A stretch of 41,916 nt of DNA from Nitrososphaerota archaeon (GCA_028866945.1 JAGWHE010000007.1:1-41916); one strand, 5' to 3'. Counted from the stretch's first letter, positions 1-41,916 are shown. The notes: generated by a model from the sequence alone, not told the origin. Numbers and translations: made by a program.

Positions 1-8
1 GGACGCCG

Positions 9-1184
9 ATGCAAGACCCAGTAATAGTCGCCGCCTGCAGGACACCCATCGGCAAGTTCGGCAAAAGCCTCGTCGGGGTCGCAGCCACGGAGCTCGGCGC
101 CCTTGTCATAGAGGAGGCGATGAAGAGGGCGAAGGCGTCCCCGGACGTCGTCGACGAGGTGATCATGGGGAACGTGGTCTCTGCTGGCCTCGGCCAGAAC
201 CCTGCGAGGCAGGCGGCGGTGCACGCGGGGGTCCCCTTCGGGGCCGGGTCGTTCACGGTCAACAAGGTCTGCGGGTCGGGCCTGAAGGCGGTGATGTTGG
301 CGGCGCAGTCCATCAGGGCCGGGGACAACCAGGTGGTCGTCGCCGGCGGCATGGAGAGCATGAGCAACGCGCCCTACCTGGCGAAGGGGGTGAGGTGGGG
401 GACGAAGTTCGGCGACGCGAGGCTCCTGGACGCCATGATAGCGGACGGCCTCTGGGACGCCTACCACAACTACCACATGGGGCTGACCGGGGAGCACGTC
501 GCCAAGAAGTACGGCATAGGGAGGAAGGAGGCCGACGAGTTCTCCTACCAGAGCCACATGAAGGCGGCGAAGGCGTCGGAGGCCGGGGACTTTGAGCGGG
601 AAATCGTGAAGGTGAAGATCAAGCGGGAGGGCGAGGTCACGGAGTTCGCGAAGGACGAGTGCATCAGGCCAGACACAACTGTTGAGAAGCTGGCGAAGCT
701 GAAACCGGTCTTCAAGCCGGGCGGGGTGCTCACCGCCGGCAACTCATCGCAGCTCAGCGACGGCGCGTCTGCGGTCGTGGTCTGCTCTCAGGAAGCCGCT
801 GACAGCCTCGGCGTCCGGCCCTTGGCCAGGATAGCGGGGTACGGGACCGGGGGCCTGGAGCCAGCGAGGGTGATGGAGGCTCCGATACCTACGACCAGGG
901 CGCTGCTGAAGAAGGTGAAGATGGACGTCGGGGACATCGACCTGTTCGAGCACAACGAGGCTTACTCGACGGCCTCCATCGCGGTCCGCAACGCCCTGGG
1001 CGTGGACGACTCGAAGTTCAACGTCTGGGGAGGGGCGGTCGCCCTCGGGCACCCCATAGGGTGCAGCGGGGCGAGGGTGCTCACCACTCTGGTGCACGGG
1101 ATGAAGAGGACAGGGAAGAAGACGGGACTGGCGACCCTCTGCCTGGGCGGGGGGAACGCTGTCTCTATGGTCGTCCGGGCCTGA
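9..1184 (+). CDS. acetyl-CoA C-acetyltransferase (thiolase)
   Basis: Full-length thiolase of 391 residues. It condenses two acetyl-CoA to acetoacetyl-CoA, or does the reverse thiolysis, in the cytoplasm. The nucleophilic Cys88 lies in VNKVCGSGLKAV, the catalytic His348 in GHPIGCSG and the second active-site Cys378 in CLGGGNA, all as in bacterial-type AtoB/FadA thiolases. The ATG at 9 is the first start in the window; no upstream sequence is available to test a longer form. It converges on an acyl-CoA synthetase with a 20-base 3' overlap. The pair suggests fatty-acid or short-chain acyl-CoA metabolism, or the mevalonate entry step, but many archaeal mevalonate thiolases are of a different type. 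Family certain, pathway not. Confidence 0.95.
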   Translation: MQDPVIVAACRTPIGKFGKSLVGVAATELGALVIEEAMKRAKASPDVVDEVIMGNVVSAGLGQNPARQAAVHAGVPFGAGSFTVNKVCGSGLKAVMLAAQSIRAGDNQVVVAGGMESMSNAPYLAKGVRWGTKFGDARLLDAMIADGLWDAYHNYHMGLTGEHVAKKYGIGRKEADEFSYQSHMKAAKASEAGDFEREIVKVKIKREGEVTEFAKDECIRPDTTVEKLAKLKPVFKPGGVLTAGNSSQLSDGASAVVVCSQEAADSLGVRPLARIAGYGTGGLEPARVMEAPIPTTRALLKKVKMDVGDIDLFEHNEAYSTASIAVRNALGVDDSKFNVWGGAVALGHPIGCSGARVLTTLVHGMKRTGKKTGLATLCLGGGNAVSMVVRA

Positions 1185-2847
1185 GCTCTCGCAGCTTCCT
1201 TCGCAGCACCTTTCCTATCAGGGTCTTGGGGAGCTCCTGGACGAACTCCACCTTCTTTGGCACCTTGAACTTCGCGAGCTTCTTCTGGCAGAAGTCGATG
1301 ACGTCCTGCTCGGATGTCTTCTTCGCCGGGTCCTTGAGCACCACGAACGCCTTCACCGCCTCGCCGCTGAACTCGTCGGGGATCCCAATCACTCCAGCCT
1401 CCTTCACGTCCGGGTGTTCGAACAGGACGTCCTCCACCTCCCTGGGGTAGACCTTCAGCCCCCCGACGTTGATCATGTCCTTCTTCCTGTCGACGATGTA
1501 GAAGTATCCGTCCTGGTCCATCTTCGCGATGTCGCCGGTCAGGAACCAGCCGTCCTTCAGGACCGCGTCCGTCTCCTCTCTCTGGTTCCAGTACCCCTTC
1601 ATCACCTGCGGCCCCTTCACAGCCAGCTCTCCTACCTCTCCGGTGGCGAGGACCCTGCTTCTGTCGCCGACGTCGACGATCATGGAGTCGGTCTCGCTGA
1701 ACGGCGGCCCGATGGAGCCGTCCTTGACCACACCCCCGGTGACGGGGTTGCAGTGGGTGATGGGGCTCGTCTCCGACAGCCCATACCCTTCGACCAGGTT
1801 CCCCCCGGTGAGCTCGATGAACTTCTTCCTGACCGCAGGGGGCAGGGCGGAGCCTCCGGAGAGGCACGCCCTCACGGACTTCAGGTTGAACTTCTTGGCG
1901 TCCGGCCTGCTGTTGATGGCTATGTACATGGCGGGCGCCCCTGAGAATATCGTGACCTTCTGGCTCTGGATGGTCTTCATCACCTCGTCGACGTGGAAGT
2001 TGGGCAGGAGGACCATCGCGGCACCGGCCGACAGAGGGGCGTTCATGGTGACCGTCAGGCCGTAGATGTGGAAGAGCGGGAGGACGCAGAGGGATATGTC
2101 CCCTTCGGTGACCGGGAAGAGGCTCTGGGCGTAGGCCGCGTTGGAGACCAGGTTGTAGTGGGTCAGCATGGCACCCTTCGAGACGCCGGTCGTCCCCCCT
2201 GTGTACTGCAGGAGGGCGAGGTCTGACTCGGGGTCGATGTCGGCGTACTCCTTCATGGGAGACCTGGAGTTCACGAGCTTTACGAAGTCGAGGGTGCCGA
2301 CCCTGTGCACGTCCTTGACCCCTGCGAGTCCGGCGAGCCTCTTCTTCACGCCGGGGAGGTAGTCTCCTATGTGGGTGGATATCACGTGCCTGAGCGGAAG
2401 CCTCTCTCTGCAACCTTCCAGGCTCTTGTAGAGGTCCATCCCCTTCGCCACTGTCCTGCTCGCGATGACTATCTCGGCCCCCGAGTCCTTCAGCTGGTAC
2501 TCGAGCTCCCTCTCCTTGTACACCGGGTTGCACATCACGACCACCCCGCCGGCCTTCAGGATGCCGAAGTAGGCGAAGACGAGCTGAGGGATGTTGGGGA
2601 GGAAGATCGCCACCCTGTCCCCCTTCTTCATCCCCAGTGAGACCAGCGCCGAGGCGAACCGGGATGAGAGCTCGTCGACCTGGGAGTATGTGAAGTCGCG
2701 GCCGAGGTAGTGGATGCATCGGTTCCCAGGTTTAGCCCTGGCGGAATCGACGAGGAGCGAATACAGGGGCCGCGCCTGCGGACGTGGCAGGCCATACCTC
2801 TCGCCCACGTCGGCCTTTAACCAGGGACGCGCCGCCTCCCGCTGCAA
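1165..2847 (-). CDS. long/medium-chain acyl-CoA synthetase (AMP-forming)
   Basis: ANL-superfamily adenylating enzyme of 560 residues that activates a carboxylic acid with ATP and CoA. Signature motifs are in order: the P-loop-like YTGGTTGVSKGAM about residue 195, GYGLSETSP near 330, the GWFLTGD hinge region near 430, DRKKDMINVGG, and the C-terminal catalytic lysine in KTLIGKVLRR. The order and length match FadD-like long-chain acyl-CoA synthetases; substrate chain length cannot be read from sequence. The first about 20 residues precede the normal family start, so a later start is possible. It overlaps the convergent thiolase by 20 bases, consistent with shared acyl-CoA metabolism but with separate transcription. 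Confidence 0.93.
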   Translation of the reverse strand: MQREAARPWLKADVGERYGLPRPQARPLYSLLVDSARAKPGNRCIHYLGRDFTYSQVDELSSRFASALVSLGMKKGDRVAIFLPNIPQLVFAYFGILKAGGVVVMCNPVYKERELEYQLKDSGAEIVIASRTVAKGMDLYKSLEGCRERLPLRHVISTHIGDYLPGVKKRLAGLAGVKDVHRVGTLDFVKLVNSRSPMKEYADIDPESDLALLQYTGGTTGVSKGAMLTHYNLVSNAAYAQSLFPVTEGDISLCVLPLFHIYGLTVTMNAPLSAGAAMVLLPNFHVDEVMKTIQSQKVTIFSGAPAMYIAINSRPDAKKFNLKSVRACLSGGSALPPAVRKKFIELTGGNLVEGYGLSETSPITHCNPVTGGVVKDGSIGPPFSETDSMIVDVGDRSRVLATGEVGELAVKGPQVMKGYWNQREETDAVLKDGWFLTGDIAKMDQDGYFYIVDRKKDMINVGGLKVYPREVEDVLFEHPDVKEAGVIGIPDEFSGEAVKAFVVLKDPAKKTSEQDVIDFCQKKLAKFKVPKKVEFVQELPKTLIGKVLRRKLRELRPGRP

Positions 2848-2911
2848 GGGCTCCTTTGGCGGGCTGACTCGCCTTAAGCGTATCCCCTATGCTAGCGTTC
2901 GGAATCCTAGG

Positions 2912-2924
2912 CTTAAGTATAAAC
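2912..2924 (+). promoter_or_regulatory. TATA box of the DUF373 - uppS unit
   Basis: The AT-rich element CTTAAGTATAAAC stands in GC-rich flanks. Its centre is about 30 bases upstream of the ATG at 2950, the spacing expected for an archaeal TATA box with a very short or absent leader. Confidence 0.6.
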
Positions 2925-2949
2925 GGACAGGGTTCTCAATCTGCGCGAT

Positions 2950-4071
2950 ATGTCCGAGTTGGGGGAGAAGTACCTTGTGCTTTGCGTCGACAGGGACGAC
3001 GACCTGGGGACCAAGGCCAGGGTGAGCTCGCCGGTGGTCGGGAGGGACGCCGTCCTCGACGCTGCGACCAAGCTGGCCCTCGCCGACCCGGAAGAGGCTG
3101 ACGCCAACGCGATCTTCGCAGCGGTGAAGAAGTTCGACGAGCTGACGAAGAGGCGCAACCCCTGCGAGGTGGCGGTGGTCTGCGGGGACTCGGACAGGGG
3201 GTTCGAGGCGGACAAGAGGGTGGGGAAGCAGGTGGCGTCGATACTAGGCTCGGGGCCCTACGCCGGGGTGGTGCTTGTCTCGGACGGCGGCGAGGACGAG
3301 CAGGTGGTCCCAATCATCCAGAGCCTGAAGCCCATCGTGTCAGTCGAGAGGGTGACGGTGAAACACAGCCAGACGGTGGAAGAGACGTATGAGGTCCTGG
3401 GGAGGTACCTGCGGATGCTGGTGTTCGACCCCCACTACTCGAAGTACGCCCTCGGGGTCCCTGGGCTGATATTCATCCTGGCGGGGGTCTTCGTCCTGGC
3501 GGGCAAGACGTTCGAGGCGGCGCTGATGACGCTCCTCGTGCTAGGGGGGGCGTTCCTGGTCCGCGGGTTCAACGTGGACAGGACCGTCAGTGGGCTCCTG
3601 CACAGGGGCTATACCGGGTACATCAGGCTCTTCTCGATGGCCACCGCCATACTTGTCGTGCTGGCCGGGGTCTTCACCGGATACGGCGCCATGATGGAAG
3701 ACACCGCAGCCGTGAACGCCGTCACGGCCGACCCGGCGCAGCTGCTGGTCTACGGGGGGATCCTCGCAGGGCATTTCATAGAGAGCAGCCTGACCCTGGT
3801 CTGGGGCGGGGTCGCGGTGTATGCGACCGGGGCGCTCCTCTCACATCTGGCAAGGGACAGCATAAGGTGGCGCAGGGACGGCTTCGTGCTCGTGATGCTC
3901 GGCATCCTTTACTTCCCGGTCCTCACCTTCTCCCAGTTCCTGGTGAGCGGGACGGCCGAGGCGACCTTCCTCCTTGTCTCCTACGTGCTCATCGGGCTCG
4001 CCGCCATCTTCGCCCTGACCAGCGCCATTTATCCGCGGGTCAGGATGAGGGCGGTGGCCGAAAACGAGTAA
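2950..4071 (+). CDS. DUF373 family membrane protein
   Basis: Conserved archaeal membrane protein of 373 residues. About 150 soluble N-terminal residues begin with MSELGEKYLVLCVDRDDDLG, followed by an acidic helical part and a region reading AVVCGDSDRGFEADKR. The C-terminal half (about 160-365) has six or seven hydrophobic segments. This arrangement matches the archaeal DUF373 family, whose function is unknown. The ATG is preceded by a good TATA box. uppS begins three bases after the stop, so the two are almost surely co-transcribed, which suggests a link to polyprenyl phosphate or envelope lipid metabolism. That link is inference from position only. Confidence 0.85.
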   Translation: MSELGEKYLVLCVDRDDDLGTKARVSSPVVGRDAVLDAATKLALADPEEADANAIFAAVKKFDELTKRRNPCEVAVVCGDSDRGFEADKRVGKQVASILGSGPYAGVVLVSDGGEDEQVVPIIQSLKPIVSVERVTVKHSQTVEETYEVLGRYLRMLVFDPHYSKYALGVPGLIFILAGVFVLAGKTFEAALMTLLVLGGAFLVRGFNVDRTVSGLLHRGYTGYIRLFSMATAILVVLAGVFTGYGAMMEDTAAVNAVTADPAQLLVYGGILAGHFIESSLTLVWGGVAVYATGALLSHLARDSIRWRRDGFVLVMLGILYFPVLTFSQFLVSGTAEATFLLVSYVLIGLAAIFALTSAIYPRVRMRAVAENE

Positions 4072-4074
4072 CAC

Positions 4075-4857
4075 ATGCTAGAGTCCGCCCTACGGTACCT
4101 GGGAGTGTACCGGCTGTATGAGGGGAGGCTGCGCGCCCAGGTGGAAAGCGAAGAGATACCGAGCCACATAGGCATCATACTCGACGGGAACCGGAGGTGG
4201 GCTCAGGTCCAGGGGGTGGTCGAGGGGCTCGGCCACCAGGAGGGGGCGAACAGGGCGGAGGAGCTGCTGGACTGGTGCCACGACCTCAAGATCAAGACGG
4301 TCACGCTGTACGTCCTCTCGACCGAGAACCTCGACAGGACCCCCGAGGAGCTCACGGAGCTGTTCGAGCTCATCGAAGCCAGGCTCAACAGGCTCCTGAA
4401 CGATCCCCGGATCGTGAAGTACAAAGTGAGGGTGAGGGCCATAGGGCACCTCGAGCTCCTCCCCGGCTCCATCGTCGACCTTCTGCGCGCCATCGAAGCC
4501 AAGACCGAGAGTTACCAGGACCACTACCTGAACATCGCCGTCGCTTACGGAGGCAGGGCTGAGATCACGGACGTGGTCAGGTCGGTGGCCTCGGACGTCA
4601 GGAGCGGCAAGCTCAGCCCAGACTCCATCACCGAGGACACGGTGTCAGCCAGGCTCTACACCGCCTTCCTCCCGAACCAGGAGCCAGACCTGATCATCAG
4701 GACGTCGGGGGAGGAGAGGATGAGCGGGTTCCTCCTCTGGCAGGGCGCCTACTCTGAGCTCGTCTTTGTGGACGTATTCTGGCCCGCATTCCGGTTCATC
4801 GACCTCCTCAGGGCCGTCAGGACCTTCCAGAAGCGGCGTCGGCGCTACGGCAAGTAA
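4075..4857 (+). CDS. uppS: cis-prenyltransferase (undecaprenyl/polyprenyl diphosphate synthase)
   Basis: UppS-family enzyme of 260 residues that extends farnesyl or geranylgeranyl diphosphate with isopentenyl diphosphate to make the long cis-polyprenyl carrier used in protein N-glycosylation and glycolipid assembly. The diphosphate-binding motif GIILDGNRRWA holds the catalytic Asp37. The C-terminal RTSGEERMSGFLLWQ and the YSELVF segment are the conserved substrate-binding parts. Length is typical. The start lies three bases after the DUF373 stop, so translation is probably coupled. In archaea the product is a dolichyl-type phosphate; exact chain length cannot be predicted. Confidence 0.95.
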   Translation: MLESALRYLGVYRLYEGRLRAQVESEEIPSHIGIILDGNRRWAQVQGVVEGLGHQEGANRAEELLDWCHDLKIKTVTLYVLSTENLDRTPEELTELFELIEARLNRLLNDPRIVKYKVRVRAIGHLELLPGSIVDLLRAIEAKTESYQDHYLNIAVAYGGRAEITDVVRSVASDVRSGKLSPDSITEDTVSARLYTAFLPNQEPDLIIRTSGEERMSGFLLWQGAYSELVFVDVFWPAFRFIDLLRAVRTFQKRRRRYGK

Positions 4858-4892
4858 TGTTTATGACCGATTGACCGGACGGGGACCCCAAG

Positions 4893-5333
4893 TTGAAGGT
4901 AGTCCTCGGCACGCTCAAGGGGAAGGGGGAGGAGCTAGTGTCGTTCCTGGAGCCAAGGGTGGGCGCCAAGCCGGAGCTCTCCGGAGACTCGATCGAGATA
5001 GACGACGCCAGCCTGCGGCAGGGGATAAAGCCCCGCCACGTCAAGACGTACATCAAGCGCTTCCTCTACGTCAACGGGGTCAGGAAGAACTACAGGGTGT
5101 TCGTCGTGGGGAGGGAGCTGACGGTCCAGGAGATAGAGTTAGGCGAGGAGGAAGAGAAGGAGAAGAAGGAGCCGGCCAAGAAGGAGGAGGCGAAGCCGGA
5201 GCCAGAGGCCCCGAAGGCCGAGGCCGAAGAGCCCGCGGCGGAGGAGGCGGCGGAAGAGAAGCCGAAGCCCAAGAAGGCGGCAGCAAAGAAGCCAAGGGCC
5301 ACGAAGAAGAAGGCAGCGGCGGAAGAGTCCTAG
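4893..5333 (+). CDS. eL22-like basic protein with charged Lys/Glu/Ala tail
   Basis: Protein of 146 residues starting at a TTG 35 bases after uppS. Residues 1-85 form a compact domain; the stretch RHVKTYIKRFLYVNGVRKNY (about 50-69) followed by RVFVV resembles the core of eukaryotic ribosomal protein eL22, which has [20 protein letters not shown] followed by LRVVA at the same place. An acidic-then-basic low-complexity tail (about 86-146) ends in repeats of AAAKK and ATKKK, a histone-H1-like nucleic-acid-binding tail. eL22 is not among the universal archaeal ribosomal proteins and was noted in Asgard archaea, so this assignment is tentative. The alternative is an unrelated small RNA- or DNA-binding protein. 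The 3' end overlaps the convergent next gene by four bases. Confidence 0.5.
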   Translation: MKVVLGTLKGKGEELVSFLEPRVGAKPELSGDSIEIDDASLRQGIKPRHVKTYIKRFLYVNGVRKNYRVFVVGRELTVQEIELGEEEEKEKKEPAKKEEAKPEPEAPKAEAEEPAAEEAAEEKPKPKKAAAKKPRATKKKAAAEES

Positions 5334-5722
5334 GAAGCACGAGCCCTGCGGGCGCGGGCGAGCCGCTTCTGTCTTAGAAGGGCCCTGAGGTAGTTTCTCG
5401 ATTCGCGCAGGTCCTTTAGCGCCTGGCCGAAGTCGCCCACCGCGAAGTCCTCTGACCCCTTCTTCAGGTTCTTCAGCGCGAACTGGAGGGCCTGCCTCTC
5501 GTCAGGGACCTGATATGGCTTCAGCTTGATGAAGCGCCCGGGGTTCTCCTCTTCCATGTCTATCTTGATGAAGGCGATGCTCTTCTCGACTTTGATGTAG
5601 GCGAGCCAGACAGCGCGGAGCTGATCCTTCGTCGGCTCCCCGGAGAGGGAACCCAGGGCGGAGTCGACCAGCTCCTTCGCCTCCGCAAGGTCGGCCGCCG
5701 TCTCGCTTCTCCACTCGCTCAC
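5330..5722 (-). CDS. conserved helical protein of unknown function
   Basis: A 130-residue, apparently all-helical soluble protein beginning MSEWRSETAADLAEAKELVD. The middle reads WLAYIKVEKSIAFIKIDMEE and the end is strongly basic (LLRQKRLARARRARAS). The helical-hairpin pattern could suit a HEPN-like or tetratricopeptide-like fold, but no diagnostic residue is visible (no RX4-6H), so no function is assigned. It is convergent with the eL22-like gene (four-base overlap) and divergent from the gene at 5812, with the promoter region between. Codon use and length support a real gene. Confidence 0.6.
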   Translation of the reverse strand: MSEWRSETAADLAEAKELVDSALGSLSGEPTKDQLRAVWLAYIKVEKSIAFIKIDMEEENPGRFIKLKPYQVPDERQALQFALKNLKKGSEDFAVGDFGQALKDLRESRNYLRALLRQKRLARARRARAS

Positions 5723-5775
5723 TTTTCCGCATCAGCCTTTGATGGTACGGCGCAAGAAATCGATTTCGGGTCTGG

Positions 5776-5787
5776 ATTATTTATAAC
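5776..5787 (+). promoter_or_regulatory. TATA box of the gene at 5812
   Basis: ATTATTTATAAC is an extended AT-rich box in a GC-rich divergent intergenic region, centred 30 bases before the TTG start at 5812. The transcript would have a leader of only a few bases. Confidence 0.6.
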
Positions 5788-5811
5788 CAAGACGGAGGCG
5801 GCGGCGATAAG

Positions 5812-6486
5812 TTGCCGAAGAAGGAAGAGCGCATCGGAGGCGCCTGCTATATCGGGCTCGACTCCCTGCTCGACCTCGGGAGGCTCTCCTGCGCACTGGA
5901 ACGGGCCCCCTTCCCGCTGTTCGCGTTCAAGGAGGGGAAGGCGACGAGGATAGCAGCCCAGGCGGACCTGTTCATGGGGACGCCGATCTTCTATTACTTC
6001 GACAACGGCACGGTCGACGAGTTCCTCGCCTACAGGATAACGGGCGAGGGCGAGGAGGTCCAGTTCGTCAGCTCCGCGAGCAATGCCTCGTACCTCTACG
6101 CGCCTGTGATCAGGGTGCAGAAGATGCCAAAGCCCCTGGAGGAGAAGAACGGGTTCAACGACAAGTTCATCTCCGTGGAGGTCGAGAACCTCCCAAGCCT
6201 CGTGAAGGTCGGGGCGTACAAGACCCTCTTCGAGGAGCCCCCGCTCCCCCTGTTCGCCTACGAGGAAGGGGGAAAGTGGATCCTGGGCACCTTTGCGAGG
6301 ATCGACGACTACGAGGAGGCGTCGATATTCTTCTACTGCCGCGTCAAGGACGAGCCATCTGGGTTCCTCAGATACAACTACGACAGGATAACCGAGACCA
6401 CCTACGTGAAGAGGACCGACGAACCCGGGTACCACTACATCAAGGTGGTCAAGCTCACGGGGCCGCACCCGCTGGTAGAGTTCTAG
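5812..6486 (+). CDS. unknown soluble protein with internal duplication
   Basis: Protein of 224 residues starting at TTG, with an excellent TATA box at the leaderless distance. No family was recognised. The two halves repeat: ERAPFPLFAFKEGKATRIA (about 29-47) matches EEPPLPLFAYEEGGKWILG (about 142-160), each followed by a short stretch and an aromatic strand, TPIFYYFDNG and ASIFFYCRVK. This points to a two-lobed beta-rich protein from a tandem duplication. No signal peptide or membrane segment. The 3' end overlaps the convergent Nudix gene by four bases. Function unknown. Confidence 0.7.
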   Translation: MPKKEERIGGACYIGLDSLLDLGRLSCALERAPFPLFAFKEGKATRIAAQADLFMGTPIFYYFDNGTVDEFLAYRITGEGEEVQFVSSASNASYLYAPVIRVQKMPKPLEEKNGFNDKFISVEVENLPSLVKVGAYKTLFEEPPLPLFAYEEGGKWILGTFARIDDYEEASIFFYCRVKDEPSGFLRYNYDRITETTYVKRTDEPGYHYIKVVKLTGPHPLVEF

Positions 6487-6899
6487 TCGGCGCCTGCGAC
6501 AAAGCGCTCGGCCTCGGTCATGGTGACCTTCGAGTTCTCGTAGGAGGCCTTCTTGACAGCCTCGCGGAATGAAAACCAGCCGTACCCCTGGTGCTCGAAG
6601 GATATCTTCACGGTGTGGTTCGATGTGGAGGCAAGGAGGTAGACCACCTGCTTGTGCACGTTCTTTCCGCTCCTCCTGTAGAAGTATTCTATCACCTTCC
6701 TGAACCCGGGGAGGAACTTCAGGTCCTTCAGCCCCGTCTCCTCTTGGACCTCCCTGACGACGGTGTCCATCTCGCTCTCCCCTTCCTCGACGCCACCCTT
6801 GGGGAAGTCCCAGCGGCCCGCGTTCTGCAGGAGGAGGTACATCCTCCCCCCGGGGGTCTCCCTGTAGACGACCGCGCCCGCCGAGTGCTCTTCCATCAT
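6483..6899 (-). CDS. Nudix hydrolase, diadenosine-tetraphosphatase-like
   Basis: A 138-residue Nudix protein. The Nudix box spans residues 35-57: Gly35-Gly36, Glu41, then REVQEETGL with the metal-binding glutamates. The start MMEEHSAGAVVYRE and the pattern LLQNAGRWDFPKGGVE are typical of asymmetric bis(5'-nucleosyl)-tetraphosphatases (MutT/NUDT2-like), which remove Ap4A and similar nucleotides. A TATA-like TTATTA lies about 6916-6925, giving a short leader. Substrate assignment is by resemblance only; an RNA 5'-cap hydrolase role is also possible. Confidence 0.85.
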   Translation of the reverse strand: MMEEHSAGAVVYRETPGGRMYLLLQNAGRWDFPKGGVEEGESEMDTVVREVQEETGLKDLKFLPGFRKVIEYFYRRSGKNVHKQVVYLLASTSNHTVKISFEHQGYGWFSFREAVKKASYENSKVTMTEAERFVAGAD

Positions 6900-6928
6900 C
6901 TGACGATTTCTGGAACCGTTTATTATCG

Positions 6929-7321
6929 TTGACTCGGCGCCGCCGACGAATCGTTAAAACGGCTGGGGCTTCCGCGACTCGGCCGGCTCATGACCTCGAA
7001 GGGGCGGGTGCTCGCAGACTGCGTTTCGTAGACAGGCTCAGGGACAAGATCCAGAGGGAGAACCTGTGGTTCTACATCCTCGTCCTCCTCACCCAGGAGG
7101 AGAGGTACGGGTTCGAGCTCAGGCGCCTGATCAACGACAGGTTCGGGTTCTGGAGCGGCAACGTGACGGCCTATCGGGTGCTCTACGACCTTGAGAAGGC
7201 GAAGCTGGTAAGGGGCGAGGTGAAGGACAGGAGGAAGTACTACCGCATCACGGAGGAGGGAAAGGAAGAGCTGGGGGAAGCGAGGCGCTTCATCGAGAGG
7301 CTCCTTAAGGACGTCGCCTGA
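6929..7321 (+). CDS. PadR-family winged-helix transcriptional regulator
   Basis: The core (about residues 40-130) is a PadR winged helix: ENLWFYILVLLTQEERYGFE, then LRRLINDRFGFWSGNVTAYR, VLYDLEKAKLVRGE, and the wing DRRKYYRITEEGKEEL. PadR proteins are dimeric DNA-binding regulators, often autoregulated and responding to small hydrophobic ligands or stress. The first about 33 residues (Arg-rich, from a TTG at 6929) look non-coding. A TATA-like CGTTAAAAC at about 6951-6959 would start transcription near 6980, so the true start is uncertain; no ATG, GTG or TTG lies in frame just after it. A 16-bp inverted repeat follows directly and may be its operator. Confidence 0.8.
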   Translation: MTRRRRRIVKTAGASATRPAHDLEGAGARRLRFVDRLRDKIQRENLWFYILVLLTQEERYGFELRRLINDRFGFWSGNVTAYRVLYDLEKAKLVRGEVKDRRKYYRITEEGKEELGEARRFIERLLKDVA

Positions 7322-7323
7322 TG

Positions 7324-7354
7324 TTTTACAACGGTAAAATAGTGGCTCAAATAC
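7324..7354 (+). promoter_or_regulatory. 16-bp inverted repeat and TATA box before inositol-phosphate synthase
   Basis: TTTTAC (7324-7329), AACG, GTAAAA (7334-7339) is a perfect 6-4-6 inverted repeat. It is followed by the TATA-like TCAAATAC at 7347-7354, about 28 bases before the TTG at 7378. It lies between a PadR gene and its downstream neighbour, so it is a plausible PadR or other dimeric-regulator operator. No direct evidence identifies the protein that binds. Confidence 0.5.
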
Positions 7355-7377
7355 CCGCTGACCAGAGGAAGTAGAGC

Positions 7378-8442
7378 TTGGCCAAGAAGGTAAGGGTGGC
7401 GATCGCCGGGGTGGGGAACTGCGCGTCGGCGCTCATACAGGGGCTACACTACTATTCGAAGAGGGGGCCGGACGAAGGGCTGACCTACTGGGACGTCGGA
7501 GGGTACACCCCGAAGGACGTCCAGATCGTGGCCGCCTTCGACGTCAACTCGAAGAAGGTCGGCAAGGACCTGTCGCAAGCGATCTTCCAGCACCCGAACA
7601 ACACCGTCAAGATAACCGAGGTCCCGGACATGGGCGTGAAGGTGAAGAAGGGGCCCCTCCATGACGGGATCGGCAAATACCTGAAGGAGGTAGTCCCTGT
7701 GTCGGGCCAGCCGGACCAGGACGTGGTCCAAGAGCTCAAGGACACCGGGGCGGACATACTGGTCAACTACCTGCCCGTGGGGAGCACCGTGGCCACGACG
7801 GCCTACGCCGAGTCGGCCCTGAAGGCCGGGGTCGGCTTCGTCAACGCGATCCCAGTGTTCATCGCCTCGGACAGGGGATGGTCCAAGAGGTTCGAGGATG
7901 CCGGGCTACCGGTCGCCGGGGACGACGTCATGAGCCAGGTCGGAGCGACGGTCCTCCACAAGACCCTCGTGAAGATGGCCGTCGACAGGGGGGTAAAGGT
8001 CGACGAGACGTATCAGCTCAACATCGGCGGGGACACCGACTTCCTCAACATGCTCGAGGAGAGCAGGCTGAAGGACAAGCGCGAAAGCAAGACGAGCGCC
8101 GTGAGGGCGATGTCGCCGTACGAAGTGCCCACGCGGATAGGGCCCAGCGACTACGTCCCGTTCCTCGACAACGACAAGGTCTGCTACATCTGGCTCAAGG
8201 GGAGGTACTTCGGCGGGAGCACGGTGAAGATCGACGTGAAGCTCCACGTCGTGGACGCCTACGACAGCGGCGGGGTCATGGTCGATGCCATCAGGGGGAC
8301 CAAGGTGGCCATGGACAGGGACGTTTCAGGGCAGCTGGAGAGCCTTTCGGCTTTCTGCTTCAAGCACCCTCCGACCCAGATGCCCTACCCCGCCGCCAAG
8401 ACGGCCTTCGAGGAGTTCTCTACCGGGAAGCGGGACCGCTAG
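7378..8442 (+). CDS. myo-inositol-1-phosphate synthase
   Basis: A 354-residue NAD-dependent enzyme that converts glucose 6-phosphate to 1L-myo-inositol 1-phosphate, the head group of archaeal phosphatidylinositol-type lipids and precursor of compatible solutes. The dinucleotide-binding motif GVGNCASALIQGL is at residues 11-23. Other family landmarks are VNYLPVGS near 124, the NAIPVFIASD segment, and GDDVMSQVGATV with QLNIGGDTDFLNM. Length fits the archaeal/actinobacterial short form. TTG start at the expected distance from the TATA box. It converges with the surface-protein gene, overlapping by 23 bases. Confidence 0.92.
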   Translation: MAKKVRVAIAGVGNCASALIQGLHYYSKRGPDEGLTYWDVGGYTPKDVQIVAAFDVNSKKVGKDLSQAIFQHPNNTVKITEVPDMGVKVKKGPLHDGIGKYLKEVVPVSGQPDQDVVQELKDTGADILVNYLPVGSTVATTAYAESALKAGVGFVNAIPVFIASDRGWSKRFEDAGLPVAGDDVMSQVGATVLHKTLVKMAVDRGVKVDETYQLNIGGDTDFLNMLEESRLKDKRESKTSAVRAMSPYEVPTRIGPSDYVPFLDNDKVCYIWLKGRYFGGSTVKIDVKLHVVDAYDSGGVMVDAIRGTKVAMDRDVSGQLESLSAFCFKHPPTQMPYPAAKTAFEEFSTGKRDR

Positions 8443-11143
8443 AGGCCATCCTTCTCAGATAGAACGCCACCCCGAGCATCACCAGCAGGACCACGGCTAT
8501 GGGGATCACGTAGCGCAGCGTCACGTTCTCGTTGATCGCGATCCCTGAAGCCTTCGGCACGACCCCGTTCACCGTCACGCCCGTGTAGGAGAAGGTGAGC
8601 TTCGAGCCGGAGAACGGGATGGTAACTCCGGAGCTCGCGACTGCGGTGGCTGACGCCGTGGCGTTCGAGTCTGGTCCGAGGGACGCTGCGGTCACGGTCA
8701 GCGTGCCTGAGGAGAACTGGGCGTTCTGGAGGCCGCTCAGTGTGACTCCTCCGGGTATGGGGAGCGTGAAGAGGACGTTGCTCACGGCCACCCCCGACGG
8801 GTTGTTGATCTCGAAGGCGATCGTGAAGCTCTTCCCCTCCTCAGGGGTGGCCGGGCTCGAGACGACGGAGACCGTCAGGGGCCTGAAGAGAAGCACGGAG
8901 GGCTTTGCCCCCTGGGTGCTGAACTGCGTCCCCCCGAAGTAGTAGCTCGCGCTTACGGCTGTGCCGGAGAAGTTGCCGTAGGTCTGCGACATGGACACGG
9001 GGTAGCTGATGGTCGCGTTGGCGCCCGGGCCGATGGTCAGCCCAGTCTTCGTGAGCGGGACGGAGGCGGTCAGTGAGTCGAAGGAGTCGACGGAGGCGGT
9101 GACGGTCGCGTTGTAGAAGGCCAGCGGCCCGGCGTTGTAGGCCATGGCGGCCACGGTCGAGCCCATGCCTCCGAAGAGCTGGGCGGGGGTGTACGCCTTG
9201 GTGAGCCGGAGCCCCAGCGGCGCGGCCACCAGGTTCGACGCCCCGGTGACGTTCTGGCCGGCGGTCGTGGCGCTGAAGGTGAAGGGGCCCACGATGTAGT
9301 TGGCGAGGGACGTGACGTTGAATGTCATGGAGCTCCGCATGGAAGACGACTTGTTCACCAGCGGATACGAGAGCATGACCCGGCCCCCCGCGCAGGTGAG
9401 CCCGGTCCCGAATATCCTGCCGCAGCCGAGGCCGGCGGGGAGCGCTCCGGACGCTTCGAACGAGGTCATGTTCATGAGCCCAAAGTCAGAAGATGTGAAC
9501 GACAGGGTCAGGTTGGTCACGCCTGCCGGGAGCGGCTTGATGGTCGCGCCCACGGTGAGGGCCGGGAACGCGGTGACCATGCCAACGTGAGTGAAGATCA
9601 CAGACGCCAGGTTGGTGGTCGCCTGCAGGCTCGCCCCGCTGGGGTTCTGGTAGGTGACGTCGAAGGACTTCGTCACGTTCACGCCGGTAAGGCCGGCTGC
9701 TGAGACGGGGACGGTGACCGTAGCGGCGCCCCCTGGGGAGCCCCCTGTCTTGGCCGACAGTCCGGCGATGGTCTTCCCTGCGACCGAGATCGACGACGCC
9801 GGGAGGGTCCCTACGTTGACGACGGTGATGTTCAGATTCTGTGCGGCGCCGGCCGGCTGGTTCAGGCTCCCCACCGGCCTGACGGAGGCGTAGACGACGG
9901 CGTCATCCTGGTTCAGTGAGAGCCTGATCGGGTTGAGGATGGTTGAACCGTTGAAGCTCTTCCCGCCGGCGACGTAGGCGTACCGCACCACCGAGGCTGG
10001 GATGGTGAAGGACCCCGTGGCCGTACCGGAGTAGTGGACCCTGTAGACCGGCGTGGTGCCCTGGCCCGAGGCCAGCGCCGTCGAGGAGACGTTGTCCACC
10101 CCGCTGAGGAAGCTGAAGCCCGCGGCCCCGCTCCACCAGTTGTCGGAGTAAGTCACATTGGAGATGAGGTAACTGGGAGAAAGGTTCGTGAAGGCCAGGG
10201 TGACCGAGAGGTTCCCGCCCGTCCTAAGGACCCCGACGTCGACCGCCCTGGTCGCCAGGAGGACGCCAGGCTGCTCGACCACGGTCGCGTTGAACCCGGA
10301 CACCTTGTGGCCTGCGGCGACGTCAAGGGTGTACGAGCCCGAGAAGGGAGACGTGCGACTGGTCACGGTGGCAGAGTCGTGCGACTGCATTATCCCGTCC
10401 AGGGTGGTGATCTGGACCACGGACGAAGTGCTGGCGTTCGACGCCCTCAGCGAGCTGACGCTCTGCCCGAAGTAGCCGAGCACTGTCGGAACTCCGCCCG
10501 AGCTCAGCGCCGAGTAGGCGATGGAGCCGACCATCAGGCTGTGGTCGAACCCTGCCGAACCCTTCACCCCCTCGAGGACGACGAAGGGGGACGGGGTGCT
10601 GGTGAAGCTCGAGGACGAGATGGCAGCCGCGAACCCGTGCTCGGTCGTGGGGAGGAAGTTCTTGAGCAGGGTCGCGGGGACGAGGCTCGAGAAGGACACG
10701 GGGCTGAAGAAGATGAAGGTCCCCGTCCCGTTGGAGTAGGAGCTGAAGCTGGTCAGCAGGTACGAGTCGAGGGCTGCCGCCGCAGCCGAGGCGTCGGCAT
10801 AGGAGTCCGAGCCGACGGTCAGGAATATCCCCTGGGGGGTGATGTAGGGCACCGGGAGGAGTCCGTACCCCCTCGGGCCGAAGACCTGAAAGTCCGACTG
10901 CCACCCGGAGGTCGAGATGGCCGTGACGTTGTACCAGCTCAGGCCAGGCGTGGACTCCAGGGCGTTCAGGTGCGCGGACCCGTTGACCCCACCGAAGGTG
11001 AAGTACCAGAGGGCATCAGACCCCGCGACGTATACGTTGAGCTTCTCGGTGTATCCAGCCTGGGCGTAGGCCGCCCTCAGAGGGACCGCTGACACAAGCA
11101 GGAGGGCAAGGACGGACACTGCCAGCATCTGAGAACGCTTCAA
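8420..11143 (-). CDS. large secreted, C-terminally membrane-anchored surface protein
   Basis: A 907-residue extracellular protein. It has an N-terminal signal peptide (MKRSQMLAVSVLALLLVSAV, cleavage near AYAQA), a Ser/Thr/Gly/Asn-rich beta ectodomain with many N-glycosylation sequons, and a C-terminal membrane helix (YVIPIAVVLLVMLGVAFYL) before a short basic tail. Repeated modules resemble CARDB/DUF11-type immunoglobulin-like domains, for example LNITVVNVGTLPASSISVAG and IAFEINNPSGVAVSNVLFTL. Such proteins are common in archaeal envelopes and may belong to the S-layer or its anchors. Not recognised as a named protein. It lies 48 bases downstream of radA on the same strand. Confidence 0.75.
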   Translation of the reverse strand: MKRSQMLAVSVLALLLVSAVPLRAAYAQAGYTEKLNVYVAGSDALWYFTFGGVNGSAHLNALESTPGLSWYNVTAISTSGWQSDFQVFGPRGYGLLPVPYITPQGIFLTVGSDSYADASAAAAALDSYLLTSFSSYSNGTGTFIFFSPVSFSSLVPATLLKNFLPTTEHGFAAAISSSSFTSTPSPFVVLEGVKGSAGFDHSLMVGSIAYSALSSGGVPTVLGYFGQSVSSLRASNASTSSVVQITTLDGIMQSHDSATVTSRTSPFSGSYTLDVAAGHKVSGFNATVVEQPGVLLATRAVDVGVLRTGGNLSVTLAFTNLSPSYLISNVTYSDNWWSGAAGFSFLSGVDNVSSTALASGQGTTPVYRVHYSGTATGSFTIPASVVRYAYVAGGKSFNGSTILNPIRLSLNQDDAVVYASVRPVGSLNQPAGAAQNLNITVVNVGTLPASSISVAGKTIAGLSAKTGGSPGGAATVTVPVSAAGLTGVNVTKSFDVTYQNPSGASLQATTNLASVIFTHVGMVTAFPALTVGATIKPLPAGVTNLTLSFTSSDFGLMNMTSFEASGALPAGLGCGRIFGTGLTCAGGRVMLSYPLVNKSSSMRSSMTFNVTSLANYIVGPFTFSATTAGQNVTGASNLVAAPLGLRLTKAYTPAQLFGGMGSTVAAMAYNAGPLAFYNATVTASVDSFDSLTASVPLTKTGLTIGPGANATISYPVSMSQTYGNFSGTAVSASYYFGGTQFSTQGAKPSVLLFRPLTVSVVSSPATPEEGKSFTIAFEINNPSGVAVSNVLFTLPIPGGVTLSGLQNAQFSSGTLTVTAASLGPDSNATASATAVASSGVTIPFSGSKLTFSYTGVTVNGVVPKASGIAINENVTLRYVIPIAVVLLVMLGVAFYLRRMASSGPASR

Positions 11144-11191
11144 ACGAGACGCAGGAAGGCGCTCGATTCAGCATATAAAAGTGGTTGGATT

Positions 11192-12190
11192 CTACTTCTT
11201 TCTGGTAGTCTCTTCCGAGGGGTCGTCTACCCCCTTGTCATCAAGGAAGAAGACCGCGTCCCGCTCAGGGTGGTACGGGCTGTCGACCATCCTGGCGATG
11301 CGGTTCTTGGCCGCCTTGCGCAGGTAGATCCTGTAGGTGCTCGTGTGGGCGACGACGTGGCCGCCGGTCGGCCTGGTCGGGTCGCCAAAGAAGGAGTCGG
11401 GTGCAGCCTGCACTTGGTTCGTGACCACCACGGCGATGTTGTAGATCTCCGCGGTCCTGAGGAGCTGGTGCATGAACCGGTTCAGCCGCTGTTGGCGCTC
11501 GGACAGCGTCCCCCTCCCGAGGAACTCCGCCCTGTAGTGGGCGACGGCGCTGTCTAGTACCACCAGCTTCACCTTGTTGGGCTCGATTATCCTCCCCAGG
11601 TCTTTGACGATCAGCTCCTGGTGGGCGCTGTTGTACGCCCTGGCCACGGTGATTCTGGATAGGATCTTCTCCGGGTCCATGTCCCTCGCCTCCGCAATCT
11701 CGGCTATCCTCTCTGGCCTGAAGGTGCCTTCGGTGTCGACGTAAATGCAGCCTGCGTCGAGGCCTCCCTCCCCCTTGGGCGCCTGCACCATGACGCTCAG
11801 CGTGTGGCAGACCTGGCTCTTTCCGGACCCGAACTCGCCGTAGAACTCCGTCATGGCCCAGGTCTCGATCCCTCCGCCCAGGAGGTCGTCCAGGTTCTTT
11901 GACCCGGTTGAGATCCTGTCGATGGCCTTCCTCTTCGCCAGGAGGTCGGCCGCGTTGATGAAGTCTGGCTCGAGGCGTTTCAGCTCGACCAGCTTCTTCC
12001 TCGCCTTGTTGTTCAGCTCGACCGCCTTTGAAACGTCGATGTCGACGGCTTCGGCTATGTCCATCGGCCCCGATGTGGCGAGGTCGAGGATCGTTTCGAT
12101 GCCGGCGTCCTTCAGCTTCTGCTTCGTGGCCGGACCCACGCCGGGAAGGGTGTCAAGCTCCAGATCTTCGTTGGCTTCAGTTTCAGGCAA
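11192..12190 (-). CDS. radA: DNA repair and recombination protein RadA
   Basis: Archaeal RecA/Rad51-type recombinase of 332 residues, which forms filaments on single-stranded DNA and performs strand exchange. An N-terminal helix-hairpin-helix domain (DTLPGVGPATKQKLKDAGIE, about 13-32) is followed by the polymerisation motif F77-I-N-A80, Walker A GEFGSGKSQ (118-126), Walker B KLVVLDS and the L2 region around DSFFGDPTRPTGGHV. The C-terminal STYRIYLRKAAKNRIARMVD resembles thaumarchaeal RadA more than euryarchaeal ones (judged from memory). The TTG start is preceded by a TATA-like CTTATCTACC at about 12213-12222. Confidence 0.97.
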   Translation of the reverse strand: MPETEANEDLELDTLPGVGPATKQKLKDAGIETILDLATSGPMDIAEAVDIDVSKAVELNNKARKKLVELKRLEPDFINAADLLAKRKAIDRISTGSKNLDDLLGGGIETWAMTEFYGEFGSGKSQVCHTLSVMVQAPKGEGGLDAGCIYVDTEGTFRPERIAEIAEARDMDPEKILSRITVARAYNSAHQELIVKDLGRIIEPNKVKLVVLDSAVAHYRAEFLGRGTLSERQQRLNRFMHQLLRTAEIYNIAVVVTNQVQAAPDSFFGDPTRPTGGHVVAHTSTYRIYLRKAAKNRIARMVDSPYHPERDAVFFLDDKGVDDPSEETTRKK

Positions 12191-12226
12191 CGGGCTCTCG
12201 AACGTCTTCGGGTAGATAAGTCTGCG

Positions 12227-13522
12227 CTAGGGAGAGATGCGCGAAAGTGTTCTTGGGAACAAGCTGGCGGACCGGATGTGCTTCAGCCCCGCGATCCACC
12301 TTGTCGACCTTTCGACGCCGATGCCGAACCCGGAGTGAGGAGGCATGCCGTACTTCCTGAGCTCGAGGTACCAGGCGAAGGACTCGGTGGGGAGATCCTG
12401 GGACTCGATCCTCTGCATCAGCTCCTGGTAGTCATGTATCCTCTGGCCGCCTGTAGCCAGCTCCCCGACTCCCTCTGGGGCTATTAGGTCGGCGGACTTC
12501 GTCACCCTGGGCCTGTCCTCGTAGGTCATGTGGTAGAACGACCGGGCGCTGAGGGGGTAGTCGGTGACGAAGAACGGGGAGTCCTGGGTCAGGCTGATGG
12601 CCCTCTCCGCCTCCGTCGGGAGGTCGTCCCCCCACTCGAAGGGGTACCCCTTCTTCTCCGCGACCGAGCGCGCCTCGTCGTAGCTGATCCGGGGGAAGGG
12701 GAGCGGGGGCTGTTTCAGGGTGCGGCCTAGCGTCTTCAGCTCAGGCTGCCTGTTGGCAAGGACGCGCTCGACCATCTTGGAAAGCAGCCCCTCCTGGAGC
12801 TTCATGTTCTCGGGCTGGTCTGCGAAGGCCTGCTCGGCCTCTATCATCCAGAACTCTGTCAGATGCTTGGACGTCTTCGACTTCTCGGCACGGAACGCGG
12901 GCTGGAAGATCCAGACCTTCTGGAGCGCCGGGAGCGCCGCCTCTTCGTAGAACTGGGCGCTCTGGCTCAGGCTGACCTGCTTGCCGAAGTAGTCGACGGA
13001 GAATAGCGTGGACCCCCCCTCGACCGCTGCCTGGACGAAGCTCGGGGCGCTGATGAGCTGGAAACCGTTCTCCCTGAAGTAGTCGAAGGCGGCGCCCACC
13101 ACCTCGGCGCGGATCCTCATGGTGGCGATTGCCTTCGGACCCCGGATGCTCAGGTGCCTCTTGTCGAAGAGGAACGAGGCGGACTTCGCCGCGGTCTTGG
13201 TTATGGGCCAGCTCTCGGCCTTGGCCACCACCAAGAACTCCTTCGCGGAGATCTCCTTCCCTCCCGGCGCCCTCTTGTCGTCCCGGACCTCCCCCCTGAC
13301 CACCACGGCAGACTCCTTTGTTGAGCTCCTGGCGCCCTCGAAGGCTGAGTCGTTGACCCCCTTGCGGGCCGAGACCTGGACGTACCCTGAACCGTCTCTG
13401 ACCTGCACGAAGACCAGCCCGCCGACCGTGTGCTTCCGGGCGACCCACCCCCTGACCTCGACCGACGGCGGCGATCTGCCGGCAAGCACGTCCGCCGCTG
13501 TGGCGAGCTCGAAGCCTTTCAT
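12227..13522 (-). CDS. asnS: asparaginyl-tRNA synthetase (class IIb)
   Basis: A 431-residue class IIb synthetase. The N-terminal OB-fold anticodon-binding domain spans about 20-110 (VEVRGWVARKHTVGGLVFVQ). Class II motif 2 is in VWIFQPAFRAEKSKTSKHLT, and motif 3 is GFGIGVERSTRWIAGLKHIR near the C terminus. ELATGGQRIHDYQELMQRI and the YGMPPHSGFG segment favour AsnRS over AspRS, which would end in a different FPR pattern with GGLGLGLER. It charges tRNA-Asn with asparagine. It sits 36 bases upstream of radA on the same strand, possibly in one transcript. Confidence 0.9.
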   Translation of the reverse strand: MKGFELATAADVLAGRSPPSVEVRGWVARKHTVGGLVFVQVRDGSGYVQVSARKGVNDSAFEGARSSTKESAVVVRGEVRDDKRAPGGKEISAKEFLVVAKAESWPITKTAAKSASFLFDKRHLSIRGPKAIATMRIRAEVVGAAFDYFRENGFQLISAPSFVQAAVEGGSTLFSVDYFGKQVSLSQSAQFYEEAALPALQKVWIFQPAFRAEKSKTSKHLTEFWMIEAEQAFADQPENMKLQEGLLSKMVERVLANRQPELKTLGRTLKQPPLPFPRISYDEARSVAEKKGYPFEWGDDLPTEAERAISLTQDSPFFVTDYPLSARSFYHMTYEDRPRVTKSADLIAPEGVGELATGGQRIHDYQELMQRIESQDLPTESFAWYLELRKYGMPPHSGFGIGVERSTRWIAGLKHIRSASLFPRTLSRISP

Positions 13523-13610
13523 GGTGCAGGGCTCGGCCCCGACGTGCTAAAAGCGTGATGCGTCGACCCCCAACGTTAAAGGAGCCGCGCGGCTGTCCCG
13601 GGAGCCTGCC

Positions 13611-14579
13611 GTGAGGGACCGGGTCGCGATTCTCAGATGGACCGGGACGGGGGACGCATCTGACTTCCAGTCTTCTGTCCGGCACGTCTTGAAGGAGAGA
13701 GGGGTGAAGGCGGGGGTACGCACGACGGGAGGGTCCATCGTCCTCACCGTGCCTGAGCCGGTCGGCGTCTGTTCTATCTTCCAAGGCATGCCCGGCGTCG
13801 CCTGGGTGGCGGCAGGGCACGCGGTCGCCGATGCGAGGGAGGTGGCCAGGGCGTCGTCGGCGCTCGCGGCGGCATATCTGAGGCGCGGGGTCAGGTTCTC
13901 GGTGAGCGCCGAAGTCAGTGGGGGAGGGATGGCGTCGGACCTGGCCGGGGCGGTCACGTCGGCGATGCTCGAAAAGGTGAAGGGCGCCAGGGCCTCAAAC
14001 GAGTGGGCGAAGGTGAGGTTCAGGGCGGCCCGGGACGGAAAGGGTGGAGTGGTGGGAGTCGAAGTCGGCCGAGGTCCGGGGGGCTCGCCCATGGGGAGCG
14101 AAGCGGTCGCCTGCCTAGTGTCTGGGGGGAGGCACAGCTCTGTGCTCGCCTGGGACTCGGTCCTCAGGGGGCTCAGGGTGAATATGGTCCACGCTGCCTC
14201 GGGCGAGAGGAGCCTCGTCGCCGCGGCCAAGCTCTACGCTGAGCTGTCGCACCGGGCAGACCCGCGAGGGCTTTCCCTGACGGTGCTCGAGGGGGGTCCG
14301 GTCCCGGCCCTGCTCTCGAGGTTCGCTGGAGAGTGCAGGGAGCCTGCGTTCGGCGGTTTCACTGTCGCGCGCCCGGCGCCGGCATCTCTGGGTGCGAAGG
14401 TCGAAAGCCCCCTCTACGTCATGCCGGAGGAGGCGTTCGGGGCGCAGTTCGCGTCGCTCGGCTTGAAGGGGGACGAGGAGGCGACAGACTGGGACGACTC
14501 GGCGGGCGGGAGTTACTCGGTCAGGACCTTCGGGGGGAGGATCGCCGACGTCAGCCAGGTCCTCGACGGGCTCGCCTAG
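13611..14579 (+). CDS. degenerate ThiI-like protein (THUMP plus inactive PP-loop)
   Basis: A 322-residue protein with an N-terminal THUMP-like RNA-binding half (about 1-155) and a PP-loop-like second half. The ATPase signature SGGxDS of ThiI reads SGGRHS here (171-176), replacing the Asp of the pyrophosphate loop with Arg-His. The following helix VLAWDSVLRGLRVNMVH aligns with the AAWLMMKRGCMPVYVHF region of the real ThiI at 38981-40228. It is therefore probably a catalytically dead paralogue that binds tRNA or assists 4-thiouridine synthesis, or an unrelated THUMP protein. GTG start close to a TATA-like GTTAAAG. Divergent from asnS; convergent with the glycosyltransferase (29-base overlap). 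Confidence 0.65.
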   Translation: MRDRVAILRWTGTGDASDFQSSVRHVLKERGVKAGVRTTGGSIVLTVPEPVGVCSIFQGMPGVAWVAAGHAVADAREVARASSALAAAYLRRGVRFSVSAEVSGGGMASDLAGAVTSAMLEKVKGARASNEWAKVRFRAARDGKGGVVGVEVGRGPGGSPMGSEAVACLVSGGRHSSVLAWDSVLRGLRVNMVHAASGERSLVAAAKLYAELSHRADPRGLSLTVLEGGPVPALLSRFAGECREPAFGGFTVARPAPASLGAKVESPLYVMPEEAFGAQFASLGLKGDEEATDWDDSAGGSYSVRTFGGRIADVSQVLDGLA

Positions 14580-15717
14580 CCCCGGACTCCAAGGCGGCGA
14601 CGATGGCAGAGCGCGCGTCGGAGCCGGAGGCGACGTCGCCCAGCGCCCTCGCCTTCTCGCGGAAGGGGCCTCCCGAAAGGGAGCGGAGCGCATCTCTCAC
14701 GTCGTCCGGGGTCAGCGCCCGCTGCTGAAGCACGACGGAGGTGCCCAGCCGCGAGGCCTTGTCCGCGTTGCCCTCCTGCTCGGGCTGCTTTGGTATGGGG
14801 ACCAAGAGCATCGGCTTGGCCGAGACCAGGGCCTGGGCTATGGTCCCGTGCCCCGCCCTCGACACCACCACGTCGCACGCCCTGAAGTAGACGTCCGCGA
14901 TATTGCACCACTCGTAGTACCACACAGGCCCGATCTTCCTCGGGGCGGTGGAGCCGGTCGGGTCTCCCCCGGAGACCACGAAGGAGAACTCGTCCGAGAG
15001 GCGCGCACCGAAGTCCAGCGCGGACTCGAGGAACGCGGCCCGGGTCATCGGTGGACCCGAGACCTGCCAGAACACCTTCGGCTTGGCGCTGCTCGCGAAC
15101 TCCGCCGCTGCCTGGTCGGGCTCGTGCCTCTCCCGGGAGAAGAGGAACCCCACGTAGCTGGTGTTGTCGACGCCGCTCCCCCAGAGGTTCTTCTCGCTGA
15201 TCGTATGCGGAGGGGGCAGGTCGGGGAGGAAGACCCGGTCGCTGAGCTCCCAGAGCTTCCCCATCCCCGCCGACATCCCGACGGAGAAGAGCCTCGAAGG
15301 CGCGCTCTTGCGGCCGTGCGAGCTCGTCAGGCTCAGCTGGTTCAGGACGGTGTAGGTCGGGATGCGCAGGAGCTTGCCCGCGATGGTGGTCGGGAGCGCC
15401 GAGTCGCTGAGCACGGCGTCGGGGGCGAATCTCCCTATGTTCCTCAGCTCTGACGCGAACTGCTTCATCGTGCGCCCGAGGATGGCGGGGGAGTCGAGGA
15501 TGGTGTCCTTCACCAGGAACTCCCCCGCGTCGGAGTACCTGACGTCCGCGAGCGGGATCTTGTTGCACCTGTACCCCTTCGACTCTATCAGGGCTGCGAC
15601 CTCCCCCGACGATGAGAACTCCAGCTCCGCCCCCCGGGCATCGAGCTCACGCGCAATCTCGAGCATCCTGGTGGCGTGTCCCAGGCCCGACCCGAAGCAG
15701 CCGATGTAGACCCTCAT
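14551..15717 (-). CDS. MurG-like glycosyltransferase (GT-B fold)
   Basis: A 388-residue GT-B protein. The N-terminal MRVYIGCFGSGLGHATRMLE carries the glycine-rich loop and His of MurG/UGT-type enzymes. The C-terminal nucleotide-sugar site reads ACDVVVSRAGHGTIAQALVS followed by KPMLLVPIPKQPEQEGNA, a typical GT1/GT28 donor motif. It would transfer a sugar from a nucleotide donor to a lipid or other acceptor at the cytoplasmic membrane face; acceptor unknown. Its ATG directly abuts the stop of the AMMECR1 gene, so it is the last gene of the tyrS operon. Confidence 0.85.
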   Translation of the reverse strand: MRVYIGCFGSGLGHATRMLEIARELDARGAELEFSSSGEVAALIESKGYRCNKIPLADVRYSDAGEFLVKDTILDSPAILGRTMKQFASELRNIGRFAPDAVLSDSALPTTIAGKLLRIPTYTVLNQLSLTSSHGRKSAPSRLFSVGMSAGMGKLWELSDRVFLPDLPPPHTISEKNLWGSGVDNTSYVGFLFSRERHEPDQAAAEFASSAKPKVFWQVSGPPMTRAAFLESALDFGARLSDEFSFVVSGGDPTGSTAPRKIGPVWYYEWCNIADVYFRACDVVVSRAGHGTIAQALVSAKPMLLVPIPKQPEQEGNADKASRLGTSVVLQQRALTPDDVRDALRSLSGGPFREKARALGDVASGSDARSAIVAALESGARRARRGPG

Positions 15718-16332
15718 CTACTTCCCCGGTTCCACCCTGGCGACCTCGCCCCTAGGCCTATCCTCTCCGAAGACCTCCGCCTGGAAGACCTCGACGGCGG
15801 TCCCGGGGTCCAGCCAGGCGTCAGGAGGGAGCCCGGCCTTCAGGCACGCCTCCGAGAGGTACGTCTCCCGGTCCCAACCCTGCTCGGTGGCGACCTGGGG
15901 GAGGAAGAGCCCGCTCGTGCCCCGACCGGACATGACTACGCCGTCCACGCCGAGCCTGATCAGAGAAGGCAGGTCCGCGCGCCTTGCCGGCTTCAGCACG
16001 CGGGGGAGGGTGAGGACGCTCACCTCCACTACTATGCTGTCGAGCTCCTCGGGGAGGACAGGGTATGGAAAACGGGGGTCTTCAGAAGCGTAAACGGCGA
16101 CGTCCTTGATCGCGTCGGCGAGGGGCTTGATCGGCTGCGAGTACCCGATGCACCCCCTCAGCGCCTTGGCGCCCGAGTCCAGCTTGTTGAGGGTGACGAA
16201 CACCCCCCTCTTCTCAGCGAAGACAGGGGGGAGCCTGGGCTCCTTGCCCGGCGAGGTCCGTCGGACGTGCGCTTCGATCACCTGCCGGGCCAGCTTCACC
16301 GCCTGCCGGCCCTCGGCCAATGTGAGAGGCAA
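15718..16332 (-). CDS. AMMECR1-domain protein
   Basis: A 204-residue protein of the AMMECR1 family, found across archaea and eukaryotes. The hallmark LRGCIGY follows a conserved GVFVTLNK strand, then DPRFPYPVLPEELDSIVVEV with the conserved DPRF. The family's biochemical role is unknown; archaeal members often lie beside MEMO or radical-SAM genes, which is not the case here. It is six bases after the Mut7-C gene and immediately before the glycosyltransferase, in one operon with tyrS. Confidence 0.92.
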   Translation of the reverse strand: MPLTLAEGRQAVKLARQVIEAHVRRTSPGKEPRLPPVFAEKRGVFVTLNKLDSGAKALRGCIGYSQPIKPLADAIKDVAVYASEDPRFPYPVLPEELDSIVVEVSVLTLPRVLKPARRADLPSLIRLGVDGVVMSGRGTSGLFLPQVATEQGWDRETYLSEACLKAGLPPDAWLDPGTAVEVFQAEVFGEDRPRGEVARVEPGK

Positions 16333-16338
16333 GAAGAT

Positions 16339-16818
16339 CTAGTTCAGGCGCCGAGACATCGACCTTAACTTTTTCCAGTGGCTCCCGCGCCAGTAGAGCT
16401 TGCCGCACTCCTCGCAGCTGAAGAAGGCGCGATGTCGCTTCTCTACCGATGGAGGGACCATCCCCGAAACGTCGGCCCGTCTCAGGGCCTTCAGCGTCCC
16501 GCCGCAGACAGAGCAGAGGGGATCGCCCCTGACCAGTGCGATGCCCTCCCCCCTGCACGCCCTGGCCATCGCGGACAGCCTTGCCCCGTCCGTCCTCTCG
16601 GTAAGGAGGACCGCCCGGGTCCCCCTGGCCGAGGCCCTGGCGGCGAGCTCGCGGTCCGACGTAAGGACGACTCGCCCTTCGCGCGCTGCGGCTTCCAGCA
16701 GGCCCGCGTCGTCCCCGCTCCGGTAGTAGCTCGCGTCGAACCCCAGGGCCCTCAGCTTCCTGGCAAGCGAGCCGAGCATGGCGTCCGCGACGAACTTGGT
16801 CGGTCCGCGGGGGGCCAT
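16339..16818 (-). CDS. Mut7-C RNase domain protein with zinc ribbon
   Basis: A 159-residue protein of the Mut7-C (DUF82) family: a PIN-like nuclease fold joined to a zinc ribbon. KFVADAMLGSLARKLRALGF carries the conserved acidic residue and helix. VVLTSDRELA holds the second acidic patch. The ribbon cysteines are CSVCGG and CEECGK. It is predicted to cut RNA, possibly during rRNA or tRNA processing; no substrate is known. Placed 14 bases after tyrS and six before AMMECR1, so it is co-transcribed with a translation gene. Confidence 0.88.
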   Translation of the reverse strand: MAPRGPTKFVADAMLGSLARKLRALGFDASYYRSGDDAGLLEAAAREGRVVLTSDRELAARASARGTRAVLLTERTDGARLSAMARACRGEGIALVRGDPLCSVCGGTLKALRRADVSGMVPPSVEKRHRAFFSCEECGKLYWRGSHWKKLRSMSRRLN

Positions 16819-16832
16819 CCTGCGACCCGCGA

Positions 16833-17921
16833 CTACCGGGTGGCTTCGGAGGACCGGACCGCCTCGTAGAGCCGCCTTGCTCCTGGATCCTTCGCGAAGT
16901 GGTCGCGGATGGGCTTGATGATCGCGTCCAGGGACTCGCTCACCCCCTTCTTCAGGTCTGCCGGGTGGAGGCTCCCGCCGGCGTAGGCCGCCGCGAGCTC
17001 GTCGTAGGAGAAGAACTCGGCGCTCCCCCCGTACTTGTCCGGCCTCTCTATCCTCATGGACTTCAGCTTCCTGAAGATGATATACTTCGAATACTCGGCG
17101 AGGGGGTTCCCCTCCACCACCTTGGGGGGGCAGTAGGCGGAGTTGACCTTCCGGGCGATCACGTCCGAGTCGTCGTGGACGTATATCGACGTCTCGGGTT
17201 TGCTCTTGCTCATCTTGCTCGCGATCTCAGCGTCCAGGGCGCTGTTCTCGTCGTACCCCTCAGGCTCCTTCTTCCCTTGGAGGCCCATGAGCATGTGGTG
17301 GTGCACCGCCACCGGCTTCTTCCACTTCATCTTCTCGGCGATCTCCCTGGCGAGGATGTTCGCCCTCCTCTGGTCGAGGCCGAGCTGGCAGATGTCGACG
17401 TCGAGCCAGAAGATGTCAGCGACCTGCATCATGGGGTAGAACAGCTGGGCGGCCTGCAACCCCTCCTTGCTCGTCCTGCCGGCGATGGTCAACGCCCGCT
17501 GGGCCCGGGCCAGGGTGGAGTTCTGGGCGACCGTGACGACCTTCTTCCAGTACTCCTCGTTCTTGGCCGCCTCGCTCGTCCAGAGGACGTCGACCTTGCT
17601 CATGTCGACCCCGGCCGCCTTCCAGACCTCGACGAAATAGCGCCCGACCTCCTGAATCCTCTCCAGGTCGCCCCCCATCTTGTTGTTCACCCAGGCGAAC
17701 CAGTCCGCGATCCAGAGCTTCATCCTGACCCCGGCCCTCAGCATGTCGTCCACGAGGATGGGCCTGAGCACACCGAAGGGGAGGTGGGCCAGGCCGCTGG
17801 GCTCGAAGCCGTCGTAGGCGGTGGGGTGGCTCTTGGTCTCGAGGACCGTCTTCAGCTCTCCCTCGGTGATTATCTCCTCGCCCACCTGCCTGATCAGGCT
17901 CAGCCGGGCTTCGACATCCAA
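16833..17921 (-). CDS. tyrS: tyrosyl-tRNA synthetase
   Basis: A 362-residue archaeal-type class I synthetase that charges tRNA-Tyr. YDGFEPSGLAHLPFG contains the HIGH-like element. The KMSKSKPETS loop lies near residue 235. The GRTSKEGLQAAQLFYPMMQV and DICQLGLDQRRANILAREIA segments are typical of archaeal TyrRS and separate it from TrpRS. Length is normal for archaea, which lack the bacterial S4 domain. A TATA-like GTTTTAACCG on the minus strand (about 17946-17955) gives a roughly 30-base spacing. First gene of the operon tyrS - Mut7-C - AMMECR1 - glycosyltransferase. Confidence 0.95.
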   Translation of the reverse strand: MDVEARLSLIRQVGEEIITEGELKTVLETKSHPTAYDGFEPSGLAHLPFGVLRPILVDDMLRAGVRMKLWIADWFAWVNNKMGGDLERIQEVGRYFVEVWKAAGVDMSKVDVLWTSEAAKNEEYWKKVVTVAQNSTLARAQRALTIAGRTSKEGLQAAQLFYPMMQVADIFWLDVDICQLGLDQRRANILAREIAEKMKWKKPVAVHHHMLMGLQGKKEPEGYDENSALDAEIASKMSKSKPETSIYVHDDSDVIARKVNSAYCPPKVVEGNPLAEYSKYIIFRKLKSMRIERPDKYGGSAEFFSYDELAAAYAGGSLHPADLKKGVSESLDAIIKPIRDHFAKDPGARRLYEAVRSSEATR

Positions 17922-18021
17922 GGATGCCGCCGCTCCCTCTTCCGTCGGTTAAAACAGTTGGCTACAACCCAAGGCGACCGGGGCGGGAACCCTTTTCAGA
18001 CGACGCCATGGTCGTCCTGGC

Positions 18022-18750
18022 GTGGCGCTCGTACTAGACAACGGCACAGTCCAGGTGCTGCTGCTCGTGGTGGAGCTGGTGCTCCTGGTGGCCACCCTCT
18101 TGCTCCTCGTCGTCAACAGGCGGGAGACCAAGGCCAGGGAGGTCCTGATGAGGCACTTCACGTCGGTGGCCGACGTCATCACCAGGCAGGAGTACTTCGT
18201 CGCAGTGATAGACGCGGTCCAGCGGTCGCAGAAGACCTTGGTCGGGAGCGTCACAGGCAGCCCTCCGTCGAACGAGGAGGGGGAGGTCATACGGCAGATT
18301 CTGAACTCGATAGCTGAAGCGGCGAAGAGGAAGGTGGAGATAAGGTACCTGCTCCCCCTGGCTCCGGACAGGTTGCGCATGGGGAGGCTCTACTCGAGGA
18401 GCGGGGCCCAGGTGAAGTTCAGCCCGTCGGTCCTCATCGGAGACGCGAGGTACAGCTGCATCGACAGCAAGGTGGTGCTTGTCGGGATACCTGAGCGAAG
18501 CGGACGGAACGAGCCGACGAGGAAGGGGTACACCATCACCTCCGAGAGCGTCTCTCGCCTCTTCACCAGGGACTTTGAAGAGCAGTGGGCTGCGCCGGGA
18601 GCGCGGACCTATCAGGACTACCTGATGGAGCTGGTGGGCCAGGCGAGGGTCTCCAACACCAGTGCCTCGCCGGAGCTCATCGCGGGGAACCTAGGGATCG
18701 GGAAGGAGGACGTCGAGGCGACGCTCGCAGCCCTGGTCGGACGGTCCTAG
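18022..18750 (+). CDS. membrane-anchored protein with PLD/TrmB-C-like sensor domain
   Basis: A 242-residue protein. One N-terminal membrane helix (about 7-31, VQVLLLVVELVLLVATLLLL) precedes a cytoplasmic domain: FVAVIDAVQRSQKTLVGSVTG, then IAEAAKRKVEIRYLLPLAPD, then YSCIDSKVVLVGIPE. This strand-helix order resembles the phospholipase-D-like fold used as a sensor in TrmB-type and related archaeal proteins, but no HKD catalytic motif is visible. It could therefore be a ligand or membrane sensor rather than a lipase. GTG start. The C-terminal LIAGNLGIGKEDVEATLAAL looks like a small helical domain. Function unknown. Confidence 0.55.
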   Translation: MALVLDNGTVQVLLLVVELVLLVATLLLLVVNRRETKAREVLMRHFTSVADVITRQEYFVAVIDAVQRSQKTLVGSVTGSPPSNEEGEVIRQILNSIAEAAKRKVEIRYLLPLAPDRLRMGRLYSRSGAQVKFSPSVLIGDARYSCIDSKVVLVGIPERSGRNEPTRKGYTITSESVSRLFTRDFEEQWAAPGARTYQDYLMELVGQARVSNTSASPELIAGNLGIGKEDVEATLAALVGRS

Positions 18751-18796
18751 GGCCCCGCGAACGCACATAAACCCGTCCACCGGCCGACTGTTCTCG

Positions 18797-19114
18797 TTGG
18801 AAGCAGGGTACGCAAGGCGCAGGTTCGTGAGGTCCCTTCTGATCGGGATCGGCGCCTCCATGGGGCTCACCGCGCTGGGCTTCGACACCAGCGTTTCGCT
18901 CTCGACCTACGGCCTGTACCTTGGCGCCTACGGCCCCTTCGCAGTGATCGCAGGGGTCCCCATACTGATCAACGTAGCCTTCGCGTTCGCGCTGCTGAAG
19001 GCAGACCAGAAGGTAATCCGCTATTCGATGCTGGTTACAGGGATCGCGATGTCCATCGGGATAGGGTTCTTCGTCTTCGTCGGCATATTCCAGGTCCTCA
19101 TCCCGGGAGCCTAG
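18797..19114 (+). CDS. small membrane protein, three helices
   Basis: A 105-residue protein from a TTG start, with three hydrophobic helices (about 12-31, 42-67 and 76-102) and short loops. No family recognised. The TATA-like ACATAAAC at about 18766-18773 is about 28 bases upstream of the start. It converges with the eight-helix membrane gene (17-base overlap). Similar small membrane proteins recur through the respiration island that begins here, but no direct link is shown. Confidence 0.55.
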   Translation: MEAGYARRRFVRSLLIGIGASMGLTALGFDTSVSLSTYGLYLGAYGPFAVIAGVPILINVAFAFALLKADQKVIRYSMLVTGIAMSIGIGFFVFVGIFQVLIPGA

Positions 19115-20171
19115 AGACGGGCCGAGTAGTGCGATACCCCCTCCCGACGAGGTAGAGGCTCACCGCGAGGGCGACGACGCTGACCACCGGCGGGACGACC
19201 GCCCCCCAGAGGTTCGAGTAGATGGCTTGGACGGTCGCCACCCCCCCGAACACGACGGAGACGAGGGTGGGCGCGAGGCACGACGGGCAGGTGGCGGTGT
19301 ACCCGAGGAAGGCCCCCACTCCGGAAAGGGTCGCGCTCGCCGAGCAGGCGCCTCCCATCCTTTCGCTCCTTCGCACCAGGTAGTAGGTGGCGACCACCGC
19401 CGAAGCCACCAGCACGGACATCGCCACGGCCAGCGCGAGCTCGAAGGGCTGGAAGATGAAATTGACGTACTGGTTGAGCTGGACCAGGATGTAGGGAGTG
19501 TAGATCGCCGTCTCCGCGACGCTCCCGGGCGAGGGCCCGCTGGTGAACACGTACGCCCATGGGTAGGCGCCAAGCGGCGACTGGACGAAGTTCCCCGGCG
19601 CCGTGTTGAAGCCGGTGATCACGACCTCGTTGACGAGGATCTCGTAGGTCAGGAAGTACATCGCCCCGATGATGGACGCGGCCAGGCGAAGCCTCCTGTC
19701 CGAGAGGGGGGTCTTGAGGAACGGGAAGAGGGCGACGACGAGGTAGGGGATGCCGATGACCGCTGCGACGCCCAGGGCCGCGACGTAGGCGCCCCCCGCC
19801 AGGTTTGCGGCGGCCGAAGGGTAAGGATAGCTTGCCGCCAGCAGATACTTCATGGACCCGAACGCCGCCACGGCGACCGTCGCGGAGGCGAGGGCGACTA
19901 TGGGGAGCTTCTTCGAACCGCTCCCCAAGGCTGAGGGGTCCGAGGCCCCGCCCAAGGGCACGGTGACCCCCGTGGGCCTCCCCCTGCGGAGCAGCAGCGC
20001 CAGTCCGACGAGAAGCGAGAGACCGAGATAGGCGGAGACGGACAGAATCCCGAAGGCGCCCCCCTGGCTGACTCCGTAGTATGAGATCAGGAGCGGGAGC
20101 CCGAACATCAGCGCAGCGACGAAGAAGGCGTAGGACCTGAGGACCCCCGCGGGTTCAACGGAGAAGTCCAA
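19098..20171 (-). CDS. eight-helix membrane protein with conserved TCPSC motif
   Basis: A 357-residue polytopic membrane protein with about eight helices. The seventh helix contains YTATCPSCLAPTLVSVVFGG, a CxxC that could bind copper or heme or be redox-active. A long extracellular loop (about 190-225) is rich in aromatic and Pro residues and ends in the amphipathic LVQLNQYVNFIFQPFELALA. The same architecture appears in the truncated gene at the window end (41275), so these are two paralogues flanking the respiratory island. No named family recognised; a role in oxidase biogenesis or electron transfer is inference from context. TTG start. Confidence 0.55.
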   Translation of the reverse strand: MDFSVEPAGVLRSYAFFVAALMFGLPLLISYYGVSQGGAFGILSVSAYLGLSLLVGLALLLRRGRPTGVTVPLGGASDPSALGSGSKKLPIVALASATVAVAAFGSMKYLLAASYPYPSAAANLAGGAYVAALGVAAVIGIPYLVVALFPFLKTPLSDRRLRLAASIIGAMYFLTYEILVNEVVITGFNTAPGNFVQSPLGAYPWAYVFTSGPSPGSVAETAIYTPYILVQLNQYVNFIFQPFELALAVAMSVLVASAVVATYYLVRRSERMGGACSASATLSGVGAFLGYTATCPSCLAPTLVSVVFGGVATVQAIYSNLWGAVVPPVVSVVALAVSLYLVGRGYRTTRPVSRLPG

Positions 20172-20242
20172 CGCTCACTCGGCACCTGGGCGGCGCAGAT
20201 TGGCGTCGGAATTAAAACCTCTCCGGGGGCCGAGGACAAAGG

Positions 20243-20422
20243 TCAGAGCTGGACGACCCGGGCGAGGATGAAGTAGACGACGACCCCCGCGACCGCCGTT
20301 ATGCTGAGGCTGGTCACCAGATAGTACTGGTGCGGGAGGACGCCGTAGGCGACGTACATCGCGCCCCCTGCGACTATGGAGAGGCTCGCAATGATGCTGA
20401 AGAATATGTTGAAACTCTTCAA
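20243..20422 (-). CDS. 59-residue two-helix membrane protein
   Basis: The best start is the TTG at 20422, giving LKSFNIFFSIIASLSIVAGG and a second helix ending ILARVVQL. The frame is open further upstream, but that part overlaps the divergent promoter. A TATA box (CTTATAACGG on the minus strand, about 20445-20454) lies 25-30 bases before this TTG, which supports a leaderless 59-residue product. Two membrane helices with a short loop (LPHQYY). Function unknown; it shares a 72-base divergent promoter region with the first cupredoxin, so joint control is possible. Confidence 0.55.
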   Translation of the reverse strand: MKSFNIFFSIIASLSIVAGGAMYVAYGVLPHQYYLVTSLSITAVAGVVVYFILARVVQL

Positions 20423-20462
20423 TTGGGAGCCGCGGACCCGATGGCCGTTATAAGCAGTCAGG

Positions 20463-20489
20463 CTTAAATCCCGACCTAACAGTTTAGGG
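20463..20489 (+). promoter_or_regulatory. TATA box and palindromic operator of cupredoxin at 20494
   Basis: CTTAAATC (20463-20470) is the TATA box. The palindrome ACCTAA-CAGT-TTAGGG (20474-20489) has 11 of 12 matches to the island consensus CCCTAA-N4-TTAGGG. It lies between TATA and the TTG start at 20494, just over the predicted transcription start, a position where bound protein would block initiation. Confidence 0.65.
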
Positions 20490-20493
20490 ACGT

Positions 20494-20934
20494 TTGAAGC
20501 GGAAGTACATCTACCTCTCACTGGAGATTATAGCCATCCTTCTGGTGACCTATCCGGTCATCTGGTCGGTGTACGCAGGGACCACCAGCGGGAACGCGCC
20601 GTTCTCCTGCCCCCCTCTGATCCCCTGCGACAACAACTCGCAGCCGGTGAGCGAGACCTGCACGACGTTCTGCGTCATAGACATACAGAACGCTCAGTTC
20701 ACGCCGGCCAACATCAACGTCACCCAGGGCGCGACCGTGGAGTGGGTCAACCTTGACTCTCTGGCTCACACCTCCTCCGCAGTCTACTCGAAGGCCTGGG
20801 ACTCGGGAGTCATCCCGCCCGGCGGACACTTTCTCCTGACAGTGAACCTCGCCCCTGGCACATATTACTACCAGTGCAACGTGCACCCGTTCATGACAGG
20901 GCAGATCAACGTCCTTCCAGCCGGCAGCACCTGA
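20494..20934 (+). CDS. membrane-tethered type-1 copper protein (amicyanin-like)
   Basis: A 146-residue cupredoxin that would carry electrons on the outer face of the membrane. An N-terminal anchor or signal (about 7-27, YLSLEIIAILLVTYPVIW) is followed by a Cys-rich linker with four cysteines (CPPLIPC, CTTFC), then the copper domain. Ligands are His92 (AHTSS), Cys128, His131 and Met134 in QCNVHPFMTG, the short C-x2-H-x2-M loop of amicyanin. The TTG start is at the leaderless distance from its TATA box, with the palindromic operator between. It is followed by a second cupredoxin; both share a Cys pair just before the first beta strand. Confidence 0.9.
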   Translation: MKRKYIYLSLEIIAILLVTYPVIWSVYAGTTSGNAPFSCPPLIPCDNNSQPVSETCTTFCVIDIQNAQFTPANINVTQGATVEWVNLDSLAHTSSAVYSKAWDSGVIPPGGHFLLTVNLAPGTYYYQCNVHPFMTGQINVLPAGST

Positions 20935-20946
20935 CTCCGACCCCTT

Positions 20947-20986
20947 CCCTAAGCCATTAGGGTCGTTTCCGATATCCTTTTTATTT
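20947..20986 (+). promoter_or_regulatory. perfect palindromic operator upstream of TATA box, cupredoxin at 21007
   Basis: CCCTAA-GCCA-TTAGGG (20947-20962) is a perfect 12-of-12 copy of the consensus. The TATA box CTTTTTATTT (20977-20986) follows 14 bases later and is 25 bases before the GTG at 21007. Here the site is upstream of TATA, a typical activator position, unlike the site at 20474. Confidence 0.65.
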
Positions 20987-21006
20987 GGCTTATCGGGATT
21001 TGTTCC

Positions 21007-21627
21007 GTGGGCTCTGGGGTTCGAGCCATCCTTGTCTTCCTAGGCGGGATGCTGTTCACAGTTGCGTTAGGTATTGCGACGCAGTACAACATGCTCGTGC
21101 TCGCCCTGGGCTCGATTGGAAGCCTGCTGTTCGCGCTCCGCGAAGGATTCGTGGTTTCCGGGGAAGAGGGCAGGGGGGCCGTCAAGCTCCCGGTCAGGTG
21201 GATTTGGTTCGTGGGCGTGGTCGCCCTTTGCCTGCTCACCCTCGCTCCGGTGCTCGGCGCCTACTCACCCGCGACGACCGCGGCCGGCGGTGGGGGAGGC
21301 GGAGGAGGAGGGGGAGGCGTTCCGTCTGGGTTGACCCCGACCTGTGGGAACCCATGCATCATAATCATCAAGAACTCTGCGTTCGGCAGCGGAGCGCAGC
21401 TTCAGAATGGGAACGGGTACATCGTGGTGAAGGCCGGAACGACGGTGACTTGGGAGAACAAAGACAACACGCAACACACCACCACTTCGACGGCCAGCCC
21501 GCCGATCTGGGACAGCGGAATCCTGAACCCCGGGCAACAGTTCTCGGAGACCTTCAACACCCCGGGCACCTTCTCCTACATCTGCAACGTCCACCCGATG
21601 GCAGGGACGGTCGTCGTAGTTTCTTAG
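21007..21627 (+). CDS. membrane-bound cupredoxin with polyglycine linker
   Basis: A 206-residue protein with three hydrophobic segments (about 6-25, 28-44 and 64-86), a run of 11 glycines (94-104) as flexible linker, then a cupredoxin domain. The Cys pair TCGNPC (113-117) repeats that of the neighbouring cupredoxin. Copper ligands are His157 (TQHTT), Cys193, His196 and Met198 in ICNVHPMAG. The spacing C-x2-H-x1-M is one residue shorter than in amicyanin-type loops, so either the Met is not the axial ligand or the site is strained. Start is GTG, fitting the TATA box at 20977-20986. It is an electron carrier by fold; partner unknown, but it lies in the oxidase island. Confidence 0.88.
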   Translation: MGSGVRAILVFLGGMLFTVALGIATQYNMLVLALGSIGSLLFALREGFVVSGEEGRGAVKLPVRWIWFVGVVALCLLTLAPVLGAYSPATTAAGGGGGGGGGGGVPSGLTPTCGNPCIIIIKNSAFGSGAQLQNGNGYIVVKAGTTVTWENKDNTQHTTTSTASPPIWDSGILNPGQQFSETFNTPGTFSYICNVHPMAGTVVVVS

Positions 21628-21643
21628 AAGTCGTTAACTCAAG

Positions 21644-22010
21644 GAGAGTCTTTTCCGTCTGCAGAAGTGACTTCACGGATACGCCAAGGGCGACTCTCGA
21701 CCCACGGTGGTTTGTCGGAGGGTCCGCCGCGGCTGGACTTGGGCTCCTCTAGAGGAACCGTGGTGGCGGGGTTCTTGTTGGCGAAGACCGACTGACGGCT
21801 CTCCGAGCCGACTGGGGTCTGACAAGAGAGGCTCCTACGGGCCAGGCGAGTGGAGCTCGACCAAGTCAGGAGGGCGAAGTGGTCCCGCTGTAGAGGCGAG
21901 GCTAGAGGGTGCTCGGAGGGCAGCAGGGCCGGATGGCCTTTGGACGATCCTCCCGAGGGATGAGTCCCTGCAAAGAAGCAAGCAAGCTTGGTCCCCGAAG
22001 AAGGTGGGGA
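21644..22010 (+). ncRNA. candidate structured RNA of unknown family
   Basis: This gene-free interval (21628-22066) holds nested complementary segments. They are 21644-21650 with 21692-21698; 21654-21658 with 21675-21679; 21717-21725 with 21942-21953 (three-base bulge); 21736-21747 with 21852-21867 (four-base bulge); the long hairpin 21774-21778/21822-21826, 21785-21789/21816-21820 and 21796-21801/21805-21810; 21956-21960 with 21965-21969; and 21992-21996 with 22006-22010. Distant helices nest without conflict, as expected of a folded RNA. The plus strand is purine-rich, so plus is preferred, but a minus-strand RNA is possible (TATA-like CGCTATACTT near 22032-22041). Archaeal SRP RNA and RNase P RNA were considered; their key conserved elements were not found convincingly. 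Ends are approximate. Confidence 0.5.
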
Positions 22011-22066
22011 GACGACGAATCGACCGAAGAAGTATAGCGTTAGAAGCGAACTAGACAGACTTGGAT

Positions 22067-23044
22067 CTAGGCGCCGCAGGCAGCCGCGTTGCTCGTACAG
22101 TAGGTGTTGGGCAGCACGACCAGGTACCCGAACATTCCGTTGGACACGTGGTAGTGGCAGAAGAACTCGTAGATGCCTGGCTGCGTCGCCTGGAAGGCAG
22201 CGACCCCGTACACCTCAGAGGAGCCAGCGGTTGTGTTCAGGTTGATCATCGTCACTTTGTTGTTGACCGGTATGTCCTCGAGCGCTGGAGGGCTCACCGT
22301 CGGCACGCCGTTCTGGGCGATCTTGAAGTTAGTGGCAGGGGAAGTCGCGGCCATCAGGGCCGTTCCGGATATGCAGTAGACCCCGGAGATTGCTGCGGAT
22401 TCCTGCGCGTAGGACCCGGTGTTGGAGCACGAACCGGTTATGCCGCCGTTGGTGACAAAGTTGTGCATGCCTGCGATGGAGTCGTTGATCTGGAAGTTGT
22501 AGTACCCGGTGTCGAGGGTGAAGGTGTGCGCATCGGTGTCGTTGTGTATGAACATGATCTGGACGACGTCACCCTGGTAGACCACGAGCTGGTTCGGACA
22601 GAACCTGTCCTGACCTGTGTTGTCGGTGTTGCACCAGTCGACCTTGTAAGCGACAGTGGATGGCTTCGTCCCAAGGGAGGACAGCGCGTTGTTCAGGCTC
22701 GCGCTCACCTGAGAGATTCCGGTGTTGGCGTTGGCCGCGCTCTGGGCGTTGTAGGCGACCGAGAGGGACGCCACCGCAATGAGTATGGCTACGACCGCGA
22801 CCGCGATTGCCGCCCATACCGTCCCTGAAGAGGCGCCACTTCCTCCGCCTCCGGCCATGGAGGGCGCACTAAGCGAACCTTGGTAAGCCGCGCCGAAGAA
22901 CAGGACCCCGGACCCGATCGGGAGAAGGATCAGCGCTGACAGCATCGCAATGAACCCAGGAGTGATGTTGACGAATACCCCGTAGAACAGGGACATGCCC
23001 GCCAAAGCCAGCAGAAGCCCGACAGAAGTTAGAGCTCGATTCAA
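22067..23044 (-). CDS. membrane-anchored cupredoxin with large ectodomain
   Basis: A 325-residue protein with three hydrophobic segments (about 5-25, 30-52 and 76-97), then an extracellular cupredoxin. Ligands are His173 (DAHTF), Cys296, His299 and Met304 in FCHYHVSNGMFG, giving C-x2-H-x4-M as in plastocyanin. Extra cysteines (138, 149, 206, 224, 316, 323) suggest disulfides. The domain is interrupted by a long Asn/Ser/Ala-rich insertion (about 185-250). TTG start. The promoter carries a copy of the island palindrome between TATA and start. Probably an electron donor or a subunit II-like partner of the oxidase; the exact partner is not shown. Confidence 0.88.
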   Translation of the reverse strand: MNRALTSVGLLLALAGMSLFYGVFVNITPGFIAMLSALILLPIGSGVLFFGAAYQGSLSAPSMAGGGGSGASSGTVWAAIAVAVVAILIAVASLSVAYNAQSAANANTGISQVSASLNNALSSLGTKPSTVAYKVDWCNTDNTGQDRFCPNQLVVYQGDVVQIMFIHNDTDAHTFTLDTGYYNFQINDSIAGMHNFVTNGGITGSCSNTGSYAQESAAISGVYCISGTALMAATSPATNFKIAQNGVPTVSPPALEDIPVNNKVTMINLNTTAGSSEVYGVAAFQATQPGIYEFFCHYHVSNGMFGYLVVLPNTYCTSNAAACGA

Positions 23045-23058
23045 CTAGTTCTTGCCCG

Positions 23059-23090
23059 GCCTAACAGGTTAGGGAAGGTTAGTTTAAAAG
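23059..23090 (-). promoter_or_regulatory. palindromic operator and TATA box of cupredoxin 22067-23044
   Basis: On the minus strand, CTTTTAAA (23090-23083) is the TATA box. The palindrome lies at 23074-23059, read on plus as GCCTAA-CAGG-TTAGGG, 11 of 12 matches. Its inner CCTAAC-AG-GTTAGG is perfect. It lies between TATA and the TTG at 23044. A further half-site GGTTAG is at 23077-23082. Confidence 0.62.
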
Positions 23091-23229
23091 TGTTTTATTT
23101 CTCGTTCAAAATCGTCCAAACCTCGCAGGAAAAACAGACCCTAGCGCTCCTCTCTTCGGGGAATACCGCGGCACCTAAAAACCGGAGTCTGCCGTCCACT
23201 ACAAATACGGCACGCGGCCTGGTTCGATT

Positions 23230-24864
23230 GTGAAACTCGACAGACGAGGACGGCCGGCTCTTCTGTGCGTGGCGTTGGTTGCGCTCTACCTCGGGTCTCC
23301 GTTGACCGCCGCGTCTGCCGGAGGGAGTGGAGCCCCAAATGCAGCGCCAGGAATCGCGGCCGGACCTGGCACCGGGAACCCCGTAACGACCGTCGCCATC
23401 AATGCGACGACGGCGTATCCTCTCGGGGTCACCACCGATGCGTCCGGCAACGTCTGGTTCGCCGAAGACAACCTCGACTCGCTGGCGGAGTACCTCCCGT
23501 CGAACGGCACCCTGCGGACCTTCGCCCTGCCGACCCCGCATCACCTCATGTGGGTGTGGTACATGGTCTTTGACGCCGGAGGGAACCTATGGTTCTCCGA
23601 CGAATCCCAGCAGCTCCTTTGGCGCTTCGACCCCGTCAGCGGAGCCTTCGCAAACTACACGGCGGGGACAGCGCACCCCATGGTGCTTCGCTACGACCAG
23701 CCGAGGAGCAGGATGTGGTTCACTTCGCTCATAACGGGCCAGGTTGGATACTTCAACCTCTCAGGAGGCAGGGCGGCCATTGGCGCTATCGCGAACCTCA
23801 GCGCGCCGATCCCCGGGCCCGGCGTCTCCGGGATCGCGGTCGACGCCGCCGGCGACGTGTACGTGGCCGAGTCGTTTCAGGCGAAGATAGTCGAGCTGGC
23901 CGGGAGTACACTTTCGGTGATCAAGACCTGGTCGCTCCCGGCAGGCTCCCAGCCCGTGGGGTTGGCCCTGGACTCGGAGAGGGAGCGGCTCTGGTTCACG
24001 GACCACGGCTCGAGCTTCTTCGGCTATGTGGGTCTGAACTCGTCGGCCGTCGTGGAGTATCCCACCTCGCTGTACTCCGCCGGCGGGGGCTACTCGGTCA
24101 GCCTCCCCTACTGGATCGTATTGTCCTCGTCGGGGGACATCTGGTTCAACGAACACTTCGCCAACAGGATCGGGAGGTTCGATCCGGCGACGTCACAGCT
24201 CACCGAGTTCGAGATCCCCACGAACAACTCCTCCCCTCTCATGCTTTCGGTAGACGACCAGAGGGGCGCGGTCTGGTTCACCGAGTTCGCGGGGAACGCC
24301 CTCGGAGTAGTCGGCGAGAACTCAATGCTGGGGGCATCGGTCAACAACAGCCTGTCCCGGGGGACGGCCGGCCCTTCCCTGTCGCTGACCAGCACGTCCA
24401 GCCCAGTCGCCGGCTCACCGCCCACGGTTAGCGCCACTACGCAGATCACCGGGGCTCCTCAGCCCGGTTTCGAGGTCACCGTCACGCCTCAGGCAGGCGG
24501 GAATCAGATCACCCTCACCGCCTACAGGGCGGGGCCAGGTAACTACTCTGCTGCCGTGTGCTACCGGTACGAGTACTTCGGCCAGTGCGGGTATCTGGAA
24601 GTCACCGTGCCGCCCACGGCGTCGGTCCTCTCACTTCTCTACCTCATCTACGCGGCGGTCGGCCTGGCTGTCGCTGCACTCGTCCTGGTCCTCCTGCGGG
24701 GGTCGCGCAAGGACCGAGTCCGGCGCGCTGCCCCGCGAGAGCGCCTGGCAAGCACCAGGCCACCCACCCCAGCGACGACGGCCGATACCGCGGCAAGCGA
24801 AATCAACAGCCATAGCTGGGATGACCCCCCAGATGCAACGGTCAGCTTCAAAATTGCGGAGTAG
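23230..24864 (+). CDS. secreted Vgb-like beta-propeller protein, membrane anchored
   Basis: A 544-residue protein. It has a signal peptide (residues about 10-28), six or seven propeller blades of about 45 residues with the WF-rich consensus GNVWFAEDNLDSLAEY, GNLWFSDESQQLLWRFDP, GDIWFNEHFANRIGRFDP and GAVWFTEFAGNALGVVG, then an Ig-like part and a C-terminal helix (about 467-491) before basic residues. The blades match the virginiamycin-B-lyase/NHL-type propeller family; lyase activity is not implied. The last 45 residues are low-complexity and lie antisense to the neighbouring paralogue. The GTG start fits a TATA box (ACAAATAC, about 23200-23207). Confidence 0.8.
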   Translation: MKLDRRGRPALLCVALVALYLGSPLTAASAGGSGAPNAAPGIAAGPGTGNPVTTVAINATTAYPLGVTTDASGNVWFAEDNLDSLAEYLPSNGTLRTFALPTPHHLMWVWYMVFDAGGNLWFSDESQQLLWRFDPVSGAFANYTAGTAHPMVLRYDQPRSRMWFTSLITGQVGYFNLSGGRAAIGAIANLSAPIPGPGVSGIAVDAAGDVYVAESFQAKIVELAGSTLSVIKTWSLPAGSQPVGLALDSERERLWFTDHGSSFFGYVGLNSSAVVEYPTSLYSAGGGYSVSLPYWIVLSSSGDIWFNEHFANRIGRFDPATSQLTEFEIPTNNSSPLMLSVDDQRGAVWFTEFAGNALGVVGENSMLGASVNNSLSRGTAGPSLSLTSTSSPVAGSPPTVSATTQITGAPQPGFEVTVTPQAGGNQITLTAYRAGPGNYSAAVCYRYEYFGQCGYLEVTVPPTASVLSLLYLIYAAVGLAVAALVLVLLRGSRKDRVRRAAPRERLASTRPPTPATTADTAASEINSHSWDDPPDATVSFKIAE

Positions 24865-26411
24865 ATCACCCCTGCCTGGGTGGTCGCGCCCAGGGTGAGG
24901 TAGTAGCTGCCGGGGTTCAGACCATCGAGGGTAAGTGTCATGTTGGACTCCGCCAGTCCACCGGGCTGGACTGCCAGGGTCGAGCCGCCGAAATCCGCCG
25001 TCATGTTCTGAAGACTCCCCGTACCGGTGACCCCGCTTACGGAGAGAGACAGGACCGTCGAGTTGCCCCCTTCCTGGGCGAATTTGAGGGGGACTGTGAT
25101 CTTCCCCTGGGTCCCCAGCGAGTAGGAGGAAGCCGGGACATTAAGCGAAAGGCGGGACGAGCCCTGCGCGGGGGACATCTCGCCGATGGCGTTCCCGCCG
25201 ATCTCAACGAACCAGAGTCTCCCGTCCGGGGCCAGGGCGACCGAATACACTCCGGCGATGGCCGATTTGCAGCAGGGGACGGGGTATTCAGTCATCGCCC
25301 CCGACGACGGCAGGAACTCTGCTACCCTGTTGCCGTAGTGCTCGCCGATCCAGACCGCGCCGCTGGGGTCGATGGCAATTCCATTCGGAAACGTCACCGA
25401 GTAGCCGTTGGCGCCGAAGGTCTGGGTCGTCCAGTACTTCACGAGGGACTTGGTGGCGACGTTGTATCTGTCGAAGGAGCTGTCGATGTGCTCCGTCACC
25501 CATAGCCCCCCCTTCTGGTCGATGGCGATGCCGCTCGGGAAGGGGAGGCTGGTGCTGACGACTTCGGTGGACCCGGTGAAGGACGTCGGGTGGCTGAGCT
25601 TGAAGACATAGGTCTGGTTGAGCGGTGCGAACTCCGTGATTCCCTGGCTCGTGCCGTTCCTCAGTTGAGAGACCACCGCTTCGCCGAGCATGTTCGCGTC
25701 GGCGGCGGTGAACCATAGGTTCCCCTTCCCGTCAAGCGCCATCCCCGCGGGGGCAGACTGGAAGATGGGGAGGTCGAAGCTGTTGAAGGCCCCCTGGGCC
25801 GGGATGAACTGGTCCAGTTGGTTGGAGAAGAGGCAGGCGACCCAGATCGAGCCAGAGGGGTCAGCCATCACCGCCCCCGGGCCGCAGGAGACCGTCTGGG
25901 AAGTCGACCCCAAGGAGACCGCGATGCCTGGGACCCCGAATTCCACTATGGCAGAGCTGCCGGCGGCGAGTTCCCCCAGCTTGTTCGCCGTCAGCTCAGT
26001 GAACCAGACATCCCCCCGGCTGTCCACTGCTACTGCGTCAGGGGTGGAGTGGTTGGTGGGAATCTGAAACTGGGCGAAGGTGCCGGCAGCTGGATTGTAC
26101 TCACCGAGCTGGTTGGTCCCCTGCTCGACGAACCATAAGTTGCCTTGGGGGTCAGACGCTATGGACCAGGGTTCGGCGTTCGCCTCAGGGATGGAGTGCT
26201 GGACGATCGAACCGCCCTCCGGCCACTCGAACCGGGCTCCTCCAGACAAAGAGGTCACCTGGGCGGTTGCGGGCAGGGCGACCGTGAGGGGGAGCAAAGC
26301 GGTGCTGATGATGAGGATGGCAACGACGGCGGTCAGTGCTCGGTGCAGGCGAGGAAGAGGGATCAGATGACTCCTTACGCCGCGATACTGGGGCAAGTTC
26401 AACACTTCCAT
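24648..26411 (-). CDS. second Vgb-like beta-propeller surface protein
   Basis: A 587-residue paralogue of the plus-strand gene it faces. A signal peptide (about 25-50, ALTAVVAILIISTALLPLTV) is followed by seven or so propeller blades (NLWFVEQGTNQLGEYNPA, DVWFTELTANKLGELAAG, NLWFTAADANMLGEAVVS, LWVTEHIDSSFDRYN), an Ig-like region about 440-530, and a C-terminal helix (LWLLISLAAVSAVVAGVGGL) with an Arg-rich tail of 30 residues. It starts 25 bases after ctaA on the same strand, so it is likely co-transcribed with heme A synthesis. It overlaps its convergent paralogue by 217 bases. Role unknown; possibly surface sensing or scaffold. Confidence 0.8.
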   Translation of the reverse strand: MEVLNLPQYRGVRSHLIPLPRLHRALTAVVAILIISTALLPLTVALPATAQVTSLSGGARFEWPEGGSIVQHSIPEANAEPWSIASDPQGNLWFVEQGTNQLGEYNPAAGTFAQFQIPTNHSTPDAVAVDSRGDVWFTELTANKLGELAAGSSAIVEFGVPGIAVSLGSTSQTVSCGPGAVMADPSGSIWVACLFSNQLDQFIPAQGAFNSFDLPIFQSAPAGMALDGKGNLWFTAADANMLGEAVVSQLRNGTSQGITEFAPLNQTYVFKLSHPTSFTGSTEVVSTSLPFPSGIAIDQKGGLWVTEHIDSSFDRYNVATKSLVKYWTTQTFGANGYSVTFPNGIAIDPSGAVWIGEHYGNRVAEFLPSSGAMTEYPVPCCKSAIAGVYSVALAPDGRLWFVEIGGNAIGEMSPAQGSSRLSLNVPASSYSLGTQGKITVPLKFAQEGGNSTVLSLSVSGVTGTGSLQNMTADFGGSTLAVQPGGLAESNMTLTLDGLNPGSYYLTLGATTQAGVIYSAILKLTVASGGSSQLWLLISLAAVSAVVAGVGGLVLARRSRGAARRTRSLRDPRRRTRTSAATARPTAA

Positions 26412-26436
26412 GCCTGGGGTGCGCAGCCTTCTCGGC

Positions 26437-26907
26437 CTATACCCGTGCGGCCAGGCTTCGTTTGTCCTCGGTATACATCAGGGCTGCGGCCACTGTGACT
26501 ATGCCGAATATCGCCGTCGCGAAGCAGAAGTGGGTCGTGGCGACCAGTGCGCTCAGCCCCGAGCCGACAACTTCTCCGCCTATCCCCACCTGTATCGGGA
26601 CAAGGATGATGGCCAGCAGCATGAGCCGAGAGGGGAGCTGAAGCCTCGGCTTCGACCTCCAGGTCTTGACGGTGGCGTATAGGATCACCAGTCCGGTGAC
26701 CACGCTGAAGAAGCGGTGGAGGTACTCAATCAGGGTGGGGTAGTTGCCCAGCGCGGGGAAGAGCGTGCCGTTGCAGAGGGGCCAGCTTGCTCCGAAGCCG
26801 ACTCCGCAACCTTCGCCGAAGTTACCCAGGGTGACGTAGGCCCCCCAGGCGTTCAGGAAATAGATGGCGATGGCCGCGGCGTAGACCCACTGCTTGGCTG
26901 TCGGCAA
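26437..26907 (-). CDS. ctaA: heme A synthase, compact archaeal form
   Basis: A 156-residue protein with four membrane helices, half the size of bacterial CtaA. It oxidises the C8 methyl group of heme O to give heme A for the terminal oxidase. Heme-ligand histidines are in EYLHRFFSVVTGL and ATTHFCFATAIFG. The conserved extracellular Cys pair is Cys34 and Cys45 (GCGVGFGASWPLCNG). Compact CtaA of this size is known from Aeropyrum. TTG start. It leads the unit ctaA - beta-propeller and is divergent from a small gene at 27003. Its partner ctaB is at 40274. Confidence 0.9.
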   Translation of the reverse strand: MPTAKQWVYAAAIAIYFLNAWGAYVTLGNFGEGCGVGFGASWPLCNGTLFPALGNYPTLIEYLHRFFSVVTGLVILYATVKTWRSKPRLQLPSRLMLLAIILVPIQVGIGGEVVGSGLSALVATTHFCFATAIFGIVTVAAALMYTEDKRSLAARV

Positions 26908-26967
26908 GGAACCTCAAAACGCGCGCCTGAGAATCTTAGTTAAGAGTTTCGAGAGGGCGCCCCATGG

Positions 26968-26975
26968 TTTATATC
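26968..26975 (+). promoter_or_regulatory. TATA box of the small gene at 27003
   Basis: TTTATATC, centred 31 bases before the ATG at 27003. It argues against the longer frame beginning at 26964, which would include the box itself. Confidence 0.5.
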
Positions 26976-27002
26976 GAAAACGGAGCAGATGGGACGACTC
27001 CC

Positions 27003-27182
27003 ATGTGTGTGATGGTATGCGAGGTCGAAGCAGACGCGCCGCTCAAGCTCGTCGCGCCTTTGATCCGGAACCACATCGTGAAGGAGACAGAGAGCGCCCT
27101 GGCACAGATCAAGGGGGTGGCGGAGGGCGCAGGGGAGCAGGATGGAGGGCCCATCGGGATGGGCGAGGCTCTTGAACAATAG
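27003..27182 (+). CDS. 59-residue protein, unknown
   Basis: Small protein MCVMVCEVEADAPLKLVAPL continuing as a hydrophilic helix and a Gly-rich end. The start is chosen from the TATA box; a longer in-frame version from 26964 is less likely. Its stop overlaps the TTG start of the next gene by 11 bases, so the two are translationally coupled. The N-terminal CxxxC could bind metal. It is short, so moderate confidence that it is real. Confidence 0.4.
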   Translation: MCVMVCEVEADAPLKLVAPLIRNHIVKETESALAQIKGVAEGAGEQDGGPIGMGEALEQ

Positions 27183-27681
27183 AACGGCGGTTCTCGCGGC
27201 CGTCGCGATCGGGGTCATCGCCATCGGCGCCGCACTCGCCTCTGGCATTCTCCCCACCCTGGGAGGAGAGACCCATACTTCATGCACTTCCTGTACCCAG
27301 GGGCCAATCGTAGACGTGATAATGCCCGCGCTAGGGAGTTCAGGGAACTTCAGCAACGCCAGCCGGATGGTGAACATGTCAGCCGGCGAGTCGAAGGCCT
27401 TCGAAGTCGACGTCTATCCTACCGCTCCGATGGAGTTCTCGATGAGCTTCAACGTCCTCCTCGCGCCGGGCCCGGGTGCCCAGACCGCGACGTCAAAGAT
27501 TGTGGCGGCCTTCAACCCCCAGAACGTCACGGCGGGGACAAACGCGAAGGGGACCACCCTGCTGACCCTGACAGTGTCCCCGACTGCGCCGGGGGGGACC
27601 TACGACGTGGTGGTGTCGGCGGCCAACCAGTCCAACAGCTCCCAGGTTTGGGGACTGTACTTCGAGATTTCAGTGGGATAA
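27172..27681 (+). CDS. membrane-anchored Ig-like protein with CTSC motif
   Basis: About 169 residues from the TTG at 27172, which has GAGG seven bases upstream; the frame is open ten codons earlier. One N-terminal membrane helix (TAVLAAVAIGVIAIGAALAS) is followed directly by HTSCTSCTQ, a CxxC, and a single beta domain of about 120 residues with sequons (MNVSAG-like, QSNSS). The C-terminal GTTLLTLTVSPTAPGGTYDV is typical of NEW/CARDB-like Ig modules. It could be a copper chaperone or thiol-redox protein given the CxxC and the neighbouring oxidase genes; that is a guess. Confidence 0.6.
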   Translation: MNNRTAVLAAVAIGVIAIGAALASGILPTLGGETHTSCTSCTQGPIVDVIMPALGSSGNFSNASRMVNMSAGESKAFEVDVYPTAPMEFSMSFNVLLAPGPGAQTATSKIVAAFNPQNVTAGTNAKGTTLLTLTVSPTAPGGTYDVVVSAANQSNSSQVWGLYFEISVG

Positions 27682-27682
27682 T

Positions 27683-27705
27683 CCCTAACTGCTAAGGCAT
27701 AAATA
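27683..27705 (+). promoter_or_regulatory. weaker palindrome and TATA box before gene 27720
   Basis: CCCTAA-CTGC-TAAGGC (27683-27698) matches the island consensus at 10 of 12 positions and runs directly into the TATA box CATAAATA (27698-27705). A second 10-of-12 copy, ACCTGA-AACA-TTAGGG, lies at 27734-27749 inside the annotated frame. Each copy is weak alone. Confidence 0.35.
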
Positions 27706-27719
27706 ACGAGGGTCAAGAA

Positions 27720-27902
27720 GTGGGAGGCACGAGACCTGAAACATTAGGGAAGCTTGCCATCGTTATGGGCGTCGGACTGTTCGCGGTCTTGATGGACACG
27801 CTCCTGATTCCGGCGGGGCCTACGGTCGACCCGATAATCGTGGGGATTACCACGCTTGTCGCCATAGTCCTGCTAGTCGCGGGCGTCGTGAAGAAGGGTT
27901 AG
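27720..27902 (+). CDS. small two-helix membrane protein
   Basis: Sixty residues from GTG 27720, or 45 from ATG 27765. Two helices: KLAIVMGVGLFAVLMDTLLI and VGITTLVAIVLLVAGVVKKG. The TATA box at 27698-27705 predicts transcription start near 27727, which would favour the ATG with a short leader containing a palindrome copy. Similar small hydrophobic proteins are often minor subunits of archaeal terminal oxidases, but nothing in the sequence proves it. Confidence 0.45.
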   Translation: MGGTRPETLGKLAIVMGVGLFAVLMDTLLIPAGPTVDPIIVGITTLVAIVLLVAGVVKKG

Positions 27903-28004
27903 TCCCACCAGGCATAACCGGAAAGACTCGGAAACGATCTTCAGGTATTCTTTCCTATAGGCTGTTCAGAACGTATCTCCGTTGAGCTACGTAGGACTGG
28001 ACTT

Positions 28005-29222
28005 TTACGGTGACTTCTCGGCAGGGTGACCGTACTGGTTGTTGTAGCCAGGGAAGCCGCTGTTTGTCTGGAAGTTGAAGCCCCACCAGAAGGAGACGCT
28101 GCTGTAGTATAGCAGGTAAGTCTCGCTCCCCTGTCCCTGGGTGATCGCGAAGGAGATGTAGTAGTCGGACGTCGACTTCGGGTTCATCTGGAGCTGGTAG
28201 TTGCTCTCCCCGAGGTTCGACAGAGAAGTGGTCGACAGGGCCCTGACGAACTCCACAGTCCAACTGTTGGTCTGGGAGTTGTAGACCCCCTTTGACTGCA
28301 CCATGTACGGGTTCATGAACTGGCTGACCCCGGTCATGCTGGAGACGTTCTGGCCGTAGAGCCCTTTGGTGTTGATGTACGGGTACTGGGAAGAACCGGG
28401 GATGCCGCCTATCTGGTAGAACGAAGTCGAATTGGCATATCCGTCGACGGCGTATGACGCGTGCGCCGATAGCCCGAAGGCAGACGTGCTCACCGCGGTC
28501 CCGTTGGGGTAGTGCAACCCAGGATAGCCCGCGTCAGAAGACGAATTGTCGGTGGGGTTGCTCTGCCACATCCAGAGCTCCGCAGACCCTCCTGAACCGG
28601 TCCCGAGTGCGCCGGTAGTCCCGGGGACCATCTTCGGCTTGTAGGAGACCTGGTACCACCCGGAGGTGTTGGCACCTGGATGAATCCCGAACATCACAAT
28701 GGCCTGCTCAGGGTAGGTGTATTGCGACCCCTGGGCGAGCTGGTAGAACCCGACGTCCTGTGGGTAGAGGCCGCCGTAGCAGCTCGAAGACGGGTAGAGG
28801 CATGTGGAGTTGTACATGCTGAAGACCCTGCCTGCAGGGTTCCCGGTGTCGTTAAGGACCGGCGCTCCTACTGACGAACCGTAGCTCGGCGAACTCCCGA
28901 CGTTGGGGAACTGCAGTTTCACCACGAGCAGAGGCGTCCCCGTCGCGTTAGTCCACGCCATCTGGACTTGGGCGAGGGTGGTCTCCCCGGACGGCGGATA
29001 GTTGCTGGACGGGATCAGCGGTACCGATTCAGTCGAGACCCCGCTCCAGAAGGCCTCCGACCCTGGGCTGCCGAGGTTGGGCGCCCCGTTGACCTGGGGG
29101 ACGTAGATCGTCGTAAGCTGGGAGGAGTATGCGTTAATCGCATAGGAAACGGTGAACATGGACACGAACAGTATAGTCACCCATGTCACTCCCACCCAGA
29201 AATATTTTGAAGTTCGTCGCAA
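28005..29222 (-). CDS. surface protein, ethylbenzene-dehydrogenase-like heme domain (CbsA-like?)
   Basis: A 405-residue protein with one N-terminal helix (about 9-30) and a large extracellular domain rich in Ser, Tyr, Asn and Gly with many sequons. The start of the ectodomain (EAFWSGVSTESVPLIPSS, then TTLAQVQMAWTNATGTPLLV) follows the pattern of the EB_dh heme-binding family, which includes the cytochrome b558/566 subunit CbsA of Sulfolobus. Possible heme ligands are His in FGIHPGANTSG and SAHASYAVDGY and Met in WMWQS; not certain. If correct it is an extracellular b-type cytochrome feeding the oxidase. TTG start; TATA box AATAAATAT near 29251-29259. Confidence 0.45.
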   Translation of the reverse strand: MRRTSKYFWVGVTWVTILFVSMFTVSYAINAYSSQLTTIYVPQVNGAPNLGSPGSEAFWSGVSTESVPLIPSSNYPPSGETTLAQVQMAWTNATGTPLLVVKLQFPNVGSSPSYGSSVGAPVLNDTGNPAGRVFSMYNSTCLYPSSSCYGGLYPQDVGFYQLAQGSQYTYPEQAIVMFGIHPGANTSGWYQVSYKPKMVPGTTGALGTGSGGSAELWMWQSNPTDNSSSDAGYPGLHYPNGTAVSTSAFGLSAHASYAVDGYANSTSFYQIGGIPGSSQYPYINTKGLYGQNVSSMTGVSQFMNPYMVQSKGVYNSQTNSWTVEFVRALSTTSLSNLGESNYQLQMNPKSTSDYYISFAITQGQGSETYLLYYSSVSFWWGFNFQTNSGFPGYNNQYGHPAEKSP

Positions 29223-29335
29223 GGACTGGCCTCCAAGACTGATTAGGGCGGATATTTATTCTTCACCTATTGTTGAGACGGGACGCCCCGGGTCACCTGT
29301 TAGGGACGTATGCTTGAAATCCTTAAGTAAAGCAA

Positions 29336-29542
29336 ATGTCGGAACCAGTCCCGTTGATGCCAGTCCTCCAGGTCGCCTCGACCTTCAGCGTCTTCGGGCT
29401 CTACTACTTCGTGTTCGGGCTCTTCGCGGCCCTGGGCCTGATCATGCTTGGGATAATCCTCCTGGCTGAGCCCGACCCGCAGTACGACCTGTCGCAGATC
29501 ATGGGGCCCGATGAGGACCCTGCAGACCAGACTGGAACTTAG
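29336..29542 (+). CDS. small membrane protein with acidic tail
   Basis: A 68-residue protein with a hydrophobic region (about 10-43, perhaps two helices: VASTFSVFGLYYFVFGLFAA and LGLIMLGIILL) and an acidic C terminus (GPDEDPADQTGT). ATG start preceded by the TATA-like CTTGAAAT. A half-site of the island palindrome (TTAGGG at 29300-29305) lies 31 bases upstream of the ATG. Function unknown; size suits a minor subunit of a respiratory complex. Confidence 0.5.
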   Translation: MSEPVPLMPVLQVASTFSVFGLYYFVFGLFAALGLIMLGIILLAEPDPQYDLSQIMGPDEDPADQTGT

Positions 29543-29545
29543 ATT

Positions 29546-30238
29546 CTACTTCCTTCCGTTCGTCGCGTCCTTCTTAGCCTGGGCTGAACGCGTGTAGTAG
29601 TATCTCATGTAAAGGAAAAGCCCTCCCCCGATGACGAAGGCGAAGACGAAGACCAACTCGTAGGCCAGCTCTCCGTTGAACCCGCCCGGTGGCCCGTACG
29701 CAATGGCCACGTTCGTGGACTCGAGCTCGACCGCCGAGGTCCCCGAGTTCTCCTCCACCATCAGCCCCGTGTTTCTGTCGAACCAGATGTGGACAGAGTC
29801 ACCCCCGGTGCCGTTCCCCGTGAACTCAATGGTCTGGAACGTCCCGGCGGGGACGGAGGCGGTGCCGTTCTTCAGGAAGCTCGCGGTCACATTCTGGAAC
29901 CTGATGTGGCCCGTGGAGAGGTTCGAAAGCGGGACCGCAGGGAAGACCGCGGGGTTGCTGACGCTGTCGGTCACGTTGATGGTGGTGATGAACGGGTTGA
30001 GGTCAGTGCCCGCTGTTATGTTCTCGAAGATGTGGAGCGCCATCGACCCGTTTCCGAACACCTCGGCGACGGAGTAGGTGATGTTCCCCACGACGCCCGA
30101 GAAGTAAGCTATGAAGCCCCCCTGTGCCGTATACGAAGCGAAGGCGCCCGCCGACGCGTAGGGAGGGGACACCGCCGCAGCCGAAGTCGCCTGGAGGACT
30201 AGTAGGAGTGCAACCGCGCCAATGAGAAAACGCAGCAA
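29546..30238 (-). CDS. secreted beta protein with C-terminal membrane anchor
   Basis: A 230-residue protein: signal peptide (LRFLIGAVALLLVLQATSAA), an extracellular domain of about 165 residues with six or more sequons (FENITAG, TINVTDS, PLSNLST, FQNVTAS), and a C-terminal helix (YELVFVFAFVIGGGLFLYMR). The strand pattern FQTIEFTGNGTGGDSVHIWF ending in DRNTGLMVEE resembles generic archaeal surface domains of the DUF3108/LolA-like kind, but no family is claimed. It converges with the small gene at 29336 with a three-base gap. Confidence 0.6.
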   Translation of the reverse strand: MLRFLIGAVALLLVLQATSAAAVSPPYASAGAFASYTAQGGFIAYFSGVVGNITYSVAEVFGNGSMALHIFENITAGTDLNPFITTINVTDSVSNPAVFPAVPLSNLSTGHIRFQNVTASFLKNGTASVPAGTFQTIEFTGNGTGGDSVHIWFDRNTGLMVEENSGTSAVELESTNVAIAYGPPGGFNGELAYELVFVFAFVIGGGLFLYMRYYYTRSAQAKKDATNGRK

Positions 30239-30286
30239 CTTCTTTCGGCCCTTGGCGCAGCGGTAATAAGGTCAGCGGGGATTTGC

Positions 30287-30796
30287 TCAGTTGCCCTGGC
30301 CGATGTCAGATGCCATGGCGTCGGAGGACTTTCCGTTCTCCAGGTACCTCTTGACCATGGAGCAGCTCCTTTCGATCCCCATCTCGACTTCCTTCTTTAT
30401 CTTGATCTTGTCGATGGCTGCACCCAGGAGACCGTAGCCCAGCTCGTAGTCGGCTTCGAAGGTCAGCTTCGTGCCGCTGTCCATCGGCTGGAAGTGGACC
30501 GCGATGTCGTTCTTCTTGAACGGGCCGTTGATCGCCTTCGTCCTGATGAGCCTGTTGTCTTCGTATTCGATGGTCTCGTTGTCCCACTCCATCTGTCTCC
30601 CGCCAAAACTGCCCGAGATCCTGAAGACCGTCCCGACCCCGAAGTTGTCCTTGACTTTGACAGGGGTCACCCTGATGCTCACGTCCTCTGGGAATGTCTT
30701 CGCTATGTGCTCTGGTCTCGCGTAGTACGCAAAAACAGCCGCGACTGGAGCCGAGATGTCAACGCTGCGGGATACTTTCGTCAACGGGCATTGCAT
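30287..30796 (-). CDS. SRPBCC (polyketide cyclase/CoxG-like) protein
   Basis: A 169-residue helix-grip protein: SRSVDISAPVAAVFAYYARP (first strand and helix), KVKDNFGVGTVFRISGSFGG, then FQPMDSGTKLTFEADYELGY and a long C-terminal helix. SRPBCC proteins bind hydrophobic ligands in a deep cavity; some (CoxG, COQ10-like) assist quinone or cofactor delivery. In an oxidase cluster a quinone- or heme-related role is plausible but unproven. Start is ATG 30796, but the TATA box (30807-30816) would place transcription near 30785, so TTG 30784 is an alternative. The operator lies upstream of the TATA box. Confidence 0.8.
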   Translation of the reverse strand: MQCPLTKVSRSVDISAPVAAVFAYYARPEHIAKTFPEDVSIRVTPVKVKDNFGVGTVFRISGSFGGRQMEWDNETIEYEDNRLIRTKAINGPFKKNDIAVHFQPMDSGTKLTFEADYELGYGLLGAAIDKIKIKKEVEMGIERSCSMVKRYLENGKSSDAMASDIGQGN

Positions 30797-30806
30797 GACT
30801 TGTATT

Positions 30807-30844
30807 GTATTTATGGATTTCTTGCAGACCCTAACACGTTCGGG
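30807..30844 (-). promoter_or_regulatory. palindromic operator and TATA box of the SRPBCC gene
   Basis: On plus, CCCTAA-CACG-TTCGGG (30829-30844) matches the consensus at 11 of 12 positions. Reading toward the gene on minus, it is followed by the TATA box CCATAAATAC (30816-30807). The site is upstream of TATA, as at 20947. Confidence 0.6.
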
Positions 30845-30851
30845 TAGCCGA

Positions 30852-31298
30852 CTATTCCAGCTGGATTCTGACCGAGTCGCTCGGAGGCGCGTTCCCTAAA
30901 TCATCCGCTTTACTTTCCCCCCTGGTCACTGAGAGGATCTTGGAGGGGGACTGTACTAGGACCTCGCCGGTGCTCCTGGACATGGTGACCACCACGGACC
31001 TGCCGACGAACAGGGTGAACCCCACCCTCTCGCCCGCCTGGCAGAAGTACATGACGCGGCCGTCCTTGTCCACCTCGAGCCTCCCCACCGACGTCCGCGC
31101 CTCGAAGATCTCTCCCGACATGGGCGCGTGCAGCTCAAGGGTCAGCTTCTCAGGGGTCTCCTTCGCCTCCCGGCCCGCCGGACCGGACGTCAGTTCGATC
31201 TGGAGCACAGGCCTGGTCCCGTCGGCCCGGAATCTGTAGGTCTTGGTCTCAAGGGGCAGCGGCGCGTCGCCTTGCGCGGATGAGATGTTGCCTGACAA
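30852..31298 (-). CDS. unknown soluble beta-rich protein
   Basis: A 148-residue hydrophilic protein from a TTG start, with no membrane helix or signal. The pattern LTLELHAPMSGEIFEARTSV, GRLEVDKDGRVMYFCQAGER and VGFTLFVGRSVVVTMSRSTG suggests a small beta-sandwich or barrel. No family recognised. A TATA-like CCAAATACC lies about 31319-31327. It lies between the coxA group and the SRPBCC gene, same strand, and may belong to the island; function unknown. Confidence 0.55.
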   Translation of the reverse strand: MSGNISSAQGDAPLPLETKTYRFRADGTRPVLQIELTSGPAGREAKETPEKLTLELHAPMSGEIFEARTSVGRLEVDKDGRVMYFCQAGERVGFTLFVGRSVVVTMSRSTGEVLVQSPSKILSVTRGESKADDLGNAPPSDSVRIQLE

Positions 31299-31370
31299 CG
31301 GAGCCGACCCTATGGCGGCGGTATTTGGCCGTTGAGGAGCTGTGCCGCTCGGATAGAGGGAACCGCGGCC

Positions 31371-31586
31371 CTAGAGGTCTTCGTCCTTTGGCCCGTTGCC
31401 CCAGGCGCCCATGAGCATGTAGGCGAACAGCACTCCGACTGCCCCCACAATGGAGATCAGAGTCAGGCCCGTGATGAGGGTGCCGAACCTGTCGAAGGGC
31501 TGCGCGTTGTAGAGGTAGTAGAGTGGGAACATCCCTAGGACGTAGATTGCCGCCCCGATGACCCAGAGTTCCTCTTTGAGTTCCAT
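31371..31586 (-). CDS. small two-helix protein at the end of the cox operon
   Basis: A 71-residue protein with two membrane helices (LWVIGAAIYVLGMFPLYYLY and LITGLTLISIVGAVGVLFAY) and an acidic end (GNGPKDEDL). Its ATG is four bases after the stop of the 59-residue gene, so it is the fourth gene of coxB-coxA-orf59-orf71. Probably a minor oxidase subunit, by position. Confidence 0.65.
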   Translation of the reverse strand: MELKEELWVIGAAIYVLGMFPLYYLYNAQPFDRFGTLITGLTLISIVGAVGVLFAYMLMGAWGNGPKDEDL

Positions 31587-31590
31587 AATA

Positions 31591-31770
31591 TCACCAGAAC
31601 GCCGCTATGGCCCCAGCCACCATCGAGATCGCGCCGCCAAGAACCATCGTCTGGACCGCCCACTGGTCCTCGAAGAAGCCCCTCGAGCTTGCGCTTCCGA
31701 TGGCCATGATCCAGAACACCCATGGAACGATGAAGACCGCGAGTGCCAAGAGCTTCCGTCGCGCCACCAT
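31591..31770 (-). CDS. 59-residue membrane protein coupled to coxA
   Basis: Reading MVARRKLLALAVFIVPWVFW at the start and MVAGAIAAFW at the end, this 59-residue protein has two membrane helices joined by SASSRGFFEDQW. Its ATG overlaps the coxA stop in the string TGATG, giving strong translational coupling. Its stop is four bases before the next gene. Such tight packing supports a real minor subunit (subunit IV-like) of the oxidase. It is below the usual length cut-off and would be missed by automatic annotation. Confidence 0.7.
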   Translation of the reverse strand: MVARRKLLALAVFIVPWVFWIMAIGSASSRGFFEDQWAVQTMVLGGAISMVAGAIAAFW

Positions 31771-33539
31771 CAGCTTCCGCCTCCTTCGCTTCCGGCAGGC
31801 TGGGCGCCCAGCTCGCTACCTCTCATCCTGTTCAGCTTTAGGACCCGGGCGATCGCCTTGGACACTCCGGCCATCCTCGACGAGCCCCTCCCTCCAGACC
31901 CGGACACCGCTGCCGGAGGCGGCAGCAGCTTGAGCCCAACGGGCGTCGCCACCCTGGAGTAGATTATGTTCGGATCGTAGGTCCCCTCGTTAATCTTCGC
32001 CTGGGTCTCGAGCGCCATCCCTGCGGTCAGCCAGGCCGGCACCGAGACAGGGTTAGGCTTGCCCATCCTCCAAGTCATGAGGACGTTGGTCGTGAACGCG
32101 ATCACCGAAATCCCAGCGAGCCATGCCCCAATCATAGCCATCTGGAACCAGGGCTCGTACAGCGCTGGCCAGGCGATCTCTCTCCTGACAGCACCTTCGA
32201 TCCCCTGAACCTTGAATGCCACTTCGAGGGCGCCCATGCCCACCGACCACCCGATGAAGTGGAAGACGCCCAGCCCGGGGGAGTACAGCTTCCTGCCGAG
32301 GAGCTCAGGTATCATCCAGTAGAGGAATGCGAAGAACGTGCCTAGTGTGAAGGTCGCCATCATGAAGTGAATGTGGGCCGGTATCCACATGGTGTTGTGG
32401 ACGGTGAAGTCGAGCGCCGGGATGGGTTGCAGTGGTTCTGCCGTTGCGCCGCCTACGATGTTACCGGCAATGGCCGCAATTATGAACAGGAGGCTGGCGT
32501 CGTATTTCGGCTTCGTGTACTTCAGGGTGATCAGGAGTATCGTCCAGATTATGACGAAGGGCACCGCGATCATCTCGGTCGCCACCTGGGCGAAGACGTC
32601 CCTGATCCACAGCGGGATCGGGTCGACTGCCATGTGGTGGATGTAGACGGACATGCTGAGGACGAACAGGACAGGGATCATGTACCGGACCATGCGCTCG
32701 CTGTAGACCGGCCTCTTCGCGTAGATGGTCACCATCCAGACCGAAAGCCCGAGCACCAGGAACGATCCGAAATAGACGAGCGGATGGCTCTCGAACCAGA
32801 ACGCGGCCCTGAAGACCTCAACGTTGGGTATGGCGAACACGTCGAATCCGAGTCCGCCCAGAGGGGACAGTATGGTCCAGATGATGGCGCCGAGGATGGT
32901 GATGATGCCGATCCCCATTGCGACGCAGTCCATGATGATGAACGAGACGGGTATGGCGAACTTCTCGTTGGGGAGCTTGTCCACGTAGGCCGTGGCAATC
33001 AGCGCGATGATCAGGAACTCGTCTCCGATGAACTGAATCAGCTCCGCGACGTAGAACGAAGCCGGGTTCTTCAGCGGAATCAGGAAGGTGAACATGTACT
33101 GTGAGTTCGACCCTATCACCATCATCAGCCCGAAGACCACGAGCCAGTGCCCGAGGTTCGCCATCCACGGCATACCGAGCTTCTTCGTCCCTCTGATGGT
33201 CGGCACCGCGTAGTAGGCGATCGAGAAGCCGAGTGTGAATATGGTCCCGAAGAACATGACCACGGCGTGGTAGGTCATCATCTGGAAGTAGGCTATGGTC
33301 GAGTAGCCGAGCTGCTGGAGCGGGAGGAGGTTGCCCGTGAAGGAGAACCCTGACTGGGTCCTGAGGTCCAGCCCGAAGGACCCGGCTATGAAGAGCCACA
33401 TCATCCCGAAGCAGACGAGTTTGATCGAGAAGTGCTTGTACTCCTTGCTGTAGATTATGCTCCGGAAGATGCTGGTGACCTTGTTGGGAACCTCGTGCTC
33501 CTCTTCCTCCGGGGTCATGGGGGCGTTGGTCTTTGACAT
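31770..33539 (-). CDS. coxA: heme-copper oxidase subunit I (B-type-like)
   Basis: A 589-residue catalytic subunit with 12 or more helices that reduces oxygen to water and pumps protons. Heme ligands are His91 (MMTYHAVVMFFG) and His389/His391 (WIPAHIHFMM), with His381 in VHNTMW nearby. Copper-B ligands are His252 (FESHPLVYFG) and His301-His302 (YIHHMAVDP), with Tyr256 as the presumed cross-linked tyrosine. HPLVY instead of HPEVY, and VHNTMWIPAHIH resembling the ba3 sequence, point to the B family, which uses only the K-type proton path. The last about 60 residues are a soluble basic, Gly/Ser-rich tail. Second gene of the operon, four bases after coxB. Confidence 0.95.
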   Translation of the reverse strand: MSKTNAPMTPEEEEHEVPNKVTSIFRSIIYSKEYKHFSIKLVCFGMMWLFIAGSFGLDLRTQSGFSFTGNLLPLQQLGYSTIAYFQMMTYHAVVMFFGTIFTLGFSIAYYAVPTIRGTKKLGMPWMANLGHWLVVFGLMMVIGSNSQYMFTFLIPLKNPASFYVAELIQFIGDEFLIIALIATAYVDKLPNEKFAIPVSFIIMDCVAMGIGIITILGAIIWTILSPLGGLGFDVFAIPNVEVFRAAFWFESHPLVYFGSFLVLGLSVWMVTIYAKRPVYSERMVRYMIPVLFVLSMSVYIHHMAVDPIPLWIRDVFAQVATEMIAVPFVIIWTILLITLKYTKPKYDASLLFIIAAIAGNIVGGATAEPLQPIPALDFTVHNTMWIPAHIHFMMATFTLGTFFAFLYWMIPELLGRKLYSPGLGVFHFIGWSVGMGALEVAFKVQGIEGAVRREIAWPALYEPWFQMAMIGAWLAGISVIAFTTNVLMTWRMGKPNPVSVPAWLTAGMALETQAKINEGTYDPNIIYSRVATPVGLKLLPPPAAVSGSGGRGSSRMAGVSKAIARVLKLNRMRGSELGAQPAGSEGGGS

Positions 33540-33543
33540 GTTA

Positions 33544-34140
33544 TCAGCTCGCGGATCCGTTCAGGATTTCAGGGGTGTTCCCACCGAGCATTTTCGACTG
33601 GAGGGCGAATCCAGCTGTTCCGTGCGGCACGACGATGATCAGCGCGTCCATCCAAGGATGTCCCAGACCCTGGGCAGTCACACCGCAGTACTCGGAGCAC
33701 ATCACGTGGTAGAGAGATTGGTTGCCCTGGAAGGTCGTCGGCTGGAAGTTCCAGGTGACGAAGTCGGTGTAGCCTGGCACAGCCATCACGCCGAACTGGA
33801 TCCCCTGGGTAGCGAAGTTCCCCTCGGTGTTCACATAGAATCCGTGGGTCACGTCCATGCTACGGACGATGAACAGTACGGGGACCCCTGCTTGAACCAC
33901 GGTCACTGTCGGAGCTCCGACGACGTGGGGGGAGAAGAGGAACTGCCACTGCTCACAGGTCACGTACACCACTTGGTAGGGGCCCTGGATCGGAGGATAG
34001 TCTGCCTGGGCGACGCCCTCCCCTACGTTGTTTGCTATCTGGTACCCGGCGTAGTCGTAGGGGGTGTAGACTACTTCAAGGACCACCACGGTCAGGAACA
34101 GTATTAACGTCCACGCAACCAAAACATTGCGTTTCTTCAA
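33544..34140 (-). CDS. coxB: heme-copper oxidase subunit II with unusual CuA loop
   Basis: A 198-residue subunit with one N-terminal helix (VLVAWTLILFLTVVVLEVVY) and an extracellular cupredoxin domain that accepts electrons into a dinuclear CuA centre. Ligands are His99 (DVTHGF), Cys148, Cys152, His161 and Met164 in CSEYCGVTAQGLGHPWM. The normal motif is C-x3-C-x3-H-x2-M; here eight residues separate Cys152 and His161, an insertion of five. TTG start; the perfect palindrome lies between TATA and start. First gene of the cox operon, so the operator would control the whole oxidase. Confidence 0.93.
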   Translation of the reverse strand: MKKRNVLVAWTLILFLTVVVLEVVYTPYDYAGYQIANNVGEGVAQADYPPIQGPYQVVYVTCEQWQFLFSPHVVGAPTVTVVQAGVPVLFIVRSMDVTHGFYVNTEGNFATQGIQFGVMAVPGYTDFVTWNFQPTTFQGNQSLYHVMCSEYCGVTAQGLGHPWMDALIIVVPHGTAGFALQSKMLGGNTPEILNGSAS

Positions 34141-34147
34141 AACGACA

Positions 34148-34176
34148 CCCTAACGCGTTAGGGTTCAATTAAAAAA
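34148..34176 (-). promoter_or_regulatory. perfect palindromic operator and TATA box of the cox operon
   Basis: CCCTAA-CGCG-TTAGGG (34148-34163) is a perfect 16-bp palindrome including its spacer. On the minus strand the TATA region TTTTTTAATTGA (34176-34165) comes first, then the palindrome, then the TTG start at 34140. The site overlaps the expected transcription start (about 34145), a repressor position. Confidence 0.7.
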
Positions 34177-34226
34177 CCTTTACAATTCTGGCATAGAACG
34201 GATTTTTCGGCCAGATTGGGGAAATC

Positions 34227-35075
34227 CTAGTGCAACAGGGCCGCCGCATAAAGCACGAGCATCCCCAGCCCGATGGCGAAGAAGACCTTGAACCCGTAGT
34301 GAGCCGGCGCCACCGACGCGTCCCGGGGGCTCCGGGCGATCGGCTCCATCATCCTGACCATCGCATACAGAGCAGCCGTAACCCCGAAGGCGAAGAAGTA
34401 TGTCGTGTCGAGGGAGTAGTAGTATCCGAAGGCGGCGCCGATCGCAGATGGGCCGGCGAAAAGGAGGCCGAGGAGCGGCACCTCCCACCAGCCAGCGTCG
34501 GTCCCTTCCCCCTTGAGATACACCGTGTAGATGATGGCCACCATGCTGGCCTCGAGGAACTTGTGGACCGGGTAGGAGGCGAGCGCAGGGAAGGTGCCGA
34601 AAGCCTGCACCAGTCCTTGGAAGTCGCTTCCCGCCGTCGGGGAAGAAGACACGGCAGAGACCGCGCCCCACCCCTCCCCCAGACCGTGGACGCCCATCAC
34701 CAAGGCCACGACCGCGGGGATCAGGAAGAGCGCCCTCCTCCCTGGCGCCGGCCCCGCTGCAGGGACCGAGACATGGTCCACCGCTGCGATGAAAGCCACC
34801 CCGGCCACGAACGCCCCGATCAGGACCAGATGGGGGATCCCGCCGAACAGATACACAGGGTAGAGGGCATTGTTCACTCCCAGGGATGCAGCCTCCGCCA
34901 AGGTGTCGTAGAAGTACCAGAACGTGAGGCCTACGCCGAAGGCGGCAAGGTACCTGGGGCGCGGACGGAGCGCTGAGACGAGGTAGAGGGATACGAACGT
35001 CGGGATGAACGTGGCCAGGGCCAGGCTGCCAACTATGAATGCGAAGGAGATCATGCCTGAGGCATGGCCAGGCAC
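34227..35075 (-). CDS. ZIP-like metal transporter (divergent)
   Basis: A 282-residue protein with about eight membrane helices, the number of ZIP family carriers. MGVHGLGEGWG (helix 4) and SYPVHKFLEASMVA (helix 5) resemble the metal-binding HNFxEG and HExPEG motifs of ZIP transporters (zinc, iron, manganese and perhaps copper). The large cytoplasmic His-rich loop of many ZIPs is absent. Lying between coxB and a CuA-like gene, it could supply metal to the oxidase; this is contextual. ATG start. Confidence 0.55.
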   Translation of the reverse strand: MPGHASGMISFAFIVGSLALATFIPTFVSLYLVSALRPRPRYLAAFGVGLTFWYFYDTLAEAASLGVNNALYPVYLFGGIPHLVLIGAFVAGVAFIAAVDHVSVPAAGPAPGRRALFLIPAVVALVMGVHGLGEGWGAVSAVSSSPTAGSDFQGLVQAFGTFPALASYPVHKFLEASMVAIIYTVYLKGEGTDAGWWEVPLLGLLFAGPSAIGAAFGYYYSLDTTYFFAFGVTAALYAMVRMMEPIARSPRDASVAPAHYGFKVFFAIGLGMLVLYAAALLH

Positions 35076-35125
35076 CCGACTGATGTGTTAAGACTTGTGC
35101 TTCCGGCCAGGGGCGGCCCCGGTGC

Positions 35126-35680
35126 CTAGCTCACTACGAGAGCCCCGTTCTGCATCAGCGGGTGTATCGCGCAGGGGATGCCGCAGTAGACCCTGTAGGT
35201 GCCCGCCGTGGTCGCAGTGAACGTGACGTCGTAGGACTGGCCCGCCGGGATAGTGATGAGGTTGAGGTGCCCGTTCTGCTCTATGTCGTCGTAGTAGGTT
35301 ATCTGAAACCCGTGCGGCTCGCTCGTCGCGCAGTTGATGACGTGGATTGACACCACCTGGCCCACTTTCACGTCCATGGTCGGCCACTGCACCGTCGGGT
35401 TGACGTAAGCGCTGCCGTTCATGCCTGCGAACGGGTTTGGGTTGTCCCCCTCGACTACCAGGAAGTACGCATGGCTCCCCGACCCCCCACTGGCGACGTG
35501 CTGCACCTGGGTGCCGTTGGTCTGCTGGACCGAGCTGCAGGTGGCGCGCATCAGGCTCGGCCCACCTCCTGGCGGGGGCGGCGAAAGGGCGTAGAAGTAG
35601 ACCAGGGCCCCTGCGGCGCCAACTGCGGCCACCGCCACCAGAGCCAAAAGGAGCGTCCTCCCGCCACCGGAGACTCTCAA
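35126..35680 (-). CDS. membrane-tethered CuA-like cupredoxin
   Basis: A 184-residue protein with one N-terminal helix (about 9-31), a Pro-rich linker (SPPPPGGGP) and a cupredoxin domain. Probable ligands are His123 (EPHGFQI), Cys166, Cys170, His173 and Met176 in YCGIPCAIHPLM, that is C-x3-C-x2-H-x2-M, one residue shorter than the classical CuA loop. It is therefore a subunit II-like protein, possibly with a dinuclear or altered copper site. A second pair of cysteines (48, 117) may form a disulfide. TTG start. It may be an alternative subunit II or an electron shuttle. Confidence 0.82.
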   Translation of the reverse strand: MRVSGGGRTLLLALVAVAAVGAAGALVYFYALSPPPPGGGPSLMRATCSSVQQTNGTQVQHVASGGSGSHAYFLVVEGDNPNPFAGMNGSAYVNPTVQWPTMDVKVGQVVSIHVINCATSEPHGFQITYYDDIEQNGHLNLITIPAGQSYDVTFTATTAGTYRVYCGIPCAIHPLMQNGALVVS

Positions 35681-35726
35681 ATCACGAGGACGGCCGCGCT
35701 TTAGGCATTAGAGCTTTGCTGAGGCC

Positions 35727-36062
35727 CTAGGCCAGCTTTACCAGGCTCTCGAGCTTGGACTTCAGGACCGCCGGCGGGACGGCGCCGACCACAATGTCCT
35801 CGACCTTCCCTTTCGCGAAGAACATCACCGTTGGGATGCTCATGATACCAAACTGCATGGCGAGCTCCTGGTTCGCATCGGTGTCTACCTTCACGAACTT
35901 CACCCTCCCGGCGTACTCCTTGGACAGCTGATGGATGAAAGGCTCGATCATCTTACACGGCCCGCACCAGTCTGCATAGAAGTCGACCACCACAGGCTGG
36001 GACGACTTCACTACCTCGTCTTGGAATTTGCTCGCCTGCACCGCCATCACTGTGTCTGTCAT
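35727..36062 (-). CDS. thioredoxin
   Basis: Thioredoxin of 111 residues with active site WCGPCK, cis-proline segment MSIPTVMFF and normal length. It reduces disulfides in the cytoplasm. The ATG at 36062 is preferred because the TATA box (TTTATGAAG on minus, about 36090-36098) is about 32 bases upstream; an ATG at 36080 adds MPSSSE and is only 14 bases from the box. No signal peptide, so it is not itself an extracellular CuA thioredoxin, though it lies beside copper genes that need reduced cysteines. Confidence 0.93.
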   Translation of the reverse strand: MTDTVMAVQASKFQDEVVKSSQPVVVDFYADWCGPCKMIEPFIHQLSKEYAGRVKFVKVDTDANQELAMQFGIMSIPTVMFFAKGKVEDIVVGAVPPAVLKSKLESLVKLA

Positions 36063-36147
36063 TTCTGAACTCGATGGCACGGTTCCCCCTTCATAAATCT
36101 GCCTTGGCCCAGTCGCGCCCGGATACGGCCTTCCCCTGCTTTTGCCT

Positions 36148-36690
36148 TCAGACGACGTCGAGGACCTTCAGCGTCCATGAGCCGGAGATCAGGACACCCA
36201 GGGCGCCGACCCCCATGAGAAAGGCGTTCGAGTCCAGATTCTGTGCGGCCGGATAGGCCGTGTAAAAGCCCGGCTGCCACACGAGCATCATGGATCCCAT
36301 CATTCCGACAGAAAGGAAAGTGATGATCAGAGCGCCGGCCCTGAACCCCCTGGGCATGGTGCTCACGGCCGTCCCGGCAAGGACCCCCGCGAGGATGTAG
36401 GTCATGTCGGCGAAGTACCGGAGGGCCATGTTGCCGACCGTCGCGTCGAAGTTGATGGGGAAGTTCCAGTAGGCCAGTACCGCTCCAGGGATGAGGAGCC
36501 CCATCAGCACGCTCTTCCCCCAGCGCTTTTCGCGGTTCACCGCCGAGGGCCCGCTCGCGAGCCTCTCAATCCCGTACCCGAGCGAGATCGAGTAGAGGAC
36601 CAGCATGGCGCATTCGATCATCCGCGCCGTAAGGTTGGTGTTCTCTATGGCATCGACCGGGGGCAGCAGTATGGACGCTATGAGGACCAC
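36148..36690 (-). CDS. polytopic membrane protein (possibly DUF1404/CtaG-like)
   Basis: At least 180 residues with five or six helices; RYFADMTYILAGVLAG is the most conserved-looking part. The nearest standard start (GTG 36690) cuts the first helix in half. The frame continues upstream as TNLLVLISVVLIASILLPP without ATG, GTG or TTG for more than 90 bases, so the true start may be a rare codon or the upstream sequence may contain an error. Resemblance to DUF1404 or to CtaG-type copper-insertion proteins is only topological. It lies downstream of, and divergent from, the large Fe-S membrane gene. Confidence 0.45.
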   Translation of the reverse strand: MVLIASILLPPVDAIENTNLTARMIECAMLVLYSISLGYGIERLASGPSAVNREKRWGKSVLMGLLIPGAVLAYWNFPINFDATVGNMALRYFADMTYILAGVLAGTAVSTMPRGFRAGALIITFLSVGMMGSMMLVWQPGFYTAYPAAQNLDSNAFLMGVGALGVLISGSWTLKVLDVV

Positions 36691-36899
36691 GGAAATGAGG
36701 ACGAGCAGGTTGGTCCTCCCCTGATAGTCGTTAACTCCTAGGTTCGTGGCTCGCCATCCCCCTCTTCGAAGGGCGCGTCCGCATCCGTTGATTTGAACCT
36801 TCTCGGGGCTCCCTCCCCCGGCCTAACCCTTAAAGTCGGGAACGGGCGTTGAATGGCTGTTCTTTTGATCCGGGCGTGGACTTCCATCGAGGCTTCATC

Positions 36900-38969
36900 A
36901 TGACGGTCGGCGACATCCTGCTCTGGGCACTTGCCGGGTCCATGGCCGCCACCATATCCTACTCGCTGAAGTGGACGGTCGACAACCGGAAGCGGTCCGG
37001 CTCGATGGTTGTCCCTCTCGTGATCTTCGTCCTTGTGATGATGCTCTCCATGGTGGCCAGCGCGGTGGTCTACTTCCTGTCGCCGAGCTTCGGCACGCTC
37101 ATCGACCTCGTCGTGGTCAACATGGTGGTGATGGGCCTGGGGGCGCTCCCCTTCGTCCTCGTGCTCTTCCGGTCCCTCCTTGCCGACGAGGGGCGTCAGG
37201 GGGAGCCCGGGCTCGGGAACCCGGGATTCCGCAGCCCAAGAAGCTGGGAGGGCTGGGCTCCGGCGGCTGCCGTTGCTGCCCTGGTGCTGCTCAACGAGTT
37301 CTTCATGGGGTGGGCCTTCCAGCTCGCAGCGGGAGGATTCACGGCTCCCCTCGGCGCCGGGATGCTCTCCGTCTTCTCCGCGGTGGTGAGCTCATACTGG
37401 TTCCTCTTCACCATGGCGTTCGAGATGGCGTTCACGGCCTACCTTCTGCGGAAGGAGATACCCAGGGTGTTCCTGCTGGTGATCGGCTTCCAGGCGGCCG
37501 TCATGGTCCTCTCCCCACCTGCCTTCGCGGATGCGCAGTGGGCGAGTGCCAGCGTCTTCGGAGGCAGCGCGCTGATGATCGTCCTCTTCGTCTACGCCTT
37601 CGAGCACCTCGCGAAGAACCCGGTCGTGGACAGGGTCCTTGCACGATACCTGCTGCTGCTCGTCGCTGCATACGGGGCGATGATGGCGGGGGTGTACGCA
37701 TGGCAGCTTTCGGGCTCCGCGGCCCTCTTCGCCTTCTCCATACTGGCAGAGATGGGAATCTACCTTGGCGTAATCATGGGGGTCGGCAGGGCGACGTCCC
37801 TGAAGACCTGGAAGTCTGACCCCTGGTGGGTGCTGGGGCTCCTTACCGCGCTCTTCGTGGGAGAGTTCTTCATGGGGGCCGTGCTCGACTCCCAGGTCTA
37901 CGGGACCCAGTCCCTCTTCGCCGCAGCGAGCTTGGTCCCCGTCGCCGGGGGCCTGATGGGGGTCGTCGCCTCGTCGGCCTACGACTTCCTGGCCTTCTTC
38001 TCCACCGTCACCCTCTCACCCTGGTTCCTGATCATGATGGGAGCGGAGATGGGCGCGCTCGTCCTCTTCAGGATGAGGGAGGTGAGAGAGCTCGAAACCA
38101 GGGTGAGGCTCGGCCTTGTGATAGTGGCCTATGCGGCCTACACCGTCTTCCTTCCGTCGTTCCTCGTCCCGGCCACCGCCCTCCCCAACATCCCCTTCCT
38201 GGGGTGGAACATGGGCGTCGGGACCGCCGGCCCCGTGGCCCCCGGGCTCCTCGCAGCGCTGGTCGGGACCTACCTCTTCTCAGGGGCGCTGTCATTCCTC
38301 TTCGGCGCACGGCAGTTCTGTTCCATGTTCTGCAGCGCCGCCCTGATGTACCAGGGGACGTTCTACGACTCGATGAAGACCTTCAACAGGACCTCGGCCC
38401 TGGGGAAGAGGCTGCTGACCAGCAAGCTGTCGGACCTGTACAGGGTGGTCTTCTCCCTCGTCTGGGTGTCCCTCATCGCTGCGGTGGCCGTGTCGTACCT
38501 CGACTCGACCGGGGTGCTCGGTTTCTCCATATTCGGTTCCGACCCGATGGTCTTCCTCTACACGTTCTACTTCGGGTTCCTCTGGTACCTGGTATTCATC
38601 ACCATCCCGTTCGTGGGGACCTACGGCTGCGTGACCATGGGGTGGTGCCACTGGGGGACTTTCAACCAGATCGTCAGCAGGCTCGGATTCTTCAAGTTGA
38701 AGGTGCGGGACCCGAACGTCTGCGTCACCTGCGAGACCAAGGACTGCGCCAAGGCGTGCCCGGTGGGGCTGACAGACCTGCCTGGGAGCTTCATCGCGAA
38801 GGGGGAGTTCAAGAGCTCGAAGTGCATCGGGGTCGGCGACTGCGTCGGGGCCTGCCCCTATAGCAACGAGTACTTCTACGACGTAAGGGGGTGGCTGAGG
38901 CGAGGCCGGGAGACCGGCGGCGCCATGGTGGAGTTCAAGACAGCGCGGAGCAGAGTCCGCGACCCCTGA
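36900..38969 (+). CDS. 14-helix membrane protein with C-terminal ferredoxin-like domain
   Basis: A 689-residue protein from ATG 36900 (GAGG ten bases upstream; an in-frame TTG at 36849 is the alternative suggested by TATA box CCTTAAAG at 36828-36835). About 14 helices occupy 1-590. They hold two repeated modules of about 190 residues: LNEFFMGWAF near 131 and GEFFMGAVL near 319, later SYWFLFTMAFEMAF and SPWFLIMMGAEMGA. QFCSMFCSAALMYQG resembles NapH/CcoG-type segments. The C-terminal domain has C608-x2-C611-x4-C616-x3-C620-P and C642-x5-C648-x3-C652-P, with one cysteine missing from the second motif. It probably moves electrons across or along the membrane; partner unknown. Confidence 0.7.
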   Translation: MTVGDILLWALAGSMAATISYSLKWTVDNRKRSGSMVVPLVIFVLVMMLSMVASAVVYFLSPSFGTLIDLVVVNMVVMGLGALPFVLVLFRSLLADEGRQGEPGLGNPGFRSPRSWEGWAPAAAVAALVLLNEFFMGWAFQLAAGGFTAPLGAGMLSVFSAVVSSYWFLFTMAFEMAFTAYLLRKEIPRVFLLVIGFQAAVMVLSPPAFADAQWASASVFGGSALMIVLFVYAFEHLAKNPVVDRVLARYLLLLVAAYGAMMAGVYAWQLSGSAALFAFSILAEMGIYLGVIMGVGRATSLKTWKSDPWWVLGLLTALFVGEFFMGAVLDSQVYGTQSLFAAASLVPVAGGLMGVVASSAYDFLAFFSTVTLSPWFLIMMGAEMGALVLFRMREVRELETRVRLGLVIVAYAAYTVFLPSFLVPATALPNIPFLGWNMGVGTAGPVAPGLLAALVGTYLFSGALSFLFGARQFCSMFCSAALMYQGTFYDSMKTFNRTSALGKRLLTSKLSDLYRVVFSLVWVSLIAAVAVSYLDSTGVLGFSIFGSDPMVFLYTFYFGFLWYLVFITIPFVGTYGCVTMGWCHWGTFNQIVSRLGFFKLKVRDPNVCVTCETKDCAKACPVGLTDLPGSFIAKGEFKSSKCIGVGDCVGACPYSNEYFYDVRGWLRRGRETGGAMVEFKTARSRVRDP

Positions 38970-38980
38970 GCCCCCTCGAC

Positions 38981-40228
38981 CTACGCAGGGGCCTCGACCG
39001 ACGGCGGGGCCGCCTGGGCCCGGACCGGCCCCTTGCTCCTGCGCATGGCTTCGGAGAGCGGGGCGCTCTTCATCTCGCCTGTCAAAGGGTTGTAGGTGAC
39101 GAGGGTCGCCCCCTCGATCACCCTCCAGACGAGGCTTCCCAGCCCCAGCCTTTCGACCGCCTCGGATACGGCCTCCGCCTTCACCCTTGTCTTCGGGTGG
39201 CGGGTGATGATGGCGCAGCAGTCCTTGTACTCCTCGATGGAGAGGTCGAAGGTGGCGATCCGCCTCGCGGTCCCGATGATCTCCTCCTTGTCAAAGCCGA
39301 GCAGCGGCCTTAGCACCGGGAGGGTCGAGCCGCGGTCGAACGCTCCGATATTCCAGAGGGTCTGGGACGCTGCCTGTGAAAGCGAGTCCCCGGTGGCTAT
39401 CGCCGAGGCGCCGAACCAGGGGGCCAGGGCCTCGCAGGTCATGCGCATGAACCTCCGGAAGAGCGACGGCTCCAGGTCGTCCTTCTCGCCGACAGTGGCT
39501 AGCTGGTAGTCAGCGAATGGGACCAGGACGAGGGTGCTCTTCCCCCCGTAGGACGAAAGGACCTTCAGGAGCCGGGTGATCTTGCTGTCGAGCGCGGCCT
39601 GGGAGGTTGGGGCGAGGTAGAAGTGGACGTAGACGGGCATGCACCCTCGTTTCATCATGAGCCACGCGGCAACCGGCGAGTCGATGCCCCCCGAGAAGAG
39701 CAGCACCACCCGCCCCGCTGTCCCGACCGGCAGGCCTCCGGGCCCGGCCTGCTTCCCTGAGTAGAGGACGGTGCCGCTTGCAGTCACGTCGACGTGGAGC
39801 ACGACGTCGGGATGGGTCAGGTCGACGCGCATGCCCGTCGCCTCGGCGACCTCGGCGCCGAGCTGGCCCGCGATCTCCTGGGACTTCAGTGGGAACGACT
39901 TGTCCGAACGGCGCGCATCCACCTTGAAGCTCTTCCCTTTCGCGCCCCTGGCCATTTCGAGGACCGAGGGGCGTATCTTCCCCATGTCACTCTCCACCAT
40001 CACCGCGGGCGAGAACCAGGCGACGCCGAAGGTGGAGCCTATCCTCGCGGCGACCTCGTCCCCCGGTCCGACCGCCGTCACCAGCAGCCTGCCTTCGCTG
40101 TGCCGGATGTGAGGATCCATCCCCGACAGGGCGCGCGTCAGGTTCCTCCTCAGGGCGTGGACGAACTCTGGCCTGTTCTTCCCCTTGAGGGCCACCTCTG
40201 CGTAGTGGACGACGTAGTTCTCGGGCAT
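38981..40228 (-). CDS. thiI: tRNA 4-thiouridine synthetase ThiI
   Basis: A 415-residue ThiI with N-terminal ferredoxin-like and THUMP domains (about 1-165) and a PP-loop ATPase. LLFSGGIDSPVAAWLMMKRG carries an intact SGGIDS (179-184). The catalytic cysteine region is EYKDCCAIITRHPK; ATGDSLSQAASQT is the conserved loop. It adenylates and thiolates U8 of tRNA. As in other archaea the C-terminal rhodanese domain is absent, so sulfur comes by another route. The last 20 residues are an Ala/Pro-rich tail. A degenerate paralogue is at 13611. Confidence 0.93.
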   Translation of the reverse strand: MPENYVVHYAEVALKGKNRPEFVHALRRNLTRALSGMDPHIRHSEGRLLVTAVGPGDEVAARIGSTFGVAWFSPAVMVESDMGKIRPSVLEMARGAKGKSFKVDARRSDKSFPLKSQEIAGQLGAEVAEATGMRVDLTHPDVVLHVDVTASGTVLYSGKQAGPGGLPVGTAGRVVLLFSGGIDSPVAAWLMMKRGCMPVYVHFYLAPTSQAALDSKITRLLKVLSSYGGKSTLVLVPFADYQLATVGEKDDLEPSLFRRFMRMTCEALAPWFGASAIATGDSLSQAASQTLWNIGAFDRGSTLPVLRPLLGFDKEEIIGTARRIATFDLSIEEYKDCCAIITRHPKTRVKAEAVSEAVERLGLGSLVWRVIEGATLVTYNPLTGEMKSAPLSEAMRRSKGPVRAQAAPPSVEAPA

Positions 40229-40273
40229 CTAGGGCGTCCTCCGCCAGGCGTGATTAAAGCAGTTCAGGAGGGT

Positions 40274-41140
40274 TCAGTGTAGGACCGCGGCCACCATGGC
40301 GACCACGAAGATGACCGCGAGGTATGGGCTCGAGAACTTGAAGGCGAGCCAGGCGTTGTCCTTGGTCGGCGACCTGAACAGCTTGATGTTGGTCGCCAGC
40401 AGAAGGAGGTCGAAGAGCAGGGCCACACCCAGGTAGACGAAGAACCCGAGGCCGAGGAAATAGTAGGCGAAGAGGAGGCTCACGGGTATCAGCATCAGGG
40501 TGTTGATCACGATATACCTCGACGCCGCCACGGGTCCGACCACCGACGGGAGCATCGGTATGTTCACGGCCGAGTAGTCTTCCTCGGTGATCACAGCCAG
40601 CGACCAGAAGTGGCTCGGGGTCCATACGAACACGAGGGCGCCGAGGAGCCAGCCGACCAGAGCGCTCTGGAAGGTGACCGCGTACCACCCTGCGAGGGCC
40701 GCGCAGCTCCCCGCAAACCCGCCGAGGACTATGTTCCAGGTCGTCCTGGGCTTTAGGAAGAGGGTGTAGACCGGGACGTAGACGAACGCCCCCAGTCCGA
40801 TGAAGAATGTCGCGACGTAATTGAGGGTGAGGAAGGCGACCGCCACCCCCGCGAAGAGGAGCCCGAATCCGAGGAAGAGGGCGTGCCTGGCGGGGACGAT
40901 CTTGCCGGCGGGGAGGGGCCTCCCCATGGTCCTCTTCATCTTGGCGTCCATCCCCATCTCCAGGTAGCTGTTCAGCGCGAGAGCTCCGCTGGAGGCGAAG
41001 GCGCCGCCGAGGAGGACGCCCAGTAGCGTGACGAGTGGGGGAATGCCTCTTGCAGCGACCACCGCGGAACCGAGGGCGGCCATAAGCAGCAGTGGGGTTA
41101 TCTTGGGCTTGGTCAGAGCAAGGTAGTCGGAAAAGCTCAA
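40274..41140 (-). CDS. ctaB: protoheme IX farnesyltransferase (heme O synthase)
   Basis: A 288-residue UbiA-superfamily prenyltransferase with nine helices. It attaches farnesyl to protoheme IX to make heme O, which CtaA converts to heme A. SLEMGMD-like NSYLEMGMDAKMKRTMGRPL (about 57-76) is the first Asp-rich motif with the conserved RTMGRPLP of CtaB/COX10. LTKPKITPLLLM near the N terminus is also diagnostic. It completes the heme A pathway for the coxA product. It stands 45 bases upstream of thiI on the same strand, probably one transcript. Confidence 0.94.
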   Translation of the reverse strand: MSFSDYLALTKPKITPLLLMAALGSAVVAARGIPPLVTLLGVLLGGAFASSGALALNSYLEMGMDAKMKRTMGRPLPAGKIVPARHALFLGFGLLFAGVAVAFLTLNYVATFFIGLGAFVYVPVYTLFLKPRTTWNIVLGGFAGSCAALAGWYAVTFQSALVGWLLGALVFVWTPSHFWSLAVITEEDYSAVNIPMLPSVVGPVAASRYIVINTLMLIPVSLLFAYYFLGLGFFVYLGVALLFDLLLLATNIKLFRSPTKDNAWLAFKFSSPYLAVIFVVAMVAAVLH

Positions 41141-41244
41141 TCAGCGATACTCCGTTGAGCCGAACGCCTTAGGGGCGTGTATTTTGGTCTTCCGTGGATA
41201 CTGGTGAATCATGGCGACGGTTTTCCCCGAGCCTCCGAAGAACG

Positions 41245-41253
41245 GATTTAAGC
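41245..41253 (+). promoter_or_regulatory. TATA box of the last gene
   Basis: GATTTAAGC, centred 26 bases before the GTG at 41275. It fixes this start over upstream ATGs in other frames. Confidence 0.5.
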
Positions 41254-41274
41254 CTCCCTGGCCGGAGAATCTTC

Positions 41275-41916
41275 GTGAAGCACGCGCTTTCACGCCCCTC
41301 CGTGGCCATCGGAGCCATCCTGTTCGCCGGGGGGTGCGCTCTGGTTGCAGGGGAGTCGCTGTATTGGTACGCCTCTCAACACTATGTCCTCGGGCAGGAA
41401 TCGGCTGTCGCCCAGGTGGGGAGCTTCTACGGCTTCGTGGCGCTCGCCATCGGGGTCGCCGTCGCGGGGGCCGTGTTTCTCGGAAGGGGCCTCGCGGGGA
41501 GTGCTGGCGGTCCGCCGGGCTCCGTCTGGACGGTGATTTCAGAGGCCCTGTCGTCTCGCGCCGACGTCAGAGTGGGGGCGGTCGGAGGGGCGATCTACGG
41601 TCTCCTCTATCTCCTCGTCTCCAGCATACTGGTCTACCAGCCCTCGGTCGACTTCGCACAGTACGGCGTCACCGGGCCCTCGGTCGCCGCGGCGACCTGC
41701 TGCGGACCGCCGGGAACGGTCCCTGAGCTCATCGTATACCTTGTGCCCCAGTGGCACATCGCGCTACAGATCCTCCCGCTGGATGCCCTCTTCGCAGTGG
41801 TCATCCCCATGCTCGTGGGGTTAAACCTCGCCGTGGCGGCCCACGCCCTCAGGAATAGGACGCTCCGATCGAATGTGGGATGGCTCGGGACCGTGGGGCT
41901 GACCGCAGGTCTCTTC
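41275..41916 (+). CDS. membrane protein, paralogue of 19098-20171 (3' truncated by window)
   Basis: A partial frame of 214 codons still open at the window end. It begins MKHALSRPSVAIGAILFAGG and has about five helices. An extracellular loop with TCCGPPG is followed by VPQWHIALQILPLDALFAVV, which parallels LVQLNQYVNFIFQPFELALA in the protein at 19098-20171. The end, VGWLGTVGLTAGLF, aligns with TLSGVGAFLGYTA just before TCPSC in that paralogue. The missing C terminus is therefore expected to hold a CPxC motif. Function unknown; both copies flank the oxidase island. Confidence 0.6.
   Translation, partial: MKHALSRPSVAIGAILFAGGCALVAGESLYWYASQHYVLGQESAVAQVGSFYGFVALAIGVAVAGAVFLGRGLAGSAGGPPGSVWTVISEALSSRADVRVGAVGGAIYGLLYLLVSSILVYQPSVDFAQYGVTGPSVAAATCCGPPGTVPELIVYLVPQWHIALQILPLDALFAVVIPMLVGLNLAVAAHALRNRTLRSNVGWLGTVGLTAGLF

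Follow-up and report, generated by a model that had tools for sequence, protein, structure and literature searches.

The window analysed here is the whole 41,916-nt stretch of DNA from a Nitrososphaerota archaeon. Beyond its first 20 kb lie cupredoxin, SRPBCC and cytochrome oxidase genes, accompanied by copies of a 16-bp dyad, CCCTAA-N4-TTAGGG (Table 1). A sequence-only reading of this DNA had listed five strong and two weak copies, two of them perfect, and had noticed none in the first 20 kb. Rescanning confirmed the seven sites at the same positions, including the perfect copies at 20947 and 34148, and the first 20 kb contained no copy with at most two mismatches. The list was incomplete by one further weak site, located before a ctaB-like UbiA gene at the far end of the window. 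Judged by its context, this gene probably encodes CtaB (haem O synthase). All copies had been placed beside promoters, which holds for the strong sites and for 27683, but not for the copy at 27734. The latter lies within a small ORF and is probably a chance match. The ORF itself is likely the target of the site at 27683; this weak site looks real, as does the one preceding ctaB.

Table 1. Dyad copies and genes in the window, and genes marked by strong dyad copies elsewhere in the genome.
Feature	Position	Strand	Remarks
Dyad copy	20474–20489		1 mismatch; 4 bp before the cupredoxin start codon, with TATA-like CTTAAAT 5′ of site; repression-type position
Amicyanin/plastocyanin-like cupredoxin, putative target	20494–20934	+	NCBIfam amicyanin 2e-8, below cut-off
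Dyad copy	20947–20962		Perfect; 44 bp before GTG 21007, with a TATA-like element 3′ of site; activation-type position
Halocyanin/amicyanin-like cupredoxin, putative target	21007–21627	+	
Membrane-anchored cupredoxin/COX2-like protein, putative target	22067–23044	-	Weak plastocyanin and Cu nitrite reductase matches
Dyad copy	23059–23074		1 mismatch; 14 bp before TTG 23044, with TATA-like TTTTAAA 5′ of site; identical in nearest relative
Weak dyad copy	27683–27698		2 mismatches; nearest relative keeps 12/12 core bases; 21 bp before small ORF; followed by ATAAATAA
Small membrane-protein ORF, ~60 aa	27720–27902	+	Read directly from the sequence; also in nearest relative
Weak dyad copy	27734–27749		2 mismatches
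SRPBCC (polyketide cyclase-like) protein, putative target	30287–30796	-	Pfam
Dyad copy	30829–30844		1 mismatch; 32 bp before ATG 30796, with TATA-like CATAAAT 3′ of site; core 12/12 in relative
coxA, cytochrome oxidase subunit I, in putative target operon	31770–33539	-	NCBIfam CtaD_CoxA 4e-36, below cut-off
coxB, cytochrome oxidase subunit II, first gene of putative target operon	33544–34140	-	NCBIfam CoxB 1e-5, below cut-off
Dyad copy	34148–34163		Perfect; 7 bp before coxB, with TATA-like TTTTTAA 5′ of site; repression-type position
UbiA prenyltransferase	40274–41140	-	Pfam UbiA 2e-45
Weak dyad copy	41159–41174		2 mismatches; 18 bp upstream of UbiA gene; 12/12 kept in relative G024
HTH_10 (Bat/NarO-type) protein, 214 aa	C3:28346–28987	-	Outside window
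Region between HTH_10 gene and V4R-like protein gene	C3		Strong site
Membrane protein–ferredoxin operon	C3		Strong site
Region with TIGR04053 radical SAM gene and CopD-like gene	C26		Strong site
Second coxB–coxA operon	C42		Strong site
2-oxoacid:ferredoxin oxidoreductase gamma-delta subunit gene (porG)	C53		Strong site
CtaA-like gene and divergent aconitase	C66		Strong site

At a threshold of one mismatch, the window contained five copies of the dyad and the whole 1.27-Mb genome (73 contigs, 92% complete) contained 11, while the reversed control gave no match genome-wide. The window constitutes 3.3% of the genome, yet it harbors 5 of the 11 strong sites (p = 1.5e-5). Permuting the half-site in its 59 alternative ways yielded a mean of 0.051 window matches (maximum 1), Markov sequences yielded 0.017, and the excess was restricted to a spacing of 4 among the spacings tried. 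The 11 strong sites were all called intergenic, as were 82 of 84 sites across 15 genomes. An origin as a scattered repeat or as an artefact of base composition, without any regulator, would be in line with the two-mismatch class, which exhibited no bulk excess genome-wide (16 versus 16 in the control; 27 versus 16 cumulatively at ≤2 mismatches). At zero or one mismatch, this explanation is already refuted by the empty control, the near absence of permuted half-sites and other spacings, the intergenic placement, and the cores retained while flanks diverged (see below); its overall probability is negligible. Outside the window, 6 of the 13 two-mismatch sites were intergenic, against the ~8% expected (the sampled genome is ~92% coding). 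A telomere-like repeat was also rejected, the arms being inverted and the copies single rather than tandem.

The consensus can be written as CCCTAA(C)-N2-(G)TTAGGG. Like HTH_10 operators, it is a palindrome centred on N2 with AAC and GTT arms, that is, an AAC-N2-GTT core. Base frequencies from 100 non-redundant sites, counting both arms, showed A at positions 5–6 in 94–98% and C at position 7 in 57%, with the two A fixed and the C left free in choosing the sites at ≤1 mismatch.

The genome-wide scan, which had been suggested as a check for enrichment, placed the strong sites at respiratory and electron-transfer genes and at a regulator gene. Relative to the predicted start, they lay between 123 bp upstream and 11 bp beyond it, and only the site at the second coxB overlapped the start codon. 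The initial designation as a copper/oxidase regulon turned out to be too narrow. The best-conserved targets were the regulator's own gene, the V4R protein, the membrane protein–ferredoxin operon and the 2-oxoacid:ferredoxin oxidoreductase, and the commonest targets were ferredoxin-linked rather than copper genes. A copper-responsive regulon, consisting mainly of copper-handling genes under a copper sensor, is not what was found.

Conservation was inspected at orthologous promoters, where the motif had been expected to persist. The comparison with the nearest relative (G024) showed 79 of 83 identical core positions over seven window sites, as compared with 441 of 554 in the flanks (p = 2e-4). 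The porG site was located 1–3 bp before the ATG in 9/9 orthologues (71–100% identity), whose promoters also displayed a TTTAA element ~35–40 bp before the ATG and another dyad at a greater distance upstream. Two porG paralogues (44–47%) had no site. The expectation was borne out for the nearest relative, but at cox promoters site conservation was confined to the closest genomes. This type of coxB occurred in three genomes. In the third of them (G034, 79% identical) it had no site, nor had four more distant cox loci (L011–L014), and the cox link is therefore recent. A coxB in another genus (G011) did have a perfect site. The regulon is a rewired one, in which the self-regulatory site is old and the cox link is a late addition. 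The genome's cox locus matched those of MAGs, including a Nitrososphaerales archaeon, with 71–93% identity over coxA.

A further check proposed was to look for a helix-turn-helix protein whose phyletic distribution matches that of the motif, and such an orthologue group was found. The genome encodes a single HTH_10 protein, and none of the 11 sites adjoins any other gene recognisable as encoding a transcription factor; the motif lies 82 bp upstream of the HTH_10 gene. The protein's C-terminal HTH_10 domain (PF04967, residues 152–204) scored 58.8 bits against a curated cut-off of 23.1, which places it in the family. Pfam found only this domain, leaving an unnamed N-terminal part. A PDB profile search with the regulator gave nothing meaningful (best E 0.03), and NCBIfam gave neither it nor the adjoining membrane protein a name. 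Orthologues (E < 1e-40) numbered 23 in 46 family genomes. A site with ≤2 mismatches was present within ~100 bp upstream in 21 of them, 18 of these at ≤1 mismatch; the other two (G021 and G040) had no recognisable upstream site. The orthologue promoters often contained two copies 82–84 bp apart, one abutting the start codon. Distant paralogues mostly had no site. In another family of the order, three homologues had one-mismatch sites 12–22 bp upstream.

The distribution of sites followed that of the protein. Genomes with the orthologue contained 110 sites (control 34), and those without it 26 (control 50; Mann–Whitney p = 5e-6; p = 6e-4 among genomes at least 85% complete), although some genomes are close relatives and not independent, and self-sites add about one each. 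The complete, single-contig genome G019 had neither orthologue nor site. The orthologue was not found in G024 (64% complete), which has seven sites, or in G032 (60% complete), which has a porG site. The motif excess outside the family was weak; order-wide counts are weakly informative because the background is higher in larger genomes. This co-occurrence is support, not proof, for the HTH_10 protein as regulator.

With these results in hand, we weighed whether the dyad could belong to a different regulator, such as a DtxR/IdeR-like metal or copper sensor, with the HTH_10 gene merely one of its targets. A mere target promoter would carry the site too, and copper proteins recurred among the targets in several genomes. 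The DtxR box contains words like TTAGG and CCTAA, which the dyad resembles, but its arms stand in the opposite order. The HTH_10 gene was marked more consistently than any other gene, the commonest targets were not copper genes, and haloarchaeal HTH_10 homologues have a dyad with the AAC-N2-GTT core at the same position. We consider a different regulator improbable. A DtxR/IdeR box had also been tried as the closest known match and was rejected on its arm order; moreover, none of the sites had a gene for such a regulator next to it.

It is highly probable, in our view, that the dyad serves as operator for one HTH_10 (Bat/NarO-type) regulator, controlling its own gene together with respiratory and electron-transfer targets. 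The protein would probably bind the dyad as a dimer on one face of the DNA. It is predicted to control its own gene, the divergent V4R-domain protein, the membrane protein–ferredoxin operon and the 2-oxoacid:ferredoxin oxidoreductase. Its control would extend, in this species, to terminal oxidases, cupredoxins and haem-assembly genes. The original suggestion of one dimeric regulator of respiratory electron flow is thereby supported, through the site conservation in the nearest relative and the co-occurring helix-turn-helix protein. None of the papers searched described a respiratory regulon in uncultured Nitrososphaerales. We conclude that this is a real regulon with a probable regulator; the operator variant, the targets and the lineage are new, and the HTH_10, Bat/NarO-like kind of protein is known.

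The distances between site and start codon fell into two groups, 1–22 bp and 32–49 bp, both recurring in orthologous promoters. In the first, a TATA-like element stood 5′ of the site; in the second, the site was upstream of the TATA-like element, or no clear TATA was seen. The window sites 20474, 23059 and 34148 belong to the first group, 20947 and 30829 to the second. The OsmC-like gene of G039 was an exception. A site between the TATA box and the start codon would lead to repression (coxB, porG and two window cupredoxins), and a site 32–49 bp upstream would lead to activation (V4R, membrane protein–ferredoxin, SRPBCC and the cupredoxin at 21007). On leaderless or short-leader transcripts, the former would block initiation, and the latter would adjoin the BRE/TATA like an activator site. 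We infer a dual-acting redox regulator with four conserved cysteines (see below). The protein might instead be a repressor only, or an activator only, with the positional classes an artefact of start-codon and TATA prediction. The TATA scoring is rough, the starts are predicted, and several activation-type promoters show no clear TATA. Nevertheless, the two groups recur at orthologous promoters, and the haloarchaeal sites discussed below cluster at 1 and 38–40 bp; we regard a single mode of action as rather unlikely.

The Bat UAS of the Halobacterium genes bop, brp and crtB1 reads ACCcnACtagTTnGG. It overlays the present dyad, CCCTAACNNGTTAGG, at nearly every fixed base. The sequence-only reading knew of no described archaeal operator with this sequence. 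There are in fact two precedents, the upstream element of Bat-type regulators (PMC1502140, PMC1447603) and a haloarchaeal denitrification dyad with an AAC-N2-GTT core, CGAAC-AT-GTTCG, tested by mutagenesis in H. mediterranei (PMC10062603). Bat shares the HTH_10 domain with the present protein and is likewise linked to energy genes at low O2 (PMC1502140, PMC3184054). Bat proper, however, has PAS and GAF domains (PMC11218638), which the 214-aa protein has not, and its targets are those of the purple membrane rather than respiratory ones. Further counterparts are NarO and DmsR, known regulators of anaerobic respiration in haloarchaea, which are Bat-like without PAS/GAF (PMC11218638), as is the present regulator. 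A Bat-like gene lies inside the motif-bearing cluster of H. mediterranei (PMC11218638, PMC10062603). The denitrification dyad, CGAAYATDKTYG, and ours have in common the AAC-N2-GTT core at promoters of respiratory and copper proteins. They differ in their flanks (CG versus CCCT/AGGG) and in their targets, denitrification in the haloarchaeal system and an aerobic oxidase plus a ferredoxin oxidoreductase here.

Haloarchaeal plasmids encode HTH_10 homologues with 22–28% identity to the regulator. Natronococcus CG52 and Halomontanus rarus each had an exact CGAAC-N2-GTTCG 1 bp before the ATG of the HTH_10 gene, and Halarchaeum CBA1220 had three copies 38–39 bp before neighboring genes, including a TIGR04053 radical SAM gene. 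Twelve haloarchaeal loci were inspected; an exact dyad was absent from 7, and one further locus had a copy that was not upstream of any listed gene. We take these dyads as supporting evidence only for the link to the known systems.

The residues C31, C90, C100 and C103 were invariant or nearly so in 20 homologues of the regulator, forming the pattern C-X58-C-X9-C-X2-C. A likely role for them is in an Fe–S or thiol sensor; redox or O2 could be sensed through these cysteines, perhaps with an Fe–S cluster. NarO has the cysteine motif CXnCXCX7C, from which the present spacing (X58, X9, X2) differs. The four cysteines were absent from three aligned haloarchaeal homologues, and therefore the sensor would not be shared. 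A possible partner is the V4R-like protein (E 3e-4, below the curated cut-off), which is divergent from the regulator gene and has a site in common with it.

Bacterial FNR-type regulators combine a dyad operator, a respiratory regulon, position-dependent activation or repression and a cysteine-bearing sensor. They resemble the present regulator in how they work; we claim no homology, since the DNA-binding family and the operator differ. We tentatively propose, as a possibility short of even odds, that small HTH_10 proteins act as FNR-like respiratory switches across the archaea. They would recognize an AAC-N2-GTT dyad with flanks setting specificity, at two fixed positions, abutting the start for repression or self-repression and ~38 bp upstream for activation. 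This arrangement would be conserved between Nitrososphaerales and haloarchaea despite differing sensors. In Nitrososphaerales, a four-cysteine, possibly Fe–S, domain and the V4R partner would balance the use of the aerobic oxidase against ferredoxin-dependent carbon metabolism. Across dozens of genomes, the analysis connects an operator with its likely regulator and a set of targets, and relates all of these to the Bat/NarO systems of haloarchaea. It also offers testable predictions as to which promoters are repressed and which activated, the sensing residues, and the base positions that set specificity. It is worth noting that the TIGR04053 radical SAM family is common to the Halarchaeum CBA1220 locus and to the site region on contig C26.

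A second dyad, TTTYCA-N4-TGRGAATCGT, yielded 10 forward matches in the source genome (G000) at up to two mismatches, as compared to 0 for the control; 0 of these genomic matches fell in the window. The dyad was conserved across many genomes in the promoters of porG and of HTH_10, the putative binder of the CCCTAA dyad (CCCTAA-N4-TTAGGG). At five of its places in G000, a CCCTAA dyad was found within ~80 bp. The places lacking a CCCTAA dyad included promoters of genes whose apparent identities, read from sequence, were P-type ATPase-like, secreted-protein, malic enzyme-like, and DsrE-like. The second dyad suggests a second regulator.

Features located in the window and in extracted loci (L)
Feature	Location	Context
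TTTYCA-N4-TGRGAATCGT copy	L008:8148-8167	porG promoter
TTTYCA-N4-TGRGAATCGT copy	L005:9031-9050	HTH_10 promoter
Predicted secreted protein, virginiamycin B lyase family match	window 23269-24864	5' dyad at 23059
Predicted secreted protein	window 24648-26297	
Small ORF, membrane protein of ~60 aa	window 27720-27902	5' weak dyad at 27683
Two operator copies, G030	L095:4368-4398	5' of membrane protein-ferredoxin operon
HTH_10 homologue and gene annotated cbb3-type oxidase subunit I	L182:3986-7097	Natribaculum luteum plasmid

In the window, the two predicted secreted-protein genes are convergent and partly overlapping. The small ORF is also present in the nearest relative. In the related genome G030, the two operator copies stand back to back with a one-base overlap.

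On haloarchaeal plasmids (loci L159, L161, and L183), an exact CGAAC-N2-GTTCG, the dyad known from denitrification promoters, lies 1 bp 5' of HTH_10 start codons, and neighbouring genes (DUF2249, cupin, radical SAM) carry exact copies 38-40 bp 5'. On the N. luteum plasmid, an HTH_10 homologue was located directly 5' of the oxidase gene.
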